Positions 1 to 43,889 are shown, counted from the stretch's first letter. The stretch is 43,889 nt of DNA from a virus (IMGVR_UViG_3300050019_000215:1-43889); one strand, 5' to 3'. The notes: generated from the letters alone by a model not told the origin. Made by a program: numbers and translations.

Positions 1-514
1 GCGTGACTCTCTCCCCTTTCGTCATGGACGTGCTGAGAGTTTGAAACACGCGCCGCTTCCACTCCAAGTAGTATTCTTGCTGGATTCCGTGGTCTTCGAC
101 TAGCATGCTGTCACGGATATGCCCGTCTCCCATAAGAGTGCCCAACAGCACCTGCCTTTGATCGGCGGATAGTTCGTAAACCAATGCAGACACGGTGTCC
201 CCGACGCGAAGATCTCCTGCCCTAACCTTGCGCCCACCTGGCGTATAGATGAAGTGTTCCTTAGTCACAACTGTTCCGCGTGACCGCTGAGGATACATGC
301 CAGGAACTCTAGAATCAGTTTTGATCCGTACAAAAGGCTCTTCCGTGTACCCGTTGTGGAACCAGTTAATGATAGGCTTCCATTCATCTTGTCCGGTCAA
401 GAAATTGTGCGAAAGAGCACAAACGGTCTTGTCAGACTTCTGTATTTTTGTGCGTAAATCACCGATCTTCACGCGTCCTACATTTGTGATAACACTTTGG
501 TCTGGCTGAACGCA
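1..514 (-). other. Intein 2 of the helicase, with LAGLIDADG endonuclease (truncated by window)
   Basis: Starts at Cys (CVQPDQSVIT) directly after extein sequence GGIVDVAIGL, residue 528 of the precursor. Block B TKEHFIYT carries the expected Thr and His. A homing-endonuclease block C motif, LLGTLMGDGHI, lies near positions 120-150. The intein continues past the left edge, so its C-terminal splice block cannot be checked. The site lies in the conserved C-terminal half of the helicase core. Confidence 0.87.
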
Positions 515-2095
515 CAGTCCGATCGCGACGTCAACGATGCCGCCTTTTGCGAACGCCCCTTGGAATGCTCGCATGTTAGGAACTCGCTGGTCTGTTGCCT
601 CTTTCGTGCACCGGTCAGGCATGATTACAGGGCAGCCAAGTTCAGCTCCAAGTGCACGCGCCTCTGTGTATACACCAGCTTGCCTGAGGTACTCTTTTTC
701 GTAAGTTCCAGATGCTAACACAGTGTCTGCGTAGTCGATGACGATCGCCTTCAACTTCTTCAAGTTATATTTCTGAATCGCCATCTTGGCATGATTTCTG
801 ATCGTCTGAATCGTGGCTGTTCCTGCTGGGTATCCCTTCATGACGAGGTTACCTGCCGCGTGTGTCATGATCGCATCACCGGCTGCCTCTTTGAACTTCT
901 CTGGGTTGTCATAAAGATAATTCATCCCCTTCTGGGTGATGTTGGTTAGCGCCCTAGCGAACGCCAACTCCTGCGTGATCTCGCAAGGATAGTAGAGGAC
1001 GTCCCCTTCGATCATCGGTGAGATGATATTTAGGACGACGTTAAGGCACATTCCCGTGTTGTGCGTGACTGTGTAGTCCCCTAGCAGAAACCTGTGATTT
1101 CCGTCAATTGCGAAACCGTAATAGTCTCCTTCTCCTATCGGCTCTACTGACAAGTGTGAAAGTGTCCCATCTAACTTGTATCCTTTGTACCGCTCAGATA
1201 CGCTGGGATCTTTTGACAGAAGATGATGGAAATCTCTCGCCTCGATCTCCACAAATCCGCGATCTGATCTAAGACACAGCACATGCACGTCGTTACACTC
1301 GTATGAGTCTCCGTCTGACTGAGTCACCCTGTACATTGGTCCTCGCCCAAATCCGGCATGAGACACTTTTCGCGGATTAAGATCATCGCCGAGTAACTCG
1401 TCACCCACAGAAATTTCTTTTGCTTTTGCGAGCGATCCGTCAAAGCGTCTAACAAGTGTGTTAGGTTCTAAGCACTTAAACCGTTTAGGAGGGGCAAGAA
1501 AAACAATCAGCCACCCAGGACCCCATCCACGCCTCCATATCTGGTCCCATTGGCGATACCCCGTCGGAGTTCCGTAGTCAACCTTTGTGATCTTGTCAAT
1601 GACCTCTCTGTAGTCCGCATGAAACAGCAACCCGAGATCCTCAAGGTTCTGTCCGACCTGTAACGCGTCCTGGAACAGCTTTACGAATCCATCATCCGGC
1701 GTTTTGTTTTCTTTCATCAGGTCGATGGCCTGACGAATTGCGCCTAACGTCGCGCGTTCTCGCGCAAAAGTGATCACTTTCTTTACCACGAACTCAGAGT
1801 CGGTGGCGTCCATCTCACGAAGTCTAGCGATGTATGATAAAACTTCCTCGTCATCAGCCAGAGACAGCTTCTTGTTCGTCTCGAGAGCCATCTGTTTCAG
1901 TACTGGCCATGACGGGCATTTCCCATACTCCTTGACGTAGCCGAGCAGTGCATATGCGACAATGGTCGCCTGCGACCCTTCGAAATAAGAAGCTTTCAGT
2001 ACCTCTCCAAAGCACAAAAACTTGTCTGGATCTGCGATGAAGTGGACAATGATCGAGTCTTGAAACTCGCGATCGAAGTGAAAATTTTCAGCCAT
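1..2095 (-). CDS. DnaB-like replicative helicase with two inteins (3' end outside window)
   Basis: Replicative DNA helicase that would unwind the phage replication fork. The reading frame is open from the ATG at 2095 to the window edge (about 698 codons). Residues 1-150 are a helical N-terminal region like that of DnaB. The RecA-like core follows: a P-loop (FLAPPKRFK, then TGMCLN after intein removal), Walker B IVIDYAD, and a late motif containing GGIVDVAIGL. The P-loop has FKT where GKT is usual, which is noteworthy but not necessarily inactivating. Inteins interrupt the P-loop and the position after VAIGL. The gene starts 5 nt after the upstream gene's stop, so the two are probably co-transcribed. 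No Shine-Dalgarno sequence is visible. The family call is from motifs; the C terminus cannot be assessed. Confidence 0.88.
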   Translation of the reverse strand, partial: MAENFHFDREFQDSIIVHFIADPDKFLCFGEVLKASYFEGSQATIVAYALLGYVKEYGKCPSWPVLKQMALETNKKLSLADDEEVLSYIARLREMDATDSEFVVKKVITFARERATLGAIRQAIDLMKENKTPDDGFVKLFQDALQVGQNLEDLGLLFHADYREVIDKITKVDYGTPTGYRQWDQIWRRGWGPGWLIVFLAPPKRFKCLEPNTLVRRFDGSLAKAKEISVGDELLGDDLNPRKVSHAGFGRGPMYRVTQSDGDSYECNDVHVLCLRSDRGFVEIEARDFHHLLSKDPSVSERYKGYKLDGTLSHLSVEPIGEGDYYGFAIDGNHRFLLGDYTVTHNTGMCLNVVLNIISPMIEGDVLYYPCEITQELAFARALTNITQKGMNYLYDNPEKFKEAAGDAIMTHAAGNLVMKGYPAGTATIQTIRNHAKMAIQKYNLKKLKAIVIDYADTVLASGTYEKEYLRQAGVYTEARALGAELGCPVIMPDRCTKEATDQRVPNMRAFQGAFAKGGIVDVAIGLCVQPDQSVITNVGRVKIGDLRTKIQKSDKTVCALSHNFLTGQDEWKPIINWFHNGYTEEPFVRIKTDSRVPGMYPQRSRGTVVTKEHFIYTPGGRKVRAGDLRVGDTVSALVYELSADQRQVLLGTLMGDGHIRDSMLVEDHGIQQEYYLEWKRRVFQTLSTSMTKGERVT
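1058..1474 (-). other. Mini-intein 1 of the helicase (P-loop site)
   Basis: In-frame 139-residue protein intron, residues 208-346 of the precursor. It begins with Cys (CLEPNTLV), has a block B with the conserved His (CNDVHVL) and ends with a canonical His-Asn (TVTHN) followed by Thr as +1 residue. Removing it joins PPKRFK to TGMCLN and rebuilds the P-loop. It is too short for a homing endonuclease and no LAGLIDADG motif is present, so it is a splicing-only mini-intein. Until it splices, the helicase cannot bind ATP. Confidence 0.9.
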
Positions 2096-2100
2096 GCGTG

Positions 2101-3072
2101 TCAGTCAATCATGCCAACCATGCGCAAACAGCCTACATGTTGAATAGCGAGAGCTAACCGTGACCAAAATTTCATGGCGTCATAAACAATTGGAGGAGAT
2201 TCGAAGTCGTTCAATGTGTAGCCATAGAACTCCAAAACTTCCGCAACGCTGTCACTGAACAATTGTGATCTCCGTTCAAAGTATGAAACCGCGAGCGGTC
2301 TCCGTTTCTGCATCCATCGGCGAATGCGCCGAACTTCCATCCGGTGATTGTGAACTGTGGCAGAGATTCCTTCGAACCTGTTATGATAATCGATGTACGT
2401 GGGTTCAAGGCTTAGCCAGACCGGGTCCAGCCGTATTTCATTTTCAGAGTAGAAAACGTCGAGAGGAGATCCGGCTTTCCTTATCTTATACCCAACGACC
2501 CAGCGTCCAGCTAAGACTTCGCTGTCACGGATTCTCTGGTTGTCCTTGGTGAGCTCGTCGCCTCCCTCTGTCAGTTTTCCAAGCGACTCGTAGTCGAATG
2601 CGCCGTATTTCTCACGTGCCATGCTAGCATACTCCTTCACAAGGTCGCCGGAGTTCTTTGCGAAAAGGTAGTTCGAGTAGAACCTGGCATCAGGCGATAG
2701 GCTTCTGCGCGCCAAAAGGCAACACAAGACGTAGAGCCTAAGCGAGCAGCCAAGGTCATCGGCGATCTGGTTCAGTCTGTTTTCTGCATCCTTGTGCTTG
2801 AACAGAGAGTCAGGTTTCTCGTCTGGGTACACGAGGACAAACAAGGTTTGGTAGAGTTTCTCCACGCTGCCACTTGTCTTGATCTGGATCTCTTCAAGAC
2901 TTTCCGGAACTAGGTTGAACTCTACCCTTGACAGTGGAACTTTTCCGCGCCTAACCAATGACACTCTTTGGCACGCGTTGGAGTGCGGACATTTTTTGCA
3001 CATGGTGTCATCTTGCTGGTATTCGAGTCCATAGCAACGTAGAGGAGCAACGTGTTCTATCCGTTCAAGCAT
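2101..3072 (-). CDS. Hypothetical protein with N-terminal four-Cys cluster
   Basis: A 323-residue protein I do not recognise, lying between helicase and polymerase and co-directional with the helicase. C13, C25, C28 and C34 could bind zinc or an Fe-S cluster. The rest is soluble and mixed helical, with an Arg-rich stretch (RRIRRWMQKRRP). Context suggests a replication accessory role (loader, primase-like or single-strand-binding), but nothing proves it. Its ATG overlaps the polymerase ATG on the opposite strand in the tetranucleotide CATG. No Shine-Dalgarno sequence precedes it. The next in-frame ATG (Met24, just before the second Cys) is a possible alternative start, but would lose C13. Confidence 0.8.
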   Translation of the reverse strand: MLERIEHVAPLRCYGLEYQQDDTMCKKCPHSNACQRVSLVRRGKVPLSRVEFNLVPESLEEIQIKTSGSVEKLYQTLFVLVYPDEKPDSLFKHKDAENRLNQIADDLGCSLRLYVLCCLLARRSLSPDARFYSNYLFAKNSGDLVKEYASMAREKYGAFDYESLGKLTEGGDELTKDNQRIRDSEVLAGRWVVGYKIRKAGSPLDVFYSENEIRLDPVWLSLEPTYIDYHNRFEGISATVHNHRMEVRRIRRWMQKRRPLAVSYFERRSQLFSDSVAEVLEFYGYTLNDFESPPIVYDAMKFWSRLALAIQHVGCLRMVGMID

Positions 3073-6000
3073 GATTAAAGAGAAGAAGATTAAGAAAAAG
3101 ACGGTTCCGAAATTCGAGAGAGATCTCTTAGAATACGTTAACCGGACTCCTGGTCAACTTCTCGTGCCAGGAAACCAGTCTCCGCTTTGCGCCAAATGTG
3201 GATTGGATAAGTGCGGCGCATATAACCCGTATCTTCAGCCTTCTGCTCCTGAGCAGCCTCCGCTTCTCACTATCATCGTCGACAGCGTGTCAAAAGGCGA
3301 GGATCAGGCAAACGAACTTGGCATCCACGGAACGTCAGGACTGCTTCGTAAACTCGTCGCTGATATTGCAGTTGAGATCAAACTCGACGTCAGCCGCGTC
3401 CGACTTGTTCCGCTGACGATGTGCGCGTCACGCGCCGCTAAGAAGATCAACTACAAAACGAAGGGAAACTGGTGCCGCTGGCACGCTGTACAAGATCTTG
3501 TCGAGAACCCACCAGGGATGGTGATGGCGATTGGCACAACGGTGCTCGGCGCTCTCAGTCACAAATCCAATGCGCAAGACTGGAGTGGAAGGTTGTTGAC
3601 GTGGCGTGGGTGGCCGGATGACTGGATCGTTAATTCAAAGTTTGAAAACGGTCACTATCTGTTTGGAGACCGTCCAACGAAGGATGATAGAATACCACTC
3701 TACGCTCTGCAAGCTCCTAGGATCGTTTACTCCACGCAGAATCCACGCGTGATCAAGAAGTGGAGAGACCAGCTTCGGGCAGGACTTGAGCTTGCAGTAA
3801 AAGGAGTTGAACCTCTTGACTACAATCGTCCGTGGTGGAGAATCTCGTGCGATGCGGACGACATCGAGGCGACTCTCAACACCATTCCTGATGGAGCGCT
3901 AGTCCAGCACGATACAGAAACAACGGGTTTGGAACCATACAGGAAGGGGGCGAAGATCGTCTTCCACATGTTCCGATGGAAGGACAAGGATGGGAGCGTA
4001 AAATCTATCGGGTTTCCATGGGACTATCCCGAGTCTCCGATAATCAGCGCAATTGCGAGGTTGACTCCGGTTGTCCTGCAAACGCTGTACAGGACGTTTC
4101 GTGAGGGACACAACTACAGCTTTGACAACCTTCAGTGTCATGGAACCATGGGCGGTGACCTCAATAAGCTTTGTGACTCGATGGGAGGTGACACTCTCCA
4201 CATGCTGTATACCGCACGGCAGGACACGGGAAGCCGCGGTTTGGAAATCATCGCGTATGACTGGGCCCCTACGCTGGCGGGTTATGAGGAAGAGATGGTC
4301 ATGCTCATTGACCAGTACCCAGAGAGGTTGGATCCTGCGTCTGGAACAGGAGGACATTACGCCTTGTGCCCGGCAGATAAGTGGGACACACACCTTAAGC
4401 CGTACGTCATGGGTGACGTCGAAGTGGTTGGAGAAGCGTCTCCGGCTATTCGTACCAAGTTGGTAGGCGCAAGGACGTACCAAATTCCTCTCGCGCACAA
4501 CGCCATGCGCGACAAATTTAGGTGGTTTGGTCCTCCAAAACGAGACTGGATCTATGACAACATCATGTTGCCGTCTCAGCGGACATTGACCGCAATGATG
4601 GGTCGCGGAATGTTCATCGATCAGAATGAGCTGGCCGTGCTGGAAGATGTTGTCCCAAAGGCAACTCTCGCCGCGAAAGAGAAACTGAAGTCGTCGAACC
4701 CGAAGATAATCCAATGGGTCGAACAGATGGAAGCGACAGAGAAGGATTGGTCGTTTGACCTTGAGTCGAAGGACCAACTCAAGACGATCCTCTACGACAT
4801 CATGAACCTTCCTGTCGTGCGTTTGACGAAAGCCGGGCGTCAAACTCTTGGAGATATGACAAAGGAGGACATGGCAAAAAGAGACAAAAACGAGCTTCTT
4901 GAGTTTGCGTCTACCGACAAATTTACGCTCAACTCTCTTGCTGTTATCCACGAAGACGTCCGCCCTCTTCTCGAGTACAGGAAGCAGTTCAAGACGTATA
5001 CCACTTACGTCCGATCAATGCGGAATCACTTTAATCCTCTTGTTGACAAAACGCACAGGAAGACGTCGCCGTATTTGATGGATGACAGTTGTGTCCATCC
5101 GACGTTCAACCAAGTTGGGACACGCAGCGGGCGTCTTTCATCATGTCTTCCATTGGACGTAATCGTCGCAACAGACAGAGGGCTTATCCGATTCGGAGAC
5201 ATAAAAGTCGGAGATCTTATCCAGTCAGATACAGGGGCTCATCCTGTCAAGACTGTGTGGGATCTTACAACTAAAGTTGAACTACAGATTGCAACTGGCA
5301 CAGGTAAGAAACTTCGTTGCTCTCCAGATCATGAAATCTTCACTAGTAAAGGAAAGATTCGAGCTGGTAACCTCGTTGTTGGAGACAACATCTGGTATAA
5401 CCCAGCCCCCGCGCATTTTCCGACTGAGTACGTTCGACTTGACCCGGTAACCGTAACTGGAAAACCTAGGACGCCATTTACAACGCCAGATGTACTGGAT
5501 GAGTCTGTTGCGTTTGTTCTAGGACATTTTAGCGCAGAAGGATTCATTTCTCACTTCAAGTCAAGACCGTCTGTCAACTCAGGAAAGGGAGGAAATCAGC
5601 ACACGAGGTATAAAGGAAAGATCAATTACTCAAACAAGTACGCTGGAATCGATAGATTTCCTCTTAGGGCATCAACGTGCGTAGGCGATACTGAGATTGA
5701 GTTAGGAAACTTTGTAAAATCAGAATGGGCTCGCTTATTTGGTGTTGTTCCTAAAGAGAGAAAACTTCCAGGAACAATCTCTTACTGCGTGACCTCGATG
5801 GGAGTTTCTCAGTGGTTTATCAACCTAAAAATTGACGGACTATCCCATGCTAGGAGAGTTCCTCCAGCCATCTTTAAGTCTCCTGAGACCGTGATACGGG
5901 CATACCTTCGAGGATTATTTGAAGGAGACGGTTGCGCAATCAACGGCATAAGTTTGGTGACATACAGCGGAGGAATGGCAGAAGATGTCTCGCTGTTATT

Positions 6001-7267
6001 AGACGCTCTTGGAATTCGTCATTTTACAAGAAGTTCAAAATTAGACGTTTCACGCTACAAGACAACACGGCATGGAACGCATAGACATGTGCTTACGGTC
6101 GTAAATATGGATAGACACAAGGCCGCCGATCTATTCTGGTCCAGTAAAAAGAAAGAAGAAGCTGGTAAGTCGGTCTCCATAGCGACCGCTTTGACTGCTC
6201 AGTGGGACGCTTCAGGAGCATACCTTGATGGAGTTGAATCTATCGAGATGCGCGAAAGCGTTCCAATGATCGACATTGAGGTAGACAATGAAAACCACAG
6301 GTTTTGCGTAAGTGGTTTACTAGTAAGTAATAGCCGGCCCAACGCCCAGCAGATCCCGCGCGAGTCGCTTGTAAAACAGATGTACACCTCAAGGTTTGGA
6401 AATGAAGGGTGCCTCTACCAGAACGATCTTTCGCAGATTGAGCTCCGTCTTATCGCATGCGCGTGTGGAGACCCGTCGATGGTCGATGCGTTCTGCAGAG
6501 GCGTTGACTTGCACTCTCTCACGGCCAACAAGGTATTCAAAACCAAGTACGAGGAGTTCGAGAAGACCTACATGGAGTGGCTACAGAAGAATGGCCGCGA
6601 GAAGGAAGCAAAGGAGCTCGACAGAAAACGTAAGGTGGCAAAGATAGTAAACTTTCTAACGGGCTACGGCGGTGGACCTTTGGGCCTTCAAACATCTCTA
6701 GCGCAAGGAAATGTATATCTCACACAAGAAGAGTGCGAAGAGATTATCGAGACATTCTTCGATGCGTATCCAGCACTTCGACGCCACATTGGACTATACA
6801 AGGACTTCATCCTTAAACATGGCGTGGCGGTATCCATATTTGGACGTGTCCGCGTCTTTGAGGAGGTCTTTGGTGATGATCGTGAGGCTAAGGCAAAAGC
6901 ACTGCGTTCCGGATACAATCATTTGATCCAATCGACAGCGTCTGACATGATGCTCATCTGTATCACTATCATCGAGAAACTTATGCGCGACGCGAATTTG
7001 GAATCCATGTTGGTGTCCACAGTTCACGATTCACTCTTGATCGATGCAAAGAGGCACGAACTTCCACAGATCCACTCGATTTGCGACCAGATTTTGAACA
7101 ATATGCCTGAAGTGTTGAAACTCTTCTTCGGTGAAAGTTATGACACTTCCTGGCTGATCGTTCCGATAACTGCTGACGCGGAGGTTGGACCGAACTACCT
7201 TGATCAAAGGAAGGTTTCTGGTTCAAATCCAGACTGGGACGCATTGCTCAATGCGAAGACTCACTGA
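3071..7267 (+). CDS. Family A DNA polymerase with N-terminal UDG family-4-like domain and one intein
   Basis: Replicative DNA polymerase precursor of 1398 residues, about 1002 after splicing. Residues 36-230 resemble family 4 uracil-DNA glycosylases: C40-x2-C43, C118 and C135 are spaced like their 4Fe-4S ligands. The usual GEAPG-type motif is degenerate, so glycosylase activity is doubtful. The 3'-5' exonuclease has ExoI D281/E283 (HDTETTGL), ExoII N348/D352 and ExoIII Y445/D449. Polymerase motif A is DLSQIELRL (D1119), motif B has K1191, F1195 and Y1199, and motif C is VHDS (H1319, D1320). Phe at the O-helix position matches E. coli Pol I F762. No 5' nuclease domain is present. UDG-polymerase fusions are known in SPO1-type phages. 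A short gene follows at once. Confidence 0.95.
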   Translation: MIKEKKIKKKTVPKFERDLLEYVNRTPGQLLVPGNQSPLCAKCGLDKCGAYNPYLQPSAPEQPPLLTIIVDSVSKGEDQANELGIHGTSGLLRKLVADIAVEIKLDVSRVRLVPLTMCASRAAKKINYKTKGNWCRWHAVQDLVENPPGMVMAIGTTVLGALSHKSNAQDWSGRLLTWRGWPDDWIVNSKFENGHYLFGDRPTKDDRIPLYALQAPRIVYSTQNPRVIKKWRDQLRAGLELAVKGVEPLDYNRPWWRISCDADDIEATLNTIPDGALVQHDTETTGLEPYRKGAKIVFHMFRWKDKDGSVKSIGFPWDYPESPIISAIARLTPVVLQTLYRTFREGHNYSFDNLQCHGTMGGDLNKLCDSMGGDTLHMLYTARQDTGSRGLEIIAYDWAPTLAGYEEEMVMLIDQYPERLDPASGTGGHYALCPADKWDTHLKPYVMGDVEVVGEASPAIRTKLVGARTYQIPLAHNAMRDKFRWFGPPKRDWIYDNIMLPSQRTLTAMMGRGMFIDQNELAVLEDVVPKATLAAKEKLKSSNPKIIQWVEQMEATEKDWSFDLESKDQLKTILYDIMNLPVVRLTKAGRQTLGDMTKEDMAKRDKNELLEFASTDKFTLNSLAVIHEDVRPLLEYRKQFKTYTTYVRSMRNHFNPLVDKTHRKTSPYLMDDSCVHPTFNQVGTRSGRLSSCLPLDVIVATDRGLIRFGDIKVGDLIQSDTGAHPVKTVWDLTTKVELQIATGTGKKLRCSPDHEIFTSKGKIRAGNLVVGDNIWYNPAPAHFPTEYVRLDPVTVTGKPRTPFTTPDVLDESVAFVLGHFSAEGFISHFKSRPSVNSGKGGNQHTRYKGKINYSNKYAGIDRFPLRASTCVGDTEIELGNFVKSEWARLFGVVPKERKLPGTISYCVTSMGVSQWFINLKIDGLSHARRVPPAIFKSPETVIRAYLRGLFEGDGCAINGISLVTYSGGMAEDVSLLLDALGIRHFTRSSKLDVSRYKTTRHGTHRHVLTVVNMDRHKAADLFWSSKKKEEAGKSVSIATALTAQWDASGAYLDGVESIEMRESVPMIDIEVDNENHRFCVSGLLVSNSRPNAQQIPRESLVKQMYTSRFGNEGCLYQNDLSQIELRLIACACGDPSMVDAFCRGVDLHSLTANKVFKTKYEEFEKTYMEWLQKNGREKEAKELDRKRKVAKIVNFLTGYGGGPLGLQTSLAQGNVYLTQEECEEIIETFFDAYPALRRHIGLYKDFILKHGVAVSIFGRVRVFEEVFGDDREAKAKALRSGYNHLIQSTASDMMLICITIIEKLMRDANLESMLVSTVHDSLLIDAKRHELPQIHSICDQILNNMPEVLKLFFGESYDTSWLIVPITADAEVGPNYLDQRKVSGSNPDWDALLNAKTH
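5144..6331 (+). other. Polymerase intein with LAGLIDADG endonuclease
   Basis: In-frame intein of 396 residues between TRSGRLSS and SRPNAQQIPR, at the conserved GRLSS site of family A polymerases. It begins CLPLDVIVAT and has block B SPDH. Endonuclease motifs are LGHFSAEGFI and LRGLFEGDGC, both keeping the acidic residue. The C terminus is LLVSN followed by Ser: the usual penultimate His is Ser, a rarer but known variation. Removing the insert restores an uninterrupted polymerase motif. Confidence 0.93.
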
Positions 7268-7288
7268 TTTTTGTTTACGGTCGAACCG

Positions 7289-7495
7289 ATGAACCAAAAA
7301 TCAATCTCAATTCCTTCAGGTCAACTGTCGTCGTCAAAAATGAAGAAATACTACGACGCTTTGATAAATCTCGCAAAATCAGAGAAAGTGTTGACGGCAG
7401 CTAGAAAATTCGACGAGATCAATCTCATCGAAGCTTATGACGGTTGCGAATCAGACTTTGACTTTGTAGAGTACCTAAAGTCCACGCGTCGGTAA
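7289..7495 (+). CDS. Hypothetical small protein, 68 aa
   Basis: Small, charged, soluble protein beginning MNQKSISIPS and ending in a helical stretch with FDEINLIEAYDG. It lies 21 nt after the polymerase stop on the same strand and is probably read from the same transcript. A TTG 18 nt upstream would extend it in frame, but the ATG is the more natural start. No Shine-Dalgarno sequence or known domain is visible. A shorter start (MKKYYDAL) is also possible. Confidence 0.55.
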   Translation: MNQKSISIPSGQLSSSKMKKYYDALINLAKSEKVLTAARKFDEINLIEAYDGCESDFDFVEYLKSTRR

Positions 7496-7502
7496 AATTT
7501 TG

Positions 7503-7537
7503 TTTACAAAAGTTCGTTTCATGCTACGATCGGACCA
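7503..7537 (+). promoter_or_regulatory. Early-type promoter, leaderless geometry
   Basis: TTTACA at 7503-7508, a 16-nt spacer, TACGAT at 7525-7530, then 7 nt to the ATG at 7538. It is embedded in the recurrent TTTTGTTTACAAA context. The inferred start of transcription coincides with the start codon. No Shine-Dalgarno sequence is present. Confidence 0.65.
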
Positions 7538-8248
7538 ATGAACGAGATTGAGCAGCCGGTCCTTCGCTCGGTTAACACAGGGTCTAACCGCTATTGTGGT
7601 CCAGCTGCTTTGTCAATCATCACCGGAATGGACACGGGACGGTGCGCCAAGTTTTTCAGGAAGATAAGCGGCAAACGCGCAATCAGAGGACTTCATCATC
7701 ACCACATGCTGAAAGGGTTGGCGTTGCTCGGTTATGAGGCGCACACCTGTGTCATACTTCCAAAGCAAAATCTTCTCCAATGGGCAAAGGAAAACTGCAT
7801 GATTTTAGAGCCGCTCTATTTGCTATCCGTTGGGCATCACTATGCGCTCGTTCAGAAAGATCAGTACTGCTGTGGGATCGTAAAGAATCCAGTTAAACTG
7901 TCGGAGTCTCCATACGCCAGAAAGCGCGTTAACCAGGTGTGGATCATCGTGCGAAAGACGGTGGTTGACTTTGACAAGGAATGTCCAACTGATGCGATCG
8001 ACCCAAACTGGGCAAGCAAAATAGCTGTTTATCGCAGAGCGAAAGAGATAGGAGCAGAAGTCTATATGGACGACGGCCAGATTTGGTTGTATCCTCCGAC
8101 GCTAGTCCTATTTGAAGACCATGATCCATACGAAGGAGAGCATTCCGTATGCGACTGGAAAGTTGCGGGTCAGATGCTTGAAACGTATTCCAAGATGATG
8201 GCAGGAATGCCTGGCGAAATAGCCAGGGAAGCGGCAGATAGGTCTTAA
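7538..8248 (+). CDS. C39-like/papain-fold cysteine peptidase-like protein
   Basis: A 236-residue protein. NRYCGPAALSIITG puts C20 in the typical context of the C39-like cysteine peptidase fold (CGPAAL at a helix start). SVGHHYALVQKDQY supplies the His (H100 or H101) in the strand where these enzymes keep the catalytic His. It has no signal peptide, so it would act in the cytoplasm or be packaged. The residues after about 130 are not recognised. It sits directly behind an early-type promoter, so early expression is likely, and processing or inactivating a host protein is a possible role. Lytic function is unlikely without an export signal. Its 3' end overlaps the convergent gene by 4 nt. Confidence 0.7.
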   Translation: MNEIEQPVLRSVNTGSNRYCGPAALSIITGMDTGRCAKFFRKISGKRAIRGLHHHHMLKGLALLGYEAHTCVILPKQNLLQWAKENCMILEPLYLLSVGHHYALVQKDQYCCGIVKNPVKLSESPYARKRVNQVWIIVRKTVVDFDKECPTDAIDPNWASKIAVYRRAKEIGAEVYMDDGQIWLYPPTLVLFEDHDPYEGEHSVCDWKVAGQMLETYSKMMAGMPGEIAREAADRS

Positions 8249-8865
8249 CCGTTGAACGCTGACTTAAGCACGTCGGCGTAAGCGGCTCGAACTTCGCCGT
8301 GAGTGACGCAGCTAAGCCTGTCGCATACCAGAGACGCAATCGACTCTGGGAAGTAAGTGTAAATGCGTGCCGGCGCATACGCTCCTAGAAGAGGGAGAAG
8401 ACTGAACACCGTACCTCCAGACGCAAGCGACGTTGTTCCTCCCCATGTTGAAAAGTCAAGTCCCTTTGCGCTCTCGTAAGACGTTCCGCTCTTGATCAGC
8501 GCGTTGAATAGGTGGATCGCAATCAGTCTCACGATGGGAGATTGAAGACTTGCCACAGCTTCTTCATAACCGACGCTTCCTGTTACAGCTTCGCGGATCA
8601 GCGTAACCGCCGCCGGGTTTGTTTTGTAGAAAGCGTTCGACCAGATTGTGACAGCGAGGTCATCCATTCCAGTGTAGACCTCAAGGGCAACCGCCTCGAC
8701 AGCTGATCTGAATTGCTGTTCCTTGTCCGCAGACTTCAAAAGAAACAGCTTTCCTTCGTGAAAGGCAGCAGGTTCAGGAAGGTATTCGACCTCCTCGACG
8801 TCAACCCTGTTGAACGGGAAAGTCAAACCTACCTCACCAAATCGACTCTTGAGTTTGTCGATCAC
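8245..8865 (-). CDS. Hypothetical protein, 206 aa
   Basis: Unrecognised soluble protein, start GTG overlapping the upstream gene's TGA (GTGA), a typical translational coupling. It is mostly helical with a Gly/Thr/Ser-rich loop (WGGTTSLASGG) in the C-terminal third. There is no signal peptide and no clear membrane segment. It belongs to a two-gene minus-strand operon with the 190-aa protein and converges with the cysteine-peptidase-like gene. Confidence 0.78.
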   Translation of the reverse strand: MIDKLKSRFGEVGLTFPFNRVDVEEVEYLPEPAAFHEGKLFLLKSADKEQQFRSAVEAVALEVYTGMDDLAVTIWSNAFYKTNPAAVTLIREAVTGSVGYEEAVASLQSPIVRLIAIHLFNALIKSGTSYESAKGLDFSTWGGTTSLASGGTVFSLLPLLGAYAPARIYTYFPESIASLVCDRLSCVTHGEVRAAYADVLKSAFNG

Positions 8866-9434
8866 GGGTTCTGCTGGACGTGCTGCTGTGGTTGAACCGC
8901 AGGAGCCTTGCCAGCAGCCGGTGCAGAACTTCCGCCACTTTGGGTATCGCCGTTTTTGCGGATCTCTTCCTGCTTGTATGGGCGCTCTGCACGAGGTTTG
9001 TCAGACCCAAACGACAGGACGTAGGTCCCGTCAGGATTCTTTGACTTGACCACCGCGGTGAAAGGTTTTCCGTCTTCGGCCACTGTCACTTCGTCGCCGA
9101 TTTGCGTCTCGTCAGACTCAAATAGTCCCTCTGACGTCTGCGTGACGATCTTTGTCCTGTTGTTTGAGAACATCCGGTAGACGTTGTGCTTGACAGACTC
9201 AGCCACAGGTTCGGTCTTGACTTCAGCTGAAAGTTTCTTCATCTCTTGAAGAGCAAATTCCTGGTTGGTGATGGTCAACTCTCCAGTGTTCCAATCTGCT
9301 TCCAACCAACGGCGCTCAAGCGCCATCGTGTATCCTTCTGCGCCAAGGACTTGCTGCATCTCGCCGACGAGTATGATAGGCGATAGCGAGTTGCGGCGAT
9401 TCAGGATCTTGTGAGCTACTGCGGCTTCGTTCAT
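8862..9434 (-). CDS. Hypothetical protein with KOW/Tudor-like segment
   Basis: A 190-residue protein, first gene of a two-gene operon. Residues 1-80 are helical. Residues about 110-155 (IGDEVTVAEDGKPFTAVV onward) look like a small beta-barrel of KOW or Tudor type, often used for binding proteins or nucleic acid. This is by eye only. The C-terminal 35 residues are low-complexity Gly/Ser/Ala/Pro/Gln. A late-type box TACTTA sits exactly 4 nt before the ATG. The function is unknown. Confidence 0.78.
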   Translation of the reverse strand: MNEAAVAHKILNRRNSLSPIILVGEMQQVLGAEGYTMALERRWLEADWNTGELTITNQEFALQEMKKLSAEVKTEPVAESVKHNVYRMFSNNRTKIVTQTSEGLFESDETQIGDEVTVAEDGKPFTAVVKSKNPDGTYVLSFGSDKPRAERPYKQEEIRKNGDTQSGGSSAPAAGKAPAVQPQQHVQQNP

Positions 9435-9438
9435 GGTA

Positions 9439-9444
9439 TAAGTA
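9439..9444 (-). promoter_or_regulatory. Late-type -10 box, TACTTA
   Basis: TACTTA followed by exactly 4 nt (TACC) and the ATG of the minus-strand gene ending at 9434. One of five boxes with this spacing in the window; no -35 element is apparent. Confidence 0.55.
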
Positions 9445-9447
9445 CGG

Positions 9448-9461
9448 CGTTCTTAAGAACG
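9448..9461. promoter_or_regulatory. 14-bp perfect palindrome, candidate operator
   Basis: CGTTCTTAAGAACG is a perfect inverted repeat in the 58-bp space between two divergent genes, 3 bp from the late-type box. Its position suits a dimeric repressor or activator site controlling one or both genes. Only the symmetry and location support this. Confidence 0.45.
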
Positions 9462-9492
9462 ATCAACATCCAAACCACGAAACCTAATCACC

Positions 9493-9987
9493 ATGCCGAA
9501 AATTGATGTCAACAAGGTCGCAGAGATCTTAAAGAAAAACCAAGTCGAACCAAAAGTCCTCCGCCAAATTGTTGAGGAAATGAACCTTCTCACTCAGCCC
9601 GAAGGCGACGAAGAAAGCGCACCTGCATTGAAAAAGCAGTATGCCATCCTCATTTCTGACCCTGAACATCGTCTTCCATCCATAGATTTCGCTGGATGGG
9701 TGCTCCAGATCCCTGAGGACGAGAGCGTCATGACCACTCAGGACCGGATTTTCCGCGCGGTCTACGAATTCAACACCACAAAGAAAGGCCGCCTGCTGCC
9801 TTCTAAGACTGTGGGCGAGGCGCTCGAAAACGTCCCTGCCAAACACTTCAAAGAAACCGGCGTCTGGGTACGCACTAAGGTTCCAGTGCTGATGCTGAGG
9901 ACCGACAACGATATTCCGATGGAAAAGAAAGAGTCGGACGGAGAAGTTGTCAGCAAGTTTGAGACTCAGCCAGAACAACAGGCTTAA
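9493..9987 (+). CDS. Hypothetical protein, 164 aa
   Basis: Starts MPKIDVNKVAEILKK, with a helical first third, a likely beta-rich centre (KKQYAILISDPEHRLP) and a disordered acidic tail ending in QPEQQA. It has no membrane segment, signal or family motif that I recognise. It is transcribed away from the 190-aa gene, with a shared intergenic palindrome between them. No Shine-Dalgarno sequence precedes the ATG; CCTAAT lies 4 nt before it, which would fit a leaderless start. Confidence 0.78.
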   Translation: MPKIDVNKVAEILKKNQVEPKVLRQIVEEMNLLTQPEGDEESAPALKKQYAILISDPEHRLPSIDFAGWVLQIPEDESVMTTQDRIFRAVYEFNTTKKGRLLPSKTVGEALENVPAKHFKETGVWVRTKVPVLMLRTDNDIPMEKKESDGEVVSKFETQPEQQA

Positions 9988-10001
9988 GTGGCGAGATGTG
10001 A

Positions 10002-10029
10002 CTCGTCCTGGCAGAGCTTCCAGGACGAG
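10002..10029. terminator. 10-bp hairpin between convergent genes
   Basis: Perfect 10-bp stem (10002-10011 with 10020-10029) with an 8-nt loop, between the stop codons of two convergent genes. It has no U-tract on either strand, so it may be a 3'-end stabiliser or processing site and not a classical intrinsic terminator. Confidence 0.45.
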
Positions 10030-10032
10030 CCG

Positions 10033-10497
10033 TTAAATCCAGCGTGGCGGATTGTCAGGACATCTCTGTCCTGCGAGTTTCGTCTTAAGAAACGCCAAAC
10101 AAGCACATCGTTGACAAAGGTAGTTTTTGTAAAGTGGGCAGACTTGGCACTGCGCATACCTCTTCGTGTGTGTTGCTTCGTCGACAAGCTTGAACCCTTT
10201 CTTTCCCCAGTTGACCATCGACGTGGCAAACATTTCTGTGACCTGACCGGCCGTCAACTTAGCATCCATTTTTAGGACAGGAAGTCGCTCTCCGCAACAC
10301 CCTCCACTGCTTGTCGCTCCAACGGTCGAGACATAGTCGGGTGCGTATCCAGCGTGTCCTACAGGTGGAAACTTCTTATCCGGGCATCCCATCATGCTAC
10401 CCAGGTTGAAATTCTTGTTACAGCGTCCTGACCAGTGCGGACAGGTTTGGCAGATTTTAAGCCGCTCGCGTACGTCCGGTCTGAGTTGGATGGCCAT
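10033..10497 (-). CDS. Cys-rich double zinc-ribbon-like protein
   Basis: About 154 residues with two cysteine clusters: near the N terminus CQTC, then a single C and GCPDKKF, and at the C terminus CQVC, CQRCAC and RCPDNPPRW. The CxxC...CxC...CP..W arrangement recurs in small phage and bacterial zinc-binding proteins of unknown function. I chose MAIQLRPDVRERLK because the longer frame would overlap the upstream gene by 125 nt; this start still overlaps it by 41 nt. It could be a structural metal-binding protein or an adaptor. Confidence 0.75.
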   Translation of the reverse strand: MAIQLRPDVRERLKICQTCPHWSGRCNKNFNLGSMMGCPDKKFPPVGHAGYAPDYVSTVGATSSGGCCGERLPVLKMDAKLTAGQVTEMFATSMVNWGKKGFKLVDEATHTKRYAQCQVCPLYKNYLCQRCACLAFLKTKLAGQRCPDNPPRWI

Positions 10498-10828
10498 TTT
10501 TGGGAGAACGTTTTGGTTTGGTTTTCTGCTTGACAGACTTTGGTTTATCTCCCGCGCTGTAATCGGTCTCCCAGCGGTCATTCCAGGAGTGACCTTCAGC
10601 CGCCCATTGATCGATTAAGGCTGCCACCTCGGAGTGCTTCTCGCTATGACCGTTGGCCTCTAGCCATTGGCGCAGCTTGGAGTCGTACAGCTCTCTCTTG
10701 GACGTCCATGACGTAGCGAAAAAGAACCTACCAACGATAATTTCGACAAAGTCGCTCGCTAGATCCTCAGCTTTGAGGTCGACCGCTTCGTCGATCAGTT
10801 GTCTGGCAGTCGTTCCTGTGTCGTTCAC
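10457..10828 (-). CDS. Hypothetical protein with basic tail, 123 aa
   Basis: Starts at a GTG (MNDTGTTARQ). The helical body contains WNDRWETDY and the tail is Lys/Arg-rich (KQKTKPKRSPKNG), suggesting nucleic acid or membrane-surface contact. TAGATA lies 3 nt before the GTG, similar to other start-proximal boxes in the window. It is followed by, and overlaps, the Cys-rich gene. No family is recognised. Confidence 0.7.
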   Translation of the reverse strand: MNDTGTTARQLIDEAVDLKAEDLASDFVEIIVGRFFFATSWTSKRELYDSKLRQWLEANGHSEKHSEVAALIDQWAAEGHSWNDRWETDYSAGDKPKSVKQKTKPKRSPKNGHPTQTGRTRAA

Positions 10829-10838
10829 GGCTATCTAT

Positions 10839-10865
10839 GCGCGCTGTGTTGACGCGCGCGTGCCC
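10839..10865 (+). repeat. 27-nt GC-rich repeat, copy 1
   Basis: A 27-nt element whose core GCGCGC-TGTGTTGAC-GCGCGC can fold on itself. It matches 24623-24649 (opposite strand) with one mismatch. Both copies sit just upstream of a start codon. This copy supplies TTGACG, followed 16 nt later by TAGATA and the ATG at 10881, so it may be part of a promoter. Confidence 0.7.
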
Positions 10866-10880
10866 CGTGGTAGATAAAGC

Positions 10881-11228
10881 ATGCCGTCAATTGTCAAACA
10901 GCTTCTAGGTGAATCACGTCCCACAAATGCCGGCGAACTCGCCAGCAAGATCGCAAACATTCCCGGTTTTGAGAAGGTCGACATCTGGACGCAGTCGGAT
11001 GGCTACGCAATCTTGATCCGATCGAAGGAAGGACAGGACACTGGTCAGGCGTATGAGGTGCAGATCCGTCCGGCAGCGTACGGAAAGCACCCGAGCATGC
11101 AGACGAACTACGGCACGGGAAGAGGGATGGTTCCAAAACGATTCGCCCATGCCCACAAGGACAGAGCGCACAAAGCAGCTGTTGCGGCTGGACGCGCAGC
11201 TCCAGAGCCAGAAGCTCCCGCTGCTTAA
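10881..11228 (+). CDS. Hypothetical protein, 115 aa
   Basis: Starts MPSIVKQLLGESRPTNAGEL. A compact alpha/beta body (VDIWTQSDGYAILIRSKEG) is followed by a basic segment (HAHKDRAHKAAVAAGR) and an Ala/Pro/Glu tail. No known domain. TAGATA lies 4 nt before the ATG and TTGACG 16 nt before that, so a leaderless or nearly leaderless transcript is possible. It converges with the glycosyltransferase gene and overlaps it by 4 nt. Confidence 0.75.
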   Translation: MPSIVKQLLGESRPTNAGELASKIANIPGFEKVDIWTQSDGYAILIRSKEGQDTGQAYEVQIRPAAYGKHPSMQTNYGTGRGMVPKRFAHAHKDRAHKAAVAAGRAAPEPEAPAA

Positions 11229-12502
11229 ATCTCGATCAAGCCGTGTAGTCGAGGACCGTCTTTTATGGCTGCTAGATGCATCTTTGTGTACAAGATGTTG
11301 TGTGTCTTGTGCCAGTCTGATGGATAGTAGTTGAGGATCCTTGTCAGCTGGAACCTGCAGTTTACTCCTAGGTGCTTGATGTACTTTTGTGTCTCTAACT
11401 TTGTGTAGTACCACGCGCTGTTACTGTTCCAAAAACTGACATGGCTTGGATCTTGAAATGCTCCTCTTCCATCCGTAGATGGAACGTCGATCAAAAACAA
11501 TCCTCCATGCGTCAAGACGCGGTACGCTTCATTCATCACATGGATATGGTCTTTGATGTGCTCGATAAAATCTTGAGACCTCAGGGCTCCGACTGAGTTG
11601 TCATCAAATGGCCACTTGATGCTGAGGTCGGCAATAATGTTGGCGGAGTGTTTATCGACAGAAGTCCAACCCGCTGGAGAGTTGATTCCTCCGCCGAGAT
11701 CATATGCTCCAAGACTGTTTCCTCTGGAATAGACGAGAGCCAGGTGCTCGACATATCGGTCGTAGATCTCAAGATTCAACTTGTCGATCTTGTCTTGATT
11801 TTTTCTCCACGTGTTGTCGGTGTGGACACGATATTTGTAAAGTGCCTTGTGGACATACTCAAACTTTCCATGAAGATAAAGTCGACACATGAGGTCGAGA
11901 TCGTCACATACCTCTAAAGATTCGCTATGACCTCCTGCACGGTTATAGATGTCTCTCCTCCATGATCTGACATGGTTTGGTGCGTGATAAACGTTGGCGA
12001 TATTTTGAGGAAGAAGCTCAGGACAAACTGGAACTTGGCACTGTTCAGCTCCTCCTGGGCCGTTGAATGTCGCCGGTGTGTATTTCCAACCATACGACGA
12101 TCCGAAAACATACGGAAGACCTTGGCTGTTAACTGATACACAGTCTGAAAAAACGAACACTGGCTTCCTCGGACCCTCAAACGCAGTTCGAAGTTCGACC
12201 AGACAGTCAACGCTGAGCTCGTCGTCGTGGTCGAACTCAACGATGTAAGTTCCGTTGGCGCACATGCAGGCGCACTTCTTAAGTGAACCAATGTTTCCAG
12301 TAGACCCGAATTTTATGACTCTGAGACGCTGGTCTCCTCCCAAGAGTGTCTTCACTTGGTCCGGATTTTCAACGATCGGACCGTTTATCAGCACGATCCA
12401 CTCCCAGTCTTGCTCGATCTGACCGAAAACCGACTTTGCTGCTTTAGTAAGCCAATCCAGGTTGTTTGATGGAGTGATAATGGAGAACGTCGGATGGGAC
12501 AT
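11225..12502 (-). CDS. Family 2 glycosyltransferase fused to a SAM methyltransferase
   Basis: A 425-residue bifunctional enzyme. Residues 1-255 are a GT-A glycosyltransferase 2 domain: TFSIITPSNN start and the metal/nucleotide-sugar motif FDHDDE at 90-95. Residues 262-425 form a class I methyltransferase: SAM loop YDLGGG at 267-272, acidic VDKH at 282-285, and a later GGLFLIDVP strand. It would transfer a sugar and possibly methylate the product. The target may be a virion glycan or a host surface glycan; the sequence does not say. Two more glycosyltransferases lie at 30.9-32.1 kb. It is followed by no same-strand gene and precedes a convergent one. Confidence 0.88.
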   Translation of the reverse strand: MSHPTFSIITPSNNLDWLTKAAKSVFGQIEQDWEWIVLINGPIVENPDQVKTLLGGDQRLRVIKFGSTGNIGSLKKCACMCANGTYIVEFDHDDELSVDCLVELRTAFEGPRKPVFVFSDCVSVNSQGLPYVFGSSYGWKYTPATFNGPGGAEQCQVPVCPELLPQNIANVYHAPNHVRSWRRDIYNRAGGHSESLEVCDDLDLMCRLYLHGKFEYVHKALYKYRVHTDNTWRKNQDKIDKLNLEIYDRYVEHLALVYSRGNSLGAYDLGGGINSPAGWTSVDKHSANIIADLSIKWPFDDNSVGALRSQDFIEHIKDHIHVMNEAYRVLTHGGLFLIDVPSTDGRGAFQDPSHVSFWNSNSAWYYTKLETQKYIKHLGVNCRFQLTRILNYYPSDWHKTHNILYTKMHLAAIKDGPRLHGLIEI

Positions 12503-12516
12503 TCAGACTAGAACCA

Positions 12517-12759
12517 TTATGGCGTCAGAGGTGTCGTTGGTTGGTCCTTCTCGTGCTGTCCAACGCTAGGAGCGTTCGATTCGGTAGAAAGCATTGAAAG
12601 CTTCTCTTTCAATGAGGCAATCTCAGCGGCGGCTTGGTCGATAAACTTATTCATCTCCTGTGCAGCCGCACGTGCTTGGTCATGGACAGCAGCAGGAACA
12701 GCAGCCTGTTCACCGCGATTGTGGATTATCTGGAGGAGTTGTTTTGGATCTGGGTTCAT
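12517..12759 (-). CDS. Hypothetical coiled-coil protein, 80 aa
   Basis: Small soluble protein (MNPDPKQLLQIIHNRG) with a central helix QEMNKFIDQAAAEIASLKEK likely to form a coiled coil, and a disordered C terminus. Its ATG overlaps the TGA of the upstream 68-aa gene (ATGA). It lies in the fibre region and may be a virion or chaperone component. No family is recognised. Confidence 0.72.
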   Translation of the reverse strand: MNPDPKQLLQIIHNRGEQAAVPAAVHDQARAAAQEMNKFIDQAAAEIASLKEKLSMLSTESNAPSVGQHEKDQPTTPLTP

Positions 12760-12962
12760 GGAGTATTGGTTGATAGGACGAATTTAGTGCCGTCAGGTCC
12801 GCATTTGCCATTGGCCGAACGAAGCGCTGAGCACTGGGGATACTGAGTGATGCCGTTGACGGGGTTAACCGTCGTAACCGTAGGTTCGGTGCAGAGATAT
12901 GGCTGAGCGATAGTGTTGCCGCTAGCTTGGGAGACAAATTTACAGTTGGTGCAAAGGTTCAT
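12756..12962 (-). CDS. Small Cys-rich phage protein, 68 aa
   Basis: Contains CTNCKF at the N terminus (C4, C7), then C24, C44 and C54. Together with the VNPVNG and ALRS..GKCGPDG elements this resembles a widespread small phage protein of unknown function with a probable structural zinc site. It starts 3 nt after the fibre gene's stop and overlaps the next gene by 4 nt. Confidence 0.75.
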   Translation of the reverse strand: MNLCTNCKFVSQASGNTIAQPYLCTEPTVTTVNPVNGITQYPQCSALRSANGKCGPDGTKFVLSTNTP

Positions 12963-12965
12963 GGG

Positions 12966-14171
12966 TTATTTGATTTTGAGGATATTGAGACCACCCGTCG
13001 TGTCACACCACACTTGGCCGGTGGTGAGTCCAGCGGATGAAGTAGGCAATCCGCTCAGCATGAGAGCTACGAAAGTTGGGCTGGCCGTCGTGTCGACAGG
13101 TTGATCTAGAGTGGTATTCCCGTTGACCGTGACTACACTCGAGGACGAATCTGGTGCGGCAAAATCAATCTCGTAGGTATTCCCGTCCATTCCCTTCCCC
13201 AGACTAAGCAGACCACCCGAAGCATTCGTTAGCGTGAGGGACGCACACTGAAAACTACCAAGGACCAGGAAATTCCCATTGAGGTCTAGTTGGGCTATAT
13301 TCTGATAGCCACCACCAGCATAGTTGGCTTCCCAATTTAGCGTGCAGTAAAATGGGACCGAACTTCCGCCTACGGAATCAGTGGTGATATATTGGCGGAA
13401 GAGGATCGTTTTACTGCCCGATAAAGCTGTGTCGTAGACTGCCCCCTGCTGGATGAAAGCCGGTGACCATTGATTCTTCCCAGCTCCCGAAGCCGTCGCA
13501 GTCGAGGTGTTGCGCAGGAACAACCAATCCGTCGTGACACTAGCTAGGCTGAGCTTTTGGAAAGCATGCGAACCGGTCCAGGTCGGTGTAATCCCTACGT
13601 TGAGTGCCGGAGCCGCGTCGCTGCGCATGAACGTCGCCGCGCTACCGTTGATCGCCGTGAGGCCGAGCGAGGCAGTGGGGTTGGCCGCAGTGGGCACCGT
13701 GATGCTGCTATAACTAAGGACTCCGCTGCCGTCGTTGTGAAGGTAGCCAGCCGCATTCGATAACGAACCAAACGTAGTGAGGTTTGTATAAGCGACTTGT
13801 TTAGCGTTCCACGTTGCTGCACTAGAAATGTAGGTGTCAGCAATCGCAGTGCCGTGCCAAACACCCGTTGCAATCGTGCCGAGCGTCGTTACGTTGGCAG
13901 AACCAGCCCAGGTTGACAACGCCGTATTCTCAACAGACCCAAGCCCAACATCGGATTTAGTTGGTGCTGAGTAGGCGAACACGCCCGCCCCATTGTTGTG
14001 CAGCCAGCCGGTACCGCTAGCCAAAGCCCCGAACGAAGATAGGAGTGAGTACGCAGTTTGCTTCCCGTTCCAACTCCCTGCCGATGCTATAAATGCGTCT
14101 GCGAGGGTATCCCCAAGCTGAAGCTGGGCAAATTGCCCGTCGGCAAGTTTAACTGGAACGACGCTCGCCAT
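12966..14171 (-). CDS. Tail fibre-like protein
   Basis: A 401-residue virion fibre candidate. Two copies of a roughly 40-residue motif, of the form W-N-x-K-Q-x-A-Y...F-G...L-H-N-x-G-x-G-V, flank VGLGSVENTALSTWAG and LGTIATGVWHGTAIAD. Such VENTALSTW and LGTIATG modules are common in phage tail fibres. The C-terminal part is a beta-rich stalk or head domain. It starts with ATG overlapping the upstream stop (TAATG), so it is co-translated with the two preceding fibre genes. It likely contributes to host adsorption. Confidence 0.82.
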   Translation of the reverse strand: MASVVPVKLADGQFAQLQLGDTLADAFIASAGSWNGKQTAYSLLSSFGALASGTGWLHNNGAGVFAYSAPTKSDVGLGSVENTALSTWAGSANVTTLGTIATGVWHGTAIADTYISSAATWNAKQVAYTNLTTFGSLSNAAGYLHNDGSGVLSYSSITVPTAANPTASLGLTAINGSAATFMRSDAAPALNVGITPTWTGSHAFQKLSLASVTTDWLFLRNTSTATASGAGKNQWSPAFIQQGAVYDTALSGSKTILFRQYITTDSVGGSSVPFYCTLNWEANYAGGGYQNIAQLDLNGNFLVLGSFQCASLTLTNASGGLLSLGKGMDGNTYEIDFAAPDSSSSVVTVNGNTTLDQPVDTTASPTFVALMLSGLPTSSAGLTTGQVWCDTTGGLNILKIK

Positions 14172-14641
14172 TAGAGCAAGACACGTCGCTGGATGTTAAT
14201 TTTCAGCTCAGTGGTCGAGATCGCAATGCCAACCTCTTTGACATACTGACCAGTCGTGGAAGGCGCAGTTGCCGTGATAGCCCCCGGAGTAGTTGCACTC
14301 AGGTAGTATATTGTGTCTGCGGTCAGACCGCCCGTTGTGCCCGCGACCGCGTCCCATTGAGCTGTGGACGCTGTGAACACTCCGTCAACTTGGATACCTC
14401 CTGAGGAAGCTGCCGAAATTGAAGGGTCTGCAACAAGCCCTACGGCTTCAACAGTTCCGCTTGCGTCCGCTTTAGCTTTGTCGACTGTATCGTCTGCCGA
14501 CACGTAGACAGGAGTCCCGATTACAATCGGGCTCGCGTTACCGTTGGTAAACTGAGGAATTTGTTCAGCGCTAATGTAGTCAGAGGATTGCAGCTGCTGA
14601 ATCTGCCCACCGACAAGTACGAGAGGTTTTCTTAAGGCCAT
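14171..14641 (-). CDS. Fibre-associated virion protein, 156 aa
   Basis: Starts MALRKPLVLVGGQIQQLQSS, close to the start of the next gene (VKLADGQFAQLQLGD), suggesting a shared attachment segment. The body is a small beta-rich domain (GNASPIVIGTPVYVSADD ... VEAVGLVADP ... IQVDGVFTA), similar in style to phage fibre or decoration domains. It lies between the collagen-like gene and the tail-fibre gene. The exact role is not determinable. Confidence 0.75.
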   Translation of the reverse strand: MALRKPLVLVGGQIQQLQSSDYISAEQIPQFTNGNASPIVIGTPVYVSADDTVDKAKADASGTVEAVGLVADPSISAASSGGIQVDGVFTASTAQWDAVAGTTGGLTADTIYYLSATTPGAITATAPSTTGQYVKEVGIAISTTELKINIQRRVLL

Positions 14642-14647
14642 GATGTT

Positions 14648-15874
14648 TTATAGTAAGATTGAAGGACCAATTTCGAGTTCGACAGTGTCTGAGGCAACAG
14701 CTCTGGCAATCATCTGGATGAACCCAGTGCTCGGGGCGATTGTGCTAAGGGCTGCGCCATTTAGGTAAAGGATGTCACCAGCGGCCCATGACCAGGCTGG
14801 GTTCGTGACTGCGCCTGCTGTGATGACGCTGCCACTAAATCCTGCCAAGATTGCAGACGCCGCGATCCCAATTGACCAATTGCGTTTTCCGATCGCGCTG
14901 CTGTTCGCAAGACTTCCATCAGAATTAACTACAACGCCGAATGGCAGGTCGTTGGTTGCCACGATTGATTGCGTTATAGCCGACCCTCCAGATGGGCCAG
15001 GAGGACCGGGAGGACCAACCGGTCCTTGAGGACCTGGTGATCCTGTGCCGGTATTTCCCTTCGCTCCTTGAAATCCTTGGGGTCCTGGATCTCCTTTGTC
15101 TCCTTTGTCTCCCTGAGCACCTGGAGGTCCTTGAACTTCCGTGTTTGCGATGGATGCCGACGTTTCTTTTGTGAGGTCAGCGGCGGTTGAAGCAACGGCT
15201 GCTTGAGCTGCCGGACTCAGCATTGCAACTAGTCCACTTCTAACATTCAGCGCGTTGTTGACGTCTGCCTGTTGTTCGGCGGTCAGGATCCTCGCTTGAG
15301 AGTTATCACTTGACGTTGGAGTCGTTCCTGCAAGTGACTCAGACAAGCTCTTACCGATCCCGTTTTGATATTGCGCTTTGACCGTTGCAATCACCGCAGG
15401 TGGGTAAACTCCAACCTGACTGACTGCACCGCAGATTGCGATTGCACAATCAAGCGCCTTTACTCCTGGACCTATTCTTGCAGAAAAGGCATCAGCGACG
15501 GAACTCACCAGGCCATCTACCTGATACTGCAAGGCCGCCATTTTGGCTAGAGGATGATTGTCAACTAGGTCAATTAACTGGCGATAAGAAGCGTCAACCG
15601 CACCTTGAAGTTGGGTAAGAGTTTGCCCACTAAAAGGAGGCAAAAGCCCAGGACAAATTGCAGCCAACTGATTGTATTTGTCTACATCTATCTGCCACGC
15701 CGGTATGAGCTTATTTATGTCGGGAATAGGAACCTGCTTGGCTGCAACGTAGAGGAGGTTCGCCAAGCGCCTGAGCGCTGCGTATCTCCCGATCAGCTTC
15801 TCAAGCTGTGCTGTTGCGCCGGTCTCGATTGAATCTAGGACTGAGCAGATTTCCTTTTGCGTGGCTGTTGACAT
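14648..15874 (-). CDS. Collagen-like virion fibre protein
   Basis: A 408-residue protein. Residues 1-245 are helical and low in motif content. About 50 residues (roughly 249-298) are Gly-X-Y collagen repeats (GPPGAQGDKGDKGDPGPQG and onward) that should form a triple helix. The C terminus is a beta-rich domain whose style matches the next gene (AGDILYLNGAALSTIAPSTG). Trimeric fibres with collagen segments are common in phages. A TACTTA box lies 9 nt before the ATG, making it the likely first gene of the 15.9-12.5 kb fibre operon. Confidence 0.88.
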   Translation of the reverse strand: MSTATQKEICSVLDSIETGATAQLEKLIGRYAALRRLANLLYVAAKQVPIPDINKLIPAWQIDVDKYNQLAAICPGLLPPFSGQTLTQLQGAVDASYRQLIDLVDNHPLAKMAALQYQVDGLVSSVADAFSARIGPGVKALDCAIAICGAVSQVGVYPPAVIATVKAQYQNGIGKSLSESLAGTTPTSSDNSQARILTAEQQADVNNALNVRSGLVAMLSPAAQAAVASTAADLTKETSASIANTEVQGPPGAQGDKGDKGDPGPQGFQGAKGNTGTGSPGPQGPVGPPGPPGPSGGSAITQSIVATNDLPFGVVVNSDGSLANSSAIGKRNWSIGIAASAILAGFSGSVITAGAVTNPAWSWAAGDILYLNGAALSTIAPSTGFIQMIARAVASDTVELEIGPSILL

Positions 15875-15883
15875 TCAGATTGC

Positions 15884-15889
15884 TAAGTA
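15884..15889 (-). promoter_or_regulatory. Late-type -10 box, TACTTA (9-nt spacing)
   Basis: TACTTA 9 nt upstream of the collagen-like gene's ATG. It is the same hexamer as the other late-type boxes, but the spacing is longer, so support is weaker. Confidence 0.4.
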
Positions 15890-15941
15890 TGAACGAACAG
15901 CAAGAGTCCAGGTTGTGTGTTCTGATCCAGGAATCGTCCCA

Positions 15942-16256
15942 ATGAAACATCACACCACTCGAGATAGCCTTGCACAAGATTTAATCCGGCAGTCAAACAT
16001 GACATCAACAGAAGCACGAGAATCAGTTGATCTCGTCCTTGACTCGCTCGCGTCACACCTCGCAAATGGAGAGAACGTCGAACTTCGGCGCCTCGGAGCA
16101 TTTCACCTAAAACTCTCAAAACCGAGACCGGGAAGAAACCCGATGAAACCCGAACAGAAAGTTTTGATTCCAGCCCGTTGGTCTTTCAAGTTTAGACCTG
16201 GAAAGACGGTACGAGACGGACTTGCTAAGTTGGAGATTTCAACGGGTACCACATAG
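15942..16256 (+). CDS. HU/IHF-like DNA-binding protein
   Basis: A 104-residue protein (MKHHTTRDSLAQDLIRQS). It matches the HU/IHF fold: an N-terminal helical pair, a beta-saddle with LRRLGAFHLKLSKPRPGRNP (the arm with conserved GxF and R-x-G-x-N-P), and a C-terminal helix (FRPGKTVRDGL). It would bend or compact DNA as a dimer, in replication, packaging or host nucleoid remodelling. I chose the ATG because AGGA lies 9 nt upstream and the length then fits the family; an in-frame GTG 81 nt upstream would overlap the fibre gene. A bidirectional terminator follows. Confidence 0.9.
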   Translation: MKHHTTRDSLAQDLIRQSNMTSTEARESVDLVLDSLASHLANGENVELRRLGAFHLKLSKPRPGRNPMKPEQKVLIPARWSFKFRPGKTVRDGLAKLEISTGTT

Positions 16257-16282
16257 TTGTTCAGATGTCGTTCGGTACGTAG

Positions 16283-16301
16283 AACGTGACAGAGTCACGT
16301 T
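16283..16301. other. Inverted repeat upstream of the terminator
   Basis: AACGTGAC-AGA-GTCACGTT, an 8-bp perfect stem with a 3-nt loop, 26 nt after the HU-like stop. There is no U-tract. It may be an RNA hairpin or a protein site; its role is unknown. Confidence 0.45.
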
Positions 16302-16332
16302 TGTGGTTATCCCAGCTCTGCACAAACAAAAA

Positions 16333-16357
16333 AGCCGAAGCGATCGACGCTTCGGCT
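16333..16357. terminator. Bidirectional intrinsic terminator
   Basis: A 9-bp stem (AGCCGAAGC / GCTTCGGCT) with a 7-nt loop. It has an A-run before it (so a T-run on the minus strand) and TCTTTC after it. It lies between convergent genes: the HU-like gene and the PEP-CTERM gene. Confidence 0.88.
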
Positions 16358-16380
16358 TCTTTCTATGACATCAAACTTGT

Positions 16381-16536
16381 TTAGGCAGCTGCTGGAAGAT
16401 TCAGACTTCTTGCTTTCTTGCGGACAAGCACGATTCCAATGAGCGATGCACCGGCAATCAAGCCGTATGTGGATGGCTCTGGCACTGGTGACTCGAATCC
16501 GACCTGGGCCGTGTTGATACGGATGTATCTTTTCAT
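16381..16536 (-). CDS. PEP-CTERM miniprotein, 51 aa
   Basis: A 51-residue protein starting MKRYIRINTAQVG. The C-terminal half is a complete PEP-CTERM sorting signal: VPEPSTYG, a hydrophobic helix (LIAGASLIGIVLV) and a basic cluster (RKKAR), followed by a short tail. In bacteria this signal is cut by exosortase and attaches proteins to the surface or extracellular matrix. There is no classical N-terminal signal peptide. It lies 34 nt downstream of the protease-like gene, so it could be a separate subunit or a tail separated by a frameshift. The sequence before the ATG (GAAACCACAAAC) resembles that before the protease gene (GAAACAAC), favouring a separate gene. Confidence 0.75.
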   Translation of the reverse strand: MKRYIRINTAQVGFESPVPEPSTYGLIAGASLIGIVLVRKKARSLNLPAAA

Positions 16537-16570
16537 GTTTGTGGTTTCGTTAACGACCCCGTGAGGTAGC

Positions 16571-17491
16571 TCACAGGGAATGGATTTGGTCGATCCATGG
16601 ATTGACCATGTTGACCTCATAAACGGACGAGATCTTATGGGTGGATCCCAAATAGTAAATCTGTCCGTTTATGGTGACAAAGCTTGGAGCTCCAGAGTCT
16701 CCGCTCTCGATATAGAATCCTGAGGAGAGGAGTGTGGCTGAGAAAATTCCTCCAGTTCCTGGAACGGCGAAAAGGACTCTTGCGGTATTTGCAGCGACCG
16801 GCGTCCAGTTGAACGGAGGTGTGGTTCTGCTTCCGTTCAAACCGAAAGTTACGGCCGTCTTTCCGAAGAAAGTGGGTGCAGGAAACGCCAGCAAATTTGC
16901 CGGACTGACCGCCGTGATTGGATCGTTCAGATAGTAGAGCTCAAGGTCTCCGTACGTTGCTGCAACTGACTTGACTGTTGTCGTCTGATTTCCGGACGCT
17001 CCGTAAAACGACACCTGCATGCCAGGAGTCAACGGATAGTGGTTTGCTGCAGCCACGATATTTTTCGAGACTAACGCGCAGAGCCTTGGAGGATTTCCTG
17101 CGACGATACCGACTGACTCGTATGCATCCTTCGTGACTGTTGTGGTTTGACCTGTAGACGACACGGTCGTTGTCACGGGAGAAGGAGTAGCAGTGACTGG
17201 TATGGTCACTGGGCTCAGATTGACCGTAACAGGAACGACGATGGACGGAACATCAACCGTAACGGAGACTCCGTTGATGGTTTGTGTTAACTTTGGCGGC
17301 TGAATTGTGACGTTCGTCGAAAACGATGGAGGTTGAACTGTAACACTCTGCGTGTATGGAGGAGGTGTCAATGTGACAGGCGTTGAAACTGTGGTTCCAG
17401 ACAGCGCTGTGCTTGAGGCTCCGAAGAAGCTTGGATTTGGCGCTTCCGCCACAATCGGCTGGTTGCTTGATGAGTACGACGTAATGACCAT
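16571..17491 (-). CDS. Trypsin-like serine protease-like protein with Pro/Val/Thr-rich stalk
   Basis: A 306-residue protein. Residues 30-120 are low complexity, repeating VTV/PP and VPVTV patterns, a likely extended beta stalk. Residues 125-290 resemble a chymotrypsin-fold protease: His in VAAANHYP (H151), Asp in YGDLELYYL (D182) and Ser in ESGDSGAPSF (S266), in the correct order and roughly correct spacing. No signal peptide is present. Similar trypsin-like domains with PEP-CTERM tails occur in Verrucomicrobiota-type secreted proteins, to my knowledge. Here the tail is a separate downstream gene. It could be a virion protein that cuts the host surface layer, or be exported by the host. The protease call is by motif only. 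Confidence 0.65.
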   Translation of the reverse strand: MVITSYSSSNQPIVAEAPNPSFFGASSTALSGTTVSTPVTLTPPPYTQSVTVQPPSFSTNVTIQPPKLTQTINGVSVTVDVPSIVVPVTVNLSPVTIPVTATPSPVTTTVSSTGQTTTVTKDAYESVGIVAGNPPRLCALVSKNIVAAANHYPLTPGMQVSFYGASGNQTTTVKSVAATYGDLELYYLNDPITAVSPANLLAFPAPTFFGKTAVTFGLNGSRTTPPFNWTPVAANTARVLFAVPGTGGIFSATLLSSGFYIESGDSGAPSFVTINGQIYYLGSTHKISSVYEVNMVNPWIDQIHSL

Positions 17492-17684
17492 GTTGTTTCT
17501 TTTTTGATGAGATCAGCGGTTCGACATACGTACTTGTGCGCGTGCATAGAACAAGCTCAAGAGTCTGAGTTTGTAAACACAATTTTAACAGTAGGTCATT
17601 CTTTGTGCATGAGGTTCAATACCGCCAGGGATGAGGTCAAACCGCGCGTGTTCGGATTGAACACGAAACAATTCTCAATTTTGC
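17492..17684. other. 193-bp non-coding gap between divergent genes
   Basis: Contains TTTACA on the minus strand (17577-17572), but no convincing -10 box at normal spacing to the protease gene 80 nt away. A short plus-strand frame starting at an ATG near 17610 runs into the HNH-like gene in another frame. No hairpin or RNA gene was recognised. Confidence 0.4.
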
Positions 17685-18137
17685 TTGGACTTTTTCGACA
17701 TAAAAAAAGGAAAGAAGAAAACGGGCTACTGCTGCGTAAAGGGTTGCAGGCACAAAGTTAACTCCTCGAAGCATTCCCACTCTGGAATGTTTTGCCGTCG
17801 ATGCAGAGATCGTCGATATAAGATCTCCAATCCGGTTGGTTATGCATGGGACAAACTTAAATGGTCTGCGAAATCGAGAAAGATTACTTTCACTCTCACG
17901 AAGGAACAATTTAGGCTCTTTTGCTTGGCTACTGGTTATGCCACGCTGAAAGGAAAAACAGCGGGATCACTGAGCATTGACAGGATCAAAGCGGATCGCG
18001 GATACGAATTTGGAAACATCCAAGTCCTCACACTGGCAGACAACTCAAGGAAGGCACATGTCGACGCAAGGCTTGCAGAGCAATATGGAGATCCGAGCGC
18101 AGCTTATGCACCAGGAGAGCACCCGTTCGAAGACTAG
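17685..18137 (+). CDS. HNH-like endonuclease with zinc-finger N terminus
   Basis: A 150-residue protein. The N-terminal C/H cluster (YCCVKGCRHKV ... MFCRRCRDRR) is a likely zinc finger. The C-terminal part (LSIDRIKADRGYEFGNIQ, then ADNSRKAH) matches the end of phage HNH-type nucleases, with D-R-I in place of the more common H-R. It may be a free-standing homing endonuclease or a degenerate relative. The only available start in this frame before the zinc finger is a TTG. A tract of seven A at 17702-17708 lies just after it and could allow slippage from the upstream frame. It precedes an early promoter. Confidence 0.6.
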   Translation: MDFFDIKKGKKKTGYCCVKGCRHKVNSSKHSHSGMFCRRCRDRRYKISNPVGYAWDKLKWSAKSRKITFTLTKEQFRLFCLATGYATLKGKTAGSLSIDRIKADRGYEFGNIQVLTLADNSRKAHVDARLAEQYGDPSAAYAPGEHPFED

Positions 18138-18144
18138 AATTTTG

Positions 18145-18178
18145 TTTACAAAATATGGCAGCGTGCCATAATCACAAA
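18145..18178 (+). promoter_or_regulatory. Early-type promoter, leaderless geometry
   Basis: TTTACA at 18145-18150, 16 nt, CATAAT at 18167-18172, 6 nt, then ATG at 18179. Shares the TTTTGTTTACAAA context of the other early promoters. Confidence 0.68.
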
Positions 18179-18940
18179 ATGGACGTAAAAATCAAACACG
18201 AAAAAGCGTACAGACTCAGCGAGCTCGTACGCAGCATAGGGTCGAGCCTAGCTGACGGAATGTTTCAGAAAGATATCGCGACAGAATTAAATCTCGACAT
18301 CGGTTTTGTTCGTGTCATTGCCGATCAACTTGGTTGGGACTCAACGTGGATTGAAGCCACTGACGCCGAACGTAAGATCTTTGACATGCTAGCAAAAGGG
18401 CACAGTTTGGTTGACGTAAGAAGCGCCCTGAGAGTCGACTTCAACCTGATTGCGAAAGTCGCGCGGCGCAGCGGTCTCGACAAGAAAGCGCGAAAGATGA
18501 TCTCCAAAGGATCGGTTAAAAGACTCGACTCAAACTCTTCCTCTGACGAAAGCCTTCTGTTGAAGCATGAGGAGAAGTGGGGACACGTTCGTGACAGATG
18601 GGATGCAGGATATTCATTCGCCAGCATCCAACGGGAGTTCAACCTTACCACTCGTCAACTCATTGATGGAATGGATAAGATGAGAATTCTCTATGGTTGG
18701 TTCTCCGCCAGACCTGAAGCACTCGTTGAAGTCAGAAAAGAGTTTGCCAGGCGAAGGCGCGAACTCAGACTCAGGAACAAGTGGAAAGAAGCCAACAAGC
18801 TTTGGAAAGAAAAGTTAACTCCGATTCAGATCGCAACCGCACTTGGAATTCCGTACAGCTCACTCCGACATGCGATCATGATCTGCCAGAAGTTTGGGAT
18901 GTTCGTTCCAATCACTTCCTCGTCGCGATCTGTTGTCTGA
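18179..18940 (+). CDS. Protein with four helix-turn-helix-like repeats
   Basis: A 253-residue protein (MDVKIKHEKAYRLSEL). Four segments resemble tri-helical HTH units: residues 24-52 (FQKDIATELNLDIGFVRVIA), 70-98 (HSLVDVRSALRVDFNLIAKV), about 138-168 (YSFASIQREFNLTTRQLIDG) and about 207-240 (LTPIQIATALGIPYSSLRHA). Each has a conserved turn and a hydrophobic recognition-helix pattern. Basic linkers (RRRRELRLRNKWK) fit DNA binding. It would be a sequence-specific DNA-binding regulator, possibly a transcription switch. I chose the ATG directly after the promoter over one 24 nt upstream, which lies inside the promoter. Its 3' end overlaps the convergent gene by 29 nt. Confidence 0.72.
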   Translation: MDVKIKHEKAYRLSELVRSIGSSLADGMFQKDIATELNLDIGFVRVIADQLGWDSTWIEATDAERKIFDMLAKGHSLVDVRSALRVDFNLIAKVARRSGLDKKARKMISKGSVKRLDSNSSSDESLLLKHEEKWGHVRDRWDAGYSFASIQREFNLTTRQLIDGMDKMRILYGWFSARPEALVEVRKEFARRRRELRLRNKWKEANKLWKEKLTPIQIATALGIPYSSLRHAIMICQKFGMFVPITSSSRSVV

Positions 18941-19154
18941 TCTCGTCGAACGTTTTTGCTTGTTGAATTTTACTTACCTTGCGCGGAAGTCTCAACCTTT
19001 CGAGTCTCTTCAGCATCGCGACTGGAGACGTTTTCTTTGCCAAGGCCAGGCCAGCTCTCTCTAAACGCTTCACCGTGCGGTCGAGAGTTACCTGGTTCTC
19101 CGATAGCATCGCGTTAAGATCGGGCATGGCAGGATTTAATGTACTCATCGGCAT
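18912..19154 (-). CDS. Hypothetical small basic protein, 80 aa
   Basis: A helical, strongly basic protein (VKRLERAGLALAKK, MLKRLERLRLPRK). TACTTT lies 3 nt before the first ATG; a second ATG two codons later is possible. It follows the coiled-coil membrane protein gene by 29 nt on the same strand. Convergent overlap with the HTH gene. Function unknown. Confidence 0.62.
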   Translation of the reverse strand: MPMSTLNPAMPDLNAMLSENQVTLDRTVKRLERAGLALAKKTSPVAMLKRLERLRLPRKVSKIQQAKTFDEIRQQIATRK

Positions 19155-19183
19155 TGAAAAGTAAATCTACTTGGGCAGCTTAT

Positions 19184-19504
19184 CTACTTTCCTAATAGGA
19201 TTGAACCAACAGCCCACAACCCCTTGGCAATGGCCAAGATCGCGATTCCCACTCCTGCCCACTTAGCCTTGGACAGCTTTGTTGACATGGACTGGTCTTT
19301 CAGTTCCTCAACTGTTTTGACTAAGCCCTTGACACCAAGTCGTTCATCTCCGAGAACTGCCAACGATAAACGGTCAGCAGCATTCGTCAGCGTGTCGATT
19401 TGCTCCTGCTGAAGCTGGTCGACCTTGCGCAGGTCATTGAGACTTTCCAGCTCTTTTTTGATCGCTGTTACTTGCGCTTCTAATTCTTTGAGCGTGGAGG
19501 ACAT
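19184..19504 (-). CDS. Coiled-coil protein with C-terminal membrane segment (XhlA/holin-like candidate)
   Basis: A 106-residue protein (MSSTLKELEAQV). The first 60 residues form heptad-rich helices. The last 25 residues (WAGVGIAILAIAKGLWAVGS and onward) form one transmembrane segment. The layout matches small phage lysis-associated or tail-membrane proteins such as XhlA, but no specific family can be assigned. The ATG at 19504 is preceded by TATTTA with 4-nt spacing; a GTG five codons upstream is less likely. It is 14 nt downstream of the large virion gene. Confidence 0.75.
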   Translation of the reverse strand: MSSTLKELEAQVTAIKKELESLNDLRKVDQLQQEQIDTLTNAADRLSLAVLGDERLGVKGLVKTVEELKDQSMSTKLSKAKWAGVGIAILAIAKGLWAVGSILLGK

Positions 19505-19508
19505 AAAA

Positions 19509-19514
19509 TAAATA
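19509..19514 (-). promoter_or_regulatory. Late-type -10 box, TATTTA
   Basis: TATTTA, 4 nt (TTTT), then the ATG of the coiled-coil membrane protein gene. Confidence 0.5.
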
Positions 19515-19518
19515 CTCA

Positions 19519-21744
19519 CTAAGATGCCGGAGGACTGCTTGACGACGAAGGTTGGACAAATGTGTCTGCGACAGCCGTAAAGTCTGCTGTGACAAAGTCA
19601 CATTCGTTGATCGTGCTCGTGAACTCGATTGATTCGATCCAGAAGTCCTCGTTGAACACGTAGATTCCAGCAGAGATCATCCAAGGCTGGAAAGCTTGCG
19701 CCGTTGGATAGGTGTCGCTCATGTCGTCCTGGACGACGACCCGATTTGTGATGTCGTAACGAAGACCTCCAGGAGTCAAAGCAGGTTGACCTACGTCCCC
19801 AGGACGCCCCACTCTAAACGCGCTGAAGATTCTTGTCTCAACCGCGGCGAGCGTGCTCATCCAAGCGTCAGTCGACGCTGTGGACCAAACTGAACTCACT
19901 GCAAATTGAGGAGGAGCCGACAGACTCGACGTACTCTCTCGGTACGATCTGCGCACAGAGTCGAGTGCCATCTGGATAAGTGTCCTCTTCCACAGCCGAA
20001 ACCCTGTTGAGTTTGGAGTCTCACGTTGAGCGCCGAAGCGCCGAACGTCGAGAGCGCGAAGATAGATTCCACCCACGTTAACGTCGTCAAGGTAGAGGGT
20101 GATTGTTCCTGGAAGTGTGTCGAAGAAGTCGAAGAAAAGAGTGTCTGGTCGACCAGACTGACTTGAGAAGATCGATGTGGACGTCCTACTTCCCATCGTC
20201 GCAGTCATCTTGCAGCTCAAGTTTCCGCTCCTCACATTGATGAACTCAACCGTTCCAATGGTCAAACCACTCGCACCTGCATCTGTGCGTTCGATCGTGA
20301 AAGAACCAATTTCACCGTCTGCTGATAGGACGTACGTGTTGGACCACACGAATGTTCCAGGATCTTTTCCATACAGCACAACTCCATCAAAAATCGACAC
20401 TCCATTCCAAATCGCGCGGACCTCAAAATTTTCTGGAGATGCTGTTAAATCAGTGAAGTTGAACCTCACTGTGTACTGTCCCTCGATCAACTTGATCTTC
20501 CAATTCAGAAATCCAGGCGTGTAGATGGTTGCGGTTTCTGAGTTGTCTGGAAGTACCCCGTTAAGGTTGAGACTACCAAAAACGCGAGAAATTCGACTTG
20601 GCTCAAAGTAGATGGCTAGTCGATAGTGGGCAGCTCCATCTGTGATCGGAGGGGTGAATGTCACGTTTGATCCTGGTGCCGGAAGATACACACCATCTGG
20701 TTGGTAAACTGCTCCAGTCGAAAGCGATACGTCTTCAACAGGATTTGGCTGGTAGTATAGAGGAACGGCTTTGTACGTGTTGAACTTCAACCGCGCGCTT
20801 TTTTGGCGATAAAATTGAGAGTCTGCCTTTATTGGAAGCGCGCCATGGACCGTGAGAGTTGTGTCATCAAGAGTCAATTGAAGATTTCCTGAGAACGGGA
20901 CTGTTCCGTGGTCATCGTATGACTCGCTAAGCCACGTGACAGTGTGTTTAACCTTATCGTAGACAACCCTGTTCCTGTCCGTCATTCCTGGCGATGTCAC
21001 AAATATCCGGTTCGTACCATCGTCCGACTTCAGTACGTAAACCTCAGGTTCTCGTTCACCATCTGGATCCGTGACTTGAACCAAAAGTCGAGTAGCCCTG
21101 TTGTACACGTCAGCCAATTCGTATGCTAGACGTGAAACCAATCCTGCCACGGTGTTATCTCTCCCTGTCAACTCAACGTCAGGAAGTTTGAACAGGTCCA
21201 CTTTCAATGGAAGAGAGCCGTTGACCGAGGCAGACTTGTCAGACCCTTCTGCAAGTGACCACGAATCAGACAAGGTGATGGCCGGCGCGATGCTGTCAAG
21301 AGGAGGAGCCTCAAAGATCGCCGCAGCGCGTGCCAGTGCTTCATACAAGAGGACGTCTCTTGCGTACAGCTGGCGGTCTGTCTGGATCGCATCCATCGGA
21401 ATCGACGACTGCTTCACGTGTCCAACAACTCCTGGATATTCTTGGACTGAGCTGTCGTCGATGTTGTTTTGAAACGTTCCTGCCGGTATTCCTTGAACAG
21501 AGATCCTGCTGGTTCCCATTCCAAAAATGTCAGACGCGTGAATTGAAACCTCTGACGCCAACGCTGCGAGGATGATGTCTCTGTACGCCAGTTCGTAATC
21601 TCTCGATGCGTAAGACGTGACGTCGACTGGGATCTCGACATTAACCGCTGTCAGCGTATCTCCTGGAACCCGTGCCTGTCCCCATTTGAGGGTAGGTGGG
21701 AGCGGGATGATTCGGGCGGACTGGATCGGGATCAGAAGAGCCAT
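19519..21744 (-). CDS. Large virion (tail/baseplate) protein, 741 aa
   Basis: A 741-residue soluble, beta-rich protein. Residues 300-560 look like tandem beta-sandwich domains (LQLTLDDTTLTVHGALPI; YTVRFNFTDL; GTITLYLDDVNVGGIYLRAL). The C terminus is Ser/Pro-rich. It has no enzyme motif. Size, composition and late-type promoter fit a structural tail, baseplate or appendage protein. The late box TACTTA is exactly 4 nt before the ATG. I do not recognise the family. Confidence 0.75.
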   Translation of the reverse strand: MALLIPIQSARIIPLPPTLKWGQARVPGDTLTAVNVEIPVDVTSYASRDYELAYRDIILAALASEVSIHASDIFGMGTSRISVQGIPAGTFQNNIDDSSVQEYPGVVGHVKQSSIPMDAIQTDRQLYARDVLLYEALARAAAIFEAPPLDSIAPAITLSDSWSLAEGSDKSASVNGSLPLKVDLFKLPDVELTGRDNTVAGLVSRLAYELADVYNRATRLLVQVTDPDGEREPEVYVLKSDDGTNRIFVTSPGMTDRNRVVYDKVKHTVTWLSESYDDHGTVPFSGNLQLTLDDTTLTVHGALPIKADSQFYRQKSARLKFNTYKAVPLYYQPNPVEDVSLSTGAVYQPDGVYLPAPGSNVTFTPPITDGAAHYRLAIYFEPSRISRVFGSLNLNGVLPDNSETATIYTPGFLNWKIKLIEGQYTVRFNFTDLTASPENFEVRAIWNGVSIFDGVVLYGKDPGTFVWSNTYVLSADGEIGSFTIERTDAGASGLTIGTVEFINVRSGNLSCKMTATMGSRTSTSIFSSQSGRPDTLFFDFFDTLPGTITLYLDDVNVGGIYLRALDVRRFGAQRETPNSTGFRLWKRTLIQMALDSVRRSYRESTSSLSAPPQFAVSSVWSTASTDAWMSTLAAVETRIFSAFRVGRPGDVGQPALTPGGLRYDITNRVVVQDDMSDTYPTAQAFQPWMISAGIYVFNEDFWIESIEFTSTINECDFVTADFTAVADTFVQPSSSSSPPAS

Positions 21745-21748
21745 GCGG

Positions 21749-21754
21749 TAAGTA
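21749..21754 (-). promoter_or_regulatory. Late-type -10 box, TACTTA
   Basis: TACTTA, 4 nt (CCGC), then ATG of the 741-aa virion gene. Confidence 0.6.
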
Positions 21755-21805
21755 TTCTGTTCTAGAGAGCGTCAAAACACAACCACAAATTAACCTCTTA
21801 TCACT

Positions 21806-21946
21806 ATGCTAGCATTCATCGGTGGAGTAATCGTTGGCGGCCTTGCCGTCTATCTTGTTATGCGCAACAATCCGAAGCTCAAGGCAGAAGCTGATAAGCT
21901 CACTGGCGCCGTCGAGCAGAAGATTGACGCCCAGAAAAAGTCCTGA
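21806..21946 (+). CDS. Small membrane protein, 46 aa
   Basis: Starts MLAFIGGVIVGGLAVYLV: one transmembrane helix directly at the N terminus, followed by a charged helical tail (KLKAEADKLTGAVEQKID). Bounded by a strong terminator 20 nt after its stop. TCTTAT lies 4 nt before the ATG. It could be a lysis accessory, a superinfection-exclusion peptide or an anchor; the sequence does not decide. Confidence 0.75.
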   Translation: MLAFIGGVIVGGLAVYLVMRNNPKLKAEADKLTGAVEQKIDAQKKS

Positions 21947-21966
21947 TCGAGTTTCGAGTTTTTAGT

Positions 21967-21994
21967 AAACCGTGGCTTTCATCAGCCACGGTTT
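21967..21994 (+). terminator. Intrinsic terminator
   Basis: Perfect 11-bp stem (AAACCGTGGCT / AGCCACGGTTT) with a 6-nt loop and a T-run. It ends the small membrane protein transcript, and lies just past the stop of the convergent minus-strand gene. Confidence 0.92.
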
Positions 21995-22000
21995 TTTCGT

Positions 22001-22447
22001 TTACAACCTTGTCAGTCTGAACGTTCCGTTTACAGAAATGCGTAATTGCGTTGCCTGAGTGTTGTTGACTGCCAGCACAGCATAGGTGTCAGGTGACTCA
22101 AAGTCCCGCCAATACATCGGATCCATCTGGTTGTAACCTGGGACATCACATGGCACGTAGACAAGAGGTTGACCAGAATGGAGGTTGAGGTTCTCAAAGT
22201 TGCCAGAATACAACCCGGCGTATGTGATCGCCATATTGGTCGTGAGCTTCTGTGCAACGTCATTCTGCGTCGTGATGTCGACGAAATGAAGACTCAACCA
22301 GCGCAGCGACATCCTAAATCCTGCGGGCACTTTGATCGATGCCACGAGCACAGAAGACTTCGGAAATAGGATAGATTGGGACAGGCAAAATGGCTGGTCA
22401 AGCCATCGCCCAAGAGTGCCTGTTGGAACGTACGAAGTCGGAAGCAT
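22001..22447 (-). CDS. Hypothetical, probable virion protein, 148 aa
   Basis: Starts MLPTSYVPTGTLGRWLDQ. Beta-rich, aromatic-rich composition (QMDPMYWRDFESPDTYAVLA) without enzyme motifs. TATTTA lies 4 nt before the ATG, placing it in the putative late class with other virion genes. No family is recognised. Confidence 0.75.
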   Translation of the reverse strand: MLPTSYVPTGTLGRWLDQPFCLSQSILFPKSSVLVASIKVPAGFRMSLRWLSLHFVDITTQNDVAQKLTTNMAITYAGLYSGNFENLNLHSGQPLVYVPCDVPGYNQMDPMYWRDFESPDTYAVLAVNNTQATQLRISVNGTFRLTRL

Positions 22448-22451
22448 CGTC

Positions 22452-22457
22452 TAAATA
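22452..22457 (-). promoter_or_regulatory. Late-type -10 box, TATTTA
   Basis: TATTTA, 4 nt (GACG), then ATG of the 148-aa gene. The divergent early promoter begins 17 nt away, so early and late promoters are back to back. Confidence 0.55.
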
Positions 22458-22473
22458 GATACCATCTTTTTTG

Positions 22474-22508
22474 TTTACAAATTGTGACCTATGGTGTACT
22501 CTTAACCC
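22474..22508 (+). promoter_or_regulatory. Early-type promoter, leaderless geometry
   Basis: TTTACA at 22474-22479, 17 nt, TACTCT at 22497-22502, 6 nt, ATG at 22509. Confidence 0.68.
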
Positions 22509-22895
22509 ATGCACAACAATCAAGAACGCTTACTCAAAGCTCTTATCGGACAAGGGTCGGGTGACCCGTCTCCGTCAATGTTCCGTCCAGACGAGGTTTT
22601 CAACCGGTTGACCAGAAAGGTTGTCGAAGGGATTTCGCAGATACCTGTAAGAAAGAGTTTCACAACACAACTCGAGGAAGACCGACAAATCGATAAACTA
22701 CTGAGACTTGATCGGAGATCTGACAGTGAGATTCGCGCGGACGAAAACGCGGCTATTGCTGCCGAACAGGCTGCTCGAGCTGAGGGGTTTGTAGTTGTGC
22801 CGATGCGAGCTCAAGATCCATTAAAAGTGATTCAATCCTGGAAGGATGAAGATCGTGAAGCCCGTTGGATGAGGCGTCACAAGATCGCCCCATAA
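22509..22895 (+). CDS. Hypothetical early protein, 128 aa
   Basis: Starts MHNNQERLLKALIGQGSG. Highly charged, mostly helical, with an Ala/Glu-rich stretch (DENAAIAAEQAARAEG) and a basic C terminus (REARWMRRHKIAP). It lies between an early promoter and a terminator, so it forms a single-gene early unit. Such small early proteins often bind and redirect host proteins, but there is no sequence evidence of the target. Confidence 0.75.
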   Translation: MHNNQERLLKALIGQGSGDPSPSMFRPDEVFNRLTRKVVEGISQIPVRKSFTTQLEEDRQIDKLLRLDRRSDSEIRADENAAIAAEQAARAEGFVVVPMRAQDPLKVIQSWKDEDREARWMRRHKIAP

Positions 22896-22908
22896 TTTCT
22901 GTTGAGGA

Positions 22909-22962
22909 GAGGGACAGAGTAACAAAGCCAGCACAGCCTGGCCTCTGTCCCTCAATTCTTTT
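22909..22962 (+). terminator. Intrinsic terminator with long stem-loop
   Basis: An 11-bp stem (GAGGGACAGAG / CTCTGTCCCTC), 23-nt loop that itself holds GCCAG/CTGGC, then a T-rich tail (AATTCTTTTTG). It follows the 128-aa gene. Confidence 0.85.
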
Positions 22963-22982
22963 TGATGACGATAGATAGTAAA

Positions 22983-23279
22983 ATGAGCTCAACCGCACGA
23001 ACCCTTATCGACCGCATCGTTGAAGAGCAAGAGCACGCCATCGTGAAGGTGGAACTCACCGGCTCTCCCCAGGCCATCCAACGTGGCCTAAAATATCTCG
23101 CCAAGACCAAGGGCGGCTTGAAGAAAGCCGTCGACGGTGGCGCCAAAGTTTCCGTCACGGAACCAAAAGCTCCTGGCAAGGACGACGACAAAGCGCCAAA
23201 GAAAGCTCCCGCGGCCAAGGGAAAAGACGACGGCGAAGACGTCGACGACGGCGAAGACGTCGACGACGATAAGGAGTAA
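22983..23279 (+). CDS. Hypothetical protein with acidic tail, 98 aa
   Basis: Starts MSSTARTLIDRIVEEQEHA. The first 60 residues form a compact alpha/beta unit. The tail is Lys/Ala/Pro-rich, then strongly acidic with a repeated DDGEDV unit, recalling DNA-mimic or histone-like tails. I chose the ATG at 22983 over one at 22965. TAGATA lies 5 nt before it. First gene of a short plus-strand operon after the terminator. Confidence 0.7.
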   Translation: MSSTARTLIDRIVEEQEHAIVKVELTGSPQAIQRGLKYLAKTKGGLKKAVDGGAKVSVTEPKAPGKDDDKAPKKAPAAKGKDDGEDVDDGEDVDDDKE

Positions 23280-23283
23280 GTCC

Positions 23284-23568
23284 ATGGGTGCGCGCGACTT
23301 GATCGATGCCATTTCTCTCAAAGAGTCTGGGCTTAAGCGCTTTGACACACAAATCGCACTGACCGACGAGGATGACGGAACAGATGTGGAGGTTGTCTAT
23401 GATTATGACAACATCGGAGAGGGAGATGTCGATTATGCTGGAAAGAAAGATGTCGCTCCATGGATCGAGGACGTGCTGCTTGATGGGAAGTCGATCATCG
23501 ATTCTCTCTCAGCAGAGACCATCTTGAAGCTGACAAATAAGGCCTACTCCCACATCGTGGGACGTTGA
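23284..23568 (+). CDS. Hypothetical acidic protein, 94 aa
   Basis: Starts MGARDLIDAISLKESGLK. Acidic, with DEDDGTDVEVVYDYDN in the centre. A clear Shine-Dalgarno AAGGAG lies 7 nt before the ATG, so this operon-internal gene is translated conventionally, unlike the promoter-proximal genes. No known domain. Confidence 0.75.
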   Translation: MGARDLIDAISLKESGLKRFDTQIALTDEDDGTDVEVVYDYDNIGEGDVDYAGKKDVAPWIEDVLLDGKSIIDSLSAETILKLTNKAYSHIVGR

Positions 23569-23583
23569 CCTGTTCTTAGAAAC

Positions 23584-23748
23584 ATGTCCGACAAGCAAGA
23601 ATTTTACGTCGTCACAAAAGACGGCCACAAGGTTTCTCCTCCGATGTCTGAGTCAGAGGCGCGACAGAAGGCCGCTGAGATGAAGACACTCCTGGAATCA
23701 GCCGGGCAGACCGCGAATATCTCGGTCGTGTCTGTAATCCTCGGGTAA
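23584..23748 (+). CDS. Hypothetical small protein, 54 aa
   Basis: Starts MSDKQEFYVVTKDGHKVS and has the pattern of a small beta-alpha unit (ESEARQKAAEMKTLLESAG, then VSVVSVILG). It is 15 nt downstream of the 94-aa gene and converges with the next gene, leaving a 3-nt gap. Function unknown. Confidence 0.68.
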   Translation: MSDKQEFYVVTKDGHKVSPPMSESEARQKAAEMKTLLESAGQTANISVVSVILG

Positions 23749-23751
23749 CCG

Positions 23752-24186
23752 TCAGAAGTACCTGCAAATCTGCAGGTCTGAATGGGCTCCGAGTGGGCTG
23801 ATGATTTTGCCGTCCATTGTCCAATTTCTTCCGCAACTTGTCGTTAGTGTCGATGTGTCATCGTCGATGAGCGCCACGATGGTTTTCCAACGGACGGTGC
23901 CGAGGTGTCCGACCACACTGACCAACTCTCCGACTTGGAATCTTGGAACGAGCTGAAGATCGTGGGGCGATTCAAAAAGATAGATCGTCCCGTCGTCATA
24001 GACATGCACGACGTTTCCATCAAAGTCGAGCTTCTCGTCAATGTCGTCAGGGTCTTTGGGCAATTCGTACGCCTCGATCATCCTACCCTGTTCACTGATA
24101 GCGTCACAGATTGGATCTTTACCAGAGATGATAGTGTAAGGCCGATCGAGCGTCGAATGAAGCCGGATCTTCTTTTCGGACTCCAT
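23752..24186 (-). CDS. Hypothetical protein, 144 aa
   Basis: Start MESEKKIRLHST; TAGTTT lies 4 nt before this ATG, so it may have its own promoter. It is a beta-rich protein with a possible small barrel (FQVGELVSVVGHLGTVRW). No enzyme motif. Also downstream of the 137-aa gene on the same strand. Function unknown. Confidence 0.72.
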   Translation of the reverse strand: MESEKKIRLHSTLDRPYTIISGKDPICDAISEQGRMIEAYELPKDPDDIDEKLDFDGNVVHVYDDGTIYLFESPHDLQLVPRFQVGELVSVVGHLGTVRWKTIVALIDDDTSTLTTSCGRNWTMDGKIISPLGAHSDLQICRYF

Positions 24187-24203
24187 GACTAAACTACTGT
24201 CAG

Positions 24204-24617
24204 TCAAGTCGGCGAGAATCCAGAAAGTACACGCTCGGCTTCGAGAGCTTCCACATTTTCGTCCTCTTCAAGGTCACGAAAACGCTCAGATGTGAACCCC
24301 AATTCTCGCTCGAAGCAGAGTGGATCTGGTGGATTGTGGATCTCCTCAAGAAGCACATAAACTGCTCCTCCGCTTGCTTCAGTGGCGCCGTTCTCGACGA
24401 TCTTGTTGTCCTTTATGACGACCAGTTTTTCACGGCCCAGCCCCATCGTCCTGATGGTGTAGATCTCGTTTTTGTTCGGCAACTGAGCGTATAGGTTGTG
24501 CACCCAAGCTGGAAACTGATCATTGACACAGACAACTTTCTTACCGACGACCATGGGTTCAAGAACTGCTCGGAGGGAATGTAGGTTCCGTGTCCCAATA
24601 GGCGTATGGATTTGCAT
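24204..24617 (-). CDS. Conserved-type hypothetical protein, 137 aa
   Basis: Contains VVGKKVVCVNDQFP and then YTIRTMGLGR, LLEEIHNP and ERFRDLEE. This arrangement (KVVC-D-FP ... YTIR ... LLEEI.NP ... RFR.L) is that of a common small phage/bacterial protein of unknown function. Relatives usually begin near VVGKKVVC, so Met22 (24554) may be the true start; the upstream ATG is directly preceded by the 27-nt repeat. Ends in an acidic segment. Confidence 0.72.
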   Translation of the reverse strand: MQIHTPIGTRNLHSLRAVLEPMVVGKKVVCVNDQFPAWVHNLYAQLPNKNEIYTIRTMGLGREKLVVIKDNKIVENGATEASGGAVYVLLEEIHNPPDPLCFERELGFTSERFRDLEEDENVEALEAERVLSGFSPT

Positions 24618-24622
24618 AGTCA

Positions 24623-24649
24623 GGGCACGCGTGCGTCAACACAGCGCGC
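24623..24649 (-). repeat. 27-nt GC-rich repeat, copy 2
   Basis: Same element as 10839-10865 in inverse orientation, one mismatch. It lies 5 nt upstream of the ATG at 24617 and overlaps the end of the preceding gene. Confidence 0.7.
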
Positions 24650-24854
24650 GCGCCTCGTCGTTAAGACGATCAGTCAATGTCTTTCCGTCGGCTTTCCAAA
24701 TCTCACGCATGCGTTCTGGAGTTTCCTCGACGGCCGCTTTTCCACGCCAAACAACGTTGTCGTTCGAATCAGTGACTGTGGCGTAGTAGGATTTTGGAGA
24801 CGGGGCGTTGTAGTCATAGTGTGTCGCCAGGAGTAGGTCCGATGACCTTTCCAC
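24636..24854 (-). CDS. Hypothetical small protein, about 72 aa
   Basis: Recognisable core YYATVTDSNDNVVWRGKA, then a helix (EETPERMREIWKADG). The start is uncertain: a GTG at 24854 preceded by GAGAAG is used here, a TTG lies 12 nt upstream, and both overlap the previous gene. No known family. Confidence 0.55.
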   Translation of the reverse strand: MERSSDLLLATHYDYNAPSPKSYYATVTDSNDNVVWRGKAAVEETPERMREIWKADGKTLTDRLNDEARALC

Positions 24855-25074
24855 CGTACTTCTCAATCATCCGCCGTGGCGTGATCGTGTCTTTGTCTGT
24901 TTTGCCAAACGCTGGGTTGTCGATTCCTTCGGCAGGAATCTGGCTCGACTCGACGAGCTGTTGTTGGCCACGTTTCTCGGACCTTACAATGGCATCCGAC
25001 GGGCCTTTGGCGCCGAAAGAGTCCAACAATATAAGGCGAGGATCGATCTGACTGATGCGTGATTTTGGTTTCAT
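24814..25074 (-). CDS. Hypothetical early protein, 86 aa
   Basis: Starts MKPKSRISQIDPRLILLD. Soluble and polar, with a basic centre (VRSEKRGQQQLVESSQIP) and GKTDKDTITPRRMIEKYGGK near the end. First gene behind an early promoter, followed by two overlapping or adjacent minus-strand genes. No family is recognised. Confidence 0.7.
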   Translation of the reverse strand: MKPKSRISQIDPRLILLDSFGAKGPSDAIVRSEKRGQQQLVESSQIPAEGIDNPAFGKTDKDTITPRRMIEKYGGKVIGPTPGDTL

Positions 25075-25109
25075 GCTCTAATGAGAACACGTCAACCAGA
25101 ATTTGTAAA
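25075..25109 (-). promoter_or_regulatory. Early-type promoter, leaderless geometry
   Basis: TTTACA (25109-25104), 17 nt, TCTCAT, 6 nt (TAGAGC), ATG at 25074. The -35-like box to ATG distance is 35 nt, as in the other early promoters. Confidence 0.6.
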
Positions 25110-25112
25110 CAA

Positions 25113-25424
25113 TTAAGACACCGGTAGCCTAGACCTATTCGGGATCCTAAGCTGGGTTCCTACTGGAACTCCTATCAGGACATCAACTAGGTTATTAACC
25201 TGCGCAATCGCCCACCACAGCGTTGGAGTTCCGTAAAACAACGTCGAGATCTTGTCGAGACGGTTTTCCAGAGGAAGTGTCACCGTGTAGATTTCATCTC
25301 CAATAGCGGGAAGGACAACCGGCTGCTGAAGTCCGAAGACAATCACTCCGTTGACGTCGTACACCGGCGTCTTACTGAACATCGACAGCGGTGGAAGCTG
25401 GACTTTCTTCGAAGAAACGGACAT
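25113..25424 (-). CDS. Baseplate wedge gp53-like/LysM-type tail protein
   Basis: A 103-residue protein. The C-terminal part reads LFYGTPTLWWAIAQVNN, then LIGVPVGTQLRIPN. The pattern of Y-G-x-x-x-x-W-W-x-I-A-x-x-N-N, a short linker and G-x-x-L-x-I-P is typical of T4 gp53-like baseplate proteins and LysM-like tail proteins. It would help assemble the baseplate around the tail hub. Late box TACTTA is 4 nt before the ATG. The gene is divergent from the terminase. Confidence 0.78.
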   Translation of the reverse strand: MSVSSKKVQLPPLSMFSKTPVYDVNGVIVFGLQQPVVLPAIGDEIYTVTLPLENRLDKISTLFYGTPTLWWAIAQVNNLVDVLIGVPVGTQLRIPNRSRLPVS

Positions 25425-25428
25425 GCGC

Positions 25429-25434
25429 TAAGTA
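25429..25434 (-). promoter_or_regulatory. Late-type -10 box, TACTTA
   Basis: TACTTA, 4 nt (GCGC), then ATG of the gp53-like gene. Confidence 0.6.
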
Positions 25435-25471
25435 CCGACTCCGGCTCAAAACCTATTCTTTGCGGTCACTG

Positions 25472-28400
25472 GTGTCAAAACAAAAGCCAAAATCGCACAA
25501 AAAACTAAGTCGGATCGAAAAAGCCATCGATGAAGTCCTACAAGGGGAGCAGGCCGATCCGCTTCTCAAGCTCCTAAGCAAAGAGGATCAGGCAATGCTT
25601 CAGGACGCACTGCGCGAATTGCGCAAAGATCCTAGCATGGCGAGCGCTTACATGTCTGATCTCTGGAGGTTAGATTACACAAAGCGACCGCCATCGATGC
25701 AAGATTTCTTGGAGGACCCGTACTGGCTCGGTGGCATCATGAATAAGTCTGAGGAGTCTGAGGGTATGTTTCCCAAGTGGAAAGAGCTCCTTATACACGA
25801 CTTTGACATCGATTCTAGAATACATAACTTAGTGGTAACAGGCAGCTTGGGCACAGGCAAATGCCTAGCGCTGGGGACTCCGATTAGAATGGCCGACGGT
25901 TCTGTTAAGGAAGTCCAGGACGTCAGCGTTGGAGACCGGATAATGGGAGATGATGGGACAGCTAGGACCGTCGAGAGTCTAGCGCGCGGAAAAGAGCAGA
26001 TGTTCGACATCGTGCCATTTCGGCCAAAATGCGGTCTTGTATGGGGGTGCAACGCATCACACCTGCTTACACTCAAGCATCCAAAAACGCATGCCTTGGT
26101 AGAAGTTAAGGCGCTAGACGTTTGGAATAATCCTAAAAAGTATTCAACCTATCGCCTCGTTAGAACGGGTTTTGACCTGCCTGACGTACCCGTTCCAATC
26201 GACCCATATTGGTTAGGTTTGTGGATAGGAGACGGCGCGTGTCAGTGTGCCGGCCTTGTTGTAGCCGATATAGACGTTGATATTTTAGCCTATCATACCG
26301 ACTTTTGCTCAAAGTTTGACGGGATGAAGATGAGCGTCTCGAAAGAGGACACTAGAGGAAATGCTTGCCGAGTCTACCGACCTGTGTTTCCAACGCTTAA
26401 ACTGCGCGAAAATCCTATCATCTGCGAGCTTAGAAAGCTAGGACTTCCTATCAAGCTAAGAACTGCCGGAGGATTCAAAGCCATACCTAGTGTATACGCT
26501 CACAACAGTATCCGAGTCAGAAAATTGTTGCTTGCCGGAATTATTGATAGTGACGGAGGAATGAGCGATAATTGCTATGACATCGCGCTAGCTGACCGAG
26601 CACTCGTTCTCCAGATAAGAGACATCGCGTGGTCACTCGGAGCCACGTGCAGTTTAACCAAAAAAACAATAGACAACGCTAAATTCAAGAAGCCTGCCAC
26701 CGCATGGAGATTGTGCATCAGTGGGATAGAGCTTCCTACGCTGCTGGAAAGAAAGACCGTCGTTAGGGCAGGAACTATGCGCAGTGGAGGAAACAGGAGG
26801 ACGCCTGGAGTGACAGGGTTCAAGATCGTCGACCGTGGAGAAGGAGACTACTACGGATTCGAGCTATCCGGTCCTAATAGAAGGTTTCTTCTGGCAGACG
26901 GGACAATCACCCACAATACATTTTTAACCGTAACGATCTTGTTATACCGAATCGTGTTGGCCCTTTTGTTGAGAAACGCACAGGCATTTTTTGGTCTCGC
27001 AAAGGGGTCTCAGATATTCTACGCCATCTTGTCTGTCACGCGGTCAGTCGTTCAGGAAACTGCATTTGGTGACGTCCTGAACTTCATGGGTAACTCTCCA
27101 TACTTCATCGAAGAGTGCCACTTCAACCCGAACAAGAAGTATGCCAACTTGCGCATCCCACTTGGCGGAAACATCTTCATGACAGCGGGTTCGCAGGGTT
27201 GGCATATCATCGGTCGTAATGCTATGGGAGTTGCGCTTGACGAAGGTAACTTCCGACTTGAGTCTAACCCCGACATGAAGGCGTACAAACTCTATGACGA
27301 AGTGCGCACTCGTATTCGCAATCGATTTCAAAAGATGGCCGGTTACATGCCAGCCATATCGATCCTGTCGTCGTCTGCGCGAGATGAGTCGTCGTTCACA
27401 GAGAAGGTTGTCAATGACATCGAGAAGTCAGGAGACGATGACCAGAAGGTTTATCGCTTCGCCGTCTACAAGATCAAGGCGCACACCCTCAAGCTTGACA
27501 GACGTTGGTTCAAAGTCTCGTACGGTCTGAAAAACATTGACCCGTACATCCTCGGTGGATGGTATGACAAGGACGGAAATCCTGTCGGAGAAGATCCGCA
27601 CGAGCAAGCTCCTTCAGGTTCAAAAACTGAGTTGGTCCCTGGAAATTATCACGCCGACTTCAAACGTAACGTCAAGACCAATCTCCAAAGCATATCCGGA
27701 ATCTCGACAGGAGGTTCGTTTCGCTTCTTTGGAAATACGATCGACCTCGAGAAAGCAGTTACTCTTGGAACTTCAAACGGTCTGGCAAACCCGTGCACCG
27801 TGGTGTCGATCCCTCTGTCTGAAGAAGATGACCATGAGATCTGGGACTTCCTCGATGCGAAGACGTTCCTCACGAAGAAGCTCAGTCAGATCATGCCAAA
27901 GCGCGACCCTGGAGCTTACCGTTACTGCCATCTCGACTTGGCCACTCGTACACAAGCTGGCATGTCAATCTGCCACATCATCGGAAAACAGAAGGTTGAG
28001 GGATTGATCAACATGGGAGGTGAGGTCTTCGACGAATATCGCGTCGTGGTCGAGTACGACTTCATCTTGTCGATCATCGCGGGAAAACAGAAACCGATCA
28101 GCATCAACAAGGTCATCCATTTCCTGTATTGGTTGCGTGACATTTGCGGATTCAGGTTTGCTGTCGTGACAGCCGATAGTTTTCAATGCTTAAGCGGAGA
28201 TACATTGGTCAACACATCGCGTGGTCTAATCGAGCTTCGAGACGTTGCTGTGGGAGACGTTGTTCAATCAAAACTTGGTCCAAGGCCAGTTGAATGCGTC
28301 GTATCATACCCAAATGCGCCTGTCTTGGAAGTTGAACTAGACGATGGTGAGATCTTGACAGGAACGCCAAATCACAAGATTGAATCATGCAGATATGAAG

Positions 28401-29713
28401 TCGCGCCGTGGTCAGGATGGAAACCTAAGTTCGATTGGGTTCGGCTTGATAAGTTAAACGTGGGAGACGTAGTCAGCACGGTTAATGCTAAGTGCGTTGG
28501 TCCGACCGATTATGTGCCTCTCGATAGATTTGAGCACAGCATAGGAAAACACTGCACTCTTCATGCGCCGAATGTAGGAGAGTTCAATCCTCTTATTCTA
28601 AACGAAACGTTTGCGGAGTGGGTTGGAATTGTGTGGGGAAACGGGTACATCAGTAGGAATCATGTCTCTGTATCTGCGCACAGAGACGAGTTAGAAGATG
28701 TTGTGTCCTGTTTTAAGCGGCAGAAGTTTGACCCTGTCATAAAGCCATGCCACGGTCATTTTAATGTGCGCGTTCAAAGCCACCAACTTGTCCTGTGGCT
28801 TGCTTCGTTTGGACTCGTCAAACCTGGCATAAAGAAAACAGGAGGTTTCACGGGAGAAATCGGCATACCAGATTGCATCTTAAGGTCTCCTAGGTCAGTT
28901 GTAGGCGCATTCATCAGAGGATTATTTTCTGCGGATGGATGTGTCACAGGGCAACAGATAACGTTTGTCACAAAACACTTAAAAATGGCGCGCCAACTTC
29001 AAACTCTTCTTAGGACATATTTTGGGATACCGACACACATCTGTAAGAGGACAGTGAGGTCTGCGTTTGGGCGGACGTATGACCCTCCGTGCGTAAACTA
29101 TATCATGTCAGTTCGTGGAGAGAGAAGCAAGTTCGTAGAAATTGGTTTTTGTTACGCGAAAAAACAGCGCAAGCTGCAATCCATTGCGCATATCAAAGGT
29201 CGTCGTCTATACTCAAAAATAAAGTCGATTAAAGAAGTATCAGCGCGCGACGTGTTTGACATACGAGTTAAGGATGACCCATCGTATACCGCCAACGGAA
29301 TCGTCAGTCACAACTCGGCCCTTCCGCTCCAGATGTTGGAGAAGCAAAGATTCAAGGTTGCAAATCTGTCCGTAGACAAGACGAAGAAACCGTATGAAGC
29401 TTGGCGCGCTGGTTTTGAAGAGGCACGTATCAGGATGTTTGCTCAGTCGATCTTGATGAACGAAGCTGAGAATTTGGTTGACACTGGTGACAAGGTCGAC
29501 CATGATGACAATCACACGAAGGACGTTTGCGACGGCGCGTGCGGCGCGTACTTCTCAGCGGTCACGTTCAAGGATGACAACACCATGAGATCTCCTCACG
29601 GCAACATGCCGGGTGTTTACTCAAACGTTGACCTGAACTCTGAAGAATCTCCTCCAGTCACTGTCGTGGATCTTGAGAAGCACCGAAAACCATCAAGGTC
29701 TTTCGACGCGTGA
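25472..29713 (+). CDS. Terminase large subunit (TerL) with two inteins
   Basis: ATPase and nuclease that packages DNA into the prohead. 1413 residues from the GTG chosen here; about 685 after removal of two inteins (352 and 376 aa). The ATPase has a P-loop GSLGTGK joined to TFLTV after splicing, and Walker B GVALDEGNF. The nuclease domain has YCHLDLA, VTADSFQ and a late acidic cluster DGACGAYF after VDHDDNHTKDV. The start is uncertain: no in-frame ATG occurs until well inside the protein, and the frame is open to 25391. The gene is on the plus strand while nearby virion genes are on the minus strand. Its stop overlaps the convergent zinc-ribbon gene by 21 nt. Confidence 0.93.
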   Translation: MSKQKPKSHKKLSRIEKAIDEVLQGEQADPLLKLLSKEDQAMLQDALRELRKDPSMASAYMSDLWRLDYTKRPPSMQDFLEDPYWLGGIMNKSEESEGMFPKWKELLIHDFDIDSRIHNLVVTGSLGTGKCLALGTPIRMADGSVKEVQDVSVGDRIMGDDGTARTVESLARGKEQMFDIVPFRPKCGLVWGCNASHLLTLKHPKTHALVEVKALDVWNNPKKYSTYRLVRTGFDLPDVPVPIDPYWLGLWIGDGACQCAGLVVADIDVDILAYHTDFCSKFDGMKMSVSKEDTRGNACRVYRPVFPTLKLRENPIICELRKLGLPIKLRTAGGFKAIPSVYAHNSIRVRKLLLAGIIDSDGGMSDNCYDIALADRALVLQIRDIAWSLGATCSLTKKTIDNAKFKKPATAWRLCISGIELPTLLERKTVVRAGTMRSGGNRRTPGVTGFKIVDRGEGDYYGFELSGPNRRFLLADGTITHNTFLTVTILLYRIVLALLLRNAQAFFGLAKGSQIFYAILSVTRSVVQETAFGDVLNFMGNSPYFIEECHFNPNKKYANLRIPLGGNIFMTAGSQGWHIIGRNAMGVALDEGNFRLESNPDMKAYKLYDEVRTRIRNRFQKMAGYMPAISILSSSARDESSFTEKVVNDIEKSGDDDQKVYRFAVYKIKAHTLKLDRRWFKVSYGLKNIDPYILGGWYDKDGNPVGEDPHEQAPSGSKTELVPGNYHADFKRNVKTNLQSISGISTGGSFRFFGNTIDLEKAVTLGTSNGLANPCTVVSIPLSEEDDHEIWDFLDAKTFLTKKLSQIMPKRDPGAYRYCHLDLATRTQAGMSICHIIGKQKVEGLINMGGEVFDEYRVVVEYDFILSIIAGKQKPISINKVIHFLYWLRDICGFRFAVVTADSFQCLSGDTLVNTSRGLIELRDVAVGDVVQSKLGPRPVECVVSYPNAPVLEVELDDGEILTGTPNHKIESCRYEVAPWSGWKPKFDWVRLDKLNVGDVVSTVNAKCVGPTDYVPLDRFEHSIGKHCTLHAPNVGEFNPLILNETFAEWVGIVWGNGYISRNHVSVSAHRDELEDVVSCFKRQKFDPVIKPCHGHFNVRVQSHQLVLWLASFGLVKPGIKKTGGFTGEIGIPDCILRSPRSVVGAFIRGLFSADGCVTGQQITFVTKHLKMARQLQTLLRTYFGIPTHICKRTVRSAFGRTYDPPCVNYIMSVRGERSKFVEIGFCYAKKQRKLQSIAHIKGRRLYSKIKSIKEVSARDVFDIRVKDDPSYTANGIVSHNSALPLQMLEKQRFKVANLSVDKTKKPYEAWRAGFEEARIRMFAQSILMNEAENLVDTGDKVDHDDNHTKDVCDGACGAYFSAVTFKDDNTMRSPHGNMPGVYSNVDLNSEESPPVTVVDLEKHRKPSRSFDA
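25862..26917 (+). other. TerL intein 1 (P-loop site), LAGLIDADG type
   Basis: 352 residues inserted directly after the P-loop Lys (GSLGTGK). Starts CLALGTPIRM, block B NASHLLTL, endonuclease motifs LGLWIGDGAC and LLAGIIDSDGG both with intact acidic residues, ends TITHN followed by Thr. The extein reads GTGK-TFLTV once spliced. Packaging ATPase activity needs splicing. Confidence 0.94.
28187..29314 (+). other. TerL intein 2 (nuclease-domain site), LAGLIDADG type with Asn in motif 1
   Basis: 376 residues between VTADSFQ and SALPLQMLE, a conserved TerL motif. Starts CLSGDTLVNT, block B TPNH, ends IVSHN followed by Ser. Endonuclease motif 1 is VGIVWGNGYI, with Asn where the catalytic Asp is expected; motif 2, IRGLFSADGC, is intact. 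Homing activity may be reduced or lost, while splicing residues are complete. Confidence 0.93.
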
Positions 29714-30016
29714 CCATTTTCTGGTCTGTCGATTAAAGCTCATTCCCAGCGTCTTCTCGAGATGCTGAAGGGTGTCTTCGTCAGGGAGCGGGAACTGGAT
29801 TGCTCCTCCACAATCTGAGTGGTAGTCCACGTCTTCCTTGTGGTAGCAATGCTTCTCAAGGATCTCCTGATTACAGTGAGGACAGATTGTCATCCCACCC
29901 GGGATAATCTTGTCCTGTTTGATGACCTGACGAACGTCGACCGCGCTCTCGTTGATCGGGAGTCTGTACGTCACCGGCAAGATGGATCCTGTGATGAGTT
30001 TGGTGATTCTGCTCAT
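29693..30016 (-). CDS. Zinc-ribbon-like protein, 107 aa
   Basis: Starts MSRITKLITGSILPVTYR. Central CPHCNQEILEKHCYHKED and YHSDCGG form a C/H-rich zinc-binding motif of ribbon type. TACATA lies 4 nt before the ATG. The gene overlaps the stop of the upstream membrane miniprotein (ATGA) and converges with TerL. Possible nucleic-acid or protein adaptor; function unknown. Confidence 0.72.
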   Translation of the reverse strand: MSRITKLITGSILPVTYRLPINESAVDVRQVIKQDKIIPGGMTICPHCNQEILEKHCYHKEDVDYHSDCGGAIQFPLPDEDTLQHLEKTLGMSFNRQTRKWSRVERP

Positions 30017-30147
30017 GGCGTATGTATGCGACGAAACCGATTGACCACGGCGTCCTTTGCCAAGACGAAAGCGATGTAAGGACTGAGTATGGCGATCGCC
30101 AAGACAGCAGGCCAAACCTTCAGAGATTCATCGCTGGATTGATTCAT
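30013..30147 (-). CDS. Membrane miniprotein, 44 aa
   Basis: Starts MNQSSDESLKVWPAVLAIAI: a polar N terminus, one transmembrane helix (WPAVLAIAILSPYIAFVLA) and a basic C terminus (VVNRFRRIHTP), the positive-inside pattern of an N-out protein. It overlaps the upstream gene by 20 nt and the next by 4 nt, supporting translational coupling. Too short for family assignment. Confidence 0.65.
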   Translation of the reverse strand: MNQSSDESLKVWPAVLAIAILSPYIAFVLAKDAVVNRFRRIHTP

Positions 30148-30532
30148 TGGCGTCCCTGACCTGTTGGTAAAGATGACGGCTTTCCCACTCTGCATCCCTT
30201 GGTCTTCCATCGGCAAGTTGGAACTTAACGTCCCAGTTGTAGCCGTTGTGGAAGTCCGTTTGCCAGATCCAGTTTGCTTCAACGTCGTGATCGGTACCCG
30301 AAGCTGGGCGTTTCGACATGCAGTGGAGGCTTGGCGTGATGTGAAGTGTTTCACCGTCTTCTACGTATTCCCACGCGGCGCCGTTATGGGTTGTCGGCTT
30401 AGATGACCCTCTGGGGTACACAGGAATGACCTCGGTCAATACTGTTCCCCTCGACGTACGACAGAGCACAATGAGTCTCTGAGGGCTCAAGGTCTTGTCC
30501 AGAACCGCCGTTCCTATGACCTCGTCACTCAT
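30128..30532 (-). CDS. Hypothetical protein, 134 aa
   Basis: Starts MSDEVIGTAVLDKTLSPQ; soluble, mixed alpha/beta with Trp-rich WIWQTDFHNGYNWDVKF. Overlaps the upstream gene by 8 nt. No motif recognised. Position in the minus-strand array of small genes suggests early or middle expression. Confidence 0.7.
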   Translation of the reverse strand: MSDEVIGTAVLDKTLSPQRLIVLCRTSRGTVLTEVIPVYPRGSSKPTTHNGAAWEYVEDGETLHITPSLHCMSKRPASGTDHDVEANWIWQTDFHNGYNWDVKFQLADGRPRDAEWESRHLYQQVRDANESIQR

Positions 30533-30938
30533 CTTCTCCCTTTATCCCAGAAGCCCTGAGCTTAGTGTAATAGCGAGGATCCTCTGCCAGGTGATCTCGG
30601 GCGATGGTCTCCGCAACGTGGGTGTCGTCGGTGTGCTCCATCTCGACCTTGATCCCGGCTGAGAGCTCGTCTGGATCTGGATCCTCTGACTCTTCGACGG
30701 AGCCTTTGACCTCGATCCGGGTGCTTCCGTCTCCGTCAAAACTCCATGTGACGTCGCGCTCGTCTTGACTGGACGGCTCGACAATGGCAATCTCTCTCGA
30801 GCTTCCAGCGTTGCAGATCTTCGCGATCTTTTCCATGAAAGTCCTGAAACCGCCGGCACCTTCTCCGCTGATCGTGATCGTGACGGAGTCGACCTCTTTC
30901 TCGACCTCTCCAAGGATACGTTTGACTGTTGAGCTCAT
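30525..30938 (-). CDS. Hypothetical acidic protein, 137 aa
   Basis: Starts MSSTVKRILGEVEKEVDS. An acidic protein with a Ser/Glu/Asp-rich middle (GSVEESEDPDPDELSAG) and HTDDTHVAETIARDHLAED. TAAATA lies 4 nt before the ATG with AGGA between, so a start-proximal promoter, a ribosome site or both may apply. Function unknown. Confidence 0.7.
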   Translation of the reverse strand: MSSTVKRILGEVEKEVDSVTITISGEGAGGFRTFMEKIAKICNAGSSREIAIVEPSSQDERDVTWSFDGDGSTRIEVKGSVEESEDPDPDELSAGIKVEMEHTDDTHVAETIARDHLAEDPRYYTKLRASGIKGEDE

Positions 30939-30941
30939 GTC

Positions 30942-31526
30942 CTATTTACGGTCGTGTTTTCCCCATGAGTAAAGGCGGTGACTCCAATGGGACGAGTACG
31001 CATTCTTTCCTGGGCTTATGTCGTGAAAGAACGTATATGGAAGGACCTTGACCTTGTGGGTCTTTTCCAACAGAATCCCGATTGGACCTCCCCTGAGACC
31101 GGCGCACGTTCGCACAAGCTCACCGATGATCTCAGACTCCTTCGTGGCAAACAGGACGTTCGGATCTATCCTCCTTTTAGGACCTCCAAGGTGCGGATGA
31201 AGCTCTCCTGCAATGACCTCAGCGCTGTCATCCATCAAGTCATCGAACGGTCTGATTGGCCTAACGTCAGCGTCAACGTAGACTCCTCCGAATCTGTGAA
31301 GGATGACGAGACGTGCGTAGTCGCTGATCAATGCAGCATCGATCTCCGGGCTTTTATTATCGAGAAGAGCAGTGAGTTTTTCCTGGTTCAGATCTCTCAA
31401 GTCCTGCTCGTTCCACAATCTGTGCTCCCAAAGAGGGTGGAGATGGACCCACATCTGACCGAATGCTCGGCACGAGCTTGGCATCGGTGGACCGATCCAG
31501 ATTCGATGGGTGATGCGTGGGATCAA
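30942..31526 (-). CDS. GT32-like (OCH1-type, DXD) glycosyltransferase
   Basis: 194 residues. MIPRITHRIWIGPP at the start, LWNEQDLRDL, then ISDYARLVILHRFGGVYVDAD with the metal-binding DAD (D85, D87): the classic order of the Gly_transf_sug/OCH1 family. It transfers a hexose from a nucleotide sugar. The TTG start overlaps the previous stop and gives the family-typical N terminus, so I prefer it over the longer frame. It is coupled to the upstream glycosyltransferase; acceptor unknown (virion fibre or host glycan). Confidence 0.85.
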   Translation of the reverse strand: MIPRITHRIWIGPPMPSSCRAFGQMWVHLHPLWEHRLWNEQDLRDLNQEKLTALLDNKSPEIDAALISDYARLVILHRFGGVYVDADVRPIRPFDDLMDDSAEVIAGELHPHLGGPKRRIDPNVLFATKESEIIGELVRTCAGLRGGPIGILLEKTHKVKVLPYTFFHDISPGKNAYSSHWSHRLYSWGKHDRK

Positions 31527-32095
31527 AGGATAACACGGCCGCCAGCAAGCCGTTTTAGAGTCCCGTTGCCGTGGTGAATTACAACGTACTTTTTTGCGTC
31601 TCCAAGTACCCAATGAGAATTTACTCCTGGCATGTTGTATGCGACTAATTTGTTTCTTGCTATAGCTTTAGCAAGCTCTATGTCCTGATATATGCAGAAC
31701 CCGTTGAATTTTCTGTCAGCGAGAAGAACCTCGCAAGCATGCCGCGTGAAGTACTGGAATCCTCCAAGGAACACCATGCCGAGTTGAGCCTGTCTAAAGT
31801 CACCTGCGACATCTGACTTTCTCAGCGGCGCAAGTACGGTTTCATCGTCACTGAACACGCTGTCTGGGTCTGTTTTGATGAGCACGTCTTCGCTTGTTTT
31901 GAGGAACATCTCGAAGATTCGGCGCGTCCAGTTGACGGTGCGTTTGTCCATGTCTTTCACAATCCAGACCTGGTCCTCAGGTATGCCATCAGGAACCGAC
32001 AGCGCAACAACCCTAAGTTCCTTTCCAAAGCGCTTGAACTGAAGTTGAACACCGTCCAGTTCCGCTGGTCTGCTGATTGTAGTCGCGATAATCAT
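31523..32095 (-). CDS. GT-A-like glycosyltransferase, 190 aa
   Basis: Starts MIIATTISRPAELDGVQ. A Rossmann-like first half and IKTDPDSVFSDDE with D76-P-D78 as the DxD-type motif. HHGNG near the C terminus is typical of metal or phosphate contact in such enzymes. Its ATG overlaps the stop of the PKD protein gene (ATGA), and its stop overlaps the GT32-like start. The three genes may act together on the PKD protein. Family assignment is by motif only. Confidence 0.72.
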   Translation of the reverse strand: MIIATTISRPAELDGVQLQFKRFGKELRVVALSVPDGIPEDQVWIVKDMDKRTVNWTRRIFEMFLKTSEDVLIKTDPDSVFSDDETVLAPLRKSDVAGDFRQAQLGMVFLGGFQYFTRHACEVLLADRKFNGFCIYQDIELAKAIARNKLVAYNMPGVNSHWVLGDAKKYVVIHHGNGTLKRLAGGRVIL

Positions 32096-32679
32096 GAGCT
32101 GATGTCCCAGGTCATATTGAGCACAAACTGGGTTCCTGAGTTGATAAACACAAAATCCGCAAATCCACTGTATCCTGACAAGACTGGAATAAAGTTCATG
32201 GCCATCACAGAGTTCGGGTATGAAGTCCCGAGGATGAATGGAAAAACAACGGGGTTTGACGCTCCGTCAAGGAACTCCAAACTTGACACCGCAGATGGGT
32301 TGATAACTGTCACTCCACTTATGGTATTCTGATTTGACCCATCCAGTTGGATGAAAAATGTTTGTGTCCAATGTGAGTAGTACGGAAGGTTTCCCAAGTA
32401 CGGCGTGTCGCCGTTATGGAACGTTCCATAATTGAAGTAACATTTGAGAGGAGAGCTTGGAAGCACAATCACCACATGCTTTACGACGGTTGATGTCCTT
32501 GTTCCACAGGTCGCAGTGAGAGTAACTGAATACGTTCCGCTCCCTGAATAGGTGTGAGATGGTTCCCTTTGTGTTGACGTATTTCCATCTCCAAAATCCC
32601 AGAACCATGTGTTCGAACCGAACACAGTTCGGTTGAAAAAATGGACTGCGGCTCCGTGGATTATGAATTCAAAGGTCAC
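32092..32679 (-). CDS. PKD-domain virion protein 1, 195 aa
   Basis: N-terminal PKD domain: VHFFNRTVF, then WDFGDGNTSTQ, SHTYSGSGTYSVTL and a Cys in TATCG. The C-terminal half is beta-rich (SGVTVINPSAVSSLEFLDGA). PKD domains mediate protein-protein or glycan contacts in surface proteins, so this is probably a fibre or decoration protein. Starts with a GTG, TAGTTT 3 nt upstream. It is a paralogue of the 307-aa protein at 39 kb and heads the operon with two glycosyltransferases. Confidence 0.82.
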   Translation of the reverse strand: MTFEFIIHGAAVHFFNRTVFGSNTWFWDFGDGNTSTQREPSHTYSGSGTYSVTLTATCGTRTSTVVKHVVIVLPSSPLKCYFNYGTFHNGDTPYLGNLPYYSHWTQTFFIQLDGSNQNTISGVTVINPSAVSSLEFLDGASNPVVFPFILGTSYPNSVMAMNFIPVLSGYSGFADFVFINSGTQFVLNMTWDISS

Positions 32680-32702
32680 GTCAAACTACTGTTCTTTTGG
32701 GT

Positions 32703-33056
32703 ATGAACACCCATACGCTTGCCTTTGATAAAACTGCGTGGTCAGGCCAGAGAGGTCTACAGTTGGTCGATGCCATCTCAAATGCAGCCGCAACGTACGG
32801 GATTATCCCAGAATCCGCTGAAGCTGGACACGACTTCTTCATGTATTTGGCCATGTGTCCGTTGGTTTACTTTCCAACAAACGAGGCTGGTTCAGTTGAA
32901 CTAAAACATCTTCAGTTGAGCACCACGATCAAGCTCAGCGGCAAGGTCTTCCTGTGCAACTTCGTGGTCACCCTCAATCCTGAACTTGACAGGACACTGA
33001 TCAACTTCTTCAGCCAAGATGGATTGCGATTCAGTGTGGTTGCGGCAGCAGACTGA
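32703..33056 (+). CDS. Hypothetical protein, 117 aa
   Basis: Starts MNTHTLAFDKTAWSGQRG. Compact alpha/beta protein (SVELKHLQLSTTIKLSGKVF). Its last 145 nt overlap the 3' end of the antiparallel gene 32912-33307; the frame has protein-like composition on both sides. No family recognised. No Shine-Dalgarno sequence is clear. Confidence 0.62.
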   Translation: MNTHTLAFDKTAWSGQRGLQLVDAISNAAATYGIIPESAEAGHDFFMYLAMCPLVYFPTNEAGSVELKHLQLSTTIKLSGKVFLCNFVVTLNPELDRTLINFFSQDGLRFSVVAAAD

Positions 33057-33307
33057 TCAAAGAGTTTGCGGAGAGTTTTCAGAGTCTCTCCTGAAACAAA
33101 AGCCATCTGAACCTTTGTAAAGTCGGGTTCTCCGTCGACGTTGAAGTTGACATGGAAGATGCCGTCCTTCACATCCTTTGAGAAGACAGTCAGCCTCCAC
33201 TTGCCGATCTCTAAAGAGTCGGGACGAACCTCGCGGGACACCAGGGCGGGAAGAGTGATCTCCTCGCGACCTTTACGTAGGACGACTTTGAGTTTGAGCC
33301 CGTACAT
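32912..33307 (-). CDS. Hypothetical protein, 131 aa (antiparallel overlap)
   Basis: Starts MYGLKLKVVLRKGREEIT. The beta-rich first 85 residues look real; the C-terminal 48 residues are coded opposite the 32703-33056 gene and look less protein-like. An upstream in-frame extension overlaps the radical SAM gene. The true C terminus could be affected by a sequencing error. It lies directly downstream of the radical SAM gene. Confidence 0.55.
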   Translation of the reverse strand: MYGLKLKVVLRKGREEITLPALVSREVRPDSLEIGKWRLTVFSKDVKDGIFHVNFNVDGEPDFTKVQMAFVSGETLKTLRKLFDQSAAATTLNRNPSWLKKLISVLSSSGLRVTTKLHRKTLPLSLIVVLN

Positions 33308-33332
33308 GCCCAGAATAAATATGAGCCGTAGA

Positions 33333-34031
33333 TCATCTTCCGTACGGCATCCCACTGTAAGAACAGCTCTGGCATGGTTTGACCCCTAACCTCGACTGCT
33401 CAAGTCTGTTGGCCATCGACTGGTAGGGTCTTGAATTGAAGATGTCTAGTAGGTTGTTTTTTGCAAGATCTCCAAGCACAACTTCCGACTTCATGTCGGA
33501 GCAGCATAGCACGACTTTTCCGCTCGACTTTATTTGCATTCCAGACATCGGTCTACGACACGGAGCGTCCACAGGAGTGTCATCCGTGAAGTAACCTCCG
33601 CGATTCTCGTATACGAACGGTGACCTCTCCACAAAAGTTGGAAACTCCTTAGTCAGCGCGATGAACTTTGCCAAACCATCTGCGTCGTAAACGCTGAAGT
33701 TCAACTTGTTAAGTCCTGAGTTCCTGAAGAGTGCGACGGAAACAGCATTGAGCGTGTCTCCATTCGTGTTGAGTGACAGGTACGCTCCTCGGTACGTCGA
33801 CCTAAAATCGCTGATTGTGTCTAAGAGCGCGGGATCAAGAAGGGGTTCGTTGATCCCGTGGAAGCTGATCCTTCCTCGGAAGTCGCTCGGAAGAGCGATG
33901 AGAAGCTTGTTGATAACGGACCTTGACAGGAACTCTTGCTTGACAGTCTCTTTTCCGTGCAAACAGAAACTGCATGCCCTGTTGCAAGCCGAACCGGTTT
34001 CGATCAGGATGGTTTTGGGGATTAGGACCAC
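33333..34031 (-). CDS. Radical SAM protein with SPASM-like C terminus
   Basis: 232 residues. TGSACNRACSFC holds the CxxxCxxC 4Fe-4S motif (C16, C20, C23). SFHGINEPLLD and LSLNTNGD match later radical SAM motifs. The C terminus has APCRRP (C158), KVVLCCSDM (C176, C177) and KPCQSCSYSG (C220, C223), the SPASM-type auxiliary cluster pattern with the typical GD-L--N-L-DI-NS element. It would use S-adenosylmethionine to modify a peptide or small molecule. SPASM enzymes often mature peptides, but no clear precursor peptide is visible nearby. Starts at a GTG. Such enzymes are uncommon in phages. Confidence 0.87.
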   Translation of the reverse strand: MVLIPKTILIETGSACNRACSFCLHGKETVKQEFLSRSVINKLLIALPSDFRGRISFHGINEPLLDPALLDTISDFRSTYRGAYLSLNTNGDTLNAVSVALFRNSGLNKLNFSVYDADGLAKFIALTKEFPTFVERSPFVYENRGGYFTDDTPVDAPCRRPMSGMQIKSSGKVVLCCSDMKSEVVLGDLAKNNLLDIFNSRPYQSMANRLEQSRLGVKPCQSCSYSGMPYGR

Positions 34032-34038
34032 CTAACAA

Positions 34039-34560
34039 CTACAGCGAATTTGGATTCCCGCTGCGTTTGTTATGTTTGAAAAAGTCGCTGGCGACCTTAG
34101 CGCTTAGGTCATCGCCGCTCATCGAGGATCGTTCGCGAGTTTTTCGATCGCATTCCTTACGGATTTCGATGATCTTGCGCGCGTCTTCCAACGCCTGTTC
34201 CTTTGTTTTGAACCCGCGGCTTCCATACCTCTGACCATTGACCAAATGACGTATTTTTCCAGGTTTCTCGGAATGGGGCTCAAACGTCACTGCATACCCA
34301 TCGATGTTGATCGTCTCATCCTCTTCGTCGATCAGAGTATCGACAACGCTTTCAGCGGTTTTCCTCCGATGCTTGTCCATGAAGTTGAAGACGATGTTGG
34401 CATCCTTGATAACCGAGACGTTCGCTGCCTGAGTGTGCGAGTACTTCGCCATCTTGTCAAGGATCTCGTCGTAGTTCGGGTTAGGAGAAAGCGTTTTCTT
34501 GAACTCATTCCACTCATCCCCCATAAAGCAACTGGGAATCTCCTCAAACTTCATTCCCAT
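34039..34560 (-). CDS. Hypothetical protein, 173 aa
   Basis: Starts MGMKFEEIPSCFMGDEW (or two codons later). Contains a segment KPGKIRHLVNGQRYGSRGFK followed by a helix with KEQALEDARKI, resembling AP2-like or phage-integrase-type small beta-beta-beta-alpha DNA-binding units, by eye only. The C terminus is basic. Upstream of the radical SAM gene with a 7-nt gap. Confidence 0.68.
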   Translation of the reverse strand: MGMKFEEIPSCFMGDEWNEFKKTLSPNPNYDEILDKMAKYSHTQAANVSVIKDANIVFNFMDKHRRKTAESVVDTLIDEEDETINIDGYAVTFEPHSEKPGKIRHLVNGQRYGSRGFKTKEQALEDARKIIEIRKECDRKTRERSSMSGDDLSAKVASDFFKHNKRSGNPNSL

Positions 34561-34585
34561 CTCTTTGCCACGACGAAGGAGTTCC

Positions 34586-34822
34586 TCAAGTTCCGCCGGA
34601 CGGAGCTTGATGATCGAACCTCAGGTCAACATTCAGGGTCGCGCTGACTCCCCAGGAGTTCTCGATCTCAAGGAATAGCTGATAGTCAAGGCCCTCTACT
34701 TCGAGTCCAAGACGCGCATCCTTCTTGAGTCTCTCTTCCATCGTGCGATCGAGAGGAAGGTGTTCCTGCAGAATACGGCTGCAGATCCAGTTGACTGCTC
34801 TTGAGAATGAGATGGTTTCCAT
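34586..34822 (-). CDS. Hypothetical protein, 78 aa
   Basis: Starts METISFSRAVNWICSRIL, 2 nt after the upstream stop. Helical then beta (LEVEGLDYQLFLEIEN). A longer in-frame start would overlap the upstream gene. No family recognised. Confidence 0.65.
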   Translation of the reverse strand: METISFSRAVNWICSRILQEHLPLDRTMEERLKKDARLGLEVEGLDYQLFLEIENSWGVSATLNVDLRFDHQAPSGGT

Positions 34823-34824
34823 GT

Positions 34825-35190
34825 TTAGACAGGTTCTATTCCATGCGTGAGGAGGAGAGATTTGATCTGTTCGAGCTTGTCGTTTGGGATTCTGAACGAG
34901 ACAACGGTGCTGGTTTGATTGGCAAGCCACGTGGCGAGGATCTTCATCAGATCCTGACCTTTGACGTTGAGCGGATCAACGGCGCCGTCATTGGCGAGGA
35001 CATATCCTCCATCGATGTAATGCTTCGGATCGATCATCAAAGTCGGATCCTTCGGAGAATAAATGGTCACGCCGTCTTTCTCTTCCTGTTTAAGGAGATT
35101 GTCCCACAGCTCGTCGGCGGTATCCTCGAAGTAGTACGCGTCCGGGAACCAGTTGATGAACTCGGCAAATTGAATGACTGAGATTTTCAT
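34825..35190 (-). CDS. Hypothetical protein, 121 aa
   Basis: Starts MKISVIQFAEFINWFPDA. Acidic and aromatic-rich N terminus; C terminus with VVSFRIPNDKLEQIKSLL, which may be a small alpha/beta unit. Overlaps the upstream gene's stop by 4 nt. Function unknown. Confidence 0.7.
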   Translation of the reverse strand: MKISVIQFAEFINWFPDAYYFEDTADELWDNLLKQEEKDGVTIYSPKDPTLMIDPKHYIDGGYVLANDGAVDPLNVKGQDLMKILATWLANQTSTVVSFRIPNDKLEQIKSLLLTHGIEPV

Positions 35191-35426
35191 GGGGCACTTA
35201 TTTTGTCGATAACGTAGCGAAAAATTATGACGTCATGAGCCATGTCCAAGTCATGCGCGCACAACTCATCCGGGAGCACCATGTGTTTATTCTGAGGGAC
35301 TCCTTCGTCGTCGAGCCATGTCACTGACACGGTTGTGAGACCGAGTTCCCACTTCACAAGGTGCGACGCAATCCACGCGAAACGTGTTATGTCCAGTGGA
35401 TCAGGTGTTGGAGTGGGGGATGGCAT
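35187..35426 (-). CDS. Hypothetical protein, 79 aa
   Basis: Starts MPSPTPTPDPLDITRFAW; a Pro/Thr-rich start followed by helix and strand (GLTTVSVTWLDDEGVPQ). The start was chosen to limit overlap with the upstream gene to 26 nt. Coupled to the 121-aa gene by a 4-nt overlap. Function unknown. Confidence 0.62.
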   Translation of the reverse strand: MPSPTPTPDPLDITRFAWIASHLVKWELGLTTVSVTWLDDEGVPQNKHMVLPDELCAHDLDMAHDVIIFRYVIDKISAP

Positions 35427-35631
35427 AAATTTTGATGACTCCTTCTGGATCGTCTCGCCTCGAGAGATCAACGACAACAGTCATGCCGTGAAGCATGTTG
35501 CTGAAGAACTGAGATGCCAGGATCATGGGCGGAATTCCCATGTCAGAGATGTCAAGCTCGTCGACTCGTTTCCTAATCGCTGACATGACCTCGACGGTCT
35601 CCTTCAACGTAAGTTCGATTGGCTTGTCCAT
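35401..35631 (-). CDS. Hypothetical protein, 76 aa
   Basis: Starts MDKPIELTLKETVEVMSA; short alpha/beta protein with IPPMILASQFFSNMLHG. An early-type promoter lies just upstream, overlapping the end of the preceding gene. No known domain. A TTG nine codons upstream is possible but lies inside the promoter. Confidence 0.65.
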   Translation of the reverse strand: MDKPIELTLKETVEVMSAIRKRVDELDISDMGIPPMILASQFFSNMLHGMTVVVDLSRRDDPEGVIKIYAIPHSNT

Positions 35632-35672
35632 TGGAATGGACCCAGTATGGAACGTCAAACAGGTTTTGTAAA
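35632..35672 (-). promoter_or_regulatory. Early-type promoter, short leader
   Basis: TTTACA (35672-35667), 17 nt, CATACT, then 12 nt to ATG at 35631. The -10-like box to ATG distance is longer than in the other early promoters. Confidence 0.5.
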
Positions 35673-35984
35673 CAAAAAAGTTTCCTCTTGATTTTTTACA
35701 AATTGGATCGCCTCGAGTTCCTTATTTGCGGTCTGAGCGTCGAAGAGCTTCGTGACTGTGCTGGCTTTCAGATTGAACTCGGTGTGACCGACCTCGTCCA
35801 GTTCTCCTACTCCCCTCATGTATTCTGCCAGGAGTTCGTCGACGGGTTCTTGGTTTGCTTTGAGAGCCTTCCTCAGAGCAGAGCGTTCCACAATCAGGAC
35901 CATGCATAGATCTGCTAAACCAATGGCTACGTCAGCCACTGATTTTTTCCTGAGCTCTTGGAGTTGCTCTGCAACGCTGGTCAT
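35655..35984 (-). CDS. Hypothetical helical protein, 109 aa
   Basis: Starts MTSVAEQLQELRKKSVAD. Almost entirely helical; first 60 residues may be membrane-peripheral or a helical bundle (VAIGLADLCMVLIVERSALR is hydrophobic but charged at its end). Lies 4 nt after the DUF4406-like gene. No family recognised. Confidence 0.68.
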   Translation of the reverse strand: MTSVAEQLQELRKKSVADVAIGLADLCMVLIVERSALRKALKANQEPVDELLAEYMRGVGELDEVGHTEFNLKASTVTKLFDAQTANKELEAIQFVKNQEETFLFTKPV

Positions 35985-35988
35985 GACG

Positions 35989-36321
35989 CTAAGAATAGAA
36001 TCTCACTCCTTTTCCGCGAGCTTTTGCGTATTCAATCTCGCTCAGCGTGGAGTTTCCTACGTACCCGTTAGGATTGACGACCAAGATCTCGTGTGACAAA
36101 TCGATCTTCCTCTTATGGAGCTCATCGAGCATCTGTTTGACTTCTGTTGCCTCATCTCCATCGTTGGTAGCGGCTTTTGCTCCAGGTGGAAAGTCAGCGT
36201 GTCCGTACAAACCCATAGGGATGACGATGTTTCCAGCGAGAGTCTCCTCCATCATGACCCTCATATGGAGCTCTGGAAACCTGGAACTACCGCAAAGGCA
36301 AACAACAATTGGATCTTTCAT
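35989..36321 (-). CDS. DUF4406/nucleoside deoxyribosyltransferase-like protein
   Basis: 110 residues. MKDPIVVCLCGSSRFPE, then ETLAGNIVIPMGLYGHADFP, LDELHKRKIDLSHEILVVNPNGYVG and STLSEIEYAKARGK. This order matches small phage and bacterial proteins related to nucleoside 2-deoxyribosyltransferases (DUF4406-like). The fold binds nucleotides; some relatives act on nucleosides or NAD-derived signals, but activity here is an inference. GTCTAA lies 4 nt before the ATG. The gene is one of two Rossmann-like nucleotide proteins within 1.2 kb. Confidence 0.8.
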   Translation of the reverse strand: MKDPIVVCLCGSSRFPELHMRVMMEETLAGNIVIPMGLYGHADFPPGAKAATNDGDEATEVKQMLDELHKRKIDLSHEILVVNPNGYVGNSTLSEIEYAKARGKGVRFYS

Positions 36322-36325
36322 GGTG

Positions 36326-36772
36326 TTAGACAAGGGACGAATCGTACGCGCCGACCGAGATCATCGTGTACTCTGTCACGACGCCTTTCTTGTTGACTTC
36401 TCCAACGCCGATGGGACGGAATGCAATCTTTCCGTTTTTTATTGCGTGCTCTAGCATCGTGCCTGGGATCGTTTTCAGCGTTTGAACGGTGACTTGAAGC
36501 TTGTCATTGATGAGCTTCACCTCTTTGATCGCATGAGACACAATGGTCGGATTGATTGTGAACACCCAGTCAATTTTACTCGACTTCATGGCCTCTTCTG
36601 AGAGCATGCCGAAGTCGTCTTTGCTCTGAGCATAGTGGCCAAACACTGGACGCGTGTCAAGCACTCCCTCTAGTTGTTTGACCATCTTCGCCACGACAGC
36701 ACGTGGATAGATTCGCCCGTTGACGGTGGGCTTATCGACTTCTAGGATGACGGAAGAGATTAAAAGCGGCAT
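36326..36772 (-). CDS. T4 gp21-like prohead core protein, catalytic Ser apparently lost
   Basis: 148 residues. VNGRIYPRAVV, FGHYAQSKDD, IVSHAIKEVKL, then GTMLEHAIKNGKIAFRPIGV and TEYTMISVGAYDSS. The order matches the T4 gp21/prohead-protease family (NGR-YP-R; H in G-x-x-H; and the C-terminal GVSSRGLG element). Where the family has the catalytic Ser-Arg, this protein has IAFRPIG, lacking the Ser, so it may be an inactive or diverged member with a scaffold role. It lacks the typical C-terminal extension. Confidence in the fold is moderate and in loss of catalysis lower. Confidence 0.65.
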   Translation of the reverse strand: MPLLISSVILEVDKPTVNGRIYPRAVVAKMVKQLEGVLDTRPVFGHYAQSKDDFGMLSEEAMKSSKIDWVFTINPTIVSHAIKEVKLINDKLQVTVQTLKTIPGTMLEHAIKNGKIAFRPIGVGEVNKKGVVTEYTMISVGAYDSSLV

Positions 36773-36834
36773 CCAATCCAGAACTACTTCTGGACGACTT
36801 TGTACCCGGCTCTTCTTCCCAGGATTTGTCGTTG

Positions 36835-37194
36835 TCAGGCATGAGATGTTGACGTGAGGTATGACTTGAGGACGTCATCGAGCCGCCTCCACGTTTGTCC
36901 GTTACTGATCGTTTTCACGGTGTTGTCGACGTAACCGCCTGGGCACCCTGGAGAGAATACCGCCACGACGCGATGGTCTTTTTCAAGCCATCCCTTTATC
37001 ACGTTCAAAGACGAGTTGATCACAGCTTGACTCGGTTCTTTGTCAAATTCAATGTCAAGCGTGTGGACCGTAGCGAGAGCTTTGAACGGCTCGAATACGT
37101 CGGCAGCGTGCATAAAGTCGTCCATACCTCTGTTGCCAGAGACGATGACGACTGGAATTGAATTTTTCGTTTTGGGTTGAAGCGTAGAAGGCAT
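36835..37194 (-). CDS. SLOG/DUF2493-like protein, 119 aa
   Basis: Contains IPVVIVSGNRGMDDFMHA, LEKDHRVVAVFSPGCPGGYV and ISNGQTWRRLDDVL. The order V-x-V-S-G-N-R then a glycine-rich strand-loop resembles the nucleotide-binding SLOG superfamily (DUF2493-like), but is only suggestive. It lies directly behind an early-type promoter and near the DUF4406-like gene. May bind or process a nucleotide signal; that is inference. Confidence 0.6.
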   Translation of the reverse strand: MPSTLQPKTKNSIPVVIVSGNRGMDDFMHAADVFEPFKALATVHTLDIEFDKEPSQAVINSSLNVIKGWLEKDHRVVAVFSPGCPGGYVDNTVKTISNGQTWRRLDDVLKSYLTSTSHA

Positions 37195-37231
37195 CGTTCT
37201 TCTTTAGAACCGTTTAGTTCTTAAATGTAAA
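37195..37231 (-). promoter_or_regulatory. Early-type promoter
   Basis: TTTACA (37231-37226), 17 nt, TCTAAA (37208-37203), 8 nt, ATG at 37194. The -35 box lies just beyond the stop of the upstream membrane miniprotein. Confidence 0.6.
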
Positions 37232-37237
37232 CAAAAA

Positions 37238-37363
37238 CTAAGGCTTTTTTCTGTTGATCCAGTCGACGAGAAGAATTCCAATGACAACTCCAAGGATCGC
37301 GAAGAACGCGCAGGCTGTTGAAGCTTGAGCCCATGACAAAGTTGCCGGTATTTCCGCGATCAT
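37238..37363 (-). CDS. Membrane miniprotein, 41 aa
   Basis: Starts MIAEIPATLSWAQASTACAF: one transmembrane helix (CAFFAILGVVIGILLV) and a short basic C terminus (WINRKKP). Its ATG overlaps the stop of the upstream gene (ATGA). It is too small for family assignment but clearly coding by coupling and hydropathy. Confidence 0.68.
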   Translation of the reverse strand: MIAEIPATLSWAQASTACAFFAILGVVIGILLVDWINRKKP

Positions 37364-37770
37364 GATTTGAGAGAATTGATGATGATTTGATCGATCATTC
37401 CGTCTTCCGTTTTGATAAGCTGTTTGACGTCTTCTCTCATCGAATCAGAAATAACTTGATCGAGGTCGAGCAATTTTCCACCTTCCGCTTGAGCCATTCC
37501 ACAACGGAATGATTCAGGAACATCCAATGATTTGCGCCATTCAGCTGCCCAATTGTGCTCGATAACCACTTGACAGAACATGAGTCTCTGCGCGATCGTC
37601 GGATTCCAATCGATAAGATCTTTCGAAAACTTGTGCGAGTCGAGATACTCCTCAGATGCTCCAAGCGACGGTGCGTAGACAATCAAGTCAATCGGCTTGT
37701 GGTCCACGATAATCTGGTACGGATACTTGTTCTTTCCGCTTCCAAACGGTGGCAGCACGATGGACGTCAT
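37360..37770 (-). CDS. Hypothetical protein, 136 aa
   Basis: Starts MTSIVLPPFGSGKNKYPY. Mixed alpha/beta first half (QIIVDHKPIDLIVYAPSLG), helical C terminus (LIKTEDGMIDQIIINSL). No recognised motif. Coupled by ATGA to the downstream membrane miniprotein. Confidence 0.7.
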   Translation of the reverse strand: MTSIVLPPFGSGKNKYPYQIIVDHKPIDLIVYAPSLGASEEYLDSHKFSKDLIDWNPTIAQRLMFCQVVIEHNWAAEWRKSLDVPESFRCGMAQAEGGKLLDLDQVISDSMREDVKQLIKTEDGMIDQIIINSLKS

Positions 37771-37794
37771 GCTGCTTAGAACAAGGTACAAAAG

Positions 37795-38991
37795 CTAGTT
37801 GACCAGGACTCTAGACCACGATTTTCTAAATCTGACAGTCAATGTCTGGGATGACGTTTTCACAAATGGAGTGTTGAAGACAAGTGTGAACTGCCTGTAC
37901 GAATTTCCGAACGATACCGCGTAGAGAGTCGTATTCGCGTTTGAAATACTCCACACAACGGCAACGTCCCTATAATGGCTTCCAGTTCCGTAAGAGTCAG
38001 CCTTTGTTGAACTTTGAGAAAAAAATGATCCAGTGTAAAAATACGTTCCGTTAAATGTGTTAAACGGCTGAAGCGTAATCGCGTTACCATAAACTATTCC
38101 AATTCCAACGTTGTTTCCTGGATCGAGTGTTCCGTTATATCCTTGAGGATTTCCATTGCTGTCGAATGTCTCAAGACCATTATCGCTTAATCCGGTTGAT
38201 TCAAGTTGGACTGTTCCGCTTGAGTCGTACCCAGTTCCAACGTTAGAAGCGGCCACTGGAGTCAGTCCTGAAATTGTTTGAATAACTTGAAGAGTGACTC
38301 TTGCTTGATCTCCTGTCAAAAACGCTACCGGTGGATTGACAATGTCAAGGTCATATAACTGAGTTCCTCCGTAATAGTACGGATTAAAACCGATCTCTGT
38401 GATAGATGTTCCGGACGAAAACGCGGACGAATTTTGAACATTTTGATGCGTGATGGTCACGATGTCTCCTGCAACCGATGCAGTACTATAGTTTTTGTCA
38501 GCTCCAGCTTCTGGAGCCCAGCGCAGAGTGCTAATGTAGCTGGTCAGAGACGACACGTTGACATACCAGATTGTTCCAATAGTGGGTGTGGAAACCGTTG
38601 CAGACGCGGACACTGTGCATTGAGTTCCGCTGTTGTACGTCAAGTAGAGCTCTGCTCCTGTCGATCCGGTTCCCCATTTGAAAAGTCTTCCAGTGTCATC
38701 AGCAACGAAAAATGTTGAGCTGGCGGTCAGAGTTGTTCCTGACTGAGTGAATGTGATTGCCCCGGAGTCTCTTCTAACCGGCGATGGTGATACTCCGTTT
38801 CCTAGTCTTGGAACGTTCAGCGCGTTGAGCCATCCTATTGCCTGCACTGTTATGTCATCTAATCCAAAATCCGTCAACATGTTGTCTCTAAACTCTGTGC
38901 CACAAATGATTTCGCCGTTCCTGACGACTTCGAGTTTGTATCTCACCTGGTTGGAGATACTGACGTGAGCATTGACGGATTCTTCGGTCAT
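37795..38991 (-). CDS. Virion/tail protein, 398 aa
   Basis: A large beta-rich protein starting MTEESVNAHVSISNQVRY. Tandem Ser/Thr/Gly-rich strands (SGTTLTASSTFFVADDTG; GTQCTVSASATVSTPTIG), no enzyme motifs and aromatic-rich C terminus. These are typical of phage tail-associated structural proteins. It overlaps the upstream PKD gene (ATGA) so the two are likely one unit, perhaps fibre and attachment protein. Family not recognised. Confidence 0.78.
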   Translation of the reverse strand: MTEESVNAHVSISNQVRYKLEVVRNGEIICGTEFRDNMLTDFGLDDITVQAIGWLNALNVPRLGNGVSPSPVRRDSGAITFTQSGTTLTASSTFFVADDTGRLFKWGTGSTGAELYLTYNSGTQCTVSASATVSTPTIGTIWYVNVSSLTSYISTLRWAPEAGADKNYSTASVAGDIVTITHQNVQNSSAFSSGTSITEIGFNPYYYGGTQLYDLDIVNPPVAFLTGDQARVTLQVIQTISGLTPVAASNVGTGYDSSGTVQLESTGLSDNGLETFDSNGNPQGYNGTLDPGNNVGIGIVYGNAITLQPFNTFNGTYFYTGSFFSQSSTKADSYGTGSHYRDVAVVWSISNANTTLYAVSFGNSYRQFTLVFNTPFVKTSSQTLTVRFRKSWSRVLVN

Positions 38992-39911
38992 AGAAGTGAT
39001 GTGCTAACTATGCTGTAAGAAGATCTGACCATCGCTACTTTTGTGCCTGTGTCTTTGAGCACGATCTTAAGCTCAGAACTTGGGATTGAATAAGATGAAG
39101 GAATTGTCCCAGATGAAATTGTTCCCGTTGTGATCAGAACGGTTCTGAGCACAGTGCTTGGAATAAAATACGACTGGCTGATTTGCGCCGGATAAGTTCC
39201 AGAGGCCACAATAACGTCCCTTAAAGTGGTGGAAGGTATCGAGTATGACGAGTCAACTTGAGACCCAAACGTTCCAGCATTGGTGACAATAGACCTCAAC
39301 ACCGATGATGCGACGCTATACGACGACCTGACTCTAGGTCTCATCGTGATGTCCGAGATGATCCACGTGCACGGCACCAAAAACGTTCCCAATGAATTCA
39401 CGATTTGAACCGTTCCAGACCGACCGGTCGTAAGCACGGATGATTCGATCCTGATTCTGATGACGCTTCCTGCTGGACTCGTGTAAAAAGGAAGATCAGT
39501 CAAGACCCCGTTGTTGTATGTCTCCAGTAGGGTCATCCCGCTTGGAACCGACACGGATTCCAGCAAGTTAAGACCTCCAACAGTCGCGATGTGGAGATCT
39601 ATGTCCGCCAGAGATTTCCTGAAGAACTCTCCAAGGAATAGCGGCTGGCTAGACGCGTATTGGATGCCGTTGTATCTCAACTGAATATCCACGATCGTCG
39701 CGGAAAGGATTAGGCTCCTCGTGGCGGTCGAGATTGTACCGCCGCAGTCCGCGATCAGCGTAACCACGTAGTGCCCGAAGAAAGCGTAGTTGTGTGTAGG
39801 AGATCTCTCCGTCGATGTCTCTCCGTCGCCAAAGTCCCAGTGCCAGGAATCCGCCCGAAAGACGGTCCTGTTGAAGAAGTGCACGGTTAACCCGGTGATC
39901 GAGATGTCCAC
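38988..39911 (-). CDS. PKD-domain virion protein 2 with C-terminal tandem repeats, 307 aa
   Basis: N-terminal PKD domain: VHFFNRTVF, SWHWDFGDGETS, YVVTLIADCGG, closely like the 32.1 kb paralogue. The C terminus, residues about 195-307, has five copies of a roughly 25-residue unit, SSYSIPSTTLRDVIVASGT-like, likely a repeated beta or coil stalk that can vary in number. Starts at a GTG with TAGTTT 3 nt upstream, as in the paralogue. Probably a fibre or decoration protein. Confidence 0.82.
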   Translation of the reverse strand: MDISITGLTVHFFNRTVFRADSWHWDFGDGETSTERSPTHNYAFFGHYVVTLIADCGGTISTATRSLILSATIVDIQLRYNGIQYASSQPLFLGEFFRKSLADIDLHIATVGGLNLLESVSVPSGMTLLETYNNGVLTDLPFYTSPAGSVIRIRIESSVLTTGRSGTVQIVNSLGTFLVPCTWIISDITMRPRVRSSYSVASSVLRSIVTNAGTFGSQVDSSYSIPSTTLRDVIVASGTYPAQISQSYFIPSTVLRTVLITTGTISSGTIPSSYSIPSSELKIVLKDTGTKVAMVRSSYSIVSTSLL

Positions 39912-39933
39912 GCTAAACTACCTTCAAGACGGT

Positions 39934-40294
39934 TTATTTCTTGACCATCCTGCTAATCCTAAGTGGGGTGATTCCAAGAGCTGATCTTGAACACGGATAT
40001 TTCTCGTTAGCCTGCGTTGACCGTTGGATCTGGAAGTCGATGGGCAATCCTGTCATCTTCTGGCCCAACGCACTGAAAGCCATGCAGAGTGCCACCCACT
40101 TGTCACAAGTGTGCTCGTTGGCATGTGAGTCAATCCCGAACATGGCGCCGTACTTGTCGTCATCTAGCATCAGACGAACGTCCACGTCACGCCACTTCTT
40201 TCCGTGAAGGGACGATCCCACGTGATAGGGAGGGGGTTCCAAATGCTGCCCAGACTTGTGACCCGAACTCGTTCAGGTAAAGCATGTGAGGCAT
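39934..40294 (-). CDS. Nucleotidyltransferase-fold protein, interrupted by a +1 frameshift
   Basis: The first half in one frame (MPHMLYLNEFGSQVWAAFG) continues in another frame (YHVGSSLHGKKWRDVDVRLM) across a five-C run on the minus strand (40236-40232). Skipping one C gives a continuous 119-residue protein reading AFGTPPYHVGSSL across the junction. GSS...WRDVDVR is a nucleotidyltransferase (GS...DxD) signature. Either a sequencing or assembly error, programmed +1 frameshifting at CCC, or a pseudogene. The ATG at 40294 has GGAG 5 nt upstream. The C terminus includes GQKMTGLPIDFQIQ. Substrate unknown. Confidence 0.72.
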
Positions 40295-40320
40295 GCCAAC
40301 TCCGACAGAGATCGGTTTCT

Positions 40321-40608
40321 TCAGCCGCTTTGGTTTGACGGGACCTGTGGTTGTTGCGGGTTCTTCCATGGGTTACTCTGTGGAAGAACTCCAATCAAGT
40401 CAGCGACTCCGCCGAATTGTCCTGGCATGATTCCCTCTTTGGTGTCAAACTCGTACAGGTCAGTGCCATCAACGAATGCGTCCGCAAGCGGCTTGAATCG
40501 CTCTGATTTCTTCATCGATTCAAGCATGAGCGCGCGGTCAGACTCTGGACATTTATCACGCAGGTCCTGTTCCCTGATGAAACATTCCTGTCCACCGCTC
40601 GTGATCAT
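40321..40608 (-). CDS. Hypothetical protein, 95 aa
   Basis: Starts MITSGGQECFIREQDLRD. Soluble, helical, with a low-complexity Pro/Gln C terminus (NPWKNPQQPQVPSNQSG). Overlaps the upstream gene by 4 nt. Its stop is 26 nt before the preferred ATG of the nucleotidyltransferase-like gene. Function unknown. Confidence 0.68.
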   Translation of the reverse strand: MITSGGQECFIREQDLRDKCPESDRALMLESMKKSERFKPLADAFVDGTDLYEFDTKEGIMPGQFGGVADLIGVLPQSNPWKNPQQPQVPSNQSG

Positions 40609-40922
40609 AGTTTTGTCAGTGAGTTCAGGACTCTCGCTCTCGCGTTAGGAAACTCCTCCTCATACTCTGGACTCGGCGTGCAAAGCTTATAGGCGGAATT
40701 CATGGTGACAACCTGGTCCTCTCCCTTCAAACCGACGATGGGAGAAGACATCAAGAAGACACCATCAGCGTAGAGAGGACGGTACCAGATCTCTCCACGA
40801 AGGCGTGACTTCATCACCTGCTCTGGAGCCAACGATGGACCAAACAACCCTTGGATTCCGACTGGAGCGGTGATGGACCAGTTGCGGATCTCCCACGGAA
40901 GTGGAGGTCCTTTATGATTCAC
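40605..40922 (-). CDS. Hypothetical protein, 105 aa
   Basis: Starts (GTG) MNHKGPPLPWEIRNWSIT. Beta-rich (LRGEIWYRPLYADGVFLMSS), C-terminal helix with ARARVLNSL. No motif recognised. Coupled by 4-nt overlap to the downstream gene. Confidence 0.66.
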   Translation of the reverse strand: MNHKGPPLPWEIRNWSITAPVGIQGLFGPSLAPEQVMKSRLRGEIWYRPLYADGVFLMSSPIVGLKGEDQVVTMNSAYKLCTPSPEYEEEFPNARARVLNSLTKL

Positions 40923-40969
40923 GGCGTGAGGGTTCCTTCTACGTTCCGCTCGAGCGTCTCAGATTATCG

Positions 40970-41329
40970 TTATGGAACCTGTCGTTCCGTACTGCCATCC
41001 TTAGTTGGTTCGGTGACCGGCTGCAAATTAGTTTTGCGCACTTTCGCTTCGTACTCTGCCATCCGCATGAGTGAACGATGAACACGTAACGCTGCCCACG
41101 CCTTGCTCTTCTGAGTAATCTTCAATAGACGGTATCCGAAAGTCCTAATGAAATCCGCTTGCTCTTCATGAGTCAGCGGCCATCCTCCTGGAATCTCGAA
41201 TCTGTCTGTGTGATCCTTTAGAAGTATTTCGATTTCATCAAACAAATCGACGGGTACGGCGATCGTCGCTGGAATGGCGGTCGCCGTCCCGGGCTCGGTT
41301 TGGTCTGTGGGCGCAGGGGTAGTTGGCAT
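40970..41329 (-). CDS. Hypothetical helical protein, 119 aa
   Basis: Starts MPTTPAPTDQTEPGTATA: a Thr/Pro/Ala-rich disordered start, then helices (VPVDLFDEIEILLKDHTD; SKAWAALRVHRSLMRMAEYE). The tail is basic. Start chosen directly after the upstream gene's stop. No family recognised. Confidence 0.66.
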   Translation of the reverse strand: MPTTPAPTDQTEPGTATAIPATIAVPVDLFDEIEILLKDHTDRFEIPGGWPLTHEEQADFIRTFGYRLLKITQKSKAWAALRVHRSLMRMAEYEAKVRKTNLQPVTEPTKDGSTERQVP

Positions 41330-41330
41330 G

Positions 41331-41741
41331 TTAAATCTTGTGCTCCTCGAAGAAACGAACGATCGCACCCTTGTCTTCGACGTTGGCGTTATTGAGAAGG
41401 AGCGGGATAAAATCAGCCATCTCACGCTTCTCGATGCTCGGGTCCATGATCAAGATGTCGCCTTTTATGAGCGCGCTGATCTTCCAACCCGTGTTTGTTT
41501 TCGAGTTTACGAGCTCTGCAAATGCGATCGAGACAGCGTCAGTCCACCCCTTCGGACCTGCCACAAACATCCGCCGCGGAGGTGGAAGACGATAAACAAA
41601 AGTCCCACTGTATGACGTGCTTCCTGTCGCCGTGACAGATGCGTTCGCCTCGTACTCGATCGAGAAAGACGTCGAGCCGGAGTAGGTGTTATCGCTCGGC
41701 CAGTTCGTACTTGCGTCTCCGGTGTGGTAGGTGATTCCCAT
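41331..41741 (-). CDS. Hypothetical protein, 136 aa
   Basis: Starts MGITYHTGDASTNWPSDN, a Ser/Thr-rich beta first half (TYSGSTSFSIEYEANASV), then a more globular half (GWKISALIKGDILIMDP). May be a virion or enzyme-accessory protein. Preceded by no clear signal. Function unknown. Confidence 0.68.
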   Translation of the reverse strand: MGITYHTGDASTNWPSDNTYSGSTSFSIEYEANASVTATGSTSYSGTFVYRLPPPRRMFVAGPKGWTDAVSIAFAELVNSKTNTGWKISALIKGDILIMDPSIEKREMADFIPLLLNNANVEDKGAIVRFFEEHKI

Positions 41742-41769
41742 GGATCACCAGAACGGGCCGAGCAATTCA

Positions 41770-42096
41770 CTAGGCTTCGACGAGGCGAGACCGGCTTCTA
41801 GACGACTTAAGTTCGGTTTTCTGAACAACCCTAGTTTCTTTCGTCATCTTCAATGGCTTCTCTCTGTAATACGTCTTGTGGACGGCGCAATTTCTTGATT
41901 CATCCCAAACGGTGAAGTCACGTGCTTCGAGTGCACCGCCATCCTTTGTGGCGTCTTTTAGGATTGCGGCAGTAGTCTTTTCGCTGATGCCGCTCTCCTC
42001 ACACGCTTCGGCCATCGTGAACCACCCATCCGTACGGCTTGGTGGAGCGAAGCGTTTCCTCTTCAACTTGTTCATCAGGTCAGTTACTTTGCTCAT
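41770..42096 (-). CDS. Winged-HTH-like regulator candidate, 108 aa
   Basis: Starts MSKVTDLMNKLKRKRFAP. The central segment WFTMAEACEESGISEKTTAA looks like a helix-turn-helix with a following wing (ARDFTVWDESRNCAVHKTY). The tail is very basic (KSSRSRSRL). It likely binds DNA. The ATG overlaps the stop of the metallophosphoesterase gene (4 nt), so it is translationally coupled to it. A longer frame exists upstream but lies inside that gene. Confidence 0.72.
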   Translation of the reverse strand: MSKVTDLMNKLKRKRFAPPSRTDGWFTMAEACEESGISEKTTAAILKDATKDGGALEARDFTVWDESRNCAVHKTYYREKPLKMTKETRVVQKTELKSSRSRSRLVEA

Positions 42097-43118
42097 GACA
42101 GGAAAATTGGACAGGTTACCGTGCGGCCGTGCTCTTTCTCCATGAGGAAGAAAGTCTGAGAGGGTGGTTCGAACGGGGCTTTGACAGCCACGCTGAAGTC
42201 GGAATAACCGATGAGAGACCCGTTTAGGACGAACTTCGGGTTCTCCATGCGCATGTGGAGATGACCGAACACATCGAGATCGGCACGCATCTGCTTGTCC
42301 CAACCGGCGATAGCCTTCAGGATTGGGATGGTTGGACCGCCGATGCCGCCGTCGTATTTGATGTTGTCGCCGTGATGGAACCGCACCTTGAAGCCGTAGA
42401 TGTCAAGAAAATTATGATAGCCGTTCGCGATCTTGTATTCGAACCGTTCGTCGGGAACGTGCATCGCGAGAACGTGGTACATCAACCATTCAAAGCTGTT
42501 GAGATGGGATGTCTTGATCCTCTTCTTCTCAGTGGTTCTTCCGTGGTTTCCTACACAGCATGGGATGATGATACTCTTCAGCTCCGCGTCAGTTGCGATT
42601 AGAGCAAGACCGGCCTGGATTTTTTTGAGCACGAATATCACCGCCTCAGTTGGACTAAGGTTGTTGCTCTCTAGCAGTTCCTGATGGATCTGGCCTGTGA
42701 TGAAGTCACCAAGCAACGGAAGGACCAGCGTCTCAATCCTGGTTGCGTTCCGGTTAAGCCGGATGAGTTCGAGAAGATTCCCGAAGAAGGCATCGATCCG
42801 GCTTCCCGCGATCTCCAGATTGAATTCGTTGCATCCATTGACGCCTTCAGGGTCAACGCTTTCTTCGGTGTGCCAGTCGCTCGCAACGGCAACAGCAGTT
42901 GACTCGGACTCGTCATTGTTATGACGCGCTTTGATTGGTGTCACCTTGTGCTCGGCGTGTTCGTGAAGTAAACACGCGGCATCGAGCGCGGTCTGGTGGC
43001 GTTCAAGCTCCTTCGTGAGTGCGTCAAGCTGAGCTCTGAGCGCGTGCTCTTTTTGATTTGCAGACGTACGTGCGAGCTCTGTCATGAGCCCTGCAACTGT
43101 CTTGTTGGGAGTGGCCAT
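42093..43118 (-). CDS. Calcineurin-like metallophosphoesterase with N-terminal coiled coil
   Basis: 341 residues. Residues 1-55 are a helical, probably coiled-coil, segment. The metal-binding motifs appear in the right order: DWH (D81, H83), GDFITG (D138), GNHGR (N191, H192), HHGDN (H248, H249) and GHLHM (H286, H288). This is the complete set of a calcineurin-like phosphoesterase, of the type that hydrolyses phosphodiesters or phosphomonoesters with two metal ions. The substrate is not shown; related phage enzymes act on DNA ends or nucleotides. Preceded by TAATAC 4 nt before ATG. A 63-nt segment is duplicated at the right edge of the window. Confidence 0.88.
   Translation of the reverse strand: MATPNKTVAGLMTELARTSANQKEHALRAQLDALTKELERHQTALDAACLLHEHAEHKVTPIKARHNNDESESTAVAVASDWHTEESVDPEGVNGCNEFNLEIAGSRIDAFFGNLLELIRLNRNATRIETLVLPLLGDFITGQIHQELLESNNLSPTEAVIFVLKKIQAGLALIATDAELKSIIIPCCVGNHGRTTEKKRIKTSHLNSFEWLMYHVLAMHVPDERFEYKIANGYHNFLDIYGFKVRFHHGDNIKYDGGIGGPTIPILKAIAGWDKQMRADLDVFGHLHMRMENPKFVLNGSLIGYSDFSVAVKAPFEPPSQTFFLMEKEHGRTVTCPIFLS
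42710..42772 (-). repeat. 63-nt inverted duplicate, copy 1 (in metallophosphoesterase gene)
   Basis: Codes for ELIRLNRNATRIETLVLPLL. 61 of 63 nt match 43651-43713 in inverse orientation; both differences are synonymous and both copies read in the same peptide frame. Confidence 0.9.
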
Positions 43119-43366
43119 GGTTGTATTAGTTGAAGCTGTCCTGGACGGGCAGCACCTTCACAATATCTAATAGCGGGGAAGAGAGAGTGACCCACAAGTG
43201 ACAATCCAACTTGGCCACAAACTCCTATCATATTCATGTTTACAGTACAGAGATCACTAGACTATCTCCTTGATTGACATGTAAAATAAGTGCCAAAGTA
43301 AACATTTTCAAATTATTTTGTTTACAAATTAAAGTAACTAGTTCAAGATTGGTCAACGTCATCCAA
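43119..43366. promoter_or_regulatory. Intergenic region with two early-type boxes
   Basis: 248 nt between divergent genes. TTTACA at 43239-43244 and again at 43321-43326, both on the plus strand. The second is followed after 17 nt by CAAGAT and then 17 nt to the ATG at 43367, so this transcript would have a short leader. The first, with TATCTC 18 nt later, would start upstream. On the minus strand only TAATAC, 4 nt before the metallophosphoesterase start, is seen. No other structure noticed. Confidence 0.5.
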
Positions 43367-43519
43367 ATGAAGATCCTCGCGTCATACGTTCGATTCACTC
43401 CTGAAGCTCGAAAAATGATTGACGATTTATGGTCGGAGCACCCGTGGATTTTACTTTCCATCATCTGTGTGCTCGCTCTCGTGTTGATCTTGTGTTGGAT
43501 CAAAGAAGGCCTACGATGA
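43367..43519 (+). CDS. Small membrane protein, 50 aa
   Basis: Starts MKILASYVRFTPEARKMI. Polar N terminus, one transmembrane helix (WILLSIICVLALVLILCWI), short basic end. A TTG-started longer version from 43274 also exists, but the ATG follows the second early-type promoter. The layout is like small phage anchor or inhibitor peptides. Its TGA lies just before an open frame that reads to the window end. Confidence 0.7.
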   Translation: MKILASYVRFTPEARKMIDDLWSEHPWILLSIICVLALVLILCWIKEGLR

Positions 43520-43650
43520 ACACTCCATCTCCTGTGAATGGGCCACGAAAGCCCTCTCACTCCTCCGCAGAATTCAACAGTCGAAGAGTCTTGTCAACCC
43601 TCAGTTGTCGGACGAACTCGACGTTTTGATCAAGAAATCTGTGTCGACGG

Positions 43651-43713
43651 TCGAACTCATCCGGCTCAATCGGAACGCAACCAGGATTGAGACGCTGGTC
43701 CTTCCGTTGCTTG
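43651..43713 (+). repeat. 63-nt inverted duplicate, copy 2
   Basis: Matches 42710-42772 in opposite orientation at 61 of 63 positions (two synonymous changes); the sequence on either side is unrelated. Confidence 0.9.
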
Positions 43714-43860
43714 ATCGGGCGCACAATTTAACCCGCTTGACTTATACCGATAACACAACGGAAAGCGCAGAAATCACCGATGCACGCTGGCAGGAACTAC
43801 AGGTAAGTTTCCCTTTCTCGATTGTAAGTGAAGTGCAAAGCAAACGCGCAGCTCGATGGT

Positions 43861-43889
43861 GGGGGGGGGGGGGGGGGGGGCGGGGCCGC
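43861..43889. other. Homopolymer G run and GC tail at the right edge
   Basis: Twenty consecutive G (43861-43880) followed by CGGGGCCGC. It has no biological look: the reading frame before it ends abruptly. It is most likely a library-tail or assembly-end artefact. Confidence 0.7.

Follow-up and report, generated by a model that had tools for sequence, protein, structure and literature searches.

A BtrN-like radical SAM gene near a translationally coupled PKD protein–glycosyltransferase unit in a putative tailed phage: a possible glycan-modification locus

Many radical SAM genes in phages have no known use. Modules of such genes have been known from Campylobacter phages since 2010 (PMC2853527), and cassettes of glycosyltransferase and radical SAM genes in phage host-recognition regions have already been described (PMC7029224). 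In the mycobacteriophages Che8, Corndog and Myrna, phage-encoded glycosyltransferases act on the phages' own structural proteins (PMC12363180, citing Freeman 2023). The radical SAM enzyme BtrN, the 2-deoxy-scyllo-inosamine dehydrogenase of butirosin biosynthesis, oxidizes an aminocyclitol alcohol to the ketone; the second electron was proposed to go to its auxiliary cluster, which has four Cys ligands (PMC9012708).

We analyzed an IMG/VR virus record of 43,889 bases (the window), in which a sequence-only reading had noticed a SPASM-type radical SAM gene in one array with a PKD-domain gene and two glycosyltransferase genes, the first of which we call GTx. Matches to terminase, DNA polymerase, tail-fiber and baseplate-wedge families suggest that the window comes from a tailed phage that has a baseplate. 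Its terminase relatives are distant (Rhodobacter, Vibrio, Agrobacterium and Thermus phages, all <60% identity), and no DNA-level match for bases 20000-43889 was found in the phage collection. Exact-word scans yielded no close relative of the radical SAM protein, GTx, the terminase or the DNA polymerase in viral contigs; for the radical SAM protein, genome contigs were equally negative. A close relative of the phage was not found, and the gene order described below did not recur in any relative retrieved. The window is a fragment and shows no sugar-nucleotide synthesis genes, so that the host or unsequenced parts must supply the donor sugars. An ORF at 41770-42303 was considered as a second radical SAM gene (phrog_12297, E 0.0027) and rejected, having neither a Pfam match nor a CxxxCxxC motif.

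The genes are arranged on the minus strand in the order PKD (32679→32092), GTx (32095→31523) and a PF04488 glycosyltransferase (31526→30942). The PKD stop and the GTx start share the sequence ATGA (32095-32092), and the GTx stop overlaps the TTG start of the PF04488 gene in TTGA (31526-31523), so the overlaps of 4 nt that had been noticed at both junctions are real. A gene for a DUF5661 protein (30525..30938, minus strand; 2.7e-12) follows directly downstream of the PF04488 gene after a gap of 3 nt. The radical SAM gene (33333..34031, minus strand; 232 aa, GTG start) is complete and lies upstream of the PKD gene with 653 bases intervening: from its stop we measured 0.65 kb to the PKD gene, 1.2 kb to GTx and 1.8 kb to the PF04488 gene, in agreement with the distance of 0.7-2 kb given earlier. 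The gap contains an opposite-strand ORF of 119 aa (32697..33056, plus strand) without a Pfam or PHROG match. By codon usage it is the best-scoring frame in the gap, with 0.128 bits/codon vs 0.135-0.177 bits/codon for the four genes in question. A second, doubtful ORF of 147 aa (32912..33355, minus strand) overlaps the end of the radical SAM gene and runs antisense to the plus-strand ORF; it reaches 0.031 bits/codon and has no family match in Pfam, PHROGs or NCBIfam. Because the coding ORF at 32697-33056 intervenes on the opposite strand, a single operon is unlikely: the PKD-GTx-PF04488 unit probably has its own transcript, distinct from that of the radical SAM gene. The supposed common array is thus broken between the two. 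Promoter and terminator scans gave signals at or below shuffle level.

The first gene of the coupled unit encodes PKD1 (32092..32679, minus strand; 195 aa, PKD_4 6.9e-14). It has a longer paralogue in the window, PKD2 (38988..39911, minus strand; PKD_4 7e-10), with 32% identity (BLASTP, E 1e-23). PKD2 stands just before a tail-fiber gene (37795-38991; phrog_4176 tail fiber, 3.5e-10), a position that suggests, and is consistent with, PKD1 being a surface protein with a role in the virion.

The last gene of the unit (30942..31526, minus strand; true TTG start at 31526) encodes a protein of 194 aa that belongs to PF04488, the glycosyltransferase family with a DXD sugar-binding region (Gly_transf_sug, 1.1e-11). 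It scores 45.7 bits vs a curated cut-off of 23, the DXD motif is present as YVDADVRP, and distant PDB matches are GT-A catalytic domains of toxins and effectors. A search for PF04488 in 18 related phage records gave no match, but control genomes were equally silent, so that this result shows nothing. Elsewhere in the window a third glycosyltransferase of 425 aa is encoded, a GT2 domain fused to a methyltransferase domain (11225..12502, minus strand; Glycos_transf_2 2.3e-8, Methyltransf_11 3e-6).

GTx (31523..32095, minus strand; 190 aa) has no match in Pfam, PHROGs, NCBIfam or the PDB. It was absent from phages and plasmids in tblastn searches, and from 399 genomes of one phylum in a search that was run without a positive control. 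The AlphaFold model from the single sequence was unusable (pLDDT 35). The protein contains the motifs KTDPD (DxD-like), DVAGDFR, GGFQYFTR, QD and HxGN. A first DNA pattern built for GTx brought up unrelated ORFs only; a second one led to the sole homologue found (L097:8-574; 36-37% identity, 5e-31), which is encoded in an otherwise different phage of 123 kb and shares the blocks VNWT, KxDPD, DVAGDFR, GGFQYFTR, QD and HxGN. KxDPD and HxGN resemble the DxD motif and the C-terminal His of GT-A enzymes, and we therefore regard GTx as a putative glycosyltransferase of the GT-A type, from a family not yet described. Of the two glycosyltransferases initially proposed, the PF04488 enzyme is backed by a database family, whereas GTx is a candidate by motif and context.

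In the 123-kb phage the GTx homologue also follows a gene for a surface-like protein with 4-nt coupling; this protein has a weak HYDIN-type Ig-like match (E 0.0038). Just upstream of this Ig-like/GTx pair is a GT_PLOD gene (1.2e-32), and one gene downstream of the GTx homologue lies a GT2 gene (3.3e-11). That a GTx gene follows a surface-like gene in both phages is the strongest indication that its product may act on the protein encoded before it. With two occurrences, each immediately after a surface-like protein gene, GTx is a candidate for a new glycosyltransferase family with a predicted acceptor.

The radical SAM protein matches the Pfam families SPASM (2.1e-11) and Radical_SAM (8.1e-8), both above the curated cut-offs. 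The CxxxCxxC motif of the predicted [4Fe-4S] cluster is formed by C16, C20 and C23, residue numbers identical to those of BtrN. Sequence alignment places the cysteines of a predicted auxiliary cluster (C158, C176, C220 and C223) at C169, C187, C232 and C235 of BtrN. This corresponds to a truncated SPASM domain with a single auxiliary cluster: the CX2CX5CX3C continuation of the seven-cysteine SPASM domain is absent, and the protein ends 9 residues past C223. BtrN was also the best solved relative in a PDB search with the single sequence (4e-15), and a profile built from the window protein together with 19 viral relatives matched BtrN at 1.3e-59 vs 4e-11 for the next PDB entry. The AlphaFold model (pLDDT 79.8, pTM 0.82) retrieved BtrN as the top fold match in Foldseek (E 8.7e-15, TM 0.80 / 0.76). 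In a tree the window protein grouped with BtrN and phage NRxG proteins, on a long branch and with weak placement (SH-aLRT 75), and not with a housekeeping family. Alignment, profile and model make the assignment to the BtrN family of twitch enzymes solid; the SPASM label stands as a Pfam match, but not in the sense of a seven-cysteine, RiPP-type maturase. The substrate may be sugar-like, and the placement next to BtrN and among glycan genes turns the vague label 'SPASM' into a testable sugar or cyclitol oxidation instead of a peptide modification.

Our preferred reading, which we put forward tentatively, is that the locus is a phage glycan-modification cassette in which the coupled glycosyltransferases decorate the PKD protein and the BtrN-like dehydrogenase nearby oxidizes a sugar-like hydroxyl. 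A fiber-like PKD protein, GTx and the PF04488 enzyme would be made from one coupled message. GTx and then the PF04488 enzyme would add sugars in sequence, preferably onto the PKD protein made just before, so that PKD1 would be the acceptor. The radical SAM enzyme would cleave SAM at the cluster held by C16, C20 and C23, and the resulting 5′-deoxyadenosyl radical would take the hydrogen from the carbon that bears the hydroxyl group. The auxiliary cluster at C158, C176, C220 and C223 would accept the second electron, and the sugar or cyclitol would be left with a keto group. Of the two possibilities raised by the sequence-only reading, modification of a virion protein or a system resembling peptide natural products, a virion or surface glycan is the best reading for the PKD-GTx-PF04488 unit. 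In a more specific form of the preferred reading, GTx would be a new phage family dedicated to the preceding Ig-like or PKD protein, and the BtrN-like enzyme would oxidize the attached sugar or its precursor to give a virion bearing a keto sugar; we consider this version unlikely.

The preferred reading presumes that the two units work together. Counter to such cooperation, nothing matching radical SAM enzymes was found in the 123-kb phage with the GTx homologue, and in the window the glycosyltransferase transcription unit probably does not extend to the radical SAM gene. The two units could instead be unrelated cargo, i.e. independent insertions into a hypervariable region without a common pathway. 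We take this as a serious possibility, if not the expected one; it is compatible with either model of the glycosyltransferase acceptor, and its probability overlaps with theirs. Besides the coding ORF on the opposite strand and the occurrence of GTx without a radical SAM gene in the second phage, the absence of GTx from 17 phage records that carry radical SAM relatives fits this idea. What speaks against it is that both units lie on the same strand within 3 kb, and that relatives of the radical SAM protein are repeatedly found with glycan genes of other families. Two DNA pattern scans identified about twenty viral members of the BtrN-like family. Their neighbors include GT8 and GT2-like glycosyltransferases, cytidylyltransferases, a nucleotidyltransferase, NeuB, SDRs, aminotransferases and further radical SAM genes. 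Bacterial members were found at 79 loci, mainly in marine Alphaproteobacteria (SAR11 and others), next to methyltransferases, class III aminotransferases, CTP_transf_3 proteins (CMP-sugar synthetase-type), SDRs, GFO/IDH/MocA oxidoreductases and proteins with SIS and CBS domains. As a rough background taken from the same window, 30 other ORFs gave one Pfam match, an HTH domain. As far as can be told from gene content, this neighborhood speaks for glycan or sugar-nucleotide chemistry.

The same neighborhood bears on a third reading, in which the enzymes remodel the host surface: they would alter the host O-antigen, capsule or a lipid-linked sugar and block adsorption of competing phages, and the PKD gene would be incidental. 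This is how published work interprets the glycosyltransferases of pelagimyophages (PMC7029224) and of jumbo cyanophages (PMC7824862). The CMP-sugar and nucleotide-sugar genes around the bacterial BtrN-like relatives would fit surface glycan islands, and among the phage relatives one locus (L054) has the order GT8-like gene, radical SAM gene, cytidylyltransferase and NeuB. However, the 4-nt coupling of GTx to a surface-like gene in two unrelated phages favors a virion acceptor for the GTx part, and we regard host-surface remodeling as somewhat unlikely.

A peptide or RiPP-like modification, or a radical modification of a side chain in a virion protein, appears very unlikely. The SPASM match in Pfam is a point in its favor. 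The auxiliary cysteines, however, are only four and stand at the BtrN positions, and RiPP maturases are much weaker matches: the family profile gave 2.7e-5 for SkfB and 1.2e-4 for SuiB, and the fold search about 1e-6 for SuiB. We searched the unannotated frames for a short precursor peptide (ORFs of at least 20 aa, 32600-33450) and found none with a clear coding score or in the expected position; a frame of 54 aa over the end of the radical SAM gene (33211-33375, minus strand) was rejected for its negative coding score. Also, no peptidase or transporter family is among the commonest neighbor families of the radical SAM relatives. With a twitch enzyme, no plausible precursor ORF in the gap and the company of sugar genes, the peptide branch of the original suggestion is not supported. 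The T4-type precedent for phage glycosyltransferases would allow the window enzymes to act on hypermodified phage DNA, but with GTx and the PF04488 enzyme coupled to a surface-like PKD gene, and with the scanned ORFs of the window including no family of base-hydroxylating or thymidylate-synthase-like type, this is highly improbable.

Comparing the locus with known systems, the radical SAM protein resembles BtrN (PDB 4M7S, 4M7T) in all seven cluster cysteines, the twitch ending, the fold over the whole length and the common motifs CNRxC, TNGD and NRxG. It differs from it by an identity of about 30% and by its location in a phage, with no aminocyclitol pathway genes recognized among the ORFs scanned in this fragment. 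SpeY, by its PDB title a twitch radical SAM dehydrogenase (7WZV, 7WZX), is the second-best fold match, but at E 3e-8 and a TM of only about 0.5, and the sequence match is limited to the radical SAM core. The radical SAM modules of the Campylobacter phages CP220 and CPt10 (PMC2853527) include a BtrN-like member of about 24% identity; they differ in that a single module unites five radical SAM genes with an amidinotransferase, and PKD and GTx were not seen there. Virion glycosylation in mycobacteriophages differs in that PMC12363180 does not mention a radical SAM partner, and no match to GTx turned up in the phage collection. By gene class, the host-recognition clusters of pelagimyophages are similar, as they bring together glycosyltransferase and radical SAM genes in the fiber region of a phage (PMC7029224); their glycosyltransferases are mostly GT8, whereas the window carries PF04488 and GTx. 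Next to these systems, the new element worth following is the GTx family and its recurrent coupling.

Besides the glycosyltransferase genes near its radical SAM gene, the window phage carries a third glycan enzyme, a GT2 glycosyltransferase-methyltransferase fusion (11225-12502, minus strand), whose gene is flanked by small ORFs and the tail-fibre region. PKD2, the longer of the two PKD-domain paralogues (38988-39911, minus strand), has in its C-terminal part a run of SSYSIPSxxLRxVxxxxGT-like repeats that PKD1 lacks, and its gene shares 4 nt with the tail-fibre gene that comes next.

The terminase large subunit gene (25391-29713, plus strand) is interrupted by two intein-like insertions, one at about 25862-26917 and the other at about 28187-29314. 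The extein that they enclose gave matches to terminases from phages of Rhodobacter, Thermus and Vibrio. For the DNA polymerase of 1398 aa (3071-7267, plus strand) the best polymerase match was found in the C-terminal part. The middle of the protein matched helicase and head-protein PHROGs, and these matches may mark an intein there.

In the second phage, which encodes the putative glycosyltransferase GTx, the genes follow each other almost without interruption in the order GT_PLOD gene, Ig-like protein, GTx, another ORF and GT2 (L099:12184-15036 and L097:1845-2588), and this row adjoins DNA replication genes. Two marine phage contigs each carry two radical SAM genes spanning less than 4 kb (L061:716-1573 and 3214-4092; L036:443-1339 and 2153-3088), with glycosyltransferase-like genes in between. 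In Campylobacter phage CPt10 (L005:216-8359) a BtrN-like radical SAM gene shares a module with a glycine-amidinotransferase-like gene; a gene resembling threonine-phosphate decarboxylase and one for a PAP2-type phosphatase lie close by, a gene set that is reminiscent of an aminocyclitol pathway.
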